Below are positions 1-64,000 of a DNA stretch of 64,000 nt, in pieces; the first letter of the stretch is position 1; each line of letters starts with the position of its first letter. Location of the stretch: assembly GCA_023512835.1 (NCBI GenBank), contig CM042085.1:35480324-35544323 (forward strand), written 5' to 3'. The position numbers were made by a program, and so were the translations under genes. Below the pieces are notes generated by a model that worked only from the letters and a program-made list of their open reading frames with translations, searched no databases and was not told where the DNA came from. The stretch is from Taxillus chinensis. Lineage: Eukaryota; Streptophyta; Magnoliopsida; Santalales; Loranthaceae.

Positions 1-1
1 G

Positions 2-310
2 TGTCGCCTCTGTGGAAAAGTAGGACGTCTTCGTACAGTCTGTTTTAGTAGGACCGGAAGTGATGCTAGGGGATTGGCTCAGCGAGCTAGGGGTAAAGCT
101 CAACGCCGAGTCCCGATTTGGAGGCAGGAGGACTACCCAGTGAGGCCAGTAGAAAAGCAAGACAGAACTTCATTGGTGGTATCGTGCCCCTTTGGTGGGT
201 TGTCGGTTGAGTCTCGTACTAGTTATGTGAGGCAGGGTGGACTTTATCATGTCCTGTTTGAGTTAGCATTTCGAATGGATGTGGTTGGTGACCTGTTAGG
301 GAATAAATAA
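2..310 (+). pseudogene. Ty3-gypsy gag C-terminal remnant with degenerate zinc knuckle
   Basis: The frame entering from the left window edge opens with a CCHC-like motif, CRLCGKVGRLRTVC, followed by a basic stretch and a stop at 308-310. The spacing is that of a retroviral nucleocapsid knuckle (C-x2-C-x4-H-x4-C), but the His is Arg, so zinc binding would be impaired. The same kind of knuckle (CHSCGKVGHISKVC) is intact in the Tekay-like element at 14610-14651. The body of gag lies outside the window. I infer that this is the gag end of the element whose 3' LTR starts at 3259; no pol follows, so the element is either non-autonomous or has lost pol. Confidence 0.6.
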
Positions 311-3245
311 GTAAAAAGAGTAAATATAGATTTATAACGCTAGAAGAATAATAAGTGACTAATGAGTATCTGGGTGTTGATTTTATAAGTGAGTGATATT
401 CAATTTTGGCACATGTGGATAATCAAAGTAACCAAATCTTGTAGGCAACCTTTTTTTTTTCTAGTGGGAGGAAATTTAGACTGGCTAGCTAGTAGAGCTT
501 GTGGTGTGAGGTGATGGCTTGTGAGTTATTGTGTGACACCCCCTTGGCAACCTTGATTAATAGCAATATGTTCTTCAGCGGATAGAGGTGTGTGTTGGAG
601 TACTACTTAAAAGGGATATTCCTATGGTTACCTTTCTTTTCCAAGCGTTGTGGTTGAGGGGAAAACGCAGCTAGTATAGCCTGCTCTTAGAGTCTTTGAA
701 GCGTTATCTTGTTGGCTAGAGTGGTCGTTGCAAGTTCTGGTTAATAACTATATGGGTGTTCTGGGTTCTCAGGTGGTCAAGCAGTGGCCATGTGTCATGT
801 TTGTCGAGTGTGAAAGACCATGGGTGATGTTCTTAGAACATGTTGTGAAATAGGGATGCACACGTGTAAAATGTGAAGTGTTCTGGAGCTCAACTATCGG
901 CTATGAGTGGGTTTTGAGGGTTAGGCCCGGTGCATCAACTTGGTAAAAAGAGGTAAGCAAGTGAGATTTGGCAGGCCTTGTTCGGGCTATCTTTCTCTAA
1001 GGACTAAGGGCGTGCTTTTGCGTGGTAGGGCCATTCCTTCGGTTCGTATCTTGTGGGAGTAGGCTTAGAGGAGGAGAGAAGGTGTAAGGCTGGTACGTTA
1101 CGCTCGTCAAGGTGTCTTGTGTTCCGTTGCTTGTGTTGCAAATGTGCTGGAAATTTGGTATTGTGTTGTTGTATGTATTGCATTCGTGGTAAAGGTATAC
1201 AACAGAGTTACTACATGTGGGCGTTGTGACATGTGCGTAGAGAAGGATGAGGTGTAGTGTATTAGAATATTAAATGTGGTGTGAGGATGGAGGAGAGTGT
1301 TCTAGGTGATGTTGTGTATGTTATACCTTGTCTAGTGCGATGGCCAGGCTAAGCTAAATATTAAAGTGTTGTTGTCTTGGGAAAAAGGTTGTTTGATGCC
1401 CAGAGTTGAGTCGGTTGTGACATTTTTGCTTGGACGGGGTGTTAGTGCTACTCCTTGAGGAGAGATTTATGTCGGACAGATGTCACAAAGGTGTATGTTT
1501 TAGAGCGGTGGTGGTAGACGGATGACCTCCATCTGTACTCCTTGGAAACCTTTCATGTGCGGTATAACGGGGTAAGTGAGATGGTTCATGCCATCAAGGT
1601 GTTGGGGTGTTTGGGAGTAACGTGGAAGTCCCGAATCGGGAGTTTGCATGTCTTGTTTCTTATGCCTACCCAGGAGGAATTGTAGTGACCACATTAAACC
1701 GAGGTTAAAGCCTGAGTATTTCTTGGCCCATTTGAGTGTTTCATTGGTGTGTAGGAATAGAACGTGATGGTTGGTATGGCGGGGATAGTGGGAGATTCCC
1801 TTGTGACCTATGAGTGGTGACACGGAGGATTCCGTTGTTGTCATGTTGCGGGTAGGAGAGTTTTCCATGGTGGAGAGAACTATGTTGTTGGTACCTACCC
1901 ATCGTCAAAGGATTCCTATCGCATGGAATGTCTCTTGACCGAGTAAGGCGTTATCACTTGGGTTGTAACGAAGCCTCAATTCGTGAAGGCTGTGTGGGAC
2001 CTTGGTGGATCCCTATCTCGACCGTAGTCGAGAGGTGTTATTTGTGTGGCGTTCCGGTTCATGGGATTCTTTGGTAGATTCTCACCGTTGGTGACTGGTG
2101 TTAGCCCGATCGTAGTTTTTAGTCTTGCCGTGGTTGTGTCTCGGTACTTGAATTTGTCATCCCCGGGCTCCATTGAGCATCATGTTGATCGTAACCGAAT
2201 GGAAACTTCATCCTAGTATAGCTTGTGTCCTGGATTGTCACGTGTGGCAAGCCATCATTGGTGCTGGTTGGGTTTTAATGTGGCTTGCTAGCAGATGTAT
2301 TCTTCGGATCCCTAAGCCCGTTCTACGTTCGCGTGAGGGGATTCAGTTGTGATCTTTAGTCTTCTTTGTGGTGATATCAAATGTGGCACCGTGATTGTGG
2401 TTTACATCATGCTCTTATCCCGTTTATTTGTTTTTCATTGTGGCCTCCTGGTGCTAGTTGTAAGGGTGAGGTCTACATCCGGGGTGTCGCGGGTTCTTGT
2501 TGGGGTACCGTTAATTGGGGAGTGTTGGTTCTGTTGTGACGCGCGTAGGCTAATGGTGTTGGCCTTGTTCGGTTGTTGGGGTCTTAGCGAATTTGTGGGA
2601 GGTTTCTCGACCTCACTATTGTCAGACTTGCTCCCATGCGTTGTCTTCTCGTGATGTTTACTACCTGCTTCCTCTTTTCGGGGACGAAAAGTCCAAAGGT
2701 GGGAAGGTTGTGAGGACACTCCTGCGGATGAGTTTATAATGATGGTGAATGGGCGGTGGAACGTTAAACGTGTAGTAGTGTTTTGTTTGTGAGTTGTTCC
2801 TTGTGGTGGTGTTTATGATGTGAGTTGCTCTGTGACCTATGTGATCCGTTAAACGTGTTGGTGATGGGCGTATATGTCTTATACTGTCGTGACATGTGAA
2901 TACTTGTGACATGTGTTAGGTGAGGAGAACAATGGTTGTTTGTGAGATTCGAATATGTGTTTTCTTGTATTAGTTGTGTATGATTTGGTGTATTGGTTTT
3001 GTCTTTTAGACATATGTCCTTCATTGTGATGTGTTTTGAGATGTGTATTTGCGACATGCGGATATGTGTTATATACATTATTGTGAGGCATGTGGTTATG
3101 GATTATGGTGGTACCTTGTTATGTCTTTGTTATGTCTTGTGCGCGGTGTATGACCCATTTGGGTGTTGTGGCTTGCCGGGTGGCAAATGGGTAGCTTGTG
3201 TTTGTTTTCCTCGTACGTCATTTCTTTTCGAGGACGAAAAGTTTT
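311..3245 (+). other. Non-coding internal region of a gypsy element, no recognisable pol
   Basis: About 2.9 kb between the gag remnant and the 3' LTR. I looked on both strands for protease, reverse transcriptase, RNase H and integrase motifs and recognise none. The open frames here (for example 1500-1868 minus and 2349-2654 plus) match no family I know and look like chance. The stretch 2350-3240 is rich in G and T on the plus strand. At about 2668-2714 there is a degenerate second copy of the module that ends the internal region at 3221-3258 (TTTTCG-GGACGAAAAG followed by a purine tract). This suggests an internal duplication or an older 3' end. A large retrotransposon derivative lacking pol is the simplest reading. 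Confidence 0.5.
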
Positions 3246-3258
3246 AAGGGGGAGAGGA
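3246..3258 (+). promoter_or_regulatory. Polypurine tract of the gypsy element
   Basis: The tract AAGGGGGAGAGGA lies directly against the LTR start TGTAATGACCCG. The same tract precedes the 3' LTR of the Tekay-like element (20060-20072). Both follow the same upstream sequence TTTCTTTTCGAGGACGAAAAG, which is an old pol C-terminus or conserved 3' leader. In this family the tract primes plus-strand DNA synthesis. Confidence 0.8.
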
Positions 3259-3820
3259 TGTAATGACCCGTGTGTAACCCATGTGTAAGAAGTTAACCAC
3301 AAACACCTTGGATGTTGGTGCACAAGTGTGAGGTAAGAGATGAGCCCAAGAGGGGACTTTTGGGAGGTGCATGTGACAAGTGGTAACGTACCTTTATGCC
3401 CTAGGAAGATGCTATGCGTTTACGAGGCGGTTTAAGTTGTTTTGGCTGATCTTGGAGCTCACTTTTGACCTAGTAGATGGCCTCAAACAATTGGCGTGCA
3501 AGAACAAAAGTTTCTTAGAATGAGGTCCTCTATCTACCACGAAATTTCAGAGCATTTGGAGCTGCACGTGAATTCACCCATTTCACGTGCAAGCATATTT
3601 TTGCTCCTCAGGCCTCTACAAGATGCAAGGAGACTTGTGGTGAAGTTTGAGTGCATTTGGAGCTGCACGCCAATTGGGGAATTGGCGTGCAAATTGGCGT
3701 GCGAGCATATTTTTGCATGGTTCCCTTGGTTTTGTCATTCTAATGACCTTTCTCCAAAGGACCATGTTGAAATTCGAGTATTTTGGCTTATATGGGTGCG
3801 GATAGGTGCTAACTTGTGTG

Positions 3821-3899
3821 ATCAAAACTACGTCGTTTTGATCCTGGGTTTACTTAATCAAAACTACGTCGTTTTGATGTGGATGGTGTCTATATAAGG
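3821..3899 (+). promoter_or_regulatory. LTR core promoter: twin palindromic boxes and TATA box
   Basis: Two copies of the 22-base near-palindrome ATCAAAACTACGTCGTTTTG(AT) lie at 3821-3842 and 3857-3878, followed by TATATAAGG at 3891-3899. The box has an ACGTC core flanked by inverted AAAAC/GTTTT arms. The same arrangement recurs in every related LTR of the window. Use as transcription factor sites is inferred from position and conservation only. Confidence 0.6.
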
Positions 3900-4487
3900 A
3901 GGGCTTGAGTTTGAGTTTAGGGTTCTTGTGTTCCTTTCTTTGCAGTGCGCTGAGAGAGAGAGAGAGCTAGAGAGAGAGAGGGAAGGGGAGTTCTTGGTTC
4001 TTGCCAGAGCATCTTGCGTGGGGAGGACGGCGTTTGGCGCGGGAGCAAGGAAGATCCGCTTTAAGGTAGGGGTTGTTTCTTCCTAAACCCTCCTCTGTCC
4101 TAGGGTCCTAGGGCAGATTCTGGTCAGATCTGTTTATATATTTATATGTAAATTCATATAGGTGTGATCTCCTATATGAATGTTGGCCTTCAATGGCGTG
4201 TTGTTTGGATATATGTATATATGCCTGCCAAGTGTTTGACATAATGCCTGTGAGGCCGTGCATGTTATGTGTTTGAGGTAATGCCTGTGAGGTGTGCATG
4301 TTATGTGTTTGAGGTAATGCCTGTGAGGCCACGCACGTCCGGTGTGTTAGATTATGTCTGTGTGGTTGGGTTTATGAGCTTGTGGATATATGCATGCTAA
4401 GTGTTCGATGTTATTCCTGTGTGCTGAGCATACTAAGTGTTTGATGTTATGCCTGTATGGCCATGTGTGCTGCGTGTTTGCTTGTAC

Positions 4488-4670
4488 ACCCGGTGGCCGT
4501 GGAAGCCCGGGACTGTTTTGTGGAACCCGGTGGTCGTGGAAGCCTGGGATCATTTTGTGGAACCCGGTGGGCGTGGAAGCCCGGGATTGTTCTTGTAACC
4601 CGGTGGGTGTGGAAGCCCGGGACTATTATTGGAAACCCGGTGGTTGTGGAAGCCCGGGAGTGTTTATGTA
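4488..4670 (+). repeat. Tandem repeat, about 37 bp x 5, within the LTR
   Basis: Five imperfect units, each starting ACCCGGTGG and containing GTGGAAGCCCGGGA. Unit lengths are about 35-38 bp. The repeat is absent from the related LTRs at 11142 and 20073, so it arose after the subfamilies split. Confidence 0.85.
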
Positions 4671-5165
4671 CCAGCCCGTGTATGATTGCATTTGCTATTA
4701 TAGCCTGTAATTACATCTGGTGGAATAATTGTAACACGACACGACACTTGTACACAAGGCATGTAGATATTAGGTGCATGGGATGGGTTGGGGAGACATG
4801 ATCCCTACGAGGCCGTGGTTGCTCACCCCTCCTACCATGTTGTTTTCTTTACAGGAACCTACGGGCGTTAGGTGGGAACACCAAGGTGGAAGACCATCTC
4901 CATTTTATTGTTTATTTCGGTAATGTAATTTTATGATTTATGTAACCCCAGGGTGGGAAATGTACTAAGGGATTGAATTGTAATAAGGAACATGGTTGTT
5001 TTGTGAACCTTTGATATGTGGAATTAAATAAAGATGTGGCTTGTTTGATTTATTGTAATTGTTAGACTTGTTTGTGGCATCCAGGTAATCCAACCCCATT
5101 GCCCTCCGTGTGGGTGAATGGGAGTCACGTACCGGTTTCCTCGGGTTGGAAATCCGGGCGTGACA

Positions 5166-5689
5166 GATCGATAGTCCGGATCAATAGTCCGGAGTAGTTA
5201 GTCCGGATCAGCGGTAGTGATCCGTAGCATTGCTCCGCAGACGATGTTTCCGTAGCATCCATTCCGCAGTGATGATCGAGCGAAGGTGTTTCCTGGCGGT
5301 GCAACTGCACTGCACTGGACATTTACATTGTAAACCATTATGCCTCTCCACACTTAAGTATTATACTTAAGTTACAATGTAAATAATGAAATACCCCCCA
5401 TTTGGATTCAAAGAAAAATACTAGAAAAATTAATTCCCACTCTTTCAAAATGTGAAAATTGGGATTTAGTGAAAAATTTCGGAAAACCCAAAAGTTCGTA
5501 GTGGTGAATTTTTGGAAAGTGGGGTTAAACATCTCAGAAAAATCCCCAAAAATCAGATTATCTTATTTATGATATGGGAACCCAATGCCGGGACTTTTGA
5601 TTTCAAGAAAATAGGCGCTATGGGTACTTCCTTCATAAATCAAGGATTGAGGTTTTACTTGTGAAGACCGCTACGGTTCCAAAGGAAAT
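5166..5689. other. Unassigned interval with a nested hairpin
   Basis: No gene is visible. It starts with a short array of imperfect TAGTCCGGATCA-type repeats (5166-5215). At 5321-5333 and 5372-5384 there are perfect 13-bp inverted arms (ATTTACATTGTAA / TTACAATGTAAAT). They enclose a second perfect inverted pair (ACTTAAGTA at 5352-5360, TACTTAAGT at 5364-5372). The remainder is AT-rich. It may contain the start of the LTR that ends at 6541, but I cannot place that start. Confidence 0.5.
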
Positions 5690-6541
5690 ATTGAGAATGA
5701 CATGCCATACTCATGTTAGTATATTGGTGTGAGGTATTGGGGCATGGACTCCGTGACTTGTTTGGGTTCTCACCGTGATGCACTAATGGTGCGATGTGGT
5801 TGACGGGGCAGGCATATGCGCCGATGGCAGGCCTATGTGGTGACTGTGGCCGGGCATATTGCGCTGTGCTGTGGCAGGCATATGCGCCGATGGCAGGCCG
5901 GTGTGGCGACTGTGTCCGGGCATATAGCGCTGTGGTAGGGCTGAGTGCCCTGAGCTGGGATCCTGTTGAGGATCATGGACAAGCTGTCTGTGTGGGCAAG
6001 CTAGGTCCTGATGTTTATTTGCGGGATGAGTCCCGATGATTATGCACACTACACAGGTACGAGTACACGAGAGCATGTAGTATAGACTTGTATGTCTGCA
6101 TGATGTGGAGTGTTGGGGTCACCTACGAGCTTGTCGCTCACCCCTACTTGTTGTTTACCTTTTTTTAGGTGTAACCCGAGACTAGTGGAGGACTTTCTTC
6201 CAGGAGGACGTGCCCACTACTCTGATGTATGATACAGTCCTGTATTCTGCATTATGTATTCTATTATGTTTGTATCCCGGACATGGGTCCGTGGATAGTT
6301 GTATTTGCATGCTATTTGTGATGTGATCTCTGTATGACTGTTTGACTTATTATATGTATGATGATGTATGGGAAAGTACGGGATTACCCTTGATGTATGA
6401 CTAGTACAGGGTTGCATATTTGAGACAAGCACCCGCGGTGTAGTCTCTATTGGTGCTAGTCACCAACCTCTTGACCTTTCGGGTGCGGGCAAGGGGAAGT
6501 CATGTTCCTGGTTCCGGGTTTTCTTGGAATTCGGGGCGTGA
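5690..6541 (+). mobile_element. 3' part of a third gypsy LTR family
   Basis: The interval follows the layout of the other LTRs here: a GCTCACCCCT(CC) block near 6140, a CACCAACC-CTTGACCTTTCGGGTGCGGGCA block near 6465, and a terminus GGGGCGTGACG at 6531-6541 (the others end GGGGCGTGACA). The left limit is uncertain. It abuts the broken 3' end of the third ORF of element Z, so it probably replaced that element's left end. Confidence 0.6.
5808..5939 (+). repeat. 66-bp tandem duplication in the LTR
   Basis: Two adjacent copies, each starting GCAGGCATATGCGCCGATGG, offset by 66 bases (5808 and 5874), with a few substitutions between them. Confidence 0.8.
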
Positions 6542-6739
6542 CGGCTACTCGCGCTTTTCTTTTCTTTAATGGTTTGTGCGAGCCTTGTGCAAGGATGACT
6601 CTAGAATCAACTGAATGAACCAACATTGGAGTCCTTTCACAAAAGCCAGTAACGAACCCGGTCAAAAAGATGATGACATAGCTGACAGGCTTAGGAGCAA
6701 GGGATCCAATTGGTTCCTCCTCAGTTGGTGTTCCACGAT

Positions 6740-9075
6740 CTAATGAGGATCAAAGAGTATAACCTTCCTTGATATGACTAGGAGCATAACAAGCATGAAA
6801 TGTGGAGAGTTGATCCGGTACGGAATGAGAACAGTTGTAACGTTCTTCCATGGTAAGTTGTTCTCAGAGGTTCCATCGATGAAGGTCCGAATGTGAGCTA
6901 CTTCTGGGTGATAGCTCTCATACCAACATGACAGGATATCCACAAGACTACCGTCCCTGTACAAAGAATGGAACAACCTCATCTCCATCTTTACTGCCAG
7001 GGAGAAGTTGTTAATATCTTCAGTGGTGAACAGTCCTTTCTCATAAAGTAAGGTGCTCAAGTCTTGAGGTGAGAAGGGAAATTTATCCGACAAACACCTT
7101 CCCTCGGTAGTGGAGCAGGTATATGCCTTCATAGCATTGAGAATGCTCCCATCTTCATTAGTTGGGTCAAGTTCTACGTATGATGGGAGGAAGGTGACGG
7201 CCTCAGATGGAGCAGTAGTAAGAGGAGCAAAGACCGGAGGGGCTGGGCTTGGACGTAGTGTAGCGGCTGCGTTTGGGGGACAGGTATGCCCATAGGAAGG
7301 GTAAATGTAGGCCGCTTAGCAGGAGCACGGGTCCGAGTAGAAGGACCACCAGCTTCCTTAGTCGTAGTGGTAGTAGGAGCATAATGAGCAGGAGCAGGAT
7401 CAAATGGCAAGTTCTCCCCCTTTTTAGCAGATCGGCGAGGGACGCTAGGGGCGTGAGCCATGGTATGGGCCAGACCCGCAAAGGATGAAGACAGGGAATG
7501 AATGGAGGAGGCCACCAGATCCATCTTTTGCTCCATGGAGGTGGAAGAGTCAATGAGGGCAAGAGAGGAGCCGAGCGCCAAGAGCATCAACTTTGATAGC
7601 GATGGCGATAATTTGGGTGCGCCGAGCCTCGGCATGGCGATCCAGTGAGTAGACAGCACAACATCAGAGTGGACAAAGAGGTATAATAGTGCGCTGGGCA
7701 GAGAAGTCAACAGGAGGAGAGAAGGGTATATCTGCATTAGTAGCATCAGGAGCATCCGGGGCCTCAGTCCCATCATGACCAGAAAGGTTAACAATAGGAA
7801 TAGGCATAGGAGAAGACGGTCCGAACTCAGCAGGGGAAGAAACCCGTGCGATATGGGCCGGCCCAGATGAAGAAGTAGCGGGCGGTGTAGCTTGAAGTAG
7901 AGATGGCTGCAGAAAACCATGATCAACATTCCAAGAGATCATATTGTCCAGGGTATTAGTGTATCGAGCATAGAACACCTGGAGATCATCGTCTGGGATG
8001 GAGGCGGTGCAAGCCAGGCTGAAACGGAACCAACAGTCCGTAAGAGCATCAGTAGAGAGATGGTGTAGGTAATCTTGAGGCTTGAGGGGCAGGTCCAGTG
8101 TTGCATCTGGAGGAGAGGCAGGAGCAATAGGAGCATTAAGAGTAGGGATATCAGCAGCGAAGGTGCCGAGGGTTCGGACGGAGAGGAAACGGGCCGAGAT
8201 GGCCCCGCAACATCGGAAGGATCAACGCGAATGCTGTCCTGCGAACCTCGAGAGACGGAAGGAGCAGCAATAGAATGGATCCGGGAGGATTGGCAGGTAG
8301 AGCCGACCTCTTGGGCGGAGCTCTCGGCCTGGGTCACCAATAGAGGCCGCCGTTGTTCCGGGGCTATAATGGTGCAACTGGAAGCGGGAACCCGTCAAAC
8401 AGTAAAAGTCCCATCAGGTGAAAGATAGCGAAGAAAATACGCCTATGGGAAGGTGACAACCAATTGGTCATCGAAGTGAGCCGGATGGAGATGCCGGAAC
8501 ACTATGGAGAGGATCCATCAAAAAGATTGGTTCATTGGGATTGTTACCCATCAACCGAAAGAGAAGAGAAAAGCCCCCCAGTCCGTAGGCAGATGCTCGA
8601 AAACTTCTTACATGGCGAGGAGAAGGTCGTATGGGACGGAGTCGAGTGCAAAAGTCCGAGCCAGTAAACACCGGCTAAGAATAGTGGCCATACAGTAGTA
8701 ATGACCTGAGAAAGCTCTAAGCTTGTATTCCTTCACTTTAAGGGTGCAACCCATCGATGTTGCCATCTTATCAGGTTCACGCTGCATATGGGTGTCGTTA
8801 TGAAGGTGGAAAGCGGCACGGAGGACGTCGGGGGTGATGACAATGGATTCACCCCGAATGGTGGATGTTATGGAATCGGTGGTGCGGTGGAAAGTCTAGT
8901 AGTATTCGAGAATATCCTCGAGAAGAATTTTGACCGGATTAGAGACTAGGTCTAGAAGATGGTTGGTGTCAAGGAGAGGGCATAGTTCCAGGAACCATGC
9001 TGGAGGATCAGAAACTGCGTTCCAATCGACCAGGTGGCCTAGAGTAAAGCCGTACAGGGCAGATTTGGGCTCCAT
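6740..9075 (-). pseudogene. Sirevirus-like third ORF, copy E1 (element Z), broken
   Basis: Reading leftward from an ATG at 9073-9075, the protein shows the N-terminal block of this ORF (LVDWNAVSDPPAWF, later ITPDVLRAAF, TILSRCLLARTFALDSVPYD, ILSIVFRHLHPAHF). A proline/serine/alanine-rich middle, a possible short helix (MEQKMDLVASSIHSLSSSFA) and a C-terminal block follow (KFPFSPQDLSTLLYEKGLFT and beyond, to the stop at 6740). The reading frame has several in-frame stops and frame changes, so it is dead. The N-terminal part resembles the 'putative plant transposon protein' domain common in plant repeat ORFs. I see no signal peptide or clear membrane segment, so 'env-like' would describe position only. 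Of the three copies it is the most diverged. Confidence 0.65.
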
Positions 9076-10056
9076 TGGAGAGAGTAAGGGTGAAGGCGAG
9101 GGAAGCTAGGGCTTTTGAGATGAGGAGAGCGACGAAGATTTGAGAATTTGAAATTGTAATGTCGCTCTGTGCTTGAATGCTCAGGATATATATGACTGGG
9201 CTATAGATGCCAGCGGGTCTATGGTTTAAGCAAGATGAACAGTGAGCCGCCTGACAACCTATGTCATTAGACTTGATAGTCGAACGCCTCCGGATAAAGA
9301 GATGATGTGGAGGCTGTAAAAACCAAGTCTTTATAACAGCTGTAGGCCTACTTTCGGAAATTGAAACGATTAATTACCCAGTTTCGAGACATGCATTTAA
9401 TGAACCACCATTACACCTCCTCAAAAATACGCAATGTAAGATAATACATAGATTATTGTTACGATTTAGCATTCCAAGAGTCGGAGGAAGTATACCGACT
9501 TCATCCGAAGTAATGATAATCCGTAGGAAGAATGATCTGGATGAATGACTAACTTGTTCCGTAATAACAGGTGCTGAAAGAGAGAAGAAGATTCCTTTGC
9601 TGTCTTGGAGTCGAAAAGATAAGAGGTACCATAACACCTCAAATCCGAGACATCAGACAAGATATAACATTGAAGCGCAAAGAGAATCAGAACCAGTAGC
9701 TTCATAAAAATAGACTAAAGAGAGAGCATAAGACTTAACAAGTGGGGATTAGTACGGATATGAATCAAATTATATGAGAAAACACAGCATAATCCAAACT
9801 AATTAGAAAGATAAAACTTATGCATGAAGAAGTGATAGTGAGAGACATATACATATGAGTTAAGGATCAATTTACTAAAAGTAATGCATATGACAAAAAA
9901 TAAACACATAAGTTGAATAGATCAACATATCGAATCCTTCATACTGAGAGAGATAGCAAAAATTAATTAATTCTACAAGAATTTATCTAACTGAAGGTTC
10001 ATAAGTGAGGGTGAATAGGAAAACACGTGATATATGAGTACTCAATTGATTGTCAT
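9076..10056 (-). other. pol-to-ORF spacer of element Z (partial)
   Basis: AT-rich and non-coding. It aligns by eye with the spacers at 22099-23745 and 27922-29556; for instance 'GCTTAACAGGCAAGGATTA' type segments and the CAT(A)GAGTG segment recur in the same order. It stops at 10056, where the LTR end of element B begins, so B is inserted in, or recombined into, this spacer. The five bases before B are GTCAT. Confidence 0.6.
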
Positions 10057-10114
10057 TGATGGTCCCTTGGAGCCTAGAGGGGGGTGAATAGGCTCTTATC
10101 GAAACTCTTTCGAT
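10057..10114 (-). mobile_element. Truncated copia 3' LTR end of element B
   Basis: TGATGGTCCCTTGGAGCC through CTTTCGAT is the last 58 bases of the copia LTR, reversed. It then switches abruptly into the middle of the third ORF (codons encoding TDLWT). The rest of the LTR and the 3' half of the ORF are deleted. Confidence 0.8.
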
Positions 10115-11136
10115 AAGGTCCAAAGGTCCGTTAAGGTGTCGGCGGAGAGATGGTCAAGGTAGGCTCGGGGTTGAGGTAGGGGAGGCAAAGGAGCTTTCGG
10201 AATAGATTCCGGGACATCGGCAACGGCAAGCCGAACGGCGGTATCAACCGCGGCAGCAACGGCGGAAGTGGAGGGAGTGGGAACATCCGCAGTAGAAGGG
10301 GCTGAGGAAACAGCTTTAGGGTCACTGCGCTGAGATGGCCCCACAACCTCGGAGGGTTCGGCACGGACACTGTGCTGGGAGGCCCGAGAAATGGAGGGGG
10401 CAGCAACGGACCGAATCCGAGAGGATCGGTGAGTAGAGCTGACGTCAGGGGCATGGCTATCGGAGGGGTCACCAACAGAACTGCCTTGTTGTTCCGGGGC
10501 AGGGAGAAGGCGGAGAGCTGCAGAGGGACGGCGGGCCGTCATGTTCCCATCAGGCGTAAGATGGCGAAGGTAATAAGCCGGAGGAAATGGAACAGCATCA
10601 TAGCGGGCGAAATGGTCCGGATGAAGATGCCGGAAGACAATGCTTAGTATGCGCCCGAAGGAATGGTTCTTGGGTCCATTCCAGGCGGTCGGAACAAAAA
10701 CATCCCCACAGTCCATCGGAAGACCTTCGAAAATGCCATACATGGCCAGAAGAAGATCGTACGGAACAGAGTCTAGAGCGGAAGTGCGAGCCAGTAAACA
10801 TCGACTCAGTATGATCGCTATACAGCGATAGCGACCTTGGAAGGACTTCACCTTGTATTCCTTGCCTTTATAGGTGTAACCCATAGAAGCCGCCATGGGA
10901 TCGGCATCGGGGTGCTGTGGTTCACCGGGCGGTAGATTGAGAGCAGCGCGGAGAACAACGGGGGTGATTAGGATGGATTCACTGCGAACAGAGGAGATGA
11001 TGGAGTCGGTGGTACAGCGGATCCTTTGGTAGAACTCGAGAAAGTCGTCTATAAGAAAATCGACAGGATTGGAGATCAAGTTGAGTATGTGAGAGGCTTC
11101 TAGAAGAGGGCGAAGATGCAAAAACCAGCCCAGAGG
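10096..11136 (-). pseudogene. Sirevirus-like third ORF, copy E2, main part (element B)
   Basis: An open frame of about 341 codons without internal stop, entered from the right through the Tekay-like insertion. It holds the whole N-terminal domain (PVDFLIDDFLEFYQRI, ITPVVLRAALNLPPGEP, KSFQGRYRCIAIILSRCLLA, HSFGRILSIVFRHLHPDHF, PFPPAYYLRHLTPDG) and a serine/proline/alanine-rich linker. It then runs into the LTR stub at TDLWT and stops at 10096. The first codons lie at 22035-22098 on the other side of the insertion. The frame has stayed open apart from the insertion and the 3' deletion, which suggests it was functional until recently. Its biochemical role is unknown to me. Confidence 0.65.
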
Positions 11137-11141
11137 GTTGG
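11137..11141. repeat. Target site duplication GTTGG, left copy
   Basis: GTTGG directly precedes the 5' LTR; the right copy is at 22030-22034. Removing the element and one copy restores alignment with the uninterrupted sister ORF (27840-27890 region). Confidence 0.95.
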
Positions 11142-13101
11142 TGTAAGGACCCGTACCTTAAGTTAGTCACAGTTTTGCCTTCTGAGTAGAGTTTTTCTAG
11201 ATTTTGACCTAGTGAATGGGCTCAAATGAATTCATGTGCAAAAGGAAAGATGCTTAGAATGATGTCCTCTATCTACCACAGAAGTTTCAGGCCAAGCGGA
11301 CATGTATGTGGGGTGCACGTGAAATGGGTCCAATTCACGTGCAAGTGTGGTTGTCTTCTAAATGATGCAAGGAGGCTAGGAGTGAAGTTTGAGCGCATTT
11401 GGAGTGTATATGGAGTTGCACGTGAATTGGGGAATTCACGTGCAAATTGGCGTGCAGCCATATTTTTGCATGGTTCCCTTGGTTTTGACATTCTAATAAT
11501 CTTTCTCCAAAGGACCATGTTGAAATTCTGAGTATTTTGGCCTATATGGGTGCGGAAAGGTGCTAACTTGTGTGATCAAAACTACGTCATTTTGATCCTG
11601 GGATTTACTTAATCAAAACTACGTCGTTTTGATGTGGGTAGTGTCTATATAATGAGGGCTTGAGTTTGAGTTTAGGGTTCTTGTGTTCTTCTTTGATGCA
11701 GCTGCTGCCAGAGAGAGAGAGAGAGAGAGAGGATCTCCGGGCAGTTGCCGTGGTGGTTCGCGTCGTGGGAAGGTGTCTAGCGTGGAGGTTAGGACAAAAG
11801 TCTGAGGTAGGGATTCATGTTCTTCCTAACTCTCCTCTGTTCTAGGATATTCACCTATATATATATATATGTAAATCCATATAGGTGTGATCTCCTATAT
11901 GGATGTTGGCCTTCGGTGGCATGTTCGGTTGATTCCGATGTTGAATTTGGCCTGAGGATTTTCTCGGGTTTGTTTATGCCCACCATGTGTTTGATGAAAT
12001 GTCCGTGAGGCCTGCACACTATGTATTTGATAAAATGTCCGTGAGGCCTGCATGCCATGTATTCAATATAATGCCTGTGAGACCTTGTATATGGGTGTCC
12101 GATGATATGCCTACGTGACTGGTGTGTCTTGTGTTTGATTTGTATTTGATTTTAAGCCTATGAGGCTGATGTGTGTGGCTTGTATCTGACCATGTTGGTC
12201 CTTCGAGATAAAGTGTAAATGCTTTGTCTTGAGTTTACATGTTGAGATGTAATGTTATGCTGTCTGTTGATCCGTTTGAGACCGAGGTGAGATATGGGCC
12301 AGGCACAATAGCTGGACCCCTTTGAGATTTGGCCAGGACGTGGTCCTGAGTCTCGGTGTAGCACTCACGATGGTGGGCTAAGTCTACACCCATTCCTGAG
12401 GGTAGGTATGGCGCCCGAGGAGGTGGTTGACCATATCTGACTCGGGTGGAAAATGTTGCATTGGTGTCCATGCAACATTCGCCTGGATGTGGTATGTCAT
12501 GTCACCGTGGTGGCGGGGTGTCCTCTGCCCTTCAGTGCGGGCTCAGGTAAAGAGTGTTTACTGGGTGATGTTTGCTGCTTTAGCCTTAGGCACGACACGA
12601 GCACAAGCATACACATATCATGCATGTTGTAGAGCGGGACGGGTCCGGGGGAGACCGGATCCCTCCTGAGCTATGGTTTGCTCACCCCTCCTATAAACTG
12701 TTCTTTTGTAGGGTTTAGCAGGCGGTAGGTGAAGGCCGAGGAGCTAGGCCCCCGAGGGCCGGGAGTTTTATGTTATTTCTTTTGTTGTACTCTGGTTTTA
12801 TGTGTTTGGAATTTGGTTTGGTTTTATTTGTGGCTTCATTGGGGTTTTTCCCCGACTGGGTTGTAATAAACATTTAGTCTTTGAAATGAAATAAAATGAG
12901 ATGTTGTTATTCAAATTGTGTTTGTGTGCATGGTTTGGGAGCAGGAGCATGCCCCTTGGCATGTTAGCCTTAGTTGTGCAGGTTTGGGACAGCACCGTGC
13001 CGAAGTCCTTTTTAGGTGCTTGCACCAACCCCTTGTCCCTTCGGGTGCGGGCATGGGCAGTCACTACTCATTTCCAAGTGGAAGGAAATTGGGGCGTGAC
13101 A
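11142..13101 (+). mobile_element. 5' LTR of the Tekay-like element
   Basis: TGTAAGGACCCG to GGGGCGTGACA, 1960 bp. Twin boxes lie at 11575-11596 (one mismatch in the palindrome) and 11612-11633, the TATA box TATATAA at 11646-11652, and a GA microsatellite at about 11708-11733. A (TA)n run near 11855 lies between CACCTATAT and ATATAGGTG inverted arms. It is nearly identical to the LTRs at 20073 and 15683, so the family was active recently. Confidence 0.92.
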
Positions 13102-13104
13102 ATA

Positions 13105-13116
13105 TGGTATCAGAGC
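13105..13116 (+). promoter_or_regulatory. Primer binding site, initiator tRNA-Met type
   Basis: TGGTATCAGAGC lies three bases after the LTR end. It is the usual plant LTR retrotransposon site complementary to the 3' end of initiator tRNA-Met. Confidence 0.92.
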
Positions 13117-13557
13117 GATAGTTCATGGTCTGGTGGACCTAGGATAGTGGGGAGGCCTGGTTGCTTCTGAGACTCTTAGGAGGCAGTATAGGACACGCCT
13201 GATCAACGTGGTCCTATCTGGTTTTCTGGGGTGTACTCAGGGGTAGTTAGACCAAGGAGTAGGGCACTTGCATTTGGGATGAGGGTGTATACATGCATTG
13301 GCATTAGGGCACTAGTTTAATTTCAGTATGAGTATTGTGATTGGACATGCTGTGTTGCTGAAACTTGTTGCTAAAAACAAAATTTTGTTGCTGTGAAATT
13401 CGGTGATTTTCTGTGAGACTTGTTGCTATGAATTGCTGCTATGTACTTCTATGTGTTTAAATGTAAAATGTTGCTTGAGTACCTCATGGTCCATGGGGAT
13501 GAGGGTGTGTAGAGCTTGAGAGAAGCTGATCCTAGTTTGGTTTAAATTATGTAGACT
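13117..13557 (+). other. Gag leader (5' untranslated region)
   Basis: About 440 bases between primer site and gag ATG. No ORF or structured RNA that I can support; the T-rich part 13330-13450 has repeated 'TTGTTGCTG' motifs. Confidence 0.6.
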
Positions 13558-14690
13558 ATGCCTCCTAGGAGAGTAACCCGAGCTACTCCAGCTGTAGAAG
13601 ATGAATCTTCTGCCCGTCTTGGAGAGGGAAGAGGACAGCGTGTAGAGGGCGATGATCCCCTGGAGCGGATCATGGCCCAAGTCCGGGCCCTAAGTGAGAA
13701 CGTGCAAGGCATGCGTGAGGACCTCAGGGGAGAGATCCTAAACGAGGTGCGTCAGGAGATGATGGCACGACAGGCAGTGCCACCCCCTCCACCCCGTGAG
13801 GCGGAACCTCCGTGTAGGCAGGGAAGTGCCGGTGAGGCGGGAAGAGGGAGACGTGTTGACGCAGTTCCGAAAGGAACATCCACCAAGGTTCAAGGGAGGA
13901 GCTGAACCTCTAGGAGCGAGCACCGGCTGCGGCGGATCGTGCATGTGTTCTCCTTTCTTCGACCCCGGGAGGAAGACAAAGTGAGACTAGCAGTCCGGCG
14001 GTTGGAGGAGGAAGCCTTGGAATGGTGGCTTAGCATCTCAAGAAGCCGGGACATGGAGACCATGGCCTAGAATGAGTTCCTCCGGCTATTCCCTGAGGAG
14101 TTCTTTCCGAGTCATTGCGGTGGCGAAGCGGGGAGGAGTTCGGCGGCTGAAGCGGGGATCGCGCTCGGTAGCAAAGTATGAGCGAGATTTCCGGGGGCTG
14201 AGTCGGTTTGCTCCGAAGCAATATCAAGGGAGGACCTGAAGGCCCATAAGTTTACCATGGGTCTCAAACCTGCCCTGAAGCAAAGGGTGGAGATGTTGCG
14301 GCCGAAGACCTATCTTGAAGTCGTGGACACCGCCAAGATTGTTGAGAGAGGATTAGAGGAGGGGAAGACAGGCTCACCAGGAGCGGACGGGGGCAGAGCA
14401 CGCGCGACAAGCACGGTGAAACCAAGAGGCGAAGGTTGAGCCCGAGAGTGGGACTTTTCCCAAGGATGGGGGCCAAGCTTCAATGGCTCCGCCCGGATCC
14501 CGTTACTTTGGTGGACAGGGGGAGTCTTCTTGGGAACTTCCCAAGCGGGTGTACCTTTGTGGCCTGTCGGGGGCACGTCAAACGTGAGTGCCCCAAGCAA
14601 CACTTGACGTGTCATAGCTGTGGGAAGGTGGGACACATCAGCAAGGTGTGTTTCAAGAAGGGGAACAGCCGGGGAGCTGGAAGCTTGGCA
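13558..14690 (+). pseudogene. gag: gag (capsid and nucleocapsid), frameshifted
   Basis: Starts at ATG 13558 with a charged helical N-terminus (ARLGEGRGQRVEGDDPLERI, a likely coiled coil near residues 35-75). Capsid motifs follow in shifted frames: HPPRFKGGAEPLGA (from about 13875), EEDKVRLAVRRLEEEALEWW (about 13970-14030), then a stop, and MGLKPALKQRVEMLRPKTY (14257). Two nucleocapsid fingers come next: a degenerate one (ACRGHVKREC, about 14560-14595) and an intact CCHC knuckle CHSCGKVGHISKVC at 14610-14651. It would package element RNA into virus-like particles. At least three frame changes and one stop kill it. Confidence 0.8.
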
Positions 14691-14893
14691 CAAGGGAGCA
14701 GGGGTGGAACCCAATTTCGGGCCCCGGCCCCTAAGCCAGCATATTCGTGGCAGGCCGGTCAGGCTGGTTCCGGTCACACTAGGCCACGGGGGGAGAGGCA
14801 ACCACAAGGAGGATCGGAGGGGCATCCCGGTGGACTGCGGCAGGAGCAAAAGGGAAGGCAAGTGAGGCTAGTGGTGGGGCAGGCCAAGGCAGA

Positions 14894-15682
14894 GTGTTCG
14901 CGCTTACCTCGGCACCACCTGAAATGGAGGACTTACCATCACCCTCCGAGGAAGGTGGAGCTGGACCTTCGGTGGTTCGAGGTACTATTCTATTATCTCG
15001 CACCGTTGTTGCCGCATTGTTTGATACCGGAGCTTCGTGCTCCCCGATTGCTAAGTCCTTGGTGGAGAGCCTTGAACTTGATTGTGTGGAGGCCGATAGA
15101 CCTCCGAGGGTCGAGTCCCCAATGGGAGGTGTGGAGTTGATCCACCAAATGTGTCGAGAGTGTGCGCTACGATAGGAGAGGTTGACCTCTCATTTGATTT
15201 GTACGTAATGCCCATGAGGACCTTTAGTTTGATTCTGGGGATGGACTGGTTGATGGCCTTTCAGGCTAAGATTGATTGCTATAGGCGACGAGTATCGTTT
15301 ACTACACCCACAGGATCTTCCTGTACCCTAGTGGGTGAATGGGATAGGGATGCTAGGAGAGCTGGACCGACGAGGGAGCTATGGGGCAATATTACCCATA
15401 GGCTTGCCACCCTAACCTTTGAGGAGGAAGGTAACTTAGAGAAAAGGGTGTGGCCAGATGTAGTCGAGAATTTCCAGGATGTCTTTCCTGGGGAGTTGTT
15501 GGAGTTGCCTCCACACAGAAGTATCGAGTTCACGGTTGAACTGTTGCCAGGGGTGGGACCCATCTCACAAGTAGCATACCGGATGGGACCTGCTGAGTTG
15601 CGGGAGCTTCAGAAGCAAATAAAGGAACTGGGAGATAAAGGTTTTATCCGTCCTAGTACCTCACCTTGGGGTGCACCGGTCT
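14894..15682 (+). pseudogene. pol: pol: protease and start of reverse transcriptase, cut by solo LTR
   Basis: The retropepsin active site lies in the frame ALFDTGASCSPIAKSL, the catalytic Asp codon being at 15023-15025. After a frame change near 15150 the frame has the flap/C-terminal part (TFSLILGMDWL) and then the N-terminal RT region (YRMGPAELRELQKQIKELGD, PSTSPWGAPVL). It is interrupted at 15682 by the inverted LTR, exactly inside the conserved RT start motif, which continues at 17642 ([20 protein letters not shown]). The protease residues look intact. Confidence 0.85.
15678..15682. repeat. Target site duplication GGTCT, left copy
   Basis: GGTCT precedes the inverted solo LTR; the second copy is at 17642-17646. 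A perfect 5-bp duplication marks a true insertion. Confidence 0.95.
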
Positions 15683-17044
15683 TGTCACGCCCCAATTTCC
15701 TTCCACTTGGAAATGAGTAGTGACTGCCCATGCCCGCACCCGAAGGGACAAGGGGTTGGTGCAAGCACCTTAAAAGGACTTCTGGCACGGGTGCTGTCCC
15801 AAACCTGCACAACCAGGCTAACATGCCAAGGGGCATGCTCCTGCTCCCAAACCATGCACACAAACACAAATTGAATAACAACATCTCATTTTATTTCATT
15901 TCAAAGACTAAATGTTTATTACAACCCAGTCGGGGAAAAACCCCTATGAAGCCACAAATAAAACCAAACCCAATTCGAAACACATAAAACCAGAGTACAA
16001 CAAAGGAAATAACATAAAACTCCCAGCCTCAGGGGCCTAGCTCCTCAGCCTTCACCTACCGCCTGCTAAACCCTGCAAAAGAACAGTTTATAGGAGGGGT
16101 GAGCAAACCATAGCTCGGTAGGGATCCGGTCTCCCCGGACCCGTCCCGCTCTACAACATGCATGATATGTGTATGCTTGTGCTCGTGTCGTGCCTAAGGC
16201 TAAAGCAGCAAACATCACCCAGTAAACACTCTTTACCTGAGCCCGCACTGGAGGGCAGAGGACACCCCGCCACCACGGCGACATGACATACCACACCTAG
16301 GCGAATGTTGCATGGACACCAATGCAACATTTTCCACACGAGTCAGATATGGTCAACCACCTCCTCGGGCGCCATACCTACCCTCAGGAATGGGTGTAGA
16401 CTTAGCCCACCGTCGTGAGTGCTACACCGAGACTCAGAACCACGTCCTGGCCAAATCTCAAAGGGGTCCGGCTATTGTGCCTGGCCCATATCTCGGCTCG
16501 GTCTCAAACAGATCAACGAACAAGATAGCATTACATCTCAACATGTAAACACAGCACAGCATTTACACTTTATCTCAGAAGGAACAACATGGTCTGATAC
16601 AAGCCACACACATCAGCCTCATAGACTTAAAATCAAATACAAGTCAAACACAGTGCACACCAGTCACGCAGGTATATCATCAGACACCCATATACGAGGT
16701 TTCACAGGCATTATATTGAATACATGGCATGCAGGCCTCACAGACATTTTATCAAATACATAGTGTGCAGGCCTCACAGACATTTCATCAAACACATGGT
16801 GGGCATAAACAAACCCAGAAAATCCTCAGGCCAAATTCAACATCATAATCAACAGAACATGCCACTGAAGGCCAACATCCATATAGGAGATCACACCTAT
16901 ATGGATTTACATATATATATATAGGTGAATATCCTAAAACAGAGGAGAGTTAGGAAGAACATGAATCCCTACCTCAGACTTTTGTCCTAACCTCCACGCT
17001 AGACAGCTCCCAATGACGCGAACCACCACGGCAACTGCCCGGAG

Positions 17045-17075
<31 letters not shown>

Positions 17076-17641
17076 AAGCAGAATGGCGGAAAGAAGAACA
17101 CAAGAACCCTAAACTCAAACTCAAGCCCTCATTATATAGACACTACCCACATCAAAACGACGTAGTTTTGATTAAGTAAACCCAGGATCAAAACGACGTA
17201 GTTTTGATCACACAAGTTAGCACCTTTTCGCACCCATATAGGCCAAAATACTCAGAATTTCAACATGGTCCTTTGGAGAAAGTTCATTAGAATGTCAAAA
17301 CCAAGGGGACCATGCAAAAATATGGTTGCACGCCAATTTGAACGTGAATTCCCCAATTCACGTGCAACTCCATATGCACTCCAAATGCGCTCAAACTTCA
17401 CCCCTAGCCTCCTTGCATCATTTAGAAGACAACCACACTTGCACTTAAATTGGACCCATTTCACGTGCACCTCACATACACGTCCGTTTGGCCTGAAACT
17501 TCTGTGGTAGATAGAAGACATCATTCTAAGCATCTTTCCTTTTGCACGTGAATTCATTTGAGCCCATTCACTAGGTCAAAACCTAGAAAAACTCTACTCA
17601 GAAGGCAAAACTGTGACTAACTCAAGGTACGGGTCCTTACA
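15683..17641 (-). mobile_element. Inverted solo LTR of the same Tekay-like family
   Basis: Reverse complement of the 1.96-kb LTR: starts TGTCACGCCCC and ends GGGTCCTTACA, 1959 bp. It is bounded by GGTCT on both sides with no internal sequence. The usual origin is insertion of a full element followed by LTR-LTR recombination that removes the inside. Reversed twin boxes lie near 17150-17210 and a CT microsatellite at about 17049-17076. The family thus inserted into one of its own copies. Confidence 0.95.
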
Positions 17642-18150
17642 GGTCTTGTTTGCTAAGAAGGCAGATGGTTCGTTGCGACTTTGCATTGATTATCGGAAAC
17701 TGAATCAAGTAACGGTAAAGAACAAGTACCCTTTGCCGCGGATTGATGACTTATTCGACCAGCTGAGTGGAGCACGGTGGTTCTCAAAAATTGATCTGCG
17801 TTCAGGATATCACCAATTGAGGGTCAGGAGCGAAGACATCCCTAAGACGGCGTTCAGGTGCAGGTACGGACACTATGAGTGGTTAGTGATGCCTTTTGGG
17901 CTCACGAACGCACCTGCTGTGTTCATGCATCTAATGAATCGGGTATTTGCCCCATACTTGGATTCCTTCGTGGTGGTATTTATTGATGACATCCTTGTGT
18001 ACTCCAAAACCCAAGCCGAGCATGAGGAGCACTTGGCCGTGGTGTCGCAGGCACTACGAGATCATCACTTGTATGCTAAATTTAGCAAGTGTGACTTCTG
18101 GATGCAAGAGGTGCATTTTCTTGGGCATGTAGTATCTGCCGGAAGGAGTT
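17642..18150 (+). pseudogene. pol: pol: reverse transcriptase core
   Basis: Open RT frame with [56 protein letters not shown], and the catalytic [10 protein letters not shown], whose two Asp codons are at 17985-17990. After [10 protein letters not shown] one base shift leads to a stop at 18150; the homologous sequence continues from 18154 in another frame. The active-site residues are conserved, so the loss is due to insertion and frameshift. Confidence 0.9.
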
Positions 18151-18153
18151 AGA

Positions 18154-18780
18154 GTGGACCCAACCAAGATTGAGTCCGTAGCATCTTGGAAGAGGCCCAC
18201 AAATGTTTTTGAGATCCGGAGTTTCTTGGGTCCGGCAGGGTATTACCGGCGTTTTGTGGAAGGGTTTTCTCGGTTGGCGGCGCCCATGACGACTCTTACA
18301 CGGAAGGGAGCCAAATTCGAGTGGACGGACAAGTGCCGGCAGGCATTCGAGGAGTTGAAGACTCACCTGACTCACTGCACCGGTGTTGAGTCTACCGCAG
18401 GAGGGAGTGCCATTCGAGGTGTATTGTGATGCGTCTCGCGTTGGACTGGGGTGTGTTCGATGCAAGAATGCCAAGTCATAGCATATGGCTCGCGACACTG
18501 AAGTCCCATGAGCAAAACTACCCAACACACGACCTGGAGTTAGCAGCGATTATTTTTGCCCTGAAGTCTTGGCGACATTACCTGTTGGGGGGAGAAATTT
18601 GTGGTATATACCGACCACAAAAGCCTACGGTATATCTTCACCCAGAGAGACCTAAATTTGCGACAACGGAGGTGGGTAGAGTACCTGCAAATGTTTGACT
18701 TCACGCTCTCCTACACGCCTGGGAAGGGAAATTTAGTAGCCGACGCGCTAAGTAGAAAGGGGGAAAGCCGAGGTTTCCAT
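18154..18780 (+). pseudogene. pol: pol: RT connection and RNase H
   Basis: Starts [17 protein letters not shown] in a new frame, then [20 protein letters not shown] (thumb/connection). Frame changes occur near 18380 and 18600. RNase H motifs follow (LKSHEQNYPTHDLELAAIIF, then VYTDHKSLRYIFTQRDLNLR, then LSYTPGKGNLVADALSRK). The D-E-D type catalytic residues are visible in separate frames. It removes the RNA strand during reverse transcription. Confidence 0.85.
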
Positions 18781-19704
18781 GAGAGAATGGAAAATGATGG
18801 AGCAGTTGGCGGTGCTTTAGGTGCAACTTTGCTTTCGGCGAGGAGGGAGCTATCCTGTGTCCTCTCACCGTGATACCGAGTTGTATCGGTGTGTCCGTGA
18901 GGGACAGTTAGGCGACGTGGATCGTGAGGTGATCCGGGCCCAGGATAGAGGCCGGAGAGCTGTCGAGGACCTGATAGAAGGAGTTGAGCATGAGCCGAAA
19001 TTTCGGGGGCGTCGATAGTACCACCTCCCTTGCGTGAGGATGTGCTGAGGGAATTTCATCATTCCCGTTTGGCTGTACATCCAGGAGGAACTAAGATGTA
19101 TCATGCCGTTCGCGCACAGTTCTAGTGGCCGGGGCTGAAACGGAGTGTAGCAGAGTTTGTTTCCAGGTGCCTTCCCTGTCAGCAAGTGAAGGCAGAACAC
19201 CAACGACCCGCTGGTCAATTGCAGCCTTTACCTGTAGCTGAGTGGAAGTGGGAGCATAATACCATGGACTTCGTGACGGGACTTCCTACCACTTCTGGGA
19301 GAAAGGACATGATTTGGGTCATAGTGGACCGCTTAACTAAATCAGCCCATTTCTTGGCAATTCGAGAGCACGACTCTATCGGCACGTTAAGCCAGTTGTA
19401 TGTTGATGAGATTGTCCGCTTGCACGGAGTGCCCTTGTCTATTGTTTCGGACAGGGATGTGCGGTTTACATCCCGGTTTTGGGGAGGTCTGCAGGAAGCA
19501 TTAGGAACCCGACTTAATTTGAGTACCGCATCCCATCCTGAGACCGATGGTCAGTCCGAGAGGACCATTCAAACATTGGAAGACTTGTTGAGGGCTTATG
19601 TACTTGATTTTGGAGGATCATGGGCTTCCCACCTTCCTCTGGTGGAGTTTGCCTATAATAACAGTTACCAGTCTTCGATTGGGATAGGCGCGAGAAGCAG
19701 CTGA
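18781..19704 (+). pseudogene. pol: pol: integrase (zinc domain and catalytic core)
   Basis: The zinc domain is at about 19055-19185 (HHSRLAVHPGGTKMYHAVRA, then CLPCQQ), with an in-frame TAG within it. The core in 19186-19704 has [42 protein letters not shown] and [20 protein letters not shown], giving the D, D and E of the catalytic triad. It joins element DNA to the target. The core frame itself is open, but after [10 protein letters not shown] it is fused to unrelated frame by a deletion. Confidence 0.88.
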
Positions 19705-19826
19705 GAGGTAAGACTATTCCGTTGGTTCGGGTGTTGTGGCAACACCGAGGGCTGGAGGAAGAGACCTGGGAACGTGAGACTGAGATGCGTGCTCATTATC
19801 CTGATCTGTTCGAGGACGAACAACTC
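19705..19826 (+). pseudogene. pol: pol C-terminus after an internal deletion
   Basis: Reads [17 protein letters not shown], then EETWERETEMRAHYPDLF and EDEQL before a stop. This is the chromodomain-like end of Tekay/Del pol. The stretch that should lie between YQSSIG and this end (integrase C-terminal domain) is missing, about where sequence jumps at 19685-19705. Confidence 0.75.
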
Positions 19827-20059
19827 TGAAGGAGGGGAGGAGGGCAAGCATCAAACTTCAACATAATCAGGTACTTGCCCAACTAGTTAGGTAACCTGAG
19901 AATATAACATCGCTACATGACCATGTGGAGCGTATAAATGTGTGAAATAATTTGTGATTTGTGGTGTATTAATTTGTGCTAGAGGGTGTTAGAGGCCTAT
20001 GCTTTGGTTGGGATTGTTTTCTTTCATTCCACCTTTTCTTTTCGAGGACGAAAAGTCTT
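19827..20059 (+). other. 3' leader before polypurine tract
   Basis: Short non-coding stretch ending TTTCGAGGACGAAAAG, the same module as at 3221-3240. Nothing else seen. Confidence 0.6.
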
Positions 20060-20072
20060 AAGGGGGAGAGGA
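20060..20072 (+). promoter_or_regulatory. Polypurine tract of the Tekay-like element
   Basis: AAGGGGGAGAGGA abuts the 3' LTR start TGTAAGGACCCG, identical to the tract at 3246-3258. Confidence 0.9.
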
Positions 20073-22029
20073 TGTAAGGACCCGTACCTTGAGTTAGTCA
20101 CAGTTTTGCCTTCTGGGTAGAGTTTTTCTAGATTTTGACCTAGTGAATGGGCTCAAATGAATTCACGTGCAAAAAGAAAGATGCTTAGAATGATGTCCTC
20201 TATCTACCACAGAAGTTTCAGGCCAAGCGGACGTGTATGTGAGGTGCACGTGAAATGGGTCCAATTCATGTGCAAGTATGGTTGTCTTCTAAATGATGCA
20301 AGGAGGCTAGGGGTGAAGTTTGAGCGCATTTAGAGTGCATATGGAGTTGCACGTGAATTGGGGAATTCACGTGCAAATTGGCGTGCAGCCATATTTTTGC
20401 ATGGTTCCCTTGGTTTTGACATTCTAATGATCTTTCTCCAAAGGACCATGTTGAAATTCTGAGTATTTTGGCCTATATGGGTGCGGAAAGGTGCTAACTT
20501 GTGTGATCAAAACTACGTCGTTTTGATCCTGGCATTTACTTAATCAAAACTACGTCGTTTTGATGTGGGTAGTGTCTATATAATGAGGGCTTGAGTTTGA
20601 GTTTAGGGTTCTTGTGTTCTTCTTTGCCTGGCACTGCTACCGAGAGAGAGAGAGAGGATCTCCGGGCAGTTGCCGTGGTGGTTTGCGTCGTGGGAAGGTG
20701 TCTAGCGTGGAAGTTAGGACAAAAGTCTGAGGTAGGGATTCATGTTCTTCCTAACTCTCCTCTGTTCTAGGATATTCACCTATATATATATATATGTAAA
20801 TCCATATAGGTGTGATCTCCTATATGGATGTTGGCCTTCGGTGGCATGTTCTGGTTGATTCCGATGTTGAATTTGGCCTGAGGATTTTCTCGGGTTTGTT
20901 TATGCCCACCATGTGTTTGATGAAATGTCTGTGAGGCCTGCACACTATGTATTTGATAAAATGTCTGTGAGGCCTGCATGCCATGTATTCAATATAATGC
21001 CTGTGAGACCTTGTATATGGGTGTCTGATGATATGCCTACGTGACTGGTGTGTACTGTGTTTGATTTGTATTTGATTTTAAGCCTATGAGGCTGATGTGT
21101 GTGGCTTGTATCTGACCATGTTGGTCCTTCTGAGATAAAGTGTAAATGCTGTGCTGAGTTTACATGTTGAGATGTAATGCTATGCTTGTTCGTTGATCTG
21201 TTTGAGACCGAGCTGAGATATGGGCCAGGCACAATAGCTGGACCCCTTTGAGATTTGGCCAAGACGTGGTCCTGAGTCTCGGTGTAGCACTCACGACGGT
21301 GGGCTAAGTCTACACCCATTCCTGAGGGTAGGTATGGCGCCCGAGGAGGTGGTTGACCATATCTGACTCGGGTGGAAAATGTTGCATTGGTGTCCATGCA
21401 ACATTCGCCTGGATGTGGTATGTCATGTTGCCGTGGTGGCGGGGTGTCCTCTGCCCTTCAGTGCGGGCTTAGGTAAAGAGTGTTTACTGGGTGATGTTTG
21501 CTGCTTTAGCCTTAGGCACGACACGAGCACAAGCATACACATATCATGCATGTTGTAGAGCGGGATGGGTCTGGGGGAGACCGGATCCCTATCGGGCTAT
21601 GGTTTGCTCACCCCTCCTATAAACCGTTCTTTTGCAGGGTTTAGCAGGCGGTAGGTGAAGGCCGAGGAGCTAGGCCCCCCGAGGGCTGGGAGTTTTATGT
21701 TATTTCTTTTGTTGTACTCTGGTTTTATGTGTTTGGAATTTGGTTTGGTTTTATTTGTGGCTTCATTGGGGTTTTTCCCCGACTGGGTTGTAATAAACAT
21801 TTAGTCTTTGAAATGAAATAAAATGAGATGTTGTTATTCAAATTGTGTTTGTGTGCATGGTTTGGGAGCAGGAGCATGCCCCTTGGCATGTTAGCCTAGT
21901 TGTGCAGGTTTGGGACAGCACCCGTGCCAGAAGTCCTTTTTAGGTGCTTGCACCAACCCCTTGTCCCTTCGGGTGCGGGCATGGGCAGTCACTACTCATT
22001 TCCGAGTGGAAGGAAATTGGGGCGTGACA
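20073..22029 (+). mobile_element. 3' LTR of the Tekay-like element
   Basis: 1957 bp, TGTAAGGACCCG to GGGGCGTGACA. Twin boxes lie near 20515-20565, the TATA box at about 20578, and a shorter GA run at about 20641-20656. It differs from the 5' LTR by scattered substitutions and microsatellite length. Confidence 0.93.
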
Positions 22030-22034
22030 GTTGG
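22030..22034. repeat. Target site duplication GTTGG, right copy
   Basis: Pairs with 11137-11141. Confidence 0.95.
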
Positions 22035-22098
22035 AGACAACGCTCTAATCGACCAGATGGCCGGGATTGATGCCAGAAAGAGAGGTCTTGGGTGCCAT
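22035..22098 (-). pseudogene. Third ORF copy E2, first codons
   Basis: ATG at 22096-22098 on the minus strand, with the start pattern also seen at 27921 (MAP-SLSG--PGHLVD). The frame meets the Tekay-like insertion after about 20 codons and resumes at 11136. The start is chosen because all three copies of the ORF have an ATG at the corresponding place (9075, 22098, 27921). Confidence 0.7.
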
Positions 22099-23745
22099 TA
22101 TAGATGAAAGTTGAAGGGCGAGAGGGAAGGCGAGGTCTTGGGGATTGAAAGAGCAACGAGAGTTTTAGGGATTTGAAAAGGGTAATACTCGTGCTTCGCA
22201 GGAATGACCAGAATATATAAGACCGAGTGAATGTCAGCGGGTCTAGGAATTTGGCGAGTGAAAAAGTAAACCGCTTGACAGGCTGATGTCATTAGTCTTG
22301 ATATCGGTGCGCCTCCGAATTAAAAGATGACGTGGAGACGGCATGACCAAGTAAGGGTAACAGCTGTTTGCCTTCCTGGGGAAGTGTGTGCATCCCGAGA
22401 CATGCATTCAATGAATCATCATTATTCCTCCTCAAAAGCACGCGATATATAATAAGACATGGATTATCACAATTTTGACAATGTCAGGAGTCCGGAGGAA
22501 TGAACCGACAATCATCCGGAATCAACGATAGTCGAGTGACGAGTATCCGGATGAAAAGTAGACCGTGTCCGTAGTAACAGAGTGCAGTGAGAGAGAAGTA
22601 GATTCTTTTGCTGTCAATAAGTCGAAGAGAAGAGAAGTACCACAACACTTCAAATCCAAGACTATGGACTAGATTTATCGATAAGGTGGTAAAGAAAATC
22701 TGAACCTGTAGCTTCACAAAAAAAATAAACTAAAAGTACAAAAGCTTAACAGGCAAGGATTAATACGGATAGGAGAAAATAGTCAGTTAAGAGCTATATA
22801 ATCCGAACTAATGAGTATCAGAACTTATGCATTACAAAGAATGAAATAGACATATACATACTAGAGAATTATCAATGTGACTGAATCAGGGCATATGTCA
22901 GATAATAAATACACAAGTTCATATAGGTCAACATAGCAAAACCGTCCTGCTAAACGACGTAGCTAAGATTAATTAAAAATCATATGATTTGACCAAACTA
23001 GGATTCATGAGTGAAAAATGAGGAAGCGAACACATGTCAAAAGCAAGCAGTTGATTATCCGATAGAAATGCATGGTTGAAGAAAAAAAAACATCTAAGCA
23101 TGCCTCAATTCTGTTTCAACAACGCATGTCCAGTCAGATCCAGAAGTAAAGGTTTAGAGGAGGGAGTATCTGAGACATATTAGGGGGTTATTACTGAGGT
23201 AATAGATGAAGCTTAGGCTCCCCCGTAGATCATTCGATCCTCTCAAAGAAAGGCTCCCCCTCGAATAGACAGCCAGGAAAGAGGTCATGAGACATATATG
23301 GGGGGTATTACTCGAATAATTTATAAAGCATTTTCTCCCCCGTAGATTGTGCAATCCTCTCGGTAAACCTTTCCGGCTTAAAGAAAGTCAGTACTGTCTA
23401 TCTTTTTAGGAAACTATACTTCAGAAGCTGATCAGACTGCAATTGTGTATTCATCCACCAGGCATTCCGAGCTAACCCATTTCATTTCTTCAACTATACA
23501 TGTTAATAGAGTAATCTAAATGAACAGGCATTTGTCATGTGGTGATCAGTGGAAATTAAGATCATGAAACCAGAATGAGGTTAATCATATAAACTTTAAT
23601 CATGTTTGCTTAAATGACTTCAGTCGGGAAACGCAAGCATCATTATGAAGTTGATATCAATATCAGAAGCATGAAGCACGTTAAACAGTAAGTATGATCA
23701 ACATTAAGATCAGTATGTATCTACTACTATCAATAAAAGCACAAT
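22099..23745 (-). other. pol-to-ORF spacer of element B, with repeated PPT-like tracts
   Basis: Non-coding, 1.65 kb, homologous to 27922-29556. At 23150-23360 a block of roughly 130 bp occurs twice in tandem. Each copy has GAGACATAT, a G5-6 run with TATTACT, CTCCCCCGTAGAT and CAATCCTCTC-like ends. On the minus (element-sense) strand this gives repeated CTACGGGGGAG tracts. Sireviruses are known for multiplied polypurine tracts near the pol end; this fits but is inference. Confidence 0.6.
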
Positions 23746-23750
23746 GCATG
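23746..23750. repeat. Target site duplication GCATG, left copy
   Basis: GCATG directly before the LTR start TGATGG; pairs with 36453-36457. It shows that element A inserted between RNase H and spacer of element B. Confidence 0.92.
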
Positions 23751-24169
23751 TGATGGTCCCTTGGAGCCTAGAGGGGGGGGGGGTGAATAGGCTCTTATCG
23801 AAACTCTTTTCTTTCTCTTAAGACACAAACACTTATCTAGTTAAGTGATAGAATCATCATGGAAGATAACCAGGATAGTGGAAGTATTTTGTTTTATTAT
23901 CACAAGATAAATACAACAAAACAAAGCAAGACTCTCTTACACTCGTTTTACAAATGAACTCACACACTAGCCAAATTCTATCTCCAAAAATGAAAACGCT
24001 TGTGCATACACAGGATTAGTCTTTTCTTGACAAATGCACATACGCTCTCTTGAGTGTATTTCCGGATTAATAACATATCTTCTGCAACGATCAAATAAAC
24101 ACAAGAGATCTCAAATCAAATTACATAAGGCTTTATCAGCATTATCCAAATTGTGGGTTTGATCCAACA
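23751..24169 (-). mobile_element. 3' LTR of element A
   Basis: Element-sense it runs TGTTGGATCAAACCC to GGGACCATCA. It contains an 11-base G run (23773-23783) where the 5' LTR has 27. Confidence 0.92.
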
Positions 24170-24180
24170 ATCTCCCCCAA
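24170..24180 (-). promoter_or_regulatory. Polypurine tract of element A
   Basis: Element-sense TTGGGGGAGAT directly before the 3' LTR start TGTTGG. Correct place and composition for plus-strand priming. Confidence 0.85.
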
Positions 24181-25795
24181 TTGTGGATATGCCCAAACCC
24201 TTTGTAATCTGATCTGGTAAGCAAAAAAAGATAACATACGGAATATACATCACAACCAATTTCATTTAACAAGAACTAAGTACAATTTAGCCTTAATACA
24301 AGATTTTCGCTAAGGAACATAAGGCTTACTATACTTGAAGATCATAGTTGCCGCTTTCTCTCTAAGCTCCATTGTCTCGCTTCATCGTAAAGGTGGTGTG
24401 TTGGCTCCAATATTTGTCCATAGTTAAGAATGACTTGATGAAGTGACGACAAAGGCTCCTTGCCTATCTCCATCCGGCCGTTGTGGCACTTGCTTCTTGC
24501 CCCGGAATGTCGCCTTGAGTTTCTCGCTGGACGCAAGGGTGTGATGCCCAACTCTTCATATAATCCAGCTTTCTTCACGGCTTGGTCGGCTGAGACACGA
24601 GGTTCCCATTGATTCTTTCTAATGAAGTGCTCCACAATCCGATGAGAATCAATGAGAATCATTTGCTTGGACTGAATCATGAAGACAGCCCATCATGAAG
24701 TGTGGCGACATAATCCAGGTACGGAATGAGGATAGTTGAGAGAGTTTTCCATGGCTTGCTATCCTCAGCGCTCCGTCGATGAAGGACTGAATTAGATCCA
24801 CACTGGGAAGATAGCCTTCATTCCAACATGGCAGAACATCAAACAAGTGCCCATCCTTGTAGAGAGATGGAAACGGCCTCATCTCCATTTTAGCAGCCCT
24901 CGAGAAGTTGTCAATGTCTTCAGAGTAAAGAGTCCTTTCTCCGAACAAAGAGTCCGAATGTCGGCCGGGGAGAAAGGGTACATTTCGAAAAGACATCTTC
25001 TCTCGACAGAAGACACAAGATAGGATTTCATTGCCTTGCGCAAGCTTCCATCCGCATCGGAAGGGTCAAACTCCGCATATGATGGGAGGAAGGTATCACC
25101 AGGGAAGAGGGGGGATGGAGGAGGAGCCGGAGCTGCAGTAGAGGAGCTTGGTTGAGAGAAGCGGCTTCGTTTGGGAATTTGAACTCCCCGAAGCACCGGA
25201 AGTGGCAGGCCGCTTCTCAGTCCGAGTAGATGGTTGTGGTGCAGAAGGAGCAGACGGATCAGATGACACTCTCTCCCTCGGTTTGGCAGATCGCCGGGAA
25301 GCAACAGGAGGACGAGCCATCGTGTGTGCTAGATCCGCGAAGGAGGTAGACAATGAATGGACGGACGAGGCGACAAGATCCATTTTCTGCTCCATTGAAG
25401 TGGAGGAGTCAGTGAGAGCGGAGAGGAGTTAGGCGCCGAGGACATCAACTTTGGCAGCGATGGCGGAAATTTGGGCGCTTTGAGCTTGGGCATGTCGGTC
25501 CACTGGATGGAAAGCACGGCGTCGGAGTGGACCGTGCCAAAAGAGGCACGCCCAAGGACCAACTCCTGGAGCTTTGGAGGACGCCCCGCATGAACAGGAG
25601 CAGGAGTGCGTTGGGCGAGGAGTCCGCGGGAGTATCGAGAGCAGGAGTATCCGGAGCATCAGAGGCATCTGGAGCATCGGAGGCATCCGGAGCAATGGAG
25701 GCATCCGGAGCATTGGAGGCGTCCGGAGCAATGGACCCGCTTTGACCAGATAAGTCAACCACGGGAATCGCGGCAGCATGGGAAGAGGGTCCAGC

Positions 25796-25799
25796 CTTA
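25796..25799. repeat. Possible target duplication CTTA, left copy
   Basis: CTTA before the LTR-like pair; a second CTTA follows at 26633-26636. It is four bases rather than the usual five, so it is less certain. Confidence 0.6.
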
Positions 25800-26632
25800 T
25801 GTCACGGGGTCAGGTTTCCTGCGCCTCTCAACCCACTGCGGCACTTAGCTTCTCTATCCACGGTCCGCTAAGTTTAGCCTTTAAGGGTTGAAGCGCACGT
25901 AGACTGGTTTCGCCCTGCCACTGGGCTCATCAGGAGAACGGCTCCAGTTCCTGACCAGTTTGTGTAAGGATGGCCAAATCCCTTCTTCAACATCAAGTCC
26001 TCGACTAGCGGCGTGCTCCCCGCATTCAATCGGGTCGGCACGTCTGAACTCCGAAGGGGTTCCATCCGTTCTCCTCCACGAACTGTCTGGAACCTTCTCG
26101 CTGCGCACCATCTACGCTTCAACCAACCCCTCTCCTTTACGTAGCACGAATCTATTCCTGAATCGTGCCACTAAGAAACGTCCCGCCAGCACCACGCTGC
26201 TCGGGTCGTGACATTGCTTGTCACGGGGTCAGGTTTCCTACGCCTCTCAACCCACTGCGGCACTTAGCTTCTCTATCCACGGTCCGCTAAGTTTAGCCTT
26301 TAAGGGTTGAAGCGCACGTAGACTGGTTTCGCCCTGCCACTGGGCTCATCAGGAGAACAGCTCCAGTTCCCGACCAGTTTGTGTAAGGATGGCCAAATCC
26401 CTTTTTCAACGTCAAGTCCTCGACTAGCGGCGTGCTCCCCGCATTCAACCGGGTCGGCACGTCTGAACTCCGAAGGGGTTCCATCCGTTCTCCTCCACGA
26501 ACTGTCTGGAACCTTCTCGCTGCGCACCATCTACGCTTCAACCAACCCCTCTCCTTTACGTAGCACGAATCCATTCCTGAATCGTGCCACTAAGAAACGT
26601 CCCGCCAGCACCACGCTGCTCGGGTCGTGACA
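25800..26632 (-). mobile_element. Tandem pair of 414-bp LTR-like units
   Basis: Two copies (25800-26213 and 26219-26632), each TGTCACGGGGTC to GGGTCGTGACA with 7-bp inverted ends, separated by only TTGCT. They differ at about seven positions. Read on the minus strand they begin TGTCACGACCCG, a common start of plant gypsy LTRs. The pair interrupts the third ORF of element A, and the sister copy at 7820-7850 lacks it. There is no room for an internal domain. It may be an LTR-LTR product, two successive insertions, or a two-LTR circle integration. Confidence 0.7.
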
Positions 26633-27921
26633 CTTAGCAGGGGAAGGACTCCGTGCGGTAGGGACTGGGCCGGAGGGTGTAGGGAAAGGTACATCGGGAA
26701 TGGCGGCCGGCATAAGAAAGCCTTGGTCCAAGTTCTAGATGATCATGGTCTCTGGGGATTGGGTATTGCGTGTGTAAAACACCCGGAGATCGGTGTCAGG
26801 AATGGAGGAGGTGTGGGCTAGGCTGAAACGGAGCCAAAGGTCCGTTAAGGTGTCGGTGGTGAGATGGGCAAGATAATCTCGGGGTTGAGGTAGGGGAGGC
26901 AAAGGGGCTTCCGGAGAAGAGGCCGGGACATCGGCGGTGGCGACGAAGAACGGGGGTATCAAACGCGGCAAGAATAGCGGAGGTGGAGGGAGTGGGGACA
27001 TCGGCGGCAGAGGGGGCCGAGGAAACGGCTTTAGGAGCACCAGCGAGAGATGGCCCCGCAACCTCGGACGGTTCGGCACGGACGCTGTGCTTTGGGAGGC
27101 CCGAGAATGAGAGGGTGCTGCAACGGACCGAATCCGGGAGGATCGGGGTGCGAACTGATGTCAGGGGCTTGGCTGTCGGAGGGGTCACCAACAGAACTGC
27201 CTTGTTGTTCCGAGGCAGGAAGTATGCGGAGAGCTGCAGATGGTCGGCGGGCGATCATGTTCCCATCCGGCGTAAGATAACGAAGGTAATAAGCCGGAGG
27301 AAATGGAACAACATCATATCGAGCGAAATGGTCCGGATTAAGATGCCGGAAGACAATGCTGAGGATGCGCCCGAAGGAATGGTTCTTGGAACCATTCTGC
27401 AGCAACCGAAACAAGAACATCCCCCAATCCATCGGAAGACCTTCAAAAACGCCGTACATGGCCAGGAGAAGGTTGTACGGAATGGAGTCGAGGGCTGAGG
27501 TGCGAGCTAGTAAGCATCGACTCAAGATGGTCGCCATACATCGATAGCGACCTTGGAAGGATTTCACCTTGTATTCCTTGCCTTTTTGTGTGCAACCCAT
27601 AGAAGCCGCCATTGGATCGGCATCTGGGCGCTGTGGTTCACCAAGAAGTAGGTGGAGAGCAGCGCGGAGAACAGCCGGAGTGATGATGATGGATTCACCG
27701 CGGACATAAGAGGTTATGGAATCGGTGGTGCAGCGAATCCGTTGGTAATACTCAAGAACGTCGTCGATAAGAAAATCGACGGGATTGGAGATCAGGCTGA
27801 GTATATGCGAGGCTTCAAGGAGAGGGTGAAGCTGGAAAAACCAATCCGGAGGATTAGAAACAGCATTCCAATCAACCAGATGGCCAGGAGTAACGCCGGA
27901 AAGAGAGATTCTGGGTGCCAT

Positions 27922-29601
27922 TGCAGATTAAATTTGAAGGACAAGATGAAAGGTGAGGTCTTGGCGATGGAAGGAGCAACGAGAGGTTTAGGGATTTGAA
28001 ATGAGCAATACTCGTGCTTCGCAGGGATGATCAGAACATATAAGACCGAGTTCGCAAATGTCAGCGGGTCTAGGAATTGGCGAGTGAAATAGGGACCCGC
28101 TTGATAGGCTGATGTCATTATTCTGGATATCGATGCACCTCCGAATGAAACGATGTCGTGGAGACCGCATGACTAAGTAAGTGTAACAGCTGGTTGCCAT
28201 CCAAAGAAGTGTGTGTGCATCCCGAGATTTTCATTTAATGAATCACCATGATTCCTCCTCAAAAGCACGCGACACATAGGAAGACTTGGATTGTCGCGGT
28301 GAGACTGTGTCAGGAGTCCGGAGGAATGAACCAACAATCATCCGGAGTAAATAATAGTCGAGGAAGAGTATCCGGATGAAAAGTAGACCATGTCCGTAGT
28401 ATACAGAGTTCAGGAGAGAGTGAAGTAGATTCCTTTGCCGTCAATTAAGTCGAAGAGAAGAGAAGTACCACAACACTTCAAATCCAAGACTATGGACTAG
28501 ATTGATCGATACGGTTGCAAAGAGAATCTTAACCTGTAGCTAAACGAAGAAATGAACTGAAAATGCAAAAGCTTAACAGGCAAGGATTAGTACGGATTAG
28601 GAAAAATAATCAGTGAAAAACGACATAATCTGAACTAATGAGAAACAGAACTTATGCATTACTAAGCATGCGAGAGACATATACATACGTGAAAATGATC
28701 AATATTACCGAATCGGGGCATATGTCGGATAACAATACACAAGTTCATATAGGTCAACATAGCGAAACCGTCTTGCTGAATAACGTAGCTAAGATTAATT
28801 AAAGATCATATGATTTGGCCAATTTAGGATTCATGAGTGAAAAATGTGGAAGCAAACACATGTCAAAAGTAAGCAGGTGATTAGCCGATTAAAATGCATG
28901 GTTGAAGAAAGAAAATACGTCCAAGCATGCCACTTTTCTGATCTAAAACAGCATGTCCTGTCAAATTCGGAAGTAAAAGTTTAGAGGAGGGAGTATCCGA
29001 GACATATTAGGGGTTCATTACTGCTCCCCCGTAGATCATTTAATCCTCTCAATGAAAAGCTCCCCCCTCAAATAGACGGCCAGGAAAGGGGTCATGAGAC
29101 ATATACGGGGGGTATTACTAAATAATATATAAAGCATTTTCTCCCCCGTAGATTGTGCAATCCTCTCGATTGACATTTCCGGTTTGTTGAATTCAGCACT
29201 GTCTTTCTTATTAGAAAACTATACTTCAGAAGCTGACCAGACTGTGATTGAGTATTCATCCACCAGGCATTCCGAGCTAACCCATTTCATTTCTTCAACT
29301 ATACACATTAATAGAGTAATCTAAATGAACATGCTATTGTCATGTGGTGATTAGTGGAAATTAAGATCATGAAACTAGAAAGAGATAAATCATATAAACT
29401 TTAATCATGGTAGCTTAAACGACTTTAGTCGGGAAACGCAAGCATCCTCTCACATATGAAGTTGATATTAATATCAGAAGCATGAGGCCTTAAACTAGTA
29501 AGAATGATCGGCATTAAAGTCAGTATGTATCTTCTACTTACAATAAAAGCACAATGCATGTTCTGATAGAAAATATACTGTTGGGTAAATTAAATGTGAA
29601 A
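27922..29601 (-). other. pol-to-ORF spacer of element A
   Basis: Non-coding, homologous to the spacer of B. It includes the repeated GGGGGAG tracts (29020-29170, minus sense) and AT-rich sequence. The point where B was entered by A corresponds to about 29557 here (GCATG). Confidence 0.6.
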
Positions 29602-30207
29602 CTATGCAGAAAAGTCGAGCATACCTAAACGGAAGAGTAGTTCAGAGAATCTTGCATCAGGTAGGGGCTTTGTAAAAATGTCGGTCAGTTGATCTTCAGT
29701 AGCAACATGTTCCAGTGAGATGTGACTTTTAAGAACATGATCACGTATGAAGTGATACCGGACTTCAATATGCTTCATCTTAGGATGCATGACAGGATTG
29801 TTGCTGATAGCAATAGCGCTAGTGTTGTCGCAGTAGAGTGGAATAGATGACATGTTGAAACCGTAGTCGGAAGTTGACTTTGCATCCGAGTAGCCGTGCA
29901 CAAGAACTCCCAAGCAGCTATATATTCCGCCTCGGCGAGTAGAGGTTGATACGGAATTCGCTTCTTCGAACCATGAAATTAATCTATTTCCAAGAAACCG
30001 ACACGTACCACTTGTGCTCTTCCTGTCGATGCGACATCCAACGAAGTCGGCATCGGAGTATCCTGGATAAGGTGAAGTTGGACTCCTTTGGGTACCGAGT
30101 CCCAAATTCATCGTTCCCTTGAGATACCTTAATATCCGTTTAACATGAAGCATATGTGACTCCTTGGGATTCGCCTGGTATCGTGCACGGATGCAAGTTG
30201 CAAACAT
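29602..30207 (-). pseudogene. pol: Element A RNase H, frameshifted
   Basis: Contains [73 protein letters not shown] and the copia pol ending TEDQLTDIFTKPLPDARFSE. The segment that should read AEAEYIAAWEF is present only in another frame (about 29905-29940), so two compensating frameshifts remove the catalytic Glu from this frame. Confidence 0.85.
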
Positions 30208-31079
30208 AATGTCTGGGCGACTTGCTTGTAAGATACAAACAAGGATCCGATCATCCTCTCGTAGTCAGTCACATTTACTGATATGCCGTCAACATCCGGA
30301 TCTAACTTGGCACTAACAGGCATGGGAGTTTTGACGGGAGATGAACCTTCCATACCAAACTTCTTAATAAGATCGCGAGTGTACTTAGCTTGGTTAATGA
30401 AGATTCCTTCCTTTAATTGTTTAACTTCTATTCCAAGGAAGTAAGACAGTTCTCCCATCATACTCATCTCAAACTTGCCTGTCATTAACTTAGCAAACTC
30501 TTCACAAAGCTTCGGATTCGTTGATCCGAAAATGATATCATCCACGTATATTTGTACGATCAAAGTGTGTCCGTTCTCTTTTCGTAGAAATAGGGTGGTG
30601 TCTATCTTCCCTTTTTGGAAGTTGTGAGCAAGAAGGAATTCTAACAATGTGTCGTACCAGGCTCTTGGAGCTTGCTTCAAACCATATAAAGCTTTTCGAA
30701 GCTTGTAGACAAGATGTCCTGCCTTAGGTTCAATGAAGCCAGGAGGTTGTTCAACGTACACCTCCTCTTGAAGATCTCCATTCAGGAATGCGCTCTTGAC
30801 GTCCATTTGATAAACTATGAAGTTTTCATATGAAGCATACGCCAGAAACATTCGGATTGCCTCAAGTCTTGCTACCGGAGCAAAGGTCTCATCATAATCT
30901 ATTCCTTCTTCTTGACGATATCCTTTGGCTACCAGTCTGGCTTTGTTCCGGATTACTATTCCATCCGTATCAAGCTTGTTCCGGAACACCCATTTAACAC
31001 CAATGACTTGCTGAGACTTAGCCCTTGGTACTAAGGTCCACACGTTATTTCTCTTAAATTGATTCAACTCTTCTTGCAT
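30208..31079 (-). pseudogene. pol: Element A reverse transcriptase
   Basis: Nearly intact [77 protein letters not shown] and the active site [12 protein letters not shown], whose two catalytic Asp codons are at 30537-30542. The frame shifts near 30205 into RNase H. It is the best preserved pol segment among the copia elements here. The family makes DNA from element RNA inside virus-like particles. Confidence 0.9.
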
Positions 31080-31100
31080 GGCTTCTATCCAACTCGAATC

Positions 31101-32500
31101 CTAAAGAGCTTCATCTACCACCTTTAGTTCTATTTGAGATAGAAAACACGAGTAAAGGCTCATGTTGAAGGTGGCTGCTCTTGTTCTTACACCAACAGTA
31201 GGATCACCAATCACTTGTTCTGAGGGATGGTTTCGGGTCCATCTGTAATTCTGTGCATGTGATAGATGATCTTGAACAATTTCAAGCTCTTCCAGATTAG
31301 GTGGTTCAGTTGCATCCGCTGGTTGAGCTTCGTCCGGACTAGATGTTTCCGTATTGAAAGGTACGGTTGAACTAGAAGGTTCTTCAACACTGTTTCTTTC
31401 AGTGTTAACTTGTCCGGACGGACTTGAAAGTGCTCTAGAATTTTGGATATCCGTAGGAGTATGTCCGGAGCTAAATGGTAATCCGGAGTCTGAGTCATCC
31501 GTAGCATCATCCATATAATTTCGTTGTGCTTCGCTGATGCCACGTGGTTGGTCAAGATGTGTAACAGGAACATTCATAAAATTTGAATAATCGACGTTGC
31601 TGTCCATAACCTGCACATTGGAACTTGAAGAACCGACTTTTGACCAATCAAGGTTAGTTTCATCAAAGGTCACATGGATAGATTCTTCAACTTTAAAAAG
31701 TTTTCTATTGAAGACCCGATAAGCTTTGCTATGAAATGAGTACCCGACAAAGATCCCATCATCAGATTTTGGTTCAAATTTATTCCGGGGTTCTTTGTCG
31801 TTGTTCAATATATAGCAAGTACACCCAAAGGCTCGAAATGTGAAATTGAAGGCTTTCATCCTCTCCACATCTCATAGGGTGTTTTCATGGTAGATTTATT
31901 TATTAGAGTTCCGTTTCAACATAGCGGGCGGTGGACACGGCTTCACCCATGGGCGAGAGGAAGCGTTGCCCCTGCTAACATGGACCTGCCAGCCTCGACT
32001 AAAGTGCGATTCTTGCGCTCACCTACTCCATTTTGTTGAGGAGTTCTGGGCCAGAGAAGTCATGTTGTATGCCCTGGTTCGAACAATATGATCTCATTTC
32101 TGAAAAATCAAATTCCGTACCATGATCACTCCCGATACACTTTATGCTCGGTCCTTGTGATTTGCTTATCCAGTTGAAAAGATCTACAAGATGCTCAAAA
32201 GTTTGATCCTTTGATTTCAGGAACATCACCATGTGTATCTGGTGAAATCATCGATAACCACTAGGGTATATCTCGCACCGACTAGTGACGAACAGATATA
32301 GGACCACATAGGTCCATATGAAGAAGTTGTAGAGGAGCGGTTATTGAATTAACCGATTTGCTCTTAAAGCTATGTTTGGTCTGTTTGCCCAGTTGGCATT
32401 CTCGACAGAGAGTCTCCTGGAGAACTTGAGTTTAGGTAGACCAGTTGACAAGATCAAGTGACGCTAATTTAGACAAAGTCTTAAAGTTTAAATGTGCGCA
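31101..32500 (-). pseudogene. pol: Element A integrase, broken
   Basis: Catalytic core parts lie at 32023-32232 (MFLKSKDQTFEHLVDLFNWI, CIGSDHGTEFDFSEMRSYC, containing the second Asp of the triad). After a gap of broken frames the C-terminal part resumes at 31868 (AFGCTCYILNNDKEPRNKFE, DDGIFVGYSFHSKAYRVFNR), followed by a long acidic/serine linker to RT. The region 31870-32020 and the zinc domain near 32400-32500 are out of frame. Confidence 0.8.
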
Positions 32501-32525
32501 TCGCTTGTGCCATAGCCAACTATCT

Positions 32526-32945
32526 TCATCTCGATGCTTTAGTGAGGAAGCATACGGGTCGGAAAGAATTATTTCTTAAGACCACTAAGTAAATGTCCCC
32601 ATCTCTTGATCCGGATAACTTAACATCTCCGAATAAGTTTTCTCTTCTTGTACGGGTGTTGGACAAAAAGGAAACAAGAAATCCTTTGTCACATAAATTA
32701 CCGACACTTAGCAGATTATGCTTTAAACCTTCGACTAGTGCAACTCTAGTGATTGATACACAGCCGTTAGTTAAGGTGCCATACCCGACAGTCTTACCTT
32801 TGCTGTTGTCGCCATATGAAACGGATGGACCTTGTTTATCATTAACTTCTACAAGCAGAGTCTGATCACCCGTCATATGTCCAGAGCATCCACTATCAAG
32901 GATCCACTTGCTTTTATTGATCTTTAACTTCAAGTGATCCGGCAA
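32526..32945 (-). pseudogene. pol: Element A protease and pre-integrase domain
   Basis: Carries WILDSGCSGHMTGDQ, the copia protease active site DSG, followed by GTLTNGCVSITRVALVEGLK and HNLLSVGNLCDKGFLVSF (pre-integrase). The frame is open across this piece and ends at 32526, before the integrase zinc domain. Confidence 0.85.
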
Positions 32946-33240
32946 TGCATTCCAGAGATGCTCCTGAAAGACAATAGTTTACACTTTTGGTGCCCAAACT
33001 TGTTTCGGGCGGTTAGAGAGAGCAGATAGTATTGTCAACATTTACGGATTTGATTTTGCTAGGACTTTTAGCTCTCCAAGTTGACTTTAGCTTGTTAGTT
33101 TCAGCTACCTCTTTTACTTGGGTTTTCTTGGGAGAGATACTCCTTTGAGGTTTGGATTTTGTTTTTCTTGAAGAACCCTTTTTGTTTAACTGATCTTTAT
33201 TGATATGAAATTGATTACAAAGCCAGTTATCAGATAAACT

Positions 33241-35958
33241 TCAACATTCATAGTGATAATGACCTATTTCCCTACAGATGGAACAGACATTATAATGTGA
33301 AGTACAAACAGGGGATACAGGTCTCTTAGATTTTATAGATTTTCTATTCTGTTCCCTGTGGCCTAATCCATTATGTTTGGGTGACGCGCTCTTGGCCCTA
33401 GATGCATCGGCCTTTGCCTTGTCTTTCTTTTTGGGTGTTACGGTTTTGGCTTTAACTGCAGCGGCCTTCCCTTCATCTTTAGTTACGGGTGCTACCGTCT
33501 GGAAGTGCGATGCTGACCTCGACTCCACGATCATAAACTATGGTGCCACCTGAAATGAAACCATCCAACGGTTTAGATGTACTAACAGGATATAAGTTGG
33601 TTAGTTTAGGAGTGAAATCCGGAGGACACTCAGTAGCTTGAGCTATGGATGTTGATGACTCGGAACCTAAGCCAGGTTTGACTCGAATGTCGTCAGGATC
33701 AGACCTAAAGGTAGAGGCTATTTCCCCGGATTTTAGCCACTTACGATTTATCTCCTTTTCCTGCTCCAGTTCATTTTCGAGTCTTTTTACTATAACTTTT
33801 AGGCCTGAGAGATTGGTATTTAACAGATGATTTTCAGCTCTTAGATCGTGATACCAAGCTTCTTTTCCTCTCAAGTCAGTGATGTCCTTTTCGAGTCTAT
33901 TAATGGTAAATTCAAGACGTTTATTTTGACTTTCCATATCTTTGTACATTTGTGTAATTATTAGTCTCTCATTCTTTTCATGATCACATGCAGTAGTAAG
34001 AGATTCTAATTTACTCAGGAGCTCAGAGATAGAAGGTACCTCAAGACTTGCCATGAGGTAGACGTTCGGTTTAGTGGTTGGCTCATCATCCGAGGATTCC
34101 TCCTCTTCTTCTCGAGCCACTCATGTATTTTGTCACGAGCGCCTTCTTCTTGTTCTTGTCGTTGTCCGAGGTGGAGCGCCGAGGAGTTACCCCGTCACTT
34201 TTCTCGGCTACTTTTGATTTGGACCTGCATTCCTTGGCCCAGGGACCGGTTTTCCCACGATTGAAGCATTCCTGGGAACCGGACTCGGCCGCTCCTTCCT
34301 TTGGAAAGATGATGATGAGCGTCTTCTGAACCTTTTTCTCGCTTTCCGTAGGAATCGCTCAAAGGATTTGACAAGAAGGGCTATCTCCTCCTCCTCGTCG
34401 AATCGAATTCTCGGACACGTCCGTATCATCATTCCTCGGTATGTTTAGACATTCTTGTAGCTTTGAGAGCTACCCCCTTTTCTTTCCGACCTATTTTCTC
34501 ATCCCCGTCGTAGTACTTAAACCCGACTTCGTGAGTCCAGGCTCTCCATATAGTTCTTCAAGGGGAACATACCGCGTTCTTGTCCGATTGCATCTAGAGT
34601 TGTTTAGAGTAGTAGCGATCCGGCAAGGAGCGAAAGAACTTGTCATTGATCCGGGATTGAGAATAGTGCTCATTGACGGTCTTCGGCTCAAGAATGAGCT
34701 TGCCGAATCTCCGATAGATGCTTTCGAGTGATTCGCCCGGTTTATGATTAAAACTCTCAAAGTTTTGTCCGAGAGTACGATCACATTCTCGCATCAAGGA
34801 CCGACTCCCCTCATAGAGGATTGTCGCTTGTCCCAAACGCTTTTGCTGTCGTGCAGCCCTGGACGTCCGTGAAAGCCTCGGAATCCAAAGATGATGTAAC
34901 ATAAGCCAGAGCCTTTTCACTAGCGCACTGCCAGGCTCTTTCATTGTTGGTAAGTTCAGCTTGACTCCGATCGCTCCTTCCTTCTGGATGATGAGGAGCC
35001 TCTTCTGAATCCTTTTCTACTTTTCTGAAGGAATCGTTCAAAGGATCCGACAAGAAGAGCTATTTCCTCTTCGCGTCCGAGTCGAATTCTCTGACTCATC
35101 CGTATCATCCTCTTGATGATTACTGGAGCATTCCGTAGCTTTGAGGGCTACCCCTTTTTCTTTCCGAGCTATTTTCTCATCACGGCCAGTGTATCTGAAT
35201 CTGACCTCATGAGTCCGAAGCTCTCCGTATATTTCTTCAAGGGCAGTAAACGGCCAGTTTTTGTTAGCTTGCATCTGGAGTTGCTTGGAGTAGTAGCGAT
35301 CCGGCAGGAATCAAAAGAACTTGTCATTGATTTGAGATTGAGTGTAGTGTTCATTGACAGTTTTTAGCTCTAGAATGAGCTTGCCGAAGCTCCGATAGAT
35401 GCTCTCAAGGGATTCGCCAGGTTTGTGATTGAAACTTTCAAAGTTCTGTCTGAGAGGACATATCACGTTTTGCATCTGGGACTGACTCCCCTCATAGAGG
35501 ATTGTAAGTTTATCCTAGACAGCTTTTGCTGTCGTGCATCCTTGGATGTCCGTGAAAGCCTCGGAATCCAAAGACGATGTAACGTAAGCCAGAGCCTTTT
35601 CGCTAGCGCACTGCCAGGCTCTTTCATCATTGGTAAGTTCAGCATCCGTCTTTGGCCTTCTAACTCCATGTTCTCCGATAGTCATCGGAATTGGAATCTC
35701 CTGATGAAGACAGGGCCACATGAGATGATCATGGCATACCATAAACATCTTCATGCGAGCTTTCCACTGGGAGAAAAGCTCAGGTGTGAATTTGGGCGGT
35801 TTCGTCAGAGTAAAGCCAGAACTCCGTGGTTGAGAAGCGGCGGCAGCAGCAGGTTGAGGTGGGTCGACATTTTCACCGCCGCTTCGATTCGGGATGGGCT
35901 CCTGTGGACCTCCTGGAGTTAAGCCGAGTGTTGAATAGCATACGGTTTCTTCGGCCAT
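33241..35958 (-). pseudogene. gag: Element A gag with a 0.68-kb internal duplication
   Basis: ATG at 35956-35958. N-terminal copia gag text follows (SGFTLTKPPKFTPELFSQWK, ARMKMFMVCHDHLMWPC). The segment starting DAELTNDERAWQCASEKALA occurs twice, offset by about 683 bases (+ strand landmarks TAAGTTCAGC at 35634 and 34951). The joint is at about 34961, where EGRSDRSQ runs into AELTNNERAW. Then come a coiled coil (33980-33780: MESQNKRLEFTINRLEKDI), a long linker and a second knuckle CSICREIGHYHYEC near 33250-33300. Elements B and C have the segment once. There are several frameshifts. Confidence 0.8.
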
Positions 35959-36001
35959 TTCGAGATTGAAAGAGTGGGATCTCTACTTAGAACAAATAGA
36001 A

Positions 36002-36015
36002 CTTGCTCGATACCA
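36002..36015 (-). promoter_or_regulatory. Primer binding site of element A
   Basis: Element-sense TGGTATCGAGCAAG two bases after the LTR end; a variant of the initiator tRNA-Met site TGGTATCAGAGC. Confidence 0.85.
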
Positions 36016-36017
36016 CT

Positions 36018-36452
36018 TGATGGTCCCTTGGAGCCTAGAGGGGGGGGGGGGGGGGGGGGGGGGGGGTGAATAGGCTCTTATCGAAACTCTTTTCTTTCTC
36101 TTAAGACACAAACACTTATCCAGTTAAGTGATAGAATCACCACGGAAGATAACCAGGATAGTGAAAGTATTTTGTTTTATTATCACAAGATAAATATAAC
36201 AAAATAGAAGCAAGACTCTCTTACACTCGTTTACAAATGAACTCACACACTAGCCAAATTCTATCTCCAAAAATGAAAACGCTTGTGCATACACAGGATT
36301 AGTCTTTTCTTGACAAATGCACATACGCTCTCACGAGTATATTTCTGAATTAATAACATATCTTCTGCAACGATCAAATAAACACAAGAGATCTTAGATC
36401 AAATTACATAAGGCTTTATCAGCATTATCCAAATTCTGGGTTTGATCCAACA
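36018..36452 (-). mobile_element. 5' LTR of element A
   Basis: 435 bp, TGTTGGATCAAACCC to GGGACCATCA in element sense. It contains a 27-base G run at 36040-36066, against 11 in the 3' LTR and 6 in the mirrored copy at 55276, so the length is unreliable. Confidence 0.92.
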
Positions 36453-36457
36453 GCATG
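36453..36457. repeat. Target site duplication GCATG, right copy
   Basis: Pairs with 23746-23750. Confidence 0.92.
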
Positions 36458-36498
36458 TTCTGAAAGTAAGTATACTTTTGGGTAATTTAAATATGAGA

Positions 36499-37987
36499 CT
36501 ATGCAAAGAAGTCAAGCATACCTAATCGGAAGAGTAGTTCAGAGAATCTTGCATCAGGTAGGGGCTTTGTAAATATGTCTGCCAGTTGATCTTCAGTAGC
36601 AACATGTTCCAGTGAGATGTGACTTTTGAGAACATGGTCGCGTATGAAGTGATACCTGACCTCAATATGCTTCGTCTTAGGGTGCATGACAGGATTGTTG
36701 CTGATAGCAATTGCGCTAGTGTTGTCGCAGTAGAGTGGAATAGATGACATGTTGAAACCGTAGTCGGTAAGTTGACTTTGCATCCGAGTAAGGCTGTGCA
36801 CAAGAACTCCTAAAGACTATATATTCCGCCTCGGCGAGTAGAGGTTGATACGGAATTCGCTTCATCGAACCATGAAATTAATCTATTTCCAAGAAACCGA
36901 CACGTACCACTTGTGCTTTTCCTGTCGATGCGACACCCAGCAAGTCGGCATCGAGTATCCTGGATAAGGTGAAGTTGGACTCCTTTGGGTACCGTAGTCC
37001 CAAATTCATCGTTCCCTTGAGATACCTTAATATCCGTTTAACATGAAGCATATGTGACTCCTTGGGATTCGCTTTGATATCGTGCACAAATGCAAGCTGC
37101 AAACATAATGTCCGGGTGACTTGTCAGAAGATACGCAGAATGATCCTATCATTCCTCTGTAGTCGGTCCACATTTATCGATATTCCATCCACATCAGGAT
37201 CTAACTTGGCACCGACCGGCATGGGAGTTTTGACGGGAGATGAACCTTCCATACCAAACTTCTTAATAAGATCGCGAGTGTACTTAGCTTGATTAATGAA
37301 GATTCCTTCCTTCAATTGTTTAACTTATATTCCAAGGAAGTAGGACGGTTCTCCCATCATGCTCATCTCAAACTTGCTTGTCATCAACTTTGCAAACTCT
37401 TCGCAAAGCTTCGGATTTGTTGATCCCAAAATGATATCATCCACGTATATCCGTACGATTAGAGTGTGTCCTTTCTCTTTTCGTAGAAATAAGGTGGTGT
37501 CTATCTTCCCTTTTTGGACGTTGTGAGCAAGTAGGAATTCCGACGGGGTGTCGTACCAGGCTCTTGGAGCTTGCTTCAAACCATATAAAGCTTTCCGAAG
37601 CTTGTAGACTAGATGTCCCGCCTTAGGTTCAATGAAACCGGGAGGTTATTCAACGTACACCTCCTCTTGAAGATCTCCATTCATGAATGCGCTCTTGACG
37701 TCCATTTGATAAACTATGAAGTTTTCATATGAAGCATACGCCAGAAACATTCGGATTGCCTCAAGTCTTGCTACTGGAGCAAAGGTCTCATCATAGTCCA
37801 TTCCTTCTTCTTGACGATATCCTTTGGCTACCAGTGCTTTGTTCCGGATTACTATTCCATACGTATCAAGCTTGTTCCGGAACACCCATTTAACTCCAAT
37901 GACTTGTCGAGACTTATGCCTTGGTACTAGAGTCCACACATTATTTCTCTTAACTTGATTCACTCTTCTTGCATGGCTTCTATCCAA
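36499..37987 (-). pseudogene. pol: Element B RT and RNase H, frameshifted
   Basis: RT pieces at 37987-37646 ([40 protein letters not shown]), 37579-37325 ([19 protein letters not shown]) and 37315-37124 ([20 protein letters not shown]). RNase H is at 37102-36499, ending TEDQLADIFTKPLPDARFSE. About five frame changes and one stop (37640 area). The protein text is close to element A, so B is a sister copy. Some breaks may be sequencing errors, because base quality seems to fall toward the right from here. Confidence 0.8.
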
Positions 37988-39536
37988 TTCGAATCCTAAA
38001 GAGCTTCATCTACCACTTTTGGTTCTATTTAAGCTAGAAAACATGAGTAAAGACACATGTTGAAAGTGGTCGCTCTTGTTCTTACACGCCAGTAGGGGAT
38101 CACCAATCACTTGATCCGAGGGATGGTTTCGGGTCCATCTCGTAATTCCGTGCATGTGATGGTTGATCTTGAATAATTTGAAGCTCCGCGCATTAGGTGG
38201 TTCAGGTATATCTGCGGTGAGCTTCTCTCGGACCAGATGTTTCTATATTAGAAGGTACGGTAGAACTAGGTGGTTCTTCAACACCGTTTCTTTTAGTGTT
38301 AACGGTCCGGGATGGGCTTGAAGGTGCTCAGAATTTTGGGTATCCGAAGGAGTATGTCCGGAGCTTAATGGTAGTCCCGAGTCCGAATCATCCGTAGCAT
38401 CATCCATATAATTTCTTTGTGCCTCGCTAATGTCACGTGGTTGGTTAGAATGTGTAACAGAACATTCATAAACTTCGAATAGTCGATGTTGCTATCCTGG
38501 ACTGTACATTAGAACTTGAAGAAGCAACTTTTGACCAATCAAGATTAGTTTCATCAAAGGTCACATGGATAGATTCTTCAACTTTAAAAAGTTTTCTATT
38601 GAAGACCCGATAAGCCTTGTATGTAATGAGTACTCGACAAAAATCTCATCATCGATTTTTGGTTCAAATTTATTCCGGTTTCTTTGCCATTTATCAATAT
38701 ATAGCAAGTACACCTAAAAGCTCCGAAATATGAAATTGAAGGCTTTCGTCCTCTCCACATCTCATAGGGTGTTTTCATGGTAGATTTATTTATTAGAGTT
38801 CTGTTCCAACATAGCAGGCAGTGGACACGCCCAGCCCATGGGACCGAGAGGAAGCGTTGCCCCTGCTAACATAGATCCGCCACCTCAACTAAAGTACGAT
38901 TCTTGCGCTCGCCTACCCCATTTTGTTATGGAGTTCGGGCGCAGAGAAGTCATGCCGAATGCCCTGTTCGGAACAATATGATCTCATATCTGAAAAATCA
39001 AATTCTGTACCATGATCACTCCTAATGCACTTTATGCTCAGTCCTTGTGAGTTGCTTATCCAGTTGAAAAGATCTACATGATGCTCAAAAGTTTGATCCT
39101 TTGATTTCAGGAACATCACCCATGTGTATCTGGTGAAATCATCGATAACCACAAGGGTATACCTCGCACCAGCCAGCGAATGAACAGAAATAGGACCACA
39201 GAGGTCCATATGAAGAAGTTGTAGAGGAGCAGTTATTGAATTAACTAATTTGCTCTTAAAGCTATGTTTGGTCTGTTTGCCAAGTTGGCATTCTCGACGA
39301 GAGTGTCTCCTGGAGTATTTGAGTTTAGGTAGACCTGTGACAAGATCAAGTGACGCTAACTTAGACAATGTCTTAAAGTTTAAATGTGCGCATCGCTTGT
39401 GCCATAACCAACTATCTTCATCTGAAGCTTTAGCGAGGAAGCATACAGGGTCAGAAGAATTATTTCTTAAAACCACTGAGTATATGTCCCCATCTCTTGA
39501 TCCGGATAACTTAACATCTCCTGGATAAGTTTTTCC
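37988..39536 (-). pseudogene. pol: Element B integrase, broken
   Basis: Core at 39476-38913: WLWHKRCAHLNFKTLSKLAS and RRECQLGKQTKHSFK (zinc domain), LLHMDLCGPISVHSLAGARY, VVIDDFTRYTWVMFLKSKDQ, CIRSDHGTEFDFSDMRSYC. This frame is open for 187 codons. The C-terminal half (38912-37988) has the same text as element A in scattered frames, with many short indels and no long ORF. Confidence 0.78.
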
Positions 39537-39929
39537 TTATCGGACAGTGTTGGACATAAAGGAAACAAGAAATCCTTTGTCACATAAATTACTAACACTT
39601 AGAAAATTATGCTTCAAACCTTCGACTAGTGCAACTCTAGTGATTGATACATAGCCGTTGGTTAAAGTGCCATACCCGACAGTCCTTTCCTTTGTTGTTG
39701 TCACCATATGAAACGATGGACCTCGTTTTTCATTAACTTCTACAAGCAGAGTCTGATCACTCGTCATATGTCCGGAGCATCCACTATCGAGGATCCACTT
39801 GCTTTGATTGATCTTTAACTTCAAGTGATCCGGTAGTGCATTCCAAGAGATGCTCCCGAAAGACAACGGTTTACACTTTTGCTGCCCAAACTTGTTTCGG
39901 GCGGTTAGAGAGAACGCCAAGAATGTCAA
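39537..39929 (-). pseudogene. pol: Element B protease and pre-integrase domain
   Basis: WILDSGCSGHMTSDQTLLVE contains the DSG active site; ITRVALVEGLKHNFLSVSNL follows. It aligns with 32526-32945. Confidence 0.82.
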
Positions 39930-39991
39930 CGGTTCCGGATTTGACTTTGCTAGGACTTTTAGCTCTCCAAGTTGACTTTAATTTGTTAGTT

Positions 39992-42150
39992 TCAATGTTC
40001 TATTATTTGGGTTATCTTGGGAGAGATACTCCTTTGAGGTTTAGATTTTATTTTGCTCGAAGAACCCTTTTTATTGAACTGATCTTTATTGGTACGAATA
40101 TGATTGCAAAGCCAGTTATCAGATAAACTCCAACATTCATAGTGATAATGACCTATTTCCTTACAGATGGAACAGACACTATAATGTGGAGTACAAACAG
40201 GGGATACAGGTCTCTTAGATTTTATAAACTTTCTACTTTGTTCCCTGTGGCCTAATCCATTGCGTTTGGGTGATGCGCTCTTGGCCCTAGATACGTTAGC
40301 CTTGGCCTTTCCTTTCTTTTTGGGTGCTACAGTTTTGGCTTTAACTGCAGCAGCCTTCCCTTCATCATTAGTTACGGGTGCTACTGCTTCGGGAAGTGCA
40401 GGAATGTCCTCGACTCCACAGTCATAAACTATGGTGCCACCTGAAATGAAACCATCCAACGGTTTAGATGTACTAACAGGATATAAGTTGGTTAGTTTTG
40501 GAGTGAAATCCGGAGGACACTCAGTAGCTTGAGCATTGGAGGTTGATGATTCGGAGCCTAGGCCAGGTTTGACTCGAATATTATCCCGATCGGTCCTAAA
40601 TGAAGAGGCTATTTCCTCGGATTTAAGCCACTTACGATTTATTTCCTTTTCATGTTCAAGTTCATTCTCGAGTCTTTTTACAATAACTTTTAGGCCTGAG
40701 AGATTAGTATTTAGCAGATGATTTTCAGCCCTTAGATTGTGATACCAAGCTTCTTTCCTCCTGAAGTCAGCTATGTCTTTTTCAAGTCTAGTAATAGTAA
40801 ATTCAAGACGTTTATTCTGACTTTCCATATCTTTGTACATTTGAGTAATTATTATTCTCTCATTCTTTTCATGATCACGTTCAGTAATAAGAGATTCTAT
40901 TTTACTCATGAGCTCGAGATGGAAGGTACCTCGGTATTTGCCATGAGGCGGACGTTCGGCTTAGAGTTGGCTCATCATCCGAGGATTCCTCCTCTTCTTC
41001 GAGCCACCGATGTACTTTGTCACGAACGCCTTCCTCTTGTTCTTGCCTTTGTCGAGGTGGTTCGTCAAGGAGTAACCTTGTCACTTTTCTCTGCCGTCTT
41101 AGATTTGGATCTGCATTCCTTGGCCCATGACCTGGTTTCCCACAATTAAAGCATTCTTGGGAGCTCGACTCCGATCGCTCCTTCCTTCTCGGATGATGAG
41201 GAGCCTCTTCTGAATCCTTTTCTACTTTTCCGAAGGAATCGTTCAAAGGATCCGACAAGAAGAGCTATTTCCTCTTACGCGTCCGAGTCGAATTCTCGAC
41301 TCATCCGTATCATCCTCTTGATGATTCTTGGAGCATTCCGTAGCTTTGAGGGCTACCCCTTTTTCTTTCCGAGCTATTTTCTCATCACGGTCGGTGTATC
41401 CGAATCTGACCTCATGAGTCCGAAGCTCTCCGTATATTTCTTCAAGGGCAGAACGCCGGTTTTGTCGGCTTGCATCCGGAGTTGCTTGGAGTAGTAGCGA
41501 TCCGGCAGGGATCGAAAGAACTTGTCATTGATTTGAGATTGAGTGTAGTGTTCATTGACGCTTTTAGCTCTAGGAATGAGCTTGCCGAATCTCCGATAGA
41601 TGCTCTCAAGGATTCGCCAGGTTTGTGATTGAAACTTTCAAAGTTCAATCCGAGAGGACATATCACGTTTTGCATCCCGGGACCGACTCCCCTCATAGAG
41701 GATTGTAAGTTTATCCTAGACAGCTTTTGGTGTCGTGCAGCCCCGGACGTCCGTGAAAGCCTCGGAATCCAAAGACGATGTAACGTAAGTGTAGCCTTTT
41801 CGCTAGCGCACTTTGCCAGGCTCTTTCATCGTTGGTAAGTTCGGCATCCGTCTTTGGCCTTCTAACTCCATGTTCTCCGATAGTCATCGAAATTGGAATC
41901 TCCGATGAAGACAGGGCCACATGAGATGATCATGGCATACCATAAACATCTTCATGCGAGCTTTCCACTTGGGAGAAAAGTTCGGGTGTGAATTTGGGCG
42001 GTTTTGTCGGAGTAAAACCCAAACTTCGTGGTTGAGGAGTGGCGGCGGCAGGTTGAGGTGGGTCGACGTTTTCACCGCTGCTTCGATTCGGGATGGGCTC
42101 TTGTGCACCTCCGGAGTTAAGGCTAGTGTTGAATAGCATACTGTTCTTCG
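39992..42150 (-). pseudogene. gag: Element B gag, single-copy form
   Basis: The start lies near 42145 in a broken frame (QEPIPNRSSGENVDPPQPAA, then KFTPELFSQ). It contains TDAELTNDERAWQ once and, unlike element A, the knuckle CFNCGKPGHGPRNADPN (about 41140). The 305-codon frame 40909-39992 holds a coiled coil (RIIITQMYKDMESQNKRLEF) and the second knuckle CSICKEIGHYHYEC. Several frameshifts lie between 41250 and 42150. Confidence 0.78.
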
Positions 42151-42200
42151 GCCATTCTTTGAGAGTGAAAGAGTGGGATCTCTACTTAGAACAAATAGAA

Positions 42201-42214
42201 CGTACTCGATACCA
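42201..42214 (-). promoter_or_regulatory. Primer binding site of element B
   Basis: Element-sense TGGTATCGAGTACG two bases inside the LTR end at 42217. Confidence 0.75.
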
Positions 42215-42216
42215 CT

Positions 42217-43933
42217 TGATGGTCCTTTGGAGCCTAGAGGGGGTGAATAGGCTCTTATCGAAACTCTTTCGATTCTCTTATGACACAACACTTATCTAGT
42301 TAAGTGATAGAATCACTACGGAAGATAACCAGATAATGGAAGTATTTTGTTTTATTATCAAAAGATAAATACAACAAAATAGAAGCAAGACTCTTTTACA
42401 CTCGTTTACAAAAGGATTCACACGCTAGCCTATATTATGTCTTTGAACTCTTGTACATACACGGGGTTGATTCAGGCTCGCGCACCCCTCTTTCAAATGT
42501 ACAAGTATGAATATTTATAAAAACATTCCTAAGAGACAACCTTGGAACTTGTAGTTCCGAATGCGTTCAGCACTAACTATTCCTCGGTAATCTCTCTGCC
42601 TTTGACTCTTGTGGTTTGTGGAGATCAAGATCTTGGGTTTGAAGAGTATAAATGCCTTTGTGAGTTGCATGGATCAAACCCAGGAATTTGGATAATGCTG
42701 ATAAAGCCTTATGTAATTTGATCCGAGATCTTTTGTGTTTATTTGATCATTGCAGAAGATATGTTACTAATCCAAGAGATGCACTCGTGTGAGCAAAGCT
42801 AAGGACAGGATACATAATCCTGATCCGGACAAGAGTGAGTGTCGTGAAACACCAGTAAATAACCAAGTAACAAATACATACGGAATAAGGAACATTCCTA
42901 CGGACTAAGAACTTAAAGGATAAGTGCGGAGTAAGGGAAACCAGATGTGGAGTAAGGAATCGGATGTATTACTCGCCGGAGTAAGGAAACCAGATGCGGA
43001 GTAAGGAATCAGGATGTATTACTTGCCGGAGTAAGGGAACCTACATACGGAGTAAGGAAATTACATACGGAGTAAGGAACTTACATGCGGAGTAAGAAAG
43101 CGCTGACACTGGAATAAGTTATCAGACTTTTCAAGACTCGCCCGGAGTAAGGAACTTACATGCGGAGTAAGGAACTTACATACGGAGTAAGGAACTTACA
43201 TACGGAGTAAGGAACTTACATACGGAATAAGGAATTTACATGCGGAGTAAGGAAGCGCTGACACGGACTAAGGATTCCGTACTAAATAGATACGGAGTAA
43301 GCAACCACCGACACGGAGTAAGGTTCCGAGCTTAATTAGCTACGGAGTAAGGATAATACACCGGACCAAGAAGACACTGCTCAACTAAACCGCATTTAAA
43401 GTTATCAGCCCTTGGTGTCCCAATGTAAGACGAATGTATTGAGAACATGAAGAATTTTACACGTGGATCATCCGGATATGTGGACACAATCTTAATTGTA
43501 TCTCGGAACTCACAAAGACACTTATACTCTTCAAATCCAAGATCTTGAGCTCCACAATCCCAGCTAGTCAAGGCAGAGAGATTACCAGGGATAGTTAGTA
43601 CGGACGATTCCGAACTACAAGTTCCAAGGTTGTCTCTTAGGAATGTTTTGTATAAATATTCATACTTATACTTTATGTAAAAAGAGAGGAGCTTTATCAT
43701 CTTTAGAGATAAAACTTGGCTAGGTGTGAGTTCATTTGTAAACGAGTGTAAGAGAGTTTTGCTTCTATTTTGTTATTCATCTTGTGATAATAAAACAAAA
43801 TACTTCCACTATCTGGTTAACTCCGCAGTGATTCTATCACTTAAACTAGATAAGTGTTTGTGTCTTGAGTGAAAGGAAAGAGTTTGAATAAGAGCTATTC
43901 ACCCCCCCCCCTTTAGGCTCCAAGGGACCATCA
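42217..43933. mobile_element. Head-to-head copia LTR pair (B minus, C plus)
   Basis: 42217 to about 42669 is the end portion of a copia LTR on the minus strand (B's 5' LTR). At 42670 it meets TGGATCAAACCC, the start of a long LTR on the plus strand that ends CCAAGGGACCATCA at 43933 and leads into element C. The plus LTR is about 1.26 kb, against 0.42-0.44 kb for element A's, because of an internal minisatellite. The outer 420-450 bp on each side are inverted copies with about 0.84 kb between. It may be a genuine inverted insertion; a second fold-back is possible but less likely because the middle is not palindromic. Confidence 0.65.
42880..43375 (+). repeat. 20-bp minisatellite in the long copia LTR
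   Basis: About 15-20 imperfect units of CGGAGTAAGGAACTTACATA (variants with ATGC, GGATGTATTACT, AGCGCTGACA). It is mirrored in reverse complement at about 48170-48670 in the fold-back arm. Element A's LTRs lack it. Confidence 0.85.
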
Positions 43934-43935
43934 AG

Positions 43936-45737
43936 TGGTATCGAGCACGTTCACTTTGTTCAAGTAGAGATCCCACTCTTTCAATCTCGAAAAGGCCAAG
44001 AAAGCAGGATGCTATTCAACACTCGCCTTAACTCCGGAGGTGCACAGAGCCCGTCTCGAATCGAAGCGGCGGTGAAAATATCGACCCACCTCAACCTGTG
44101 CTTCCTGCCGCCACTTCTCAACCACGCGAGTTCCGGTTTTACTTTTAACGAAACCGCCCAAATTCACACCCGAGCTTTTCTCCCGGTGGAAAGCTCGCAT
44201 GAAGATGTTTATGGTATGCCATGATCATCTTATATGGCCATGTCTTCATCGAGATTCCAATTCCGATGACTATCGAAGAACATGAGGTTGGGAGGCCAAA
44301 GACAGATGCCGAACTTACCAACGATGAAAGAGCCCTGGCAATGCGCTAGTGAAAAGGCTCGGCTTATGTTACATCGTCTTTGGATTCCGAGGCTTTACGT
44401 ACGTCCGGCCGTAATGCATGACAGAAAAGTTTTTGGGACAAGCCGACAATCCTCATGAGGAGTCAGTCCCAGTTGAATGTGATCTCGCACTCTCGTACTA
44501 ACTTTGAGAGTTTTAATCATAAACCGGGCGAATCACTTGAAAGCATCTATCGGAGATTCGGCAAGCTCATTCTTGAACTGAAGACGTCAATGAGCACTAT
44601 TCTCAATCCCGATCAATGACAAGTTCTTTCGCTCCTTCGGATCACTACTACTCCAAACAACTCCGGATACGTCGACAAAAACTGGCGTATGTTCCCCCGC
44701 AAGGACCGTATGAGAGCTGCGGACTCACGAAGTCGGTTTAAGTACTCGCTCGAGATGAGAAAATAGCTCGGAAAAAAAAGGGGGTAGCTCTCGCTTCTAA
44801 GAATGTCTAAACATACTGAGGAATGATGATACGACGTATCCGACAATCCCGATTCCCGACGAGGAGGAGGAGATAGCCCTTCTTGTCAAATCTTTTGAGC
44901 GATTCCTACGGAAAAGCGAAGAAGGGATCAAAAGACGCTCATCATCATCGTTCCAAAGGAAGGAGCGACCGAGTCCGGTTCGAGGAATGTTTCAATCGTG
45001 GGAAAACCGGTCACCGGGGCCAAGGAATGCAGGTCCAAACAAAGTGGCCGAGAAAAGTGACAGGTAGTCCCTCGCCAGCTCCACCTCGGATAACGACAAG
45101 AAGAGCAAGGAAGGCGCTCGTGACAAAATACATGAGTGGCTCGGAAGAAGAGGAGGAATCCTCGGATGATGAGCCGACCCCTTAAACGACGTGCACCAGT
45201 GGCAAATACTAGATACCATCTCTGAGCTCCTGAGTAAATTAGAATCTCTTACTACGCATGTGATCATGAAAAGAATGAGAGACTAATAATTACTCAAATG
45301 TACAAGGATATGGAAAGTCGTAATAAACGTCTTGAATTTACTATTAATGAGCTCGAAAAGGACGTCAGCGACTTGAGAGGAAAAGAAGCTTGGTATCATG
45401 ATCTAAGAGTGAAAATCATTTGTTAAATACCAATCTCACGAGCCTAAAAGTTATAGTAAAAAAGACTCGAAAATGGAAGATGAGGAAAAGGAAATAAATA
45501 GTAAGTGGCTAAAATCCGGGAAATAGCCTCTTTCTTTAGGGTGATCTGACGACATCCGAGTCAAACCCGGCCTCGGTTCGAACCATCAACTTCCATGCTT
45601 CGGGCTTAGGGTCCTCCGATTTCACTCCTAAATAGCCAACTATATCCCGTTAGTACATCCAAACGTTGGATGGTTTCATTTCGGGTGGCACCATAGTTTG
45701 TGATTTGTGGAAGTGGCTATTCTTATGACTAGAACCA
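43936..45737 (+). pseudogene. gag: Element C gag, plus strand, up to the read hinge
   Basis: It starts with primer site TGGTATCGAGCAC (43936). Then come gag N-terminal text in broken frames (44009 on), CFN-GKTGH knuckle remnants (about 44985), the acidic stretch SEEEEESSDDEPTP (45185) and the coiled-coil segment (45290-45530). It ends at the adapter. There is no gag duplication as in A. Indels are frequent, so read error and mutation cannot be told apart. Confidence 0.65.
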
Positions 45738-45780
45738 GCAATACGTAACCCAGCATTGTCGTTCAGTTACATGGCTTGCT
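45738..45780. other. Oxford Nanopore adapter remnant at the palindrome hinge
   Basis: 45738-45749 reads GCAATACGTAAC, the first 12 bases of the Nanopore Y-adapter bottom strand as I know it. After nine bases, 45759-45770 reads TCGTTCAGTTAC, an exact 12-base piece of the top strand, followed by ATGGCTTGCT, a noisy version of its end. The order, end of one strand then start of the next, is that of a template read running into its complement without being split. This is sequencing-library DNA, not plant DNA. Confidence 0.93.
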
Positions 45781-45847
45781 GGATTCAGAGCCTTGATAGC
45801 AGCCTCGACTCTGATCATCGTATGATGCTTTGATGAGCCATCTGCGG

Positions 45848-47520
45848 TTTAGATGTACTAACAGGATATAAGTTGGTTAGTTTAGGAATTATCCGAGACC
45901 TTTCGGGCTATGGAAGTTGATGGTTCGGAGCAGAGACGGGTTTGACTCGGATAATAGTCAGGATCAGTCTAAAGGTAGAAATTTATTTCTAGGATTTTAG
46001 CCCTTTACGATTTATTTCTTTTCCTGTTCAGTTCATTTCCGAGTCTTTCACATAACTTTTGAGCTGATTGGTATTTAGCGAATGATTTAGCTCTTAGATC
46101 ATGATACCAAGCTTCTTTTCCTGCGAAGTCGATGACGTCTTTTAAGTCCATTAATAGTAAATTCAAGGCGTTTATTCGACTTTCCATATCCTTGTACATT
46201 TGAGTAATTGTTAGTCTCTCATTCTTTTCATGATCACATGCGGTAGTAAGAGATTCTAATTTACTCAGGGAGCTGAAGATAGAAGGTACCTCGGTATTTG
46301 CCATGAGGCGGAACGTTCGACTTAGTGGTCGGCTCATCGTAGAGAGGATTCCTCGGTTCTTAGGAGCCACTCATGTATTTTGTCTGAGCGCCTTCCTTTT
46401 TGCTCTTGCTGTTATCTGAGTGGAGCGGCGAGCAGTTACCCTTGTCACTTTTCTCGGCCACTTTTGTTTTGGACTGCGATTCCCTGGCCCGGGTGACCGG
46501 GTTTTCCCACAGTTGAAACATTCCTCGGAGCCTCCGGTCGCTCCTTCCTTTGGAGCGATGATGAACGTCTTGCAGTCCCTTTTACCTTTTCCGTAAAGAT
46601 GGCTGCCCCGACCTGACAAGAAGGGCTATCTCCTCCTCCTCGTCGGAATCGGGGTATGGAGATCACGTCTGTCTCATTCCTCGGTATGTTTAGACATTCT
46701 GCAGCTTTGAGAGCTACCCCCTTTTCTTTCCGAGCTATTTTCTCATCTCGCCCCCAGTGCCCAAACCTGACCCCAGTGAGTCCGCAGCTCTCAGTACAGT
46801 TCTTCAGGGAGCATGCGATTTTGTACGATTGCATCTGGAGTTGTTTGGAGTAGTAGTGATCCGGCAAGGAGCGAAAGAACTTGTCATTGATGCGGGATTG
46901 AGAATAGTGCTCATTGACGATCTTCGTTCAAAGATAGGCTTGCCGAATCTCCGATAGATGCTTTCAAGTGATTCGCCCGGTTTATGATTAAAACTCTCAA
47001 AGTTACGTACAGAAGTCTGGAATCACATTAGCATCTGGGGCCCGACTCCCCTCATAGAGGATTGTCGAGTTTGTCCCAAGCAAGCTTTTCTTGTCATGCG
47101 GCCACGGACGTGCAGCAAAGCCTCGGAATCCAAAGGCTTGATGTAACATAAGCCGAGCCTTTTCACTAGCGCCTTGCCGAGGGCTCTTTCATCGTTGGTA
47201 AGTTCGGCATCTGTCTTTGGCCTCCCTAACTCCATGTTCTTCGATAGTCATCGGGATGGAATCTCCCGATGAAGACATGGCCATATAAGATGATCATGGC
47301 ATACCATAAAACGTCTTCATGCGAGCTTTCCCCTTTGGGGAGAAAAGCTCAGTGTGAATTTGCGACGTTTTCGTTAAGTAAAACCAGGAGACTCCGTGGT
47401 TGAGAAGTGGCGAGCAGCGTAGGTTGAGGTGGGTCGATATTTTCCTCTTGCTTCGATTCGAGAACGGGCTCACGTGCACCTCCGGAGTTCCGGCGAGTGT
47501 TGAATAGCATCTTTGCTTTC
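45848..47520 (-). pseudogene. Mirror copy of element C gag (artefact)
   Basis: Reverse complement of 43990-45700: coiled coil near 46200, TDAELTNDERA at about 47200. Carries no independent information. Confidence 0.85.
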
Positions 47521-47590
47521 TTCGGCCTTTTACGAGATTGAAAGAGTGGGATCTCTACTTAGAACAAAGTAGAACGTGCTCGATGCCACT

Positions 47591-49317
47591 TGATGGTCCC
47601 TTGGAGCCTAAAGGGGGGGGGGTGAATAGGCTCTTATTCAAACTCTTTCCTTTCCCTCAAGACACAAACACTTATCTAGTTTAAGTGATAGAATCAACTA
47701 TAGGAAGTTAACGAGATAGTGGAAGTATTTTGTTTTATTATCCGCAAAGATGAATGCAACAAAATAGAAACCAAAACTCTCTTACACTCTGTTTACAAAA
47801 ATGAACTCACACCCCTAGCCAAGTTTTATCTCTAAAAGTGATAAAGCTCCTCTCTTCTTTACATAAAATATAAGTATGAATATTTATACAAAACATTCCT
47901 AAGAGACAACCCCAGAACTTATGATTTCCGAATAGTTCCGCACTAACTATCCTCGGTAAATCTCTCTGCCTTGAAGCTAGCTGCTTGTGGAGCTCAAGAT
48001 CTTGGATTTGAAGAGTAGTGTCTTTGTGAGTTCCGAGATACAATTAAGATTGTGTCCACATATCCGGATGATCCACGTGTAAAATTCTTCATGTTCTCAA
48101 TCACGTTAGGTCTTACATTGGGACACCAGAGGCTGATAACTTTAAATGCGGTTTGGTTGGAGACCGTGTCTTCTTGGTCCGGTGCTTAATTATCCTTACT
48201 CCGTAGCTAATGAATCGGAACCTTACTCAGTGTCGTGGTTGCTTACTCCGTATCTATTTAGTCTTGGAATCCTTAGTCCACGTGTCAAACTTCACTTACT
48301 CCGCATGTAAAATTCCTTATTCAGTATGTAGGATTCCTTACTCCGTATGTAAGTTCCTTACTCCGTATGTAAGTTCCTTACTCCTTATCTGCAAGTTCCT
48401 TACTCGGAGTGAATCTTGAAAAGTCCGATAACTTATTCCGATGTCAGCGCTTTCCACTCCGCATGTAAGTTCCTTACTCCGTATGTAATTTCCTTACTCC
48501 GTATGTGGGTTCCTTACTCCGGGCGAGTAATACATCAGATTCCTTACTCTTGGGTCCCAGGTTTTCCTCAGAGGCGAGTAATACATCAGAATTCCCTTAC
48601 TCCTATCCGGTTTCCTTACTCCGGACATATCCTTTAAGTTCTTAGTCCGTGGAATTTCTTATTCCGTATGTATTTGTTACTTGGTTATTTACCAAGTGTT
48701 TGTGTTTCCTCCTCTTGTCCGGTTCAGGATTATGTATCTCGTCCTTGGCGCTGCTCACACGAGTGCATCTAACGGATTAGTAACATATCTTAGTGCAATG
48801 ATCAAATAAACACAAAAGATCTCAGATCAAATTACATAAGACTTTATCGGCATTATCCAAATTCTGGAGTTTGATCCATGAACTCACAAAAGCATTTATA
48901 CTCTTCAAACCCAAGATCAGCAGTCTCCACAAACCCTGACGATCAAGGCGGAAAGTGCAGAGATAGTTGAGTGCTGAACGCATTCCCGGAACTACAGAAT
49001 TCCAAGGTTGTCTCTTAGGAATATTTTATAAATATTCATACTTGTACATTTGAAAAAGATGCGACGAGCTTTGAATCAACCCTATGTAAAAGACATAATA
49101 TAGGCTGGCGTGTGAATCCTTTTATGCTTAGTGTAAAAAGAGTCTTGCTTCTATTTTGTTGTATTTATCTTTTGATAATAAAACAAAATACTTCCATTAT
49201 CTGGTTATCTTCCGCGATGATTATCACTTAACTAAGATAAGTGTTGTGTCCTCAGAGAAATCGCGCGGGTTCCGATAAGGCCTATTCACCCCCTCCTAAA
49301 CTCCCAAAGGACCATCA
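47591..49317. mobile_element. Mirror copy of the head-to-head LTR pair (artefact)
   Basis: Starts TGATGGTCCC and ends AGGACCATCA. The minisatellite is reversed at 48170-48670 (TTACTCCGTATGTAAGTTCC). Mirrors 42217-43933. Confidence 0.85.
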
Positions 49318-52300
49318 GGGTGTGCTCAGTGCGTTCTATTTGTTCTAAGTAGAGATCCCTCTCACTCGCGAGAAGAGTTATGTGGCACCTTAACTCGAGG
49401 TATCAGCCCCTCGGGCGAGCGGTGGCGATCGACCCACCTCGGCTCTCAAACTGCCAATCCTCCACCTGCCCGAAGTTCTGGTTTTTCCACTGCCGCCCAA
49501 ATTCGAGCTCTCCCGGTGGGAAATACATAGATGTTTATGGTATGCCATCTCCTTGTCTTCATCGGGAGATTCCAGTTAGCTTCATTATTTATCGAAGGAA
49601 CATGAGGTTAGAGACTTAAACGGATGCCGAACCTAGCCGATGAAAAAAAGAAATAGCGTCTTTTACTTGCTCACAGCCCTCGGTCTTTGGATTCAGACTT
49701 TCCCCCCGTCGAGGGCTGCGCCTTCCTCAAAGGCATCTGGGAATCTTACAGTCCTCTGTGAAAAAAGTGGAAAGAAGCACGAGATTTCAATCACAAACTT
49801 TGCGAATCCCTTGAAGCATCTATCGGAAATTACATTTGCTCGATCTAAACTAAAAACTGTCAATGAACCTTACACTCAATCTCGGAAATCAATGACAAGT
49901 TCTTTACGATCCACACCGGATCGGCCCCACCTCCAAGTCTCAAGCAGCTCTCAGTGCAGGCCGATAAAAAAAGCGCGTTCTACCCTTGAAGAAATATACG
50001 GAGAGCTTCGGACATAGTCAGGTCAAATACACGACCGTGATGAAAATGCTTCGAAAAAAAAGGGGAAGCCATAAAGCTGCGGAGTCTTCCGATAATCCTC
50101 AAGAGAGGATTAATCTGGATGAAGTCGAGAGAATTAGAGCTCGAGGCGCAGAGAGAATGGCTCTTCTTGTCAGATCCCACGAGCGATTCCTTCGGAAGGT
50201 AGAAAAGGATTGAGAAAAAAGGAGCTCCTCATCATCCGAAGGAAAGGGGCGATCGGAGTCGGAGCTCCCAAAAGTGCTTTAAGTGGGAAGCCGGGGTCAC
50301 GACCCAAAATGCAGATCTGGTCTAAGACGACGGAGAAAAGTGACAGGTTTACTCCTTGACGAACCACCTCAGACAACGGCAAGAACAAGAGGAAGGCGTT
50401 CGTGACCCCCCCATGATGACTCACAGAAGAGGAATCAGTGATGAGCCAACTCCTAAGCCCGAGCGTGCTGCCTCATGGCAAAAATGGTGATACTCTCACA
50501 GCTCATAATAAAATAGAATCTCTTATTACTAGACATTGATCATGAAGAGAGTGAGAGAATATGATACTCAAATAGCTACAAGGGTATGGAAAGTCGGGGC
50601 AAGCGTCTTAGTTACTATTACTAAGACTTGAAAAAGACATGGCAAACCCAGGAGAAAAAAGCTGAAATCATCTGCCATCATCTCTCTCAGGCCTAAAAAT
50701 TATTTGTAAAAAAAGACCCCCGTAGGCGCAAGAGACATGAAGAGAATAGAGCGTAAGTAGCCCAAATCCGAGAATGCCTCTTCATTTCGGGCGGGTCAGT
50801 GAAATATTCGAGTCAAACCTGGCCTAGGCTGCGAGATCATCAACCTCCGGCTGCCTCCTGGCCGGGTGTCCTCCGGATTCCACTCAAAACTAACCAACTT
50901 ATATGGTGGTATCCAAGCCGCCCTGGTTCCCTTAGGCCCCCCCCCCCCCCGAGTAGTCGAAAATGCCGCACTTCCCCAGCGGTAATGTGATGAGAGGAGA
51001 GCTGCTGCAGTTAAAGCCAAAACCTTGGCACCCAAAAGAAAAGGAAAGGCCAAGGCTAACGTATCTAGGGCCAGAACGCATCACCCCAGCCTTGATAAGT
51101 TAGGTGACGGGAACAAAGTAGAAAGTTTATAAAATCTAAGGGACTTTTGTATCCCTGTTTGTACTCCACATTATAGTGTCTGTTCCATCTGTGAAGCTAG
51201 GGTCATTATCACTATGAATGTTGGAGTTATCTGATGGCTTTGCAATCATATTAAATTTAATAAGAATCGGTCCCTCAAGGGTTCTTCGAGCAAAATAAAA
51301 TCTAAACCTCAAGGAGTATCTCTCCCAAGATAACCCAAATAATAGAAGCAGCTGAAACTAACAAATTAAAGTCAACAGCAGAGCTAAAAGTCCTAGCAAA
51401 GTCAAATCCGGGACGGTGACATTGCTGCTTGTTCTCCCAACATACGAAACAAGTTTGGGCAGCAAAGAAGTGTAAGTTGTTGTCTTTTCGGGAGCATCTC
51501 TGGAATGCTTACCAGATCACTTGAAGTTAAAGATCAATCAAAGCAAGTGGATCCTCGATAGTGGATGCTCCGGACATATGACCAGTGATCGGACTGCAGC
51601 ATGAGAAGTTAATGAAAAACGAGGTCATTATTTGTTTCATATGGTGACAACAACAAGGAGTATCGGGTATGGCACTTTAACCAACGGCTATGTATCAATC
51701 ACTAGAGTTGCACTATTGAAGGTTTGAAGCATAATTTTCTAAGTGTTAGTAATTTATGTGACAAAGGATTTCTTGTTTCCTTTATGTCCAACCTGTCTAG
51801 ATGAAAAACTTATCCGGAGATGTTAAGTTATCCGGATCAAGAGATGGGGACATATACTCAGTGGTTTTAAGAAATAATTCTTCCGACTTTGTATCTTCCT
51901 CATTAAAACGAGATGAAGATGTAGTTGGTTATGTACAGCGATGCGCCACATTTAAACTTTAAGACATTGTCTAAGTTAGCGTCACTTGATCTTGTCACTG
52001 AGAATTACCTAAGCTCAAATGCTCCGAGACACTCATCGAGAATGCCAACTTGGCAAACAGACTTAGGAAACATAGCTTTAAGAGCAAATTAGTTAATTAA
52101 TCCTTGCTCCTCTACAACTTCTCATATGGACCTCTGTGGTCCTATTTACCATTCATTCTGGCTGGTACAGTCGCGAGGTATACCATGTGGTTATCGATGA
52201 TTTCACCAGTCACACATGGGTGATGTTCCTGAAATCAAAGGATCAAACTTTTGAGCATCATGTAGATCTTTTCAACCTGGATAAGCAACTCACAAGGACT

Positions 52301-54890
52301 GAGCATAAAGTCATTAGGAGTGATCATGAGTGCAGAATTTGATTTTTCAGATATATGAGATCATATTGTTCTGAACAGGGCATTCGGCATGACTTCTCTG
52401 GCCCAGAACTCCTTAACAAAATGGGGTGAGAGCGCAAGAATCGTACTTTAGTTGAAATTTGGCAGATCTATGTTAACGGGGGGCAACGCTATCTCGATCC
52501 CATGAAATTTGTTGTGTCCTTGCCTGCTATGTTCGAAACGAACTCTAATAAATAAATCCACCATGAAAACACCCTGAGATGTGGAGAGGGCGAAAGCCTT
52601 AATTTCATATTTGAGCTTTTGGGTGTACTGGCCATATATTGATAAATGGCAAAGAAACCCAAGATCACGTTGAACGAAAATACGATGATGAGATTTTTGT
52701 CGAATTACTCGTTACATAGCAAGGCTTATCGGGATCTTCAATAGAAAACTTTTTAAAGTTGAAGAATCTATCCATGTGACCTTTGATGAAACTAATCTTG
52801 ATTGGTCAAAAGTTGCTTCTTCAGTTAGAATGTACGAGAGTCCGGGATAGCAACATCGACTATTCGAAGTTTATGAATGTTCTGTTACACATTGGACTTG
52901 ACCCGTGACATTAGCGAGGCACAAAGAAATTATATGGATGATGCTTCTGGATGATTCGGACTCAGGACTACCATTAAGCTCCGGACTATACTCCTTGGAT
53001 ACCCAAAATTCTGGAGCACCTTCAAAGCCAAATAGGACAGGTTAACACTAAAAGAAACGATTGTTGAATACCCTAGTTCTACCGTACCTTCTAATATAGA
53101 AACATGCGGGTCCGGAGAAGCTCGACCGGCAAGATATACCTGAACCACCTAATCCCGCGAGCTTCAAAATTATTCAGATCAACCATCATGCACGGGAGTA
53201 CGAGATGGACCCGAAGCACGTCCCTCGAGATCAAGTGATTGGTGATCCTCACTGGCTAGTGTAAGAACAAGAGCAGCCACTTTCAGCATGTGTCTTTACT
53301 CATGTTTCTAGCTTAAATAGAACCAAAAGTGGTAGATGGCTCTTTACAGGATTCGGGTGGATAGAAGCCATGCAGAAATTTGAATCAAGTTAAGAGAAAT
53401 AATGTGTGGACTCTAGTACCAAGGCATAAGTCTCGACAAGTCATTGGAGTTAAATGGGTGTTCCGGAACAAACGTCGTATGGAATAGTAATCCGGAACAA
53501 AGCCGGGCTGGTAGCCAAAGGATATCGTCAGAAGAAGGAATAGACTATGATGACATTTGCTCCGGTAGCAAGACTTGAAGCCAAATCCGAATGTTTACGG
53601 CGTATGCTTCATACTGAAAACTTCACATAGTTTATCAAATGGTGATGAAGCGCATTCATGAATGGAGATCTTCAAGAGGAGGTGTACGTTGAATAACCTC
53701 CCGGTTTACATTGAACCTAAGGCAGGACATCTGATGCAAGCCCCGCAGCTTTATATGGTTTGAAGCAAGCTCCAAGAGCCTGGTGCGACACCTTTGTCGG
53801 AAATTCCTACTTGCTCACAACGTCCAAAAGGGAAGATAGACACCACCTTATTTCTACGAAAGAGAAAAGGACACACTCCCAATCATTGCAGATATCGTGG
53901 ATGATATCATTTTTGGGATCAACAAATCCAGAAGCTTTGCGAAGAGTTTGCAAAGTTGATGACGAGGCAAAGTTTGAGATGAGCATGATGGGGCTTGTCC
54001 TACTTCCTTGGAATATAAAGTTAAACAATTGAAGGAAGGAATCTTCATTAATCAAGCTAAGTACACTCCGCGATCTTATTAAGAAGTTTGGTATGGAAGG
54101 TTCATCTCCCGTCAAAACTCCCATGCGGTCGGTGCCAAGTTAGATCCTGATGTGGATGGAATATCGGTAAATGTGACTGACTACGAGAGGGAATGATAGG
54201 ATCATTGCTGTATCTTACAGCAAGTCACCCAGACATTATGTTTGCAGCCTTGCATTTGTGCAGATATCGAGGGCGAATCCCAAGGAGTCACATAGCTTCA
54301 TGTTAAACGGATATTAAGGTATCTCGAGAACGATGAATTTGGGACTCTGGTACCCAAGGGAGTCCAACTTCACCTTATCGAGGATACTCTGATGCTGACT
54401 TCGCTGGGTGTCGCATCGTAGGAAAAGCACAAGTGGTAACGTGTCAGTTTCTTGAAATAGATTAATTTCATGGTTCGATAAACGAGTCGAAAAGTATCGA
54501 CCTCTATGCTAGCTGGCGGAATATATAGGCTATTTGGGAGTTGCTGTGCACAGCTACTCTGGATGCAAAGTCAACTTACTGACTTCGGTTTCAACATGTC
54601 ATCTATTCCACTCTACTGCGACAACACTAGCGCAATTGCTATCAACAGCAATCTGTCATGCACCCTAAGGCGAAGCATATTGAGGTCAGGTATCACTTCA
54701 TACGCGACCATGTTCTCAAAAGTCACGTCTCACTTCCAGGAACATGTTGCTACCCGCCTGAACTGGCAGACATATTTACAAAGCCCCTACCTGATGCAAG
54801 ATTCTGGCGAACTACTCTTTCCGATTAGGGTATGCTTGACTTCTTGCATAGTCTCGTATTTAAATTACCCACGTATACTTGCACCAGAAC
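49318..54890 (+). pseudogene. Mirror copy of element B gag-pol (artefact)
   Basis: Contains gag (49380-50480), DSGCSGHM-type protease text (about 51545), integrase (51900-52420: FLKSKDQTFEHHVDLFN), RT (53390-54200) and RNase H (54500-54840), all riddled with indels. The same segments are cleaner at 36499-42150. Confidence 0.85.
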
Positions 54891-54894
54891 ATCT

Positions 54895-55302
54895 TGTTGG
54901 ATCAAACCCGAGAATTTGGATAATGCTGATAAAGCCCCATGTAATTTGATCTAAGATCTCTTGTGTTTATTTGATCGTTGCAGAAGATATGTTATTAATT
55001 CAGAAATATACTCGTGAGAGCGTATTTGCATTTGTCCCGAAAAGACTAATCCCGTATGCACAAGCGTTTTCGTTTTTGGAGATAGAATTTGGCTAGTGTG
55101 TGAGTTCATTTGTAAACAGAGTGTAGAGAGTCTTGCTATTTTGTTATATTTATCTTGTGATAATAAAAACAAAATCTTTCACTATCTGGTTATCTTCATG
55201 AATGATTCTATCAACTTACTTGGATAAATGTTTGTGTCTTAAGAGAAAGAAAAGTTTCGATGAGGCTTTATTCACCCCCCTCTAGGCTCCAAGGGGCCAT
55301 CA
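54895..55302 (+). mobile_element. Mirror copy of element A 5' LTR (artefact)
   Basis: TGTTGGATCAAACCC to GGGGCCATCA, 408 bp. It mirrors 36018-36452, with a C6 where the partner has G27. Confidence 0.85.
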
Positions 55303-57950
55303 AGTGTTATCAGAGCAAGTTCTATTTGTTCTAAAAGTAGAGATCCCACTCTTTCAATCTCAGAAATGGCCGAAGAAAGCGGTATCTTTATTCAACACTC
55401 GACTTAACTCCGGAGAGGTCCACGAGGCCATCCCGAATCGAAGCCCGCCGTGAAAATGTCGGCCACCTCAACTGCTGCGCCGCCGCCTCAACCACGGAGT
55501 TCTGGCTACTCTGTCGAAACCGCCCAAATTCACACTGAGCTTTCTCCCAGTGGAAGCTTCCATGAAGATGTTTATGGTATGCCATGATCATCTCATGTGG
55601 CCTTGTCTTCATCGGGAGATTCCAATTCCGATGACTATCGGAAGTATGGAGTTAGAAGGCCAAAGAGCGGATCTTTGAACTTACCAATGATGAAAGAGCA
55701 TGAGTGCGCTGGCGAAAGGCTACGGCTTCACGTTGCATCGTCTTTGGATTCCGAGGCTTTCACGGACATCCAAGGATCTTACTGACGGCCAAAGGCTGTC
55801 TAGGACCAGCCTGATCACATGAAATTCAGTCCCAGGATGCAAAACGTGATATGTCCTCTCGAACGGAACTTTGAAAGTTTCAATCACAAACCTGGCTGAA
55901 TCCCCTTGAGAGCATCTATCGGAGCTTCGGCAAGCTCGTGCAGAGCTAAAAGCTGTCAATGAACACTACACTCAATCTCAAATCAATGACAAGTTCTTTT
56001 TTTGATTCCTGCCGGATCGCTCTTACTCCAAGCAACTCAGATGCGAAACTAGCTCATACTGCCCTTGAAAAATACGGAAAACGGACTCATGAGGTCAGAT
56101 CGGATACAACGCGTGATGAAAATAGCTCGGAAAGAAAAGGGAGTAGCCCCCTCAAAGCTACGGAATGCTCCAGTAATCATCAAGAGGATGATACGGATGA
56201 GTCGAGAATTCTGACTCAGGCGCGAAAGAGGAAATAGCTCTTCTTGTCAGATCCTTTGAACGATTCCTTCGAAGAAGTGAAAGGATTCGGAAAGGCTCCT
56301 CATCATCCGAAGGAAGGAGGCGATCGGAGTCAAGGCTGAACTTACCAACAATGAAAGAGCCTGAGCGGTCTTGTGAGTGAAAAGGCTACAGCCATGTTAC
56401 ATCATCTTTGGATTCCGAGGCTTTCACGGACGTCCGGGCTGCAGGCAGTAAGGCACATTTGGGACAAAGCGACAATCCTACATGAAGTCGGTCCTTGATG
56501 CGAATGTGATACGTACTCTCGAGACAAAACTTTGAGAGTTTTAATCATAAACGAGGCGAATCACTCGAAAGCATCACATCGGAGAGTCGACGAGCTCATT
56601 CTTGAGGCCGAGACCGTCAATGAGCACTATTCTCGATCCCGGATCAATGACAAGTTCTTTCGCTCCTTTGCCGGATCGCTACTACTCTAAACAACTCTAG
56701 ATGCAATCAGACAAGAACTGTACATTATGTTCCCTTGAAGCCCCATATGGAGAGACGCGGACTCACGAAGTCCGGGTTTAAGTACTCACGACGGGGATGA
56801 GAAAATGGAGTCGGAGAAGAAAGAGGGGTAGCTCTCAAAGGTACGAGAATGTCTAAAATATCTTGAGGAATGATGATACGGACGTGTCCGGGGTCAGATT
56901 CTGGCGAGGGAGGAGGGGAATGGCCTTCTTGTCAAATCCTTTGAGGCGATTCCTACGAGCGAGGGAAAGGGTTCGAAGAGCGCTCATCATCATCTTTCCA
57001 AAGGAAGGAAGCCGGCCGGAGTCCAGTTCCCAGAATGCTTCTTGTGGGAAAAACCGGTCAACTGGAGCCAAAGAGTGCAGGTCCAAATCAAAAGTAGCCG
57101 AGAAAAGTGACGGGGTAACTCCTCGGCGCTCCACCTGGAGACAACGACAAGAACAAGAAGAGGCCTCGTGACAAAATACATGAGTGGCTCAGAAGAGGAG
57201 GAGATCCTCGGATGATGAGCCAACCACTAAACAGGGCGTCACCTCATGGCAAATCTTGAGGTACCTTCTATCTACAGAGCTCTGAGTAAGTGGGAATACT
57301 CTTACTACTTTGCATGTGATCGTAGAAAGAATGAGAGAGACTAATAATTACACAAATGTACAAAGATATGGAAAGTCAAAATAAACGTCTTGAATTTACC
57401 ATTAATAGACTCGAAAAAGGACATCACTGACTTGAGAGGAAAAAGAAACAAGTATCACGATCTAAGAGCTGAAAATCATCTGTTAAATACCAATCTCTCA
57501 GGCCTAAAAGTTATAGTAAAAAGACTCGAAAATGAGCTGGAGCAGGAAAAGGAGATAAATCGTAAGTGGCTAAAATCCGGGAAATAGCCTCTACCTTTAG
57601 GTCTGATCTCGACATTCGAGTCAAACCGGCTTAGGTTCCGGAGTCATCAACATCCATAGGTCAAGCTCTTGAGTGTCCTCAGGATTTCCTCCTAAACTAA
57701 CCAACTTATATCCTGTTAGTACATCTAAACCTTGGATGGTTTCATTTCGGGGTAGCACCATAGTTTATATTTGTGGAGTCGAGGGCACATTCTTTACTTC
57801 CCCGAAACGGTAGCACCCGTAACTAAAGATGAAGGGAAGGCTGCTTTCTTGATTAAAGCCAAATTGTAACACCCAAAAAGAAAGACAAGGCAAAGGCTGA
57901 TGCATCTAGGGACCAAGGCGCGTCCACCCAAACATAATGGATTAGGCCAC
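55303..57950 (+). pseudogene. Mirror copy of element A gag, cut by the gap (artefact)
   Basis: Includes the duplicated gag segment (joint about 56335) and the coiled coil (57360-57590, ENHLLNTNLSGLKVIVKRLE). Ends in the linker before the second knuckle. Confidence 0.85.
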
Positions 57951-58450
57951 NNNNNNNNNNNNNNNNNNNNNNNNNNNNNNNNNNNNNNNNNNNNNNNNNN
58001 NNNNNNNNNNNNNNNNNNNNNNNNNNNNNNNNNNNNNNNNNNNNNNNNNNNNNNNNNNNNNNNNNNNNNNNNNNNNNNNNNNNNNNNNNNNNNNNNNNNN
58101 NNNNNNNNNNNNNNNNNNNNNNNNNNNNNNNNNNNNNNNNNNNNNNNNNNNNNNNNNNNNNNNNNNNNNNNNNNNNNNNNNNNNNNNNNNNNNNNNNNNN
58201 NNNNNNNNNNNNNNNNNNNNNNNNNNNNNNNNNNNNNNNNNNNNNNNNNNNNNNNNNNNNNNNNNNNNNNNNNNNNNNNNNNNNNNNNNNNNNNNNNNNN
58301 NNNNNNNNNNNNNNNNNNNNNNNNNNNNNNNNNNNNNNNNNNNNNNNNNNNNNNNNNNNNNNNNNNNNNNNNNNNNNNNNNNNNNNNNNNNNNNNNNNNN
58401 NNNNNNNNNNNNNNNNNNNNNNNNNNNNNNNNNNNNNNNNNNNNNNNNNN
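57951..58450. other. Assembly gap, exactly 500 N
   Basis: A fixed-size run of N, so the true distance and the adjacency of the two sides are unknown. Confidence 0.99.
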
Positions 58451-58498
58451 TCAAAGTACATTAGAATAGAATACATTAAATCTAGTGACCCGTAAGCA

Positions 58499-59666
58499 TT
58501 ACATTATGGGGAGGTCCAGGCTGGTCCAATTGTTCAAAGGCTGGTTGGGATCCTCTCGCACTAGCTGAACCATCTCGCTTGGTGCATGCTCATTTATGTC
58601 CAGTACGGCTACAGTCCCCGTCTTGGGCTCAGGTTGGCTCTTGTGGATAAACCCTCCACTTTGGAATGTAACATTCAAAGGGGGAAAGCTTCTCCTTTCT
58701 TCTTGTATTGGCCTTTTCTGCAATCTTGCCATTCTGACTTCCCTCTTCTTGATAGCTTCTCTCTGTCTGTCAGCTTTTGTAGGGACGTAGCCTAGCCCAG
58801 ACTTTTCGGTATTTTCTCGGATAGTCAGGGGTTTCTGAATCCCTTGAGCTGTCAGGCCTAATCCTTGCCCCGGTTTGTACCCTTGCTTGATCATGGTGGC
58901 TGCAACCATTCTTTCAGCCTTCGAGAGACAATGATCTGGGGCAGAAGTGACATTCACCATCTCAAATGCCCGATAGGAGCATTCTGGCACATCTTCGTTG
59001 TTTTCAACATAAGGTACTGATGCCGGCTTGGTGACGAGGAAACTTGTCTCTCCAGACATGCAGATGAGCTGGTCCCCCATTACAAACTTCACCTTTTGGT
59101 GGAGACTGGACGGCACTGCCCCTACCATGTGGATCCAGGGTCTTCCCAGCAAACAGCTATAATATGGAGTGATGTCCATTACCTGAAATTCCACCATAAA
59201 AGTAGTTGGCCCAATCATGAGTGGAACATCCAGAGTTCCCACCACGTCACGCTTTCCTCCATCGAATGCCCGTACCTTCATCGTACAGGGACGCATATAG
59301 GACGTGTCAATTGGAAGTTCGTCGCAGTATATGCAAGGGCATAATGTTCAAGGCCGAGCCGTTGTTAATAAGTACACGGGCTATGGTGTGCTCCTTGCAT
59401 TTGACCGTGATGTGCAGAGCTTTTATGTGCCCTTTTCCTTCTTGGGGTAGCTCGTCATCTCCAAAGCTAATTACGTTATTCAGGATGAGGTTACTGGTGA
59501 GTCCATCCACATTCGCGACTGAGATGGTTGGAGGAACGTAGGCTTGGCTTAGAACCTTCAGCAGTGCTTCCCGGTGAGGCTGGGAATCCATCATTAATGA
59601 GAGCAAGGAGATGTGAGCCGGTTGCCGACTTAATTGATCCACAATATTATACTCGCTTTGCTTCAT
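58499..59666 (-). pseudogene. Retropepsin-like protease with G-patch, catalytic Asp lost
   Basis: The frame 59666-59307 ends in ARVLINNGSALNIMPLHIL. The family has Asp-Asn-Gly-Ser here, but the Asp codon (59364-59366 on the minus strand) reads AAC, Asn. After a frameshift near 59300 the frame 59296-58499 continues with RAFDGGKRDVVGTLDVPL, FQVMDITPYYSCLLGRPWIH and GAVPSSLHQKVKF (second half of the protease fold). A G-patch then appears (KQGYKPGQGLGLTAQGIQKP, about residues 137-160). The G-patch may bind RNA or nucleic acid. The stop at 58499 may be the natural end before the Ogre-type intron, or simply a pseudogene stop. Confidence 0.75.
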
Positions 59667-59699
59667 GAGTTTGGAAATTTTGTGGTTTCTTCTTCAATG

Positions 59700-62067
59700 A
59701 TCGGTGTTCCCTTCTTTGTTGCTTCCAGTGTAGGCTCAATGTCTTGTTCTACGACTTTTTCTTTCCTTGCTTTGTCAACTATCTCAGGGGCATAAGCCCG
59801 ACCGCTCCTGGTCTTCTTTTCGCTATAGCGGTGGCTCCCCGGACTACTTCACAACTTTAATTCCATGGGACTACTTTATCGGTTTATAGGGGAAAGGAGC
59901 AGGAACACCTATGGTGAGGGGTGCAATTCCATGCGGTAGTTGTGGGATTTCGGTCCTTTCCCCCCTTGTCTGGCACGAGACTTGAGGCATGGATAGTGAG
60001 AGGCTTGATTCCATGTGGCAAGAACGGGTTCTCCTGGAGCCTTAACGGTTAAGACAAGGGGTGTTGGCACCCATGGTGAGTTATATGAATGATCTTCTTG
60101 GATCATGTAGCTTTGGTTGTCCATTCCTCCTCTTGAGAATTCTATCATCCTTTGGTCCATGAGTTTTTGCACCACCTCGGAAAACTCGGTGCATTCCGCA
60201 ATGTCATGTCCCCGTGACATCTTGTGATAAGGGCATTGTCTTTCCCCATCTATTCCTTTTCCTGCCCTTGGCGTGTCTTTAGCAAGTATATAGCCATGTT
60301 CTCTGAATGAGTAAACAAATGTGTTTTCTCCATTTGTACTTGGGAGATCCTTTCCAGCCGTGCTTCATTTTCGATACTAGCAACATTATTGGAGTATTTT
60401 GGGAGAGGATTGCTGTTCACATTCGGCGTCCCCAGACGGTGCGGAGAAATCCAGCCATTTTGCATCCTTTAATGCCCGAACCTTCCTTTTGAATGTTATA
60501 CAATTCTCGATATCATGTCCAGCTCCACCTGCATGATACTCACATCTAGCATCCTGGCTTATACCAGGCCGGGGGGAGGAGTCTTTATTTCTCCCAAGGG
60601 TATAAGAGTTACCATCCTTGCTTCTAAAAGCTTGGGATATAATTCGGCATATGTCATTGGGATCGGGTCGAACTCCTGTCGTGGTCGGCGAGAAGCCCGA
60701 TTCGCTCCCGCTTGCCGGGGTCTGGGCCCTTGGTTGCCCCTGTCCTTGGAATGAGGCTCCCGGTCCTTCTTGACTTGCCGGCCTTGGTTGCTCTGGGTAT
60801 GGCGCTCTCGGTTGAAACGGATTAGGTGTCATTGGATATGGAAATGGAACCCCTCCTTGCGGCAGGTATGGCATGAATTGGGGAGGTGGTGTAGGTGCAA
60901 GATAGCAGCCTACCTGGGTGCCCCTCCGTAGCACACCTGGCGCTTGGTAGAATGTTGGTTGTATTGACCGGTGCGCTTGGTATACCAGGTTGCTCTCATT
61001 TTCCTTCTTCTTTGCTGGTGGTTGAAACCGTTTTGATGCCTCAGCCGCATCACCCTTTAGCTTTCCACCTTTAATTCCACTTTCTACTCGTTCACCGGAT
61101 GTGACCAAGTCTGCAAAGCTGTTGGAGACGTTACCGATCAACTTCTCATAGTAGACACCTTTTAGTGTGTTGATAAAAAGGGTAGTGAGTTCTCTTTCGG
61201 TAAGGGGAGGTTGGACCTCCACAGCTGCCTCTCTCCATCTTCGTGCATAATCTTTGAAATTCTCTTCGGATCCCTTCTCCATAGACTGCAGGGTTAATCG
61301 ATCCAGCGCCACTTCGGTGACATGTTTGTACTGTGCCAAGAAGGAAGTAGCTAATTCCTTCCATGTCTTAACGCGGTTTCCATTCAGTTGAAAGTACCAG
61401 CGAAGGGATGCCCCAGTTAGGCTTTCCTGGAAACAATGCATGAGGAGCTTGTCTTCACCAGCATAAGCGGCCATCTTTTGACAATACATGGCCAGATGTG
61501 TCTTTGGACATCGTGTCCCGTTGAATTTTTCAAAATCTGGCATTTTGAATTTTGGCGGTAGCACCACTCCAGGGACTAAGCATAAGTCTTGTGGGCTGGT
61601 CATACCATAGCTGTCAATGCCTTCTATGGCCTTCAATCTTTCCTCGAGTCGGCGTAGAGCGAGCGACTCAATATTTTCCTGAGGAGCTGGGGAACCCACC
61701 GCTTCCATTACATTTCCTGGTGTGGGCATAGTGAAATGAGTTTGATTTGGGGTAGGAGGTTGTGCCATAGCAGGATGGTATGTGGGTGCCTGGCTTGGAG
61801 CCAGGTTGGGTGATTGAACAGCCTCCTGTCCCTGCTCTTGATGGTGATTGGTAGTTCCCCCGGTCGGAATTCTTCCTCTTTCTTGATCAATTTTGTGAGC
61901 ATTTCCATTATTGCAGACATTTGCCCTCGTAGGGTTTGTTGTGACTGTTCCAACCCCATGAGTCTGTTCTCTGTTTCTTTTGCCATTGGCGTGCGGTTGA
62001 GGTATTTGATTACGCCGGGATCTGAGATTGTAAGAGTGCGCAATCCTGGAGGGAGGCTGCTACCCAC
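59700..62067 (-). pseudogene. gag: Gag of the Ogre/Tat-like element, two frameshifts
   Basis: It starts with PGVIKYLNRTPMAKETENRL in 62067-61708, a frame with a coiled coil (LMGLEQSQQTLRGQMSAIME). It continues in the 460-codon frame 61768-60386: PPKFKMPDFEKFNGTRCPKT, HCFQESLTGASLRWYFQLNG, WKELATSFLAQYKHVTEVAL and LTERELTTLFINTLKGVYYE (capsid), then a long proline-rich linker and CEYHAGGAGHDIENC. A second similar CCHC-like module CPYHKMSRGHDIAEC lies near 60200-60235 in frame 60220-59909. 59700-59908 is linker without a clear frame. The capsid part is well preserved. Confidence 0.8.
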
Positions 62068-62257
62068 CTGGGTACAAGGGAACTTTTATTTGATTTTTCA
62101 TTTGATATGCATGTATGCATGAATGTCTATGCAGAGGGTTAGAAAAACAAACAACTTTATTACAAACCAAACACACAATACAAACATTCAATGCTGAAAT
62201 GCCATGTAAAGTGAGAGCTAGTGCTACATGATCTTAAAGCACTCTTCCAGTCATCTC
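62068..62257 (-). other. Spacer between ORF1 and gag
   Basis: 190 bases, A-rich on the plus strand, no ORF. In the minus sense it would be the untranslated link between ORF1 and gag. Confidence 0.5.
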
Positions 62258-63727
62258 CTAAGTAACACGGTGCCTCTTTCTCTGGGGTGGTCGTTCACCT
62301 GCATCCTCCCGCTGCTTCATTATGGTCGCGATCTGTTTTTCCCTCAGCTGCAGCCTTTGAAGAGTTCCTTCTAGAGATGCTTCTAGCCTCTGAATCTGCT
62401 GCCTTAAAGTCTGATTCTCCTGGAGGGTATCCTTCATGTCTGAAGTTAGCTGTGGCTTGTGTTGTGCCCTCCAAGATATGTATGCTGGGAAAACACTAGG
62501 TTTTGAACTGTTGGGTTGGATCTTGTGTGGTGTGGACCATGCTTGATACATCTTCTTGCCTTCTTCTATGAGCATGGCTCTGCTGTAAGTGAAGTCACAC
62601 TCTTCCATGCCAAAGAGCATGGGAATAATCTGATGACGCCCCACTTGTCTTCCCACCTGCAGTGGTGCATATGCAGTTCCTCCCCAGGGACCTAAAAGTG
62701 GAACCCAATTGTAGTCCCCAGACTATATGTCATGGAGACCACCGGCATCCAAGGAGCGATCCAAGTAATGTCACTTCGTGAGGTTCCCCAACTTCTTTTT
62801 CCAGCTTTCAAAGTCTTTTGGTAGGCTCCACTTGCTGAGTAGAATATCTAGTAGTGTTGTGGCTGGTACTTGATAAACAGCAGGGAAACGATGAACACTA
62901 CAGGGGAAATGACCTTGCAACCAAGTACATAGGAGAGGTAAGCACCCCATGAACTGTCCCGAGCCTTTACTCCTTAGGTAAGTAAGAGATCGGATGGTTT
63001 CAGCCAAGATAGCAGGAGTAGGGTCACATCCTTTGAGCACCTGCTGGACCAAATCTACAATTGCCCCATCAATGTGGGCCGGTATCCTTGGGAAAATGAC
63101 TAGCCCATATATAGCTAGTGTAAGCAATTTGTGTGCCTCCGCTTCCGTTGCAGTTTATATTATTTCTTTGATTGTTGCCCATGGAAGATATTCGCGCCCA
63201 CCGTAAGTTGTGACCGCCGGTGAGTCCCATACTGGCTTTCCCATAATCTCAGCAAAGGCCCTTCGGCATGACCTTCTGGGCTCTGGCAAATAGACTTTCA
63301 TTTTGTTTTCCACGGGGATATCCAGTAATCTTCTGTATTCTTCTATTGTGGGAACAAGATCTAGGTTGTTGAAGTTGAAGCACCACCATCGAGGTTCCCA
63401 GAAATAAATGGCTGCCCCCAGCATATCCGTATTGGCCAGTAGCTCAGTTACATGGAGCAAATCCCCAAACTGTTGTATGTATATGCTTTTCCTTTCGTCT
63501 GACCACTGCTTCCATATTGTCTGTACCTCCTTAGTGTAGTCCAGCTGATCTTCTATGACAACATGTTCTGCCTTGTAGGCCTCTCCTGGCGGGAAATCTC
63601 CAAGGTGAAGTTGAATGTCTCCTGATGCTTGGGCCACTACTGTGACAGTCTCCTTGTCCTGAAGGCCTTTTAGGAGATGACTGAAAGTTGCCATGCCTAT
63701 ATGAATGATGAATGTCATGTTATGCAT
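62258..63727 (-). pseudogene. ORF1 with DUF7745-like domain, one stop and one frameshift
   Basis: ATG near 63725 or the internal Met 12 codons later. Domain text: TIWKQWSDERKSIYIQQFGD, LLANTDMLGAAIYFWEPRWW, CFNFNNLDLVPTIEEYRRLL. A single in-frame TAA follows KEII at 63155-63157. The frame then goes on (LAIYGLVIFPRIPAHIDGAI, ILAETIRSLTYLRSKGSGQF, CLPLLCTWLQGHFP). A frameshift near 62700 joins WVPLLGPWGGTAYAPL and QIIPMLFGMEECDFTYSRAM, then a coiled coil (QENQTLRQQIQRLEASLEGT) and a basic tail (PPQRKRHR). Proteins of this kind are abundant in plant genomes and occur before gag in such elements; their role is not known to me. Confidence 0.7.
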
Positions 63728-64000
63728 GATGATAGGTTAGGATGACAAGTCAAGATAAAGAATAAACTAATAGTAAAGACAGTCAAATGTGCAGGGGATG
63801 ACTTAAGGACTACCCTACAAAGCAAAGGTTAGCATGGCATGGAATGAGCAAACAAAATGTGGGTCAATACCCTGATGGGTTTTTATTGCTACCCCTATCT
63901 TATTCGTTGGTTCCCAAACTTCCTCAATAGAGGGCTCCGTATACCATGGGATTTACCGGAGGGGGATCTTAAAAGGACGTGCCTTAAAAGAACCTCAAGC
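63728..64000. other. Untranslated 5' side of ORF1
   Basis: No ORF, LTR end or primer site that I can recognise in the last 273 bases. Confidence 0.5.

Follow-up and report, generated by a model that had tools for sequence, protein, structure and literature searches.

Foldbacks have been described in long-read data generally (Heinz et al., PMC12870357), and inverted-repeat reads have been reported at frequencies of 0.18-7.33% in ligation libraries (PMC13141652). The latter report suspects that, where the signal is smoothed at the joint, two consecutive reads were taken as one. Fast pore reloading is known to yield in-silico chimeric reads (PMC5600009), and in the assembly of a plant plastome, palindromic reads gave rise to palindromic contigs (PMC7092973). 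A literature search returned no paper on a palindromic contig that carries a nanopore adapter within an assembly.

When examining a 64-kb stretch of Taxillus chinensis DNA (C2:35480324-35544323, hereinafter the window), we observed a structure that is related to each of these cases and identical to none of them. As in the foldback reads, its first half recurs as the reverse complement in the second, and the hinge is confined to tens of bases; unlike the foldback reads, as far as the two reports (PMC12870357, PMC13141652) describe them, the Taxillus case is fossilised in an assembly and has kept adapter sequence at the hinge. With the chimeras that result from fast reloading (PMC5600009), it appears to share the successive reading of two molecules that were called as one, although here, judging from the sequence alone, these molecules are most likely the two strands of a single duplex. 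As in the plastome case, unsplit palindromic reads would have produced a palindromic contig, but here this occurred in a transposon nest of a 520.9-Mb assembly, whereas the plastome authors left the source open, with long-range PCR being conceivable (PMC7092973).

The palindrome occupies 24.6 kb (33358-57950) and consists of a collinear chain of inverted 15-mers that runs inwards from 33358 and 57950 to the hinge. The left arm (33358-45737, forward strand), apparently the first strand to be read, was delineated from this chain and from the alignment of the arms; the right arm (45781-57950, reverse strand; alignments began at 45778 or 45845) is its reverse complement at raw-read quality. When the arms were aligned over 12.4 and 12.2 kb, respectively, 10,882 of the 12,831 columns matched (84.8%), and the differences comprised 840 substitutions together with 706 indel events, most of which (637) involved only 1-2 nt. 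Thus, the two parts are reverse complements of each other with a breakpoint within 200 bp, which is how a foldback is delimited by Heinz et al. (PMC12870357). There are 346 palindromic 13-mers at the hinge; among 200 random centres between 2000 and 43500, eight had more than 20, with a maximum of 199, reflecting natural inverted repeats. A scaffold gap of 500 N (57951-58450) directly adjoins the right arm, which is therefore the very end of the contig. The sequence past the gap (58451-64000) showed no match to window positions 1-57950 in a local comparison, and a comparison with one paralog gave a single weak match (66% over 439 nt). The left arm contains a run of 27 G (36040-36066, forward strand) where the mirrored place in the right arm has 6 G so that, if the arms represent one locus, at least one of the readings is wrong; the 27-G run is probably a base-calling or polishing error. 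A 14-C run is also present in the right arm (50937-50950), within the patch where the arms agree least.

The original prediction was that two exact 12-mers from the Nanopore ligation adapter are embedded where the sequence folds back on itself, in the order expected of the end of one read and the start of the next. PMC7490894 prints the start adapter as AATGTACTTCGTTCAGTTACGTATTGCT and the end adapter as GCAATACGTAACTGAACGAAGT, and both words proved to be parts of these sequences. In particular, the forward strand of the hinge reads as follows: the left arm ending in GAACC, then A, then GCAATACGTAAC (45738-45749), an exact copy of the first 12 nt of the end (bottom) adapter, nine garbled or truncated bases at the junction of the end and start adapters (45750-45758), TCGTTCAGTTAC (45759-45770), an exact internal 12-mer of the start (top) adapter, and the rest of the start adapter, noisy and extending to the T overhang, namely, ATGGCTTGC followed by T (45771-45780), after which the right arm begins with GGATTC. 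The A that precedes GCAATACGTAAC and the T that follows ATGGCTTGC are, presumably, those expected from A-tailing and the T overhang, and both arms stop at the same position of the underlying element, immediately ahead of an A, insofar as the noisy alignment defines it. Each word occurs once in the window, and the inverted 15-mers lead inwards to the very place where the words lie. The sequence of an end adapter followed by a start adapter between the arms, which is the mark of an in-silico chimera, is accordingly present in the form of two exact 12-mers and a fit with 9 edits over 42 nt, the adapters being incomplete. 

The full-length adapter is absent at the hinge. Loose alignment of the full joined adapter gave scores of 20 on the forward strand and 22 on the reverse strand at this site, values that random sequences of 64 kb, taken whole, ordinarily reach (100 nulls; mean 20, maximum 24); scores of at least 20 are rare per stretch, being reached in 24 of 20,000 random stretches of 100 bases. 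The weight of the evidence lies in the two long exact words and in their place rather than in a full-length adapter. Hence the expectation that the adapters would align to the hinge held for the exact words and for the fits over wider spans described below, and failed with respect to a significant full-length match.

We scanned the whole assembly (520,938,286 bases in 264 contigs) on both strands and found GCAATACGTAAC 9 times and TCGTTCAGTTAC 11 times, against 93 and 66 occurrences of the respective reversed-pattern controls. The two words come together at one site only, the hinge. Reduced to their inner 8 and 10 bases and allowed to lie up to 30 bases apart, the words again occur together once, at the hinge; this count is weak by itself because the reversed control likewise occurs once. 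All the other sites (8 of GCAATACGTAAC and 10 of TCGTTCAGTTAC) were inspected, those designated L029-L031 over only some 500 bases per side, and none lies inside the hinge element or at a palindrome. Among these, site L005 has a 70% relative of the hinge element about 520 bases off, site L001 shows six chance palindromic 13-mers in simple sequence, and site L034 shows one. A search of the assembly for near-adapter sequence (20-mers with up to three mismatches) yielded six sites, compared to 32 for the reversed pattern, that is, no enrichment, and none at a palindrome; the hinge itself is missing from this list because no 20 of its bases match without gaps at three mismatches.

The hinge-proximal part of the left arm (43400-45700) lies in a multicopy element that has at least 40 matches besides itself, 40 of the 6,104 candidates having been scored. 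We used 19 of these 40 as references, one of which (L010) is part of the second-copy match discussed below. All 19 copies continue past the hinge point with GTAGCACCCGTAACTAAAG- or GTAGCACCCGTAACTAAAGATGAAG-like sequence, and the GTAGCACCCGTAACTAAAGATGAAG-like continuation coincidentally has GTAAC and more in common with the adapter and resembles both words, so that poorly read genomic DNA might account for the words. This resemblance is an argument for a foldback without any adapter, that is, one that arose at the contig end by library preparation or copying and whose hinge is noisy, adapter-like genomic sequence; Heinz et al. (PMC12870357) lend this scenario further credit in that they favour library preparation, rather than missed splitting, as the way in which foldbacks usually arise. 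When the 42-nt hinge was fitted as a fold, with truncation free at the centre, the adapter required 9 edits, compared to 16-19 for the genomic continuations of the 19 copies. Moreover, we simulated 16,000 folds of noisy genomic sequence (four error rates between 10 and 40%, with 4,000 folds each), and none favoured the adapter as strongly as the hinge does; both 12-mers appeared in none of the 16,000 and any one of them in three. Because the adapter word itself defines the left edge of the fitted hinge, to the adapter's advantage, the fit was redone on three wider spans with fixed ends. Over 45690-45830, 45700-45820 and 45720-45800, the best adapter fits took 45, 40 and 24 edits and the best genomic fits 51, 46 and 30, respectively, with the adapter ahead for 19 of the 19 copies in each span; the margin of 7 edits in 42 nt becomes about 6 edits in 81-141 nt with the wider spans. 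A noisy genomic continuation is rejected as the source of the words by the 42-nt fit, the simulations and the wider-span fits alike, and since none of the other 8 and 10 sites of the words falls inside the element or at a palindrome, an origin without adapter seems to us quite improbable. 

Poor quality marks the right arm and the final portion of the left arm, as becomes apparent when the locus is compared to a second copy. A block of about 30.7 kb (15046-45711) is present twice on one scaffold, about 97 kb apart and in the same orientation, the second copy being at G000:C2:35592344-35623013. The two are collinear where sampled (15046-16725, 22756-24264 and 30065-45711), 15.8 kb being aligned at 96.1% and the rest sampled. 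Specifically, window positions 30065-45711 were aligned in full with G000:C2:35607302-35623013 at 96.1% identity, the slice at 22756-24264 matched at 96.7%, and the matches reach back to 15046, the preceding 6 kb being free of N; slices L056 and L057, further out, showed no match. The second copy may be the other haplotype (an unpurged overlap) or a segmental duplicate. Where the window folds back, the second copy (G000:C2:35607302-35623013 and onward) passes straight through, with no palindromic 13-mers at that point; a straight path without the fold is what sets a foldback artefact apart.

When binned by 1 kb, the contig and the second copy are 94.9-98.8% identical in all 14 bins between 30065 and 44064; identity falls to 90.7% and then to 88.9% in the remainder, which ends at 45711. 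For the right arm, 10 of 13 bins show 86-91% identity to the second copy, the two bins at about 49-51 kb show 76% and 73%, and the final, short bin shows 83%. A three-way alignment across 33.4-40.3 kb (7,109 columns) contains 796 columns private to the right arm and 136 private to the left arm, and the left-arm private columns climb to 128 of 1,829 over the final 1.7 kb; in the substitution columns of the 33.4-40.3 kb region, the left and right arms agree against the second copy in 69, and the right arm and the second copy agree against the left arm in 84. The element copies give the same picture. Over about 2.2 kb, 110 columns are private to the left arm and 213 to the right arm, compared to 5-29 for each of the 19 other copies; among these 19, the median pairwise difference amounts to 4.0% in substitutions, with 1.1 indel events per 100, whereas the left arm differs from these copies by 7.6% and 3.1 and the right arm by 12.3% and 3.0. 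Such a gradient would be the look of a contig end where coverage drops to one folding-back read. 

These observations bear also on the notion that the palindrome is a genuine inverted duplication, about 12 kb long, poorly sequenced and with a hinge that is adapter-like by chance. The surroundings are a transposon nest in which natural inverted repeats do occur (8 of the 200 centres with more than 20 palindromic 13-mers, although the maximum is 199 vs 346 at the hinge), which speaks for the notion. However, a duplication of this sort would have to carry an adapter at its hinge, to stop at a gap, to have its poorest sequence precisely in the right arm and in the stretch of the left arm closest to the hinge, and to coexist with a straight copy elsewhere in the assembly, and we deem it exceedingly improbable. 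We are almost certain that the 24.6-kb mirror-image stretch is a sequencing artefact, of a kind already known, and the right arm most likely corresponds to no real genomic locus.

The explanation that we favour, and consider very probable, is that the two strands of a single ligated duplex passed through Nanopore sequencing one after the other, that their reads were not split, and that they were left as an overhang at the contig end. Under this scenario, a Y-adapter would have been ligated to the end of a double-stranded genomic fragment; the first strand would have been read to its end, giving the left arm, the A-tail and the start of the bottom adapter; the second strand would then have passed through the same pore, giving part of the top adapter and the right arm; and the base caller would have left the two strand reads unsplit. 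The unsplit read would have been the last of the contig, so its second half would have been retained as a false overhang of 12.2 kb up to the scaffold gap. Conceivably, the strands of the end adapter were instead joined covalently in the library and acted as a hairpin, so that template and complement formed one strand. Such a molecule would yield the same order of bases as an unsplit read, and the general argument of Heinz et al. (PMC12870357) for a library origin would apply to it as well. The shortened junction, 42 nt instead of the 49 expected, suits a break in the signal equally well. To our knowledge, a covalently joined hairpin is no expected product of a Y-adapter, and we regard this variant as unlikely. 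The adapter at the hinge thus appears to favour the route through two consecutive reads, although the same letters would result from an adapter joined in the manner of a hairpin. A palindrome caused by a missed PacBio hairpin was rejected, the best loose matches to that adapter by raw score, one on each strand, being at 8231 and 60993, away from the hinge.

As far as sequence can tell, the prediction of a Nanopore adapter embedded at the hinge is supported, given the 9 edits against at least 16 for the genomic rival, the straight copy and the raw-quality right arm at the gap. About 12 kb (45738-57950) of the 520.9-Mb assembly are most likely false and should be left unannotated; accordingly, the genes, the repeats and the inverted duplication in this stretch are most likely not real. 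The pair of 12-mers exemplifies how a broken adapter can persist in an assembly; to find further adapter scars, it would be sensible to inspect contig ends that adjoin N gaps. Because this foldback retains adapter, it also makes a small addition to the open question of library origin versus missed splitting.

The transposon nest includes two direct copies of 5.4 kb (29556-34960 and 36453-41845; 88.8% identity). Domains of RVT_2 and a retroviral SH3-like fold are encoded at 30129-31871, and GAG-pre-integrase, rve and Pol_BBD at 38913-39977; this set of domains is that of copia-type elements. Elsewhere in the window, tandem repeats with units of 36-37 bp, alike by eye and one of them on the other strand, are located at 4232, 11977, 16702 and 20903, and a 419-bp unit is present in two head-to-tail copies that are 98% alike (25800-26632).
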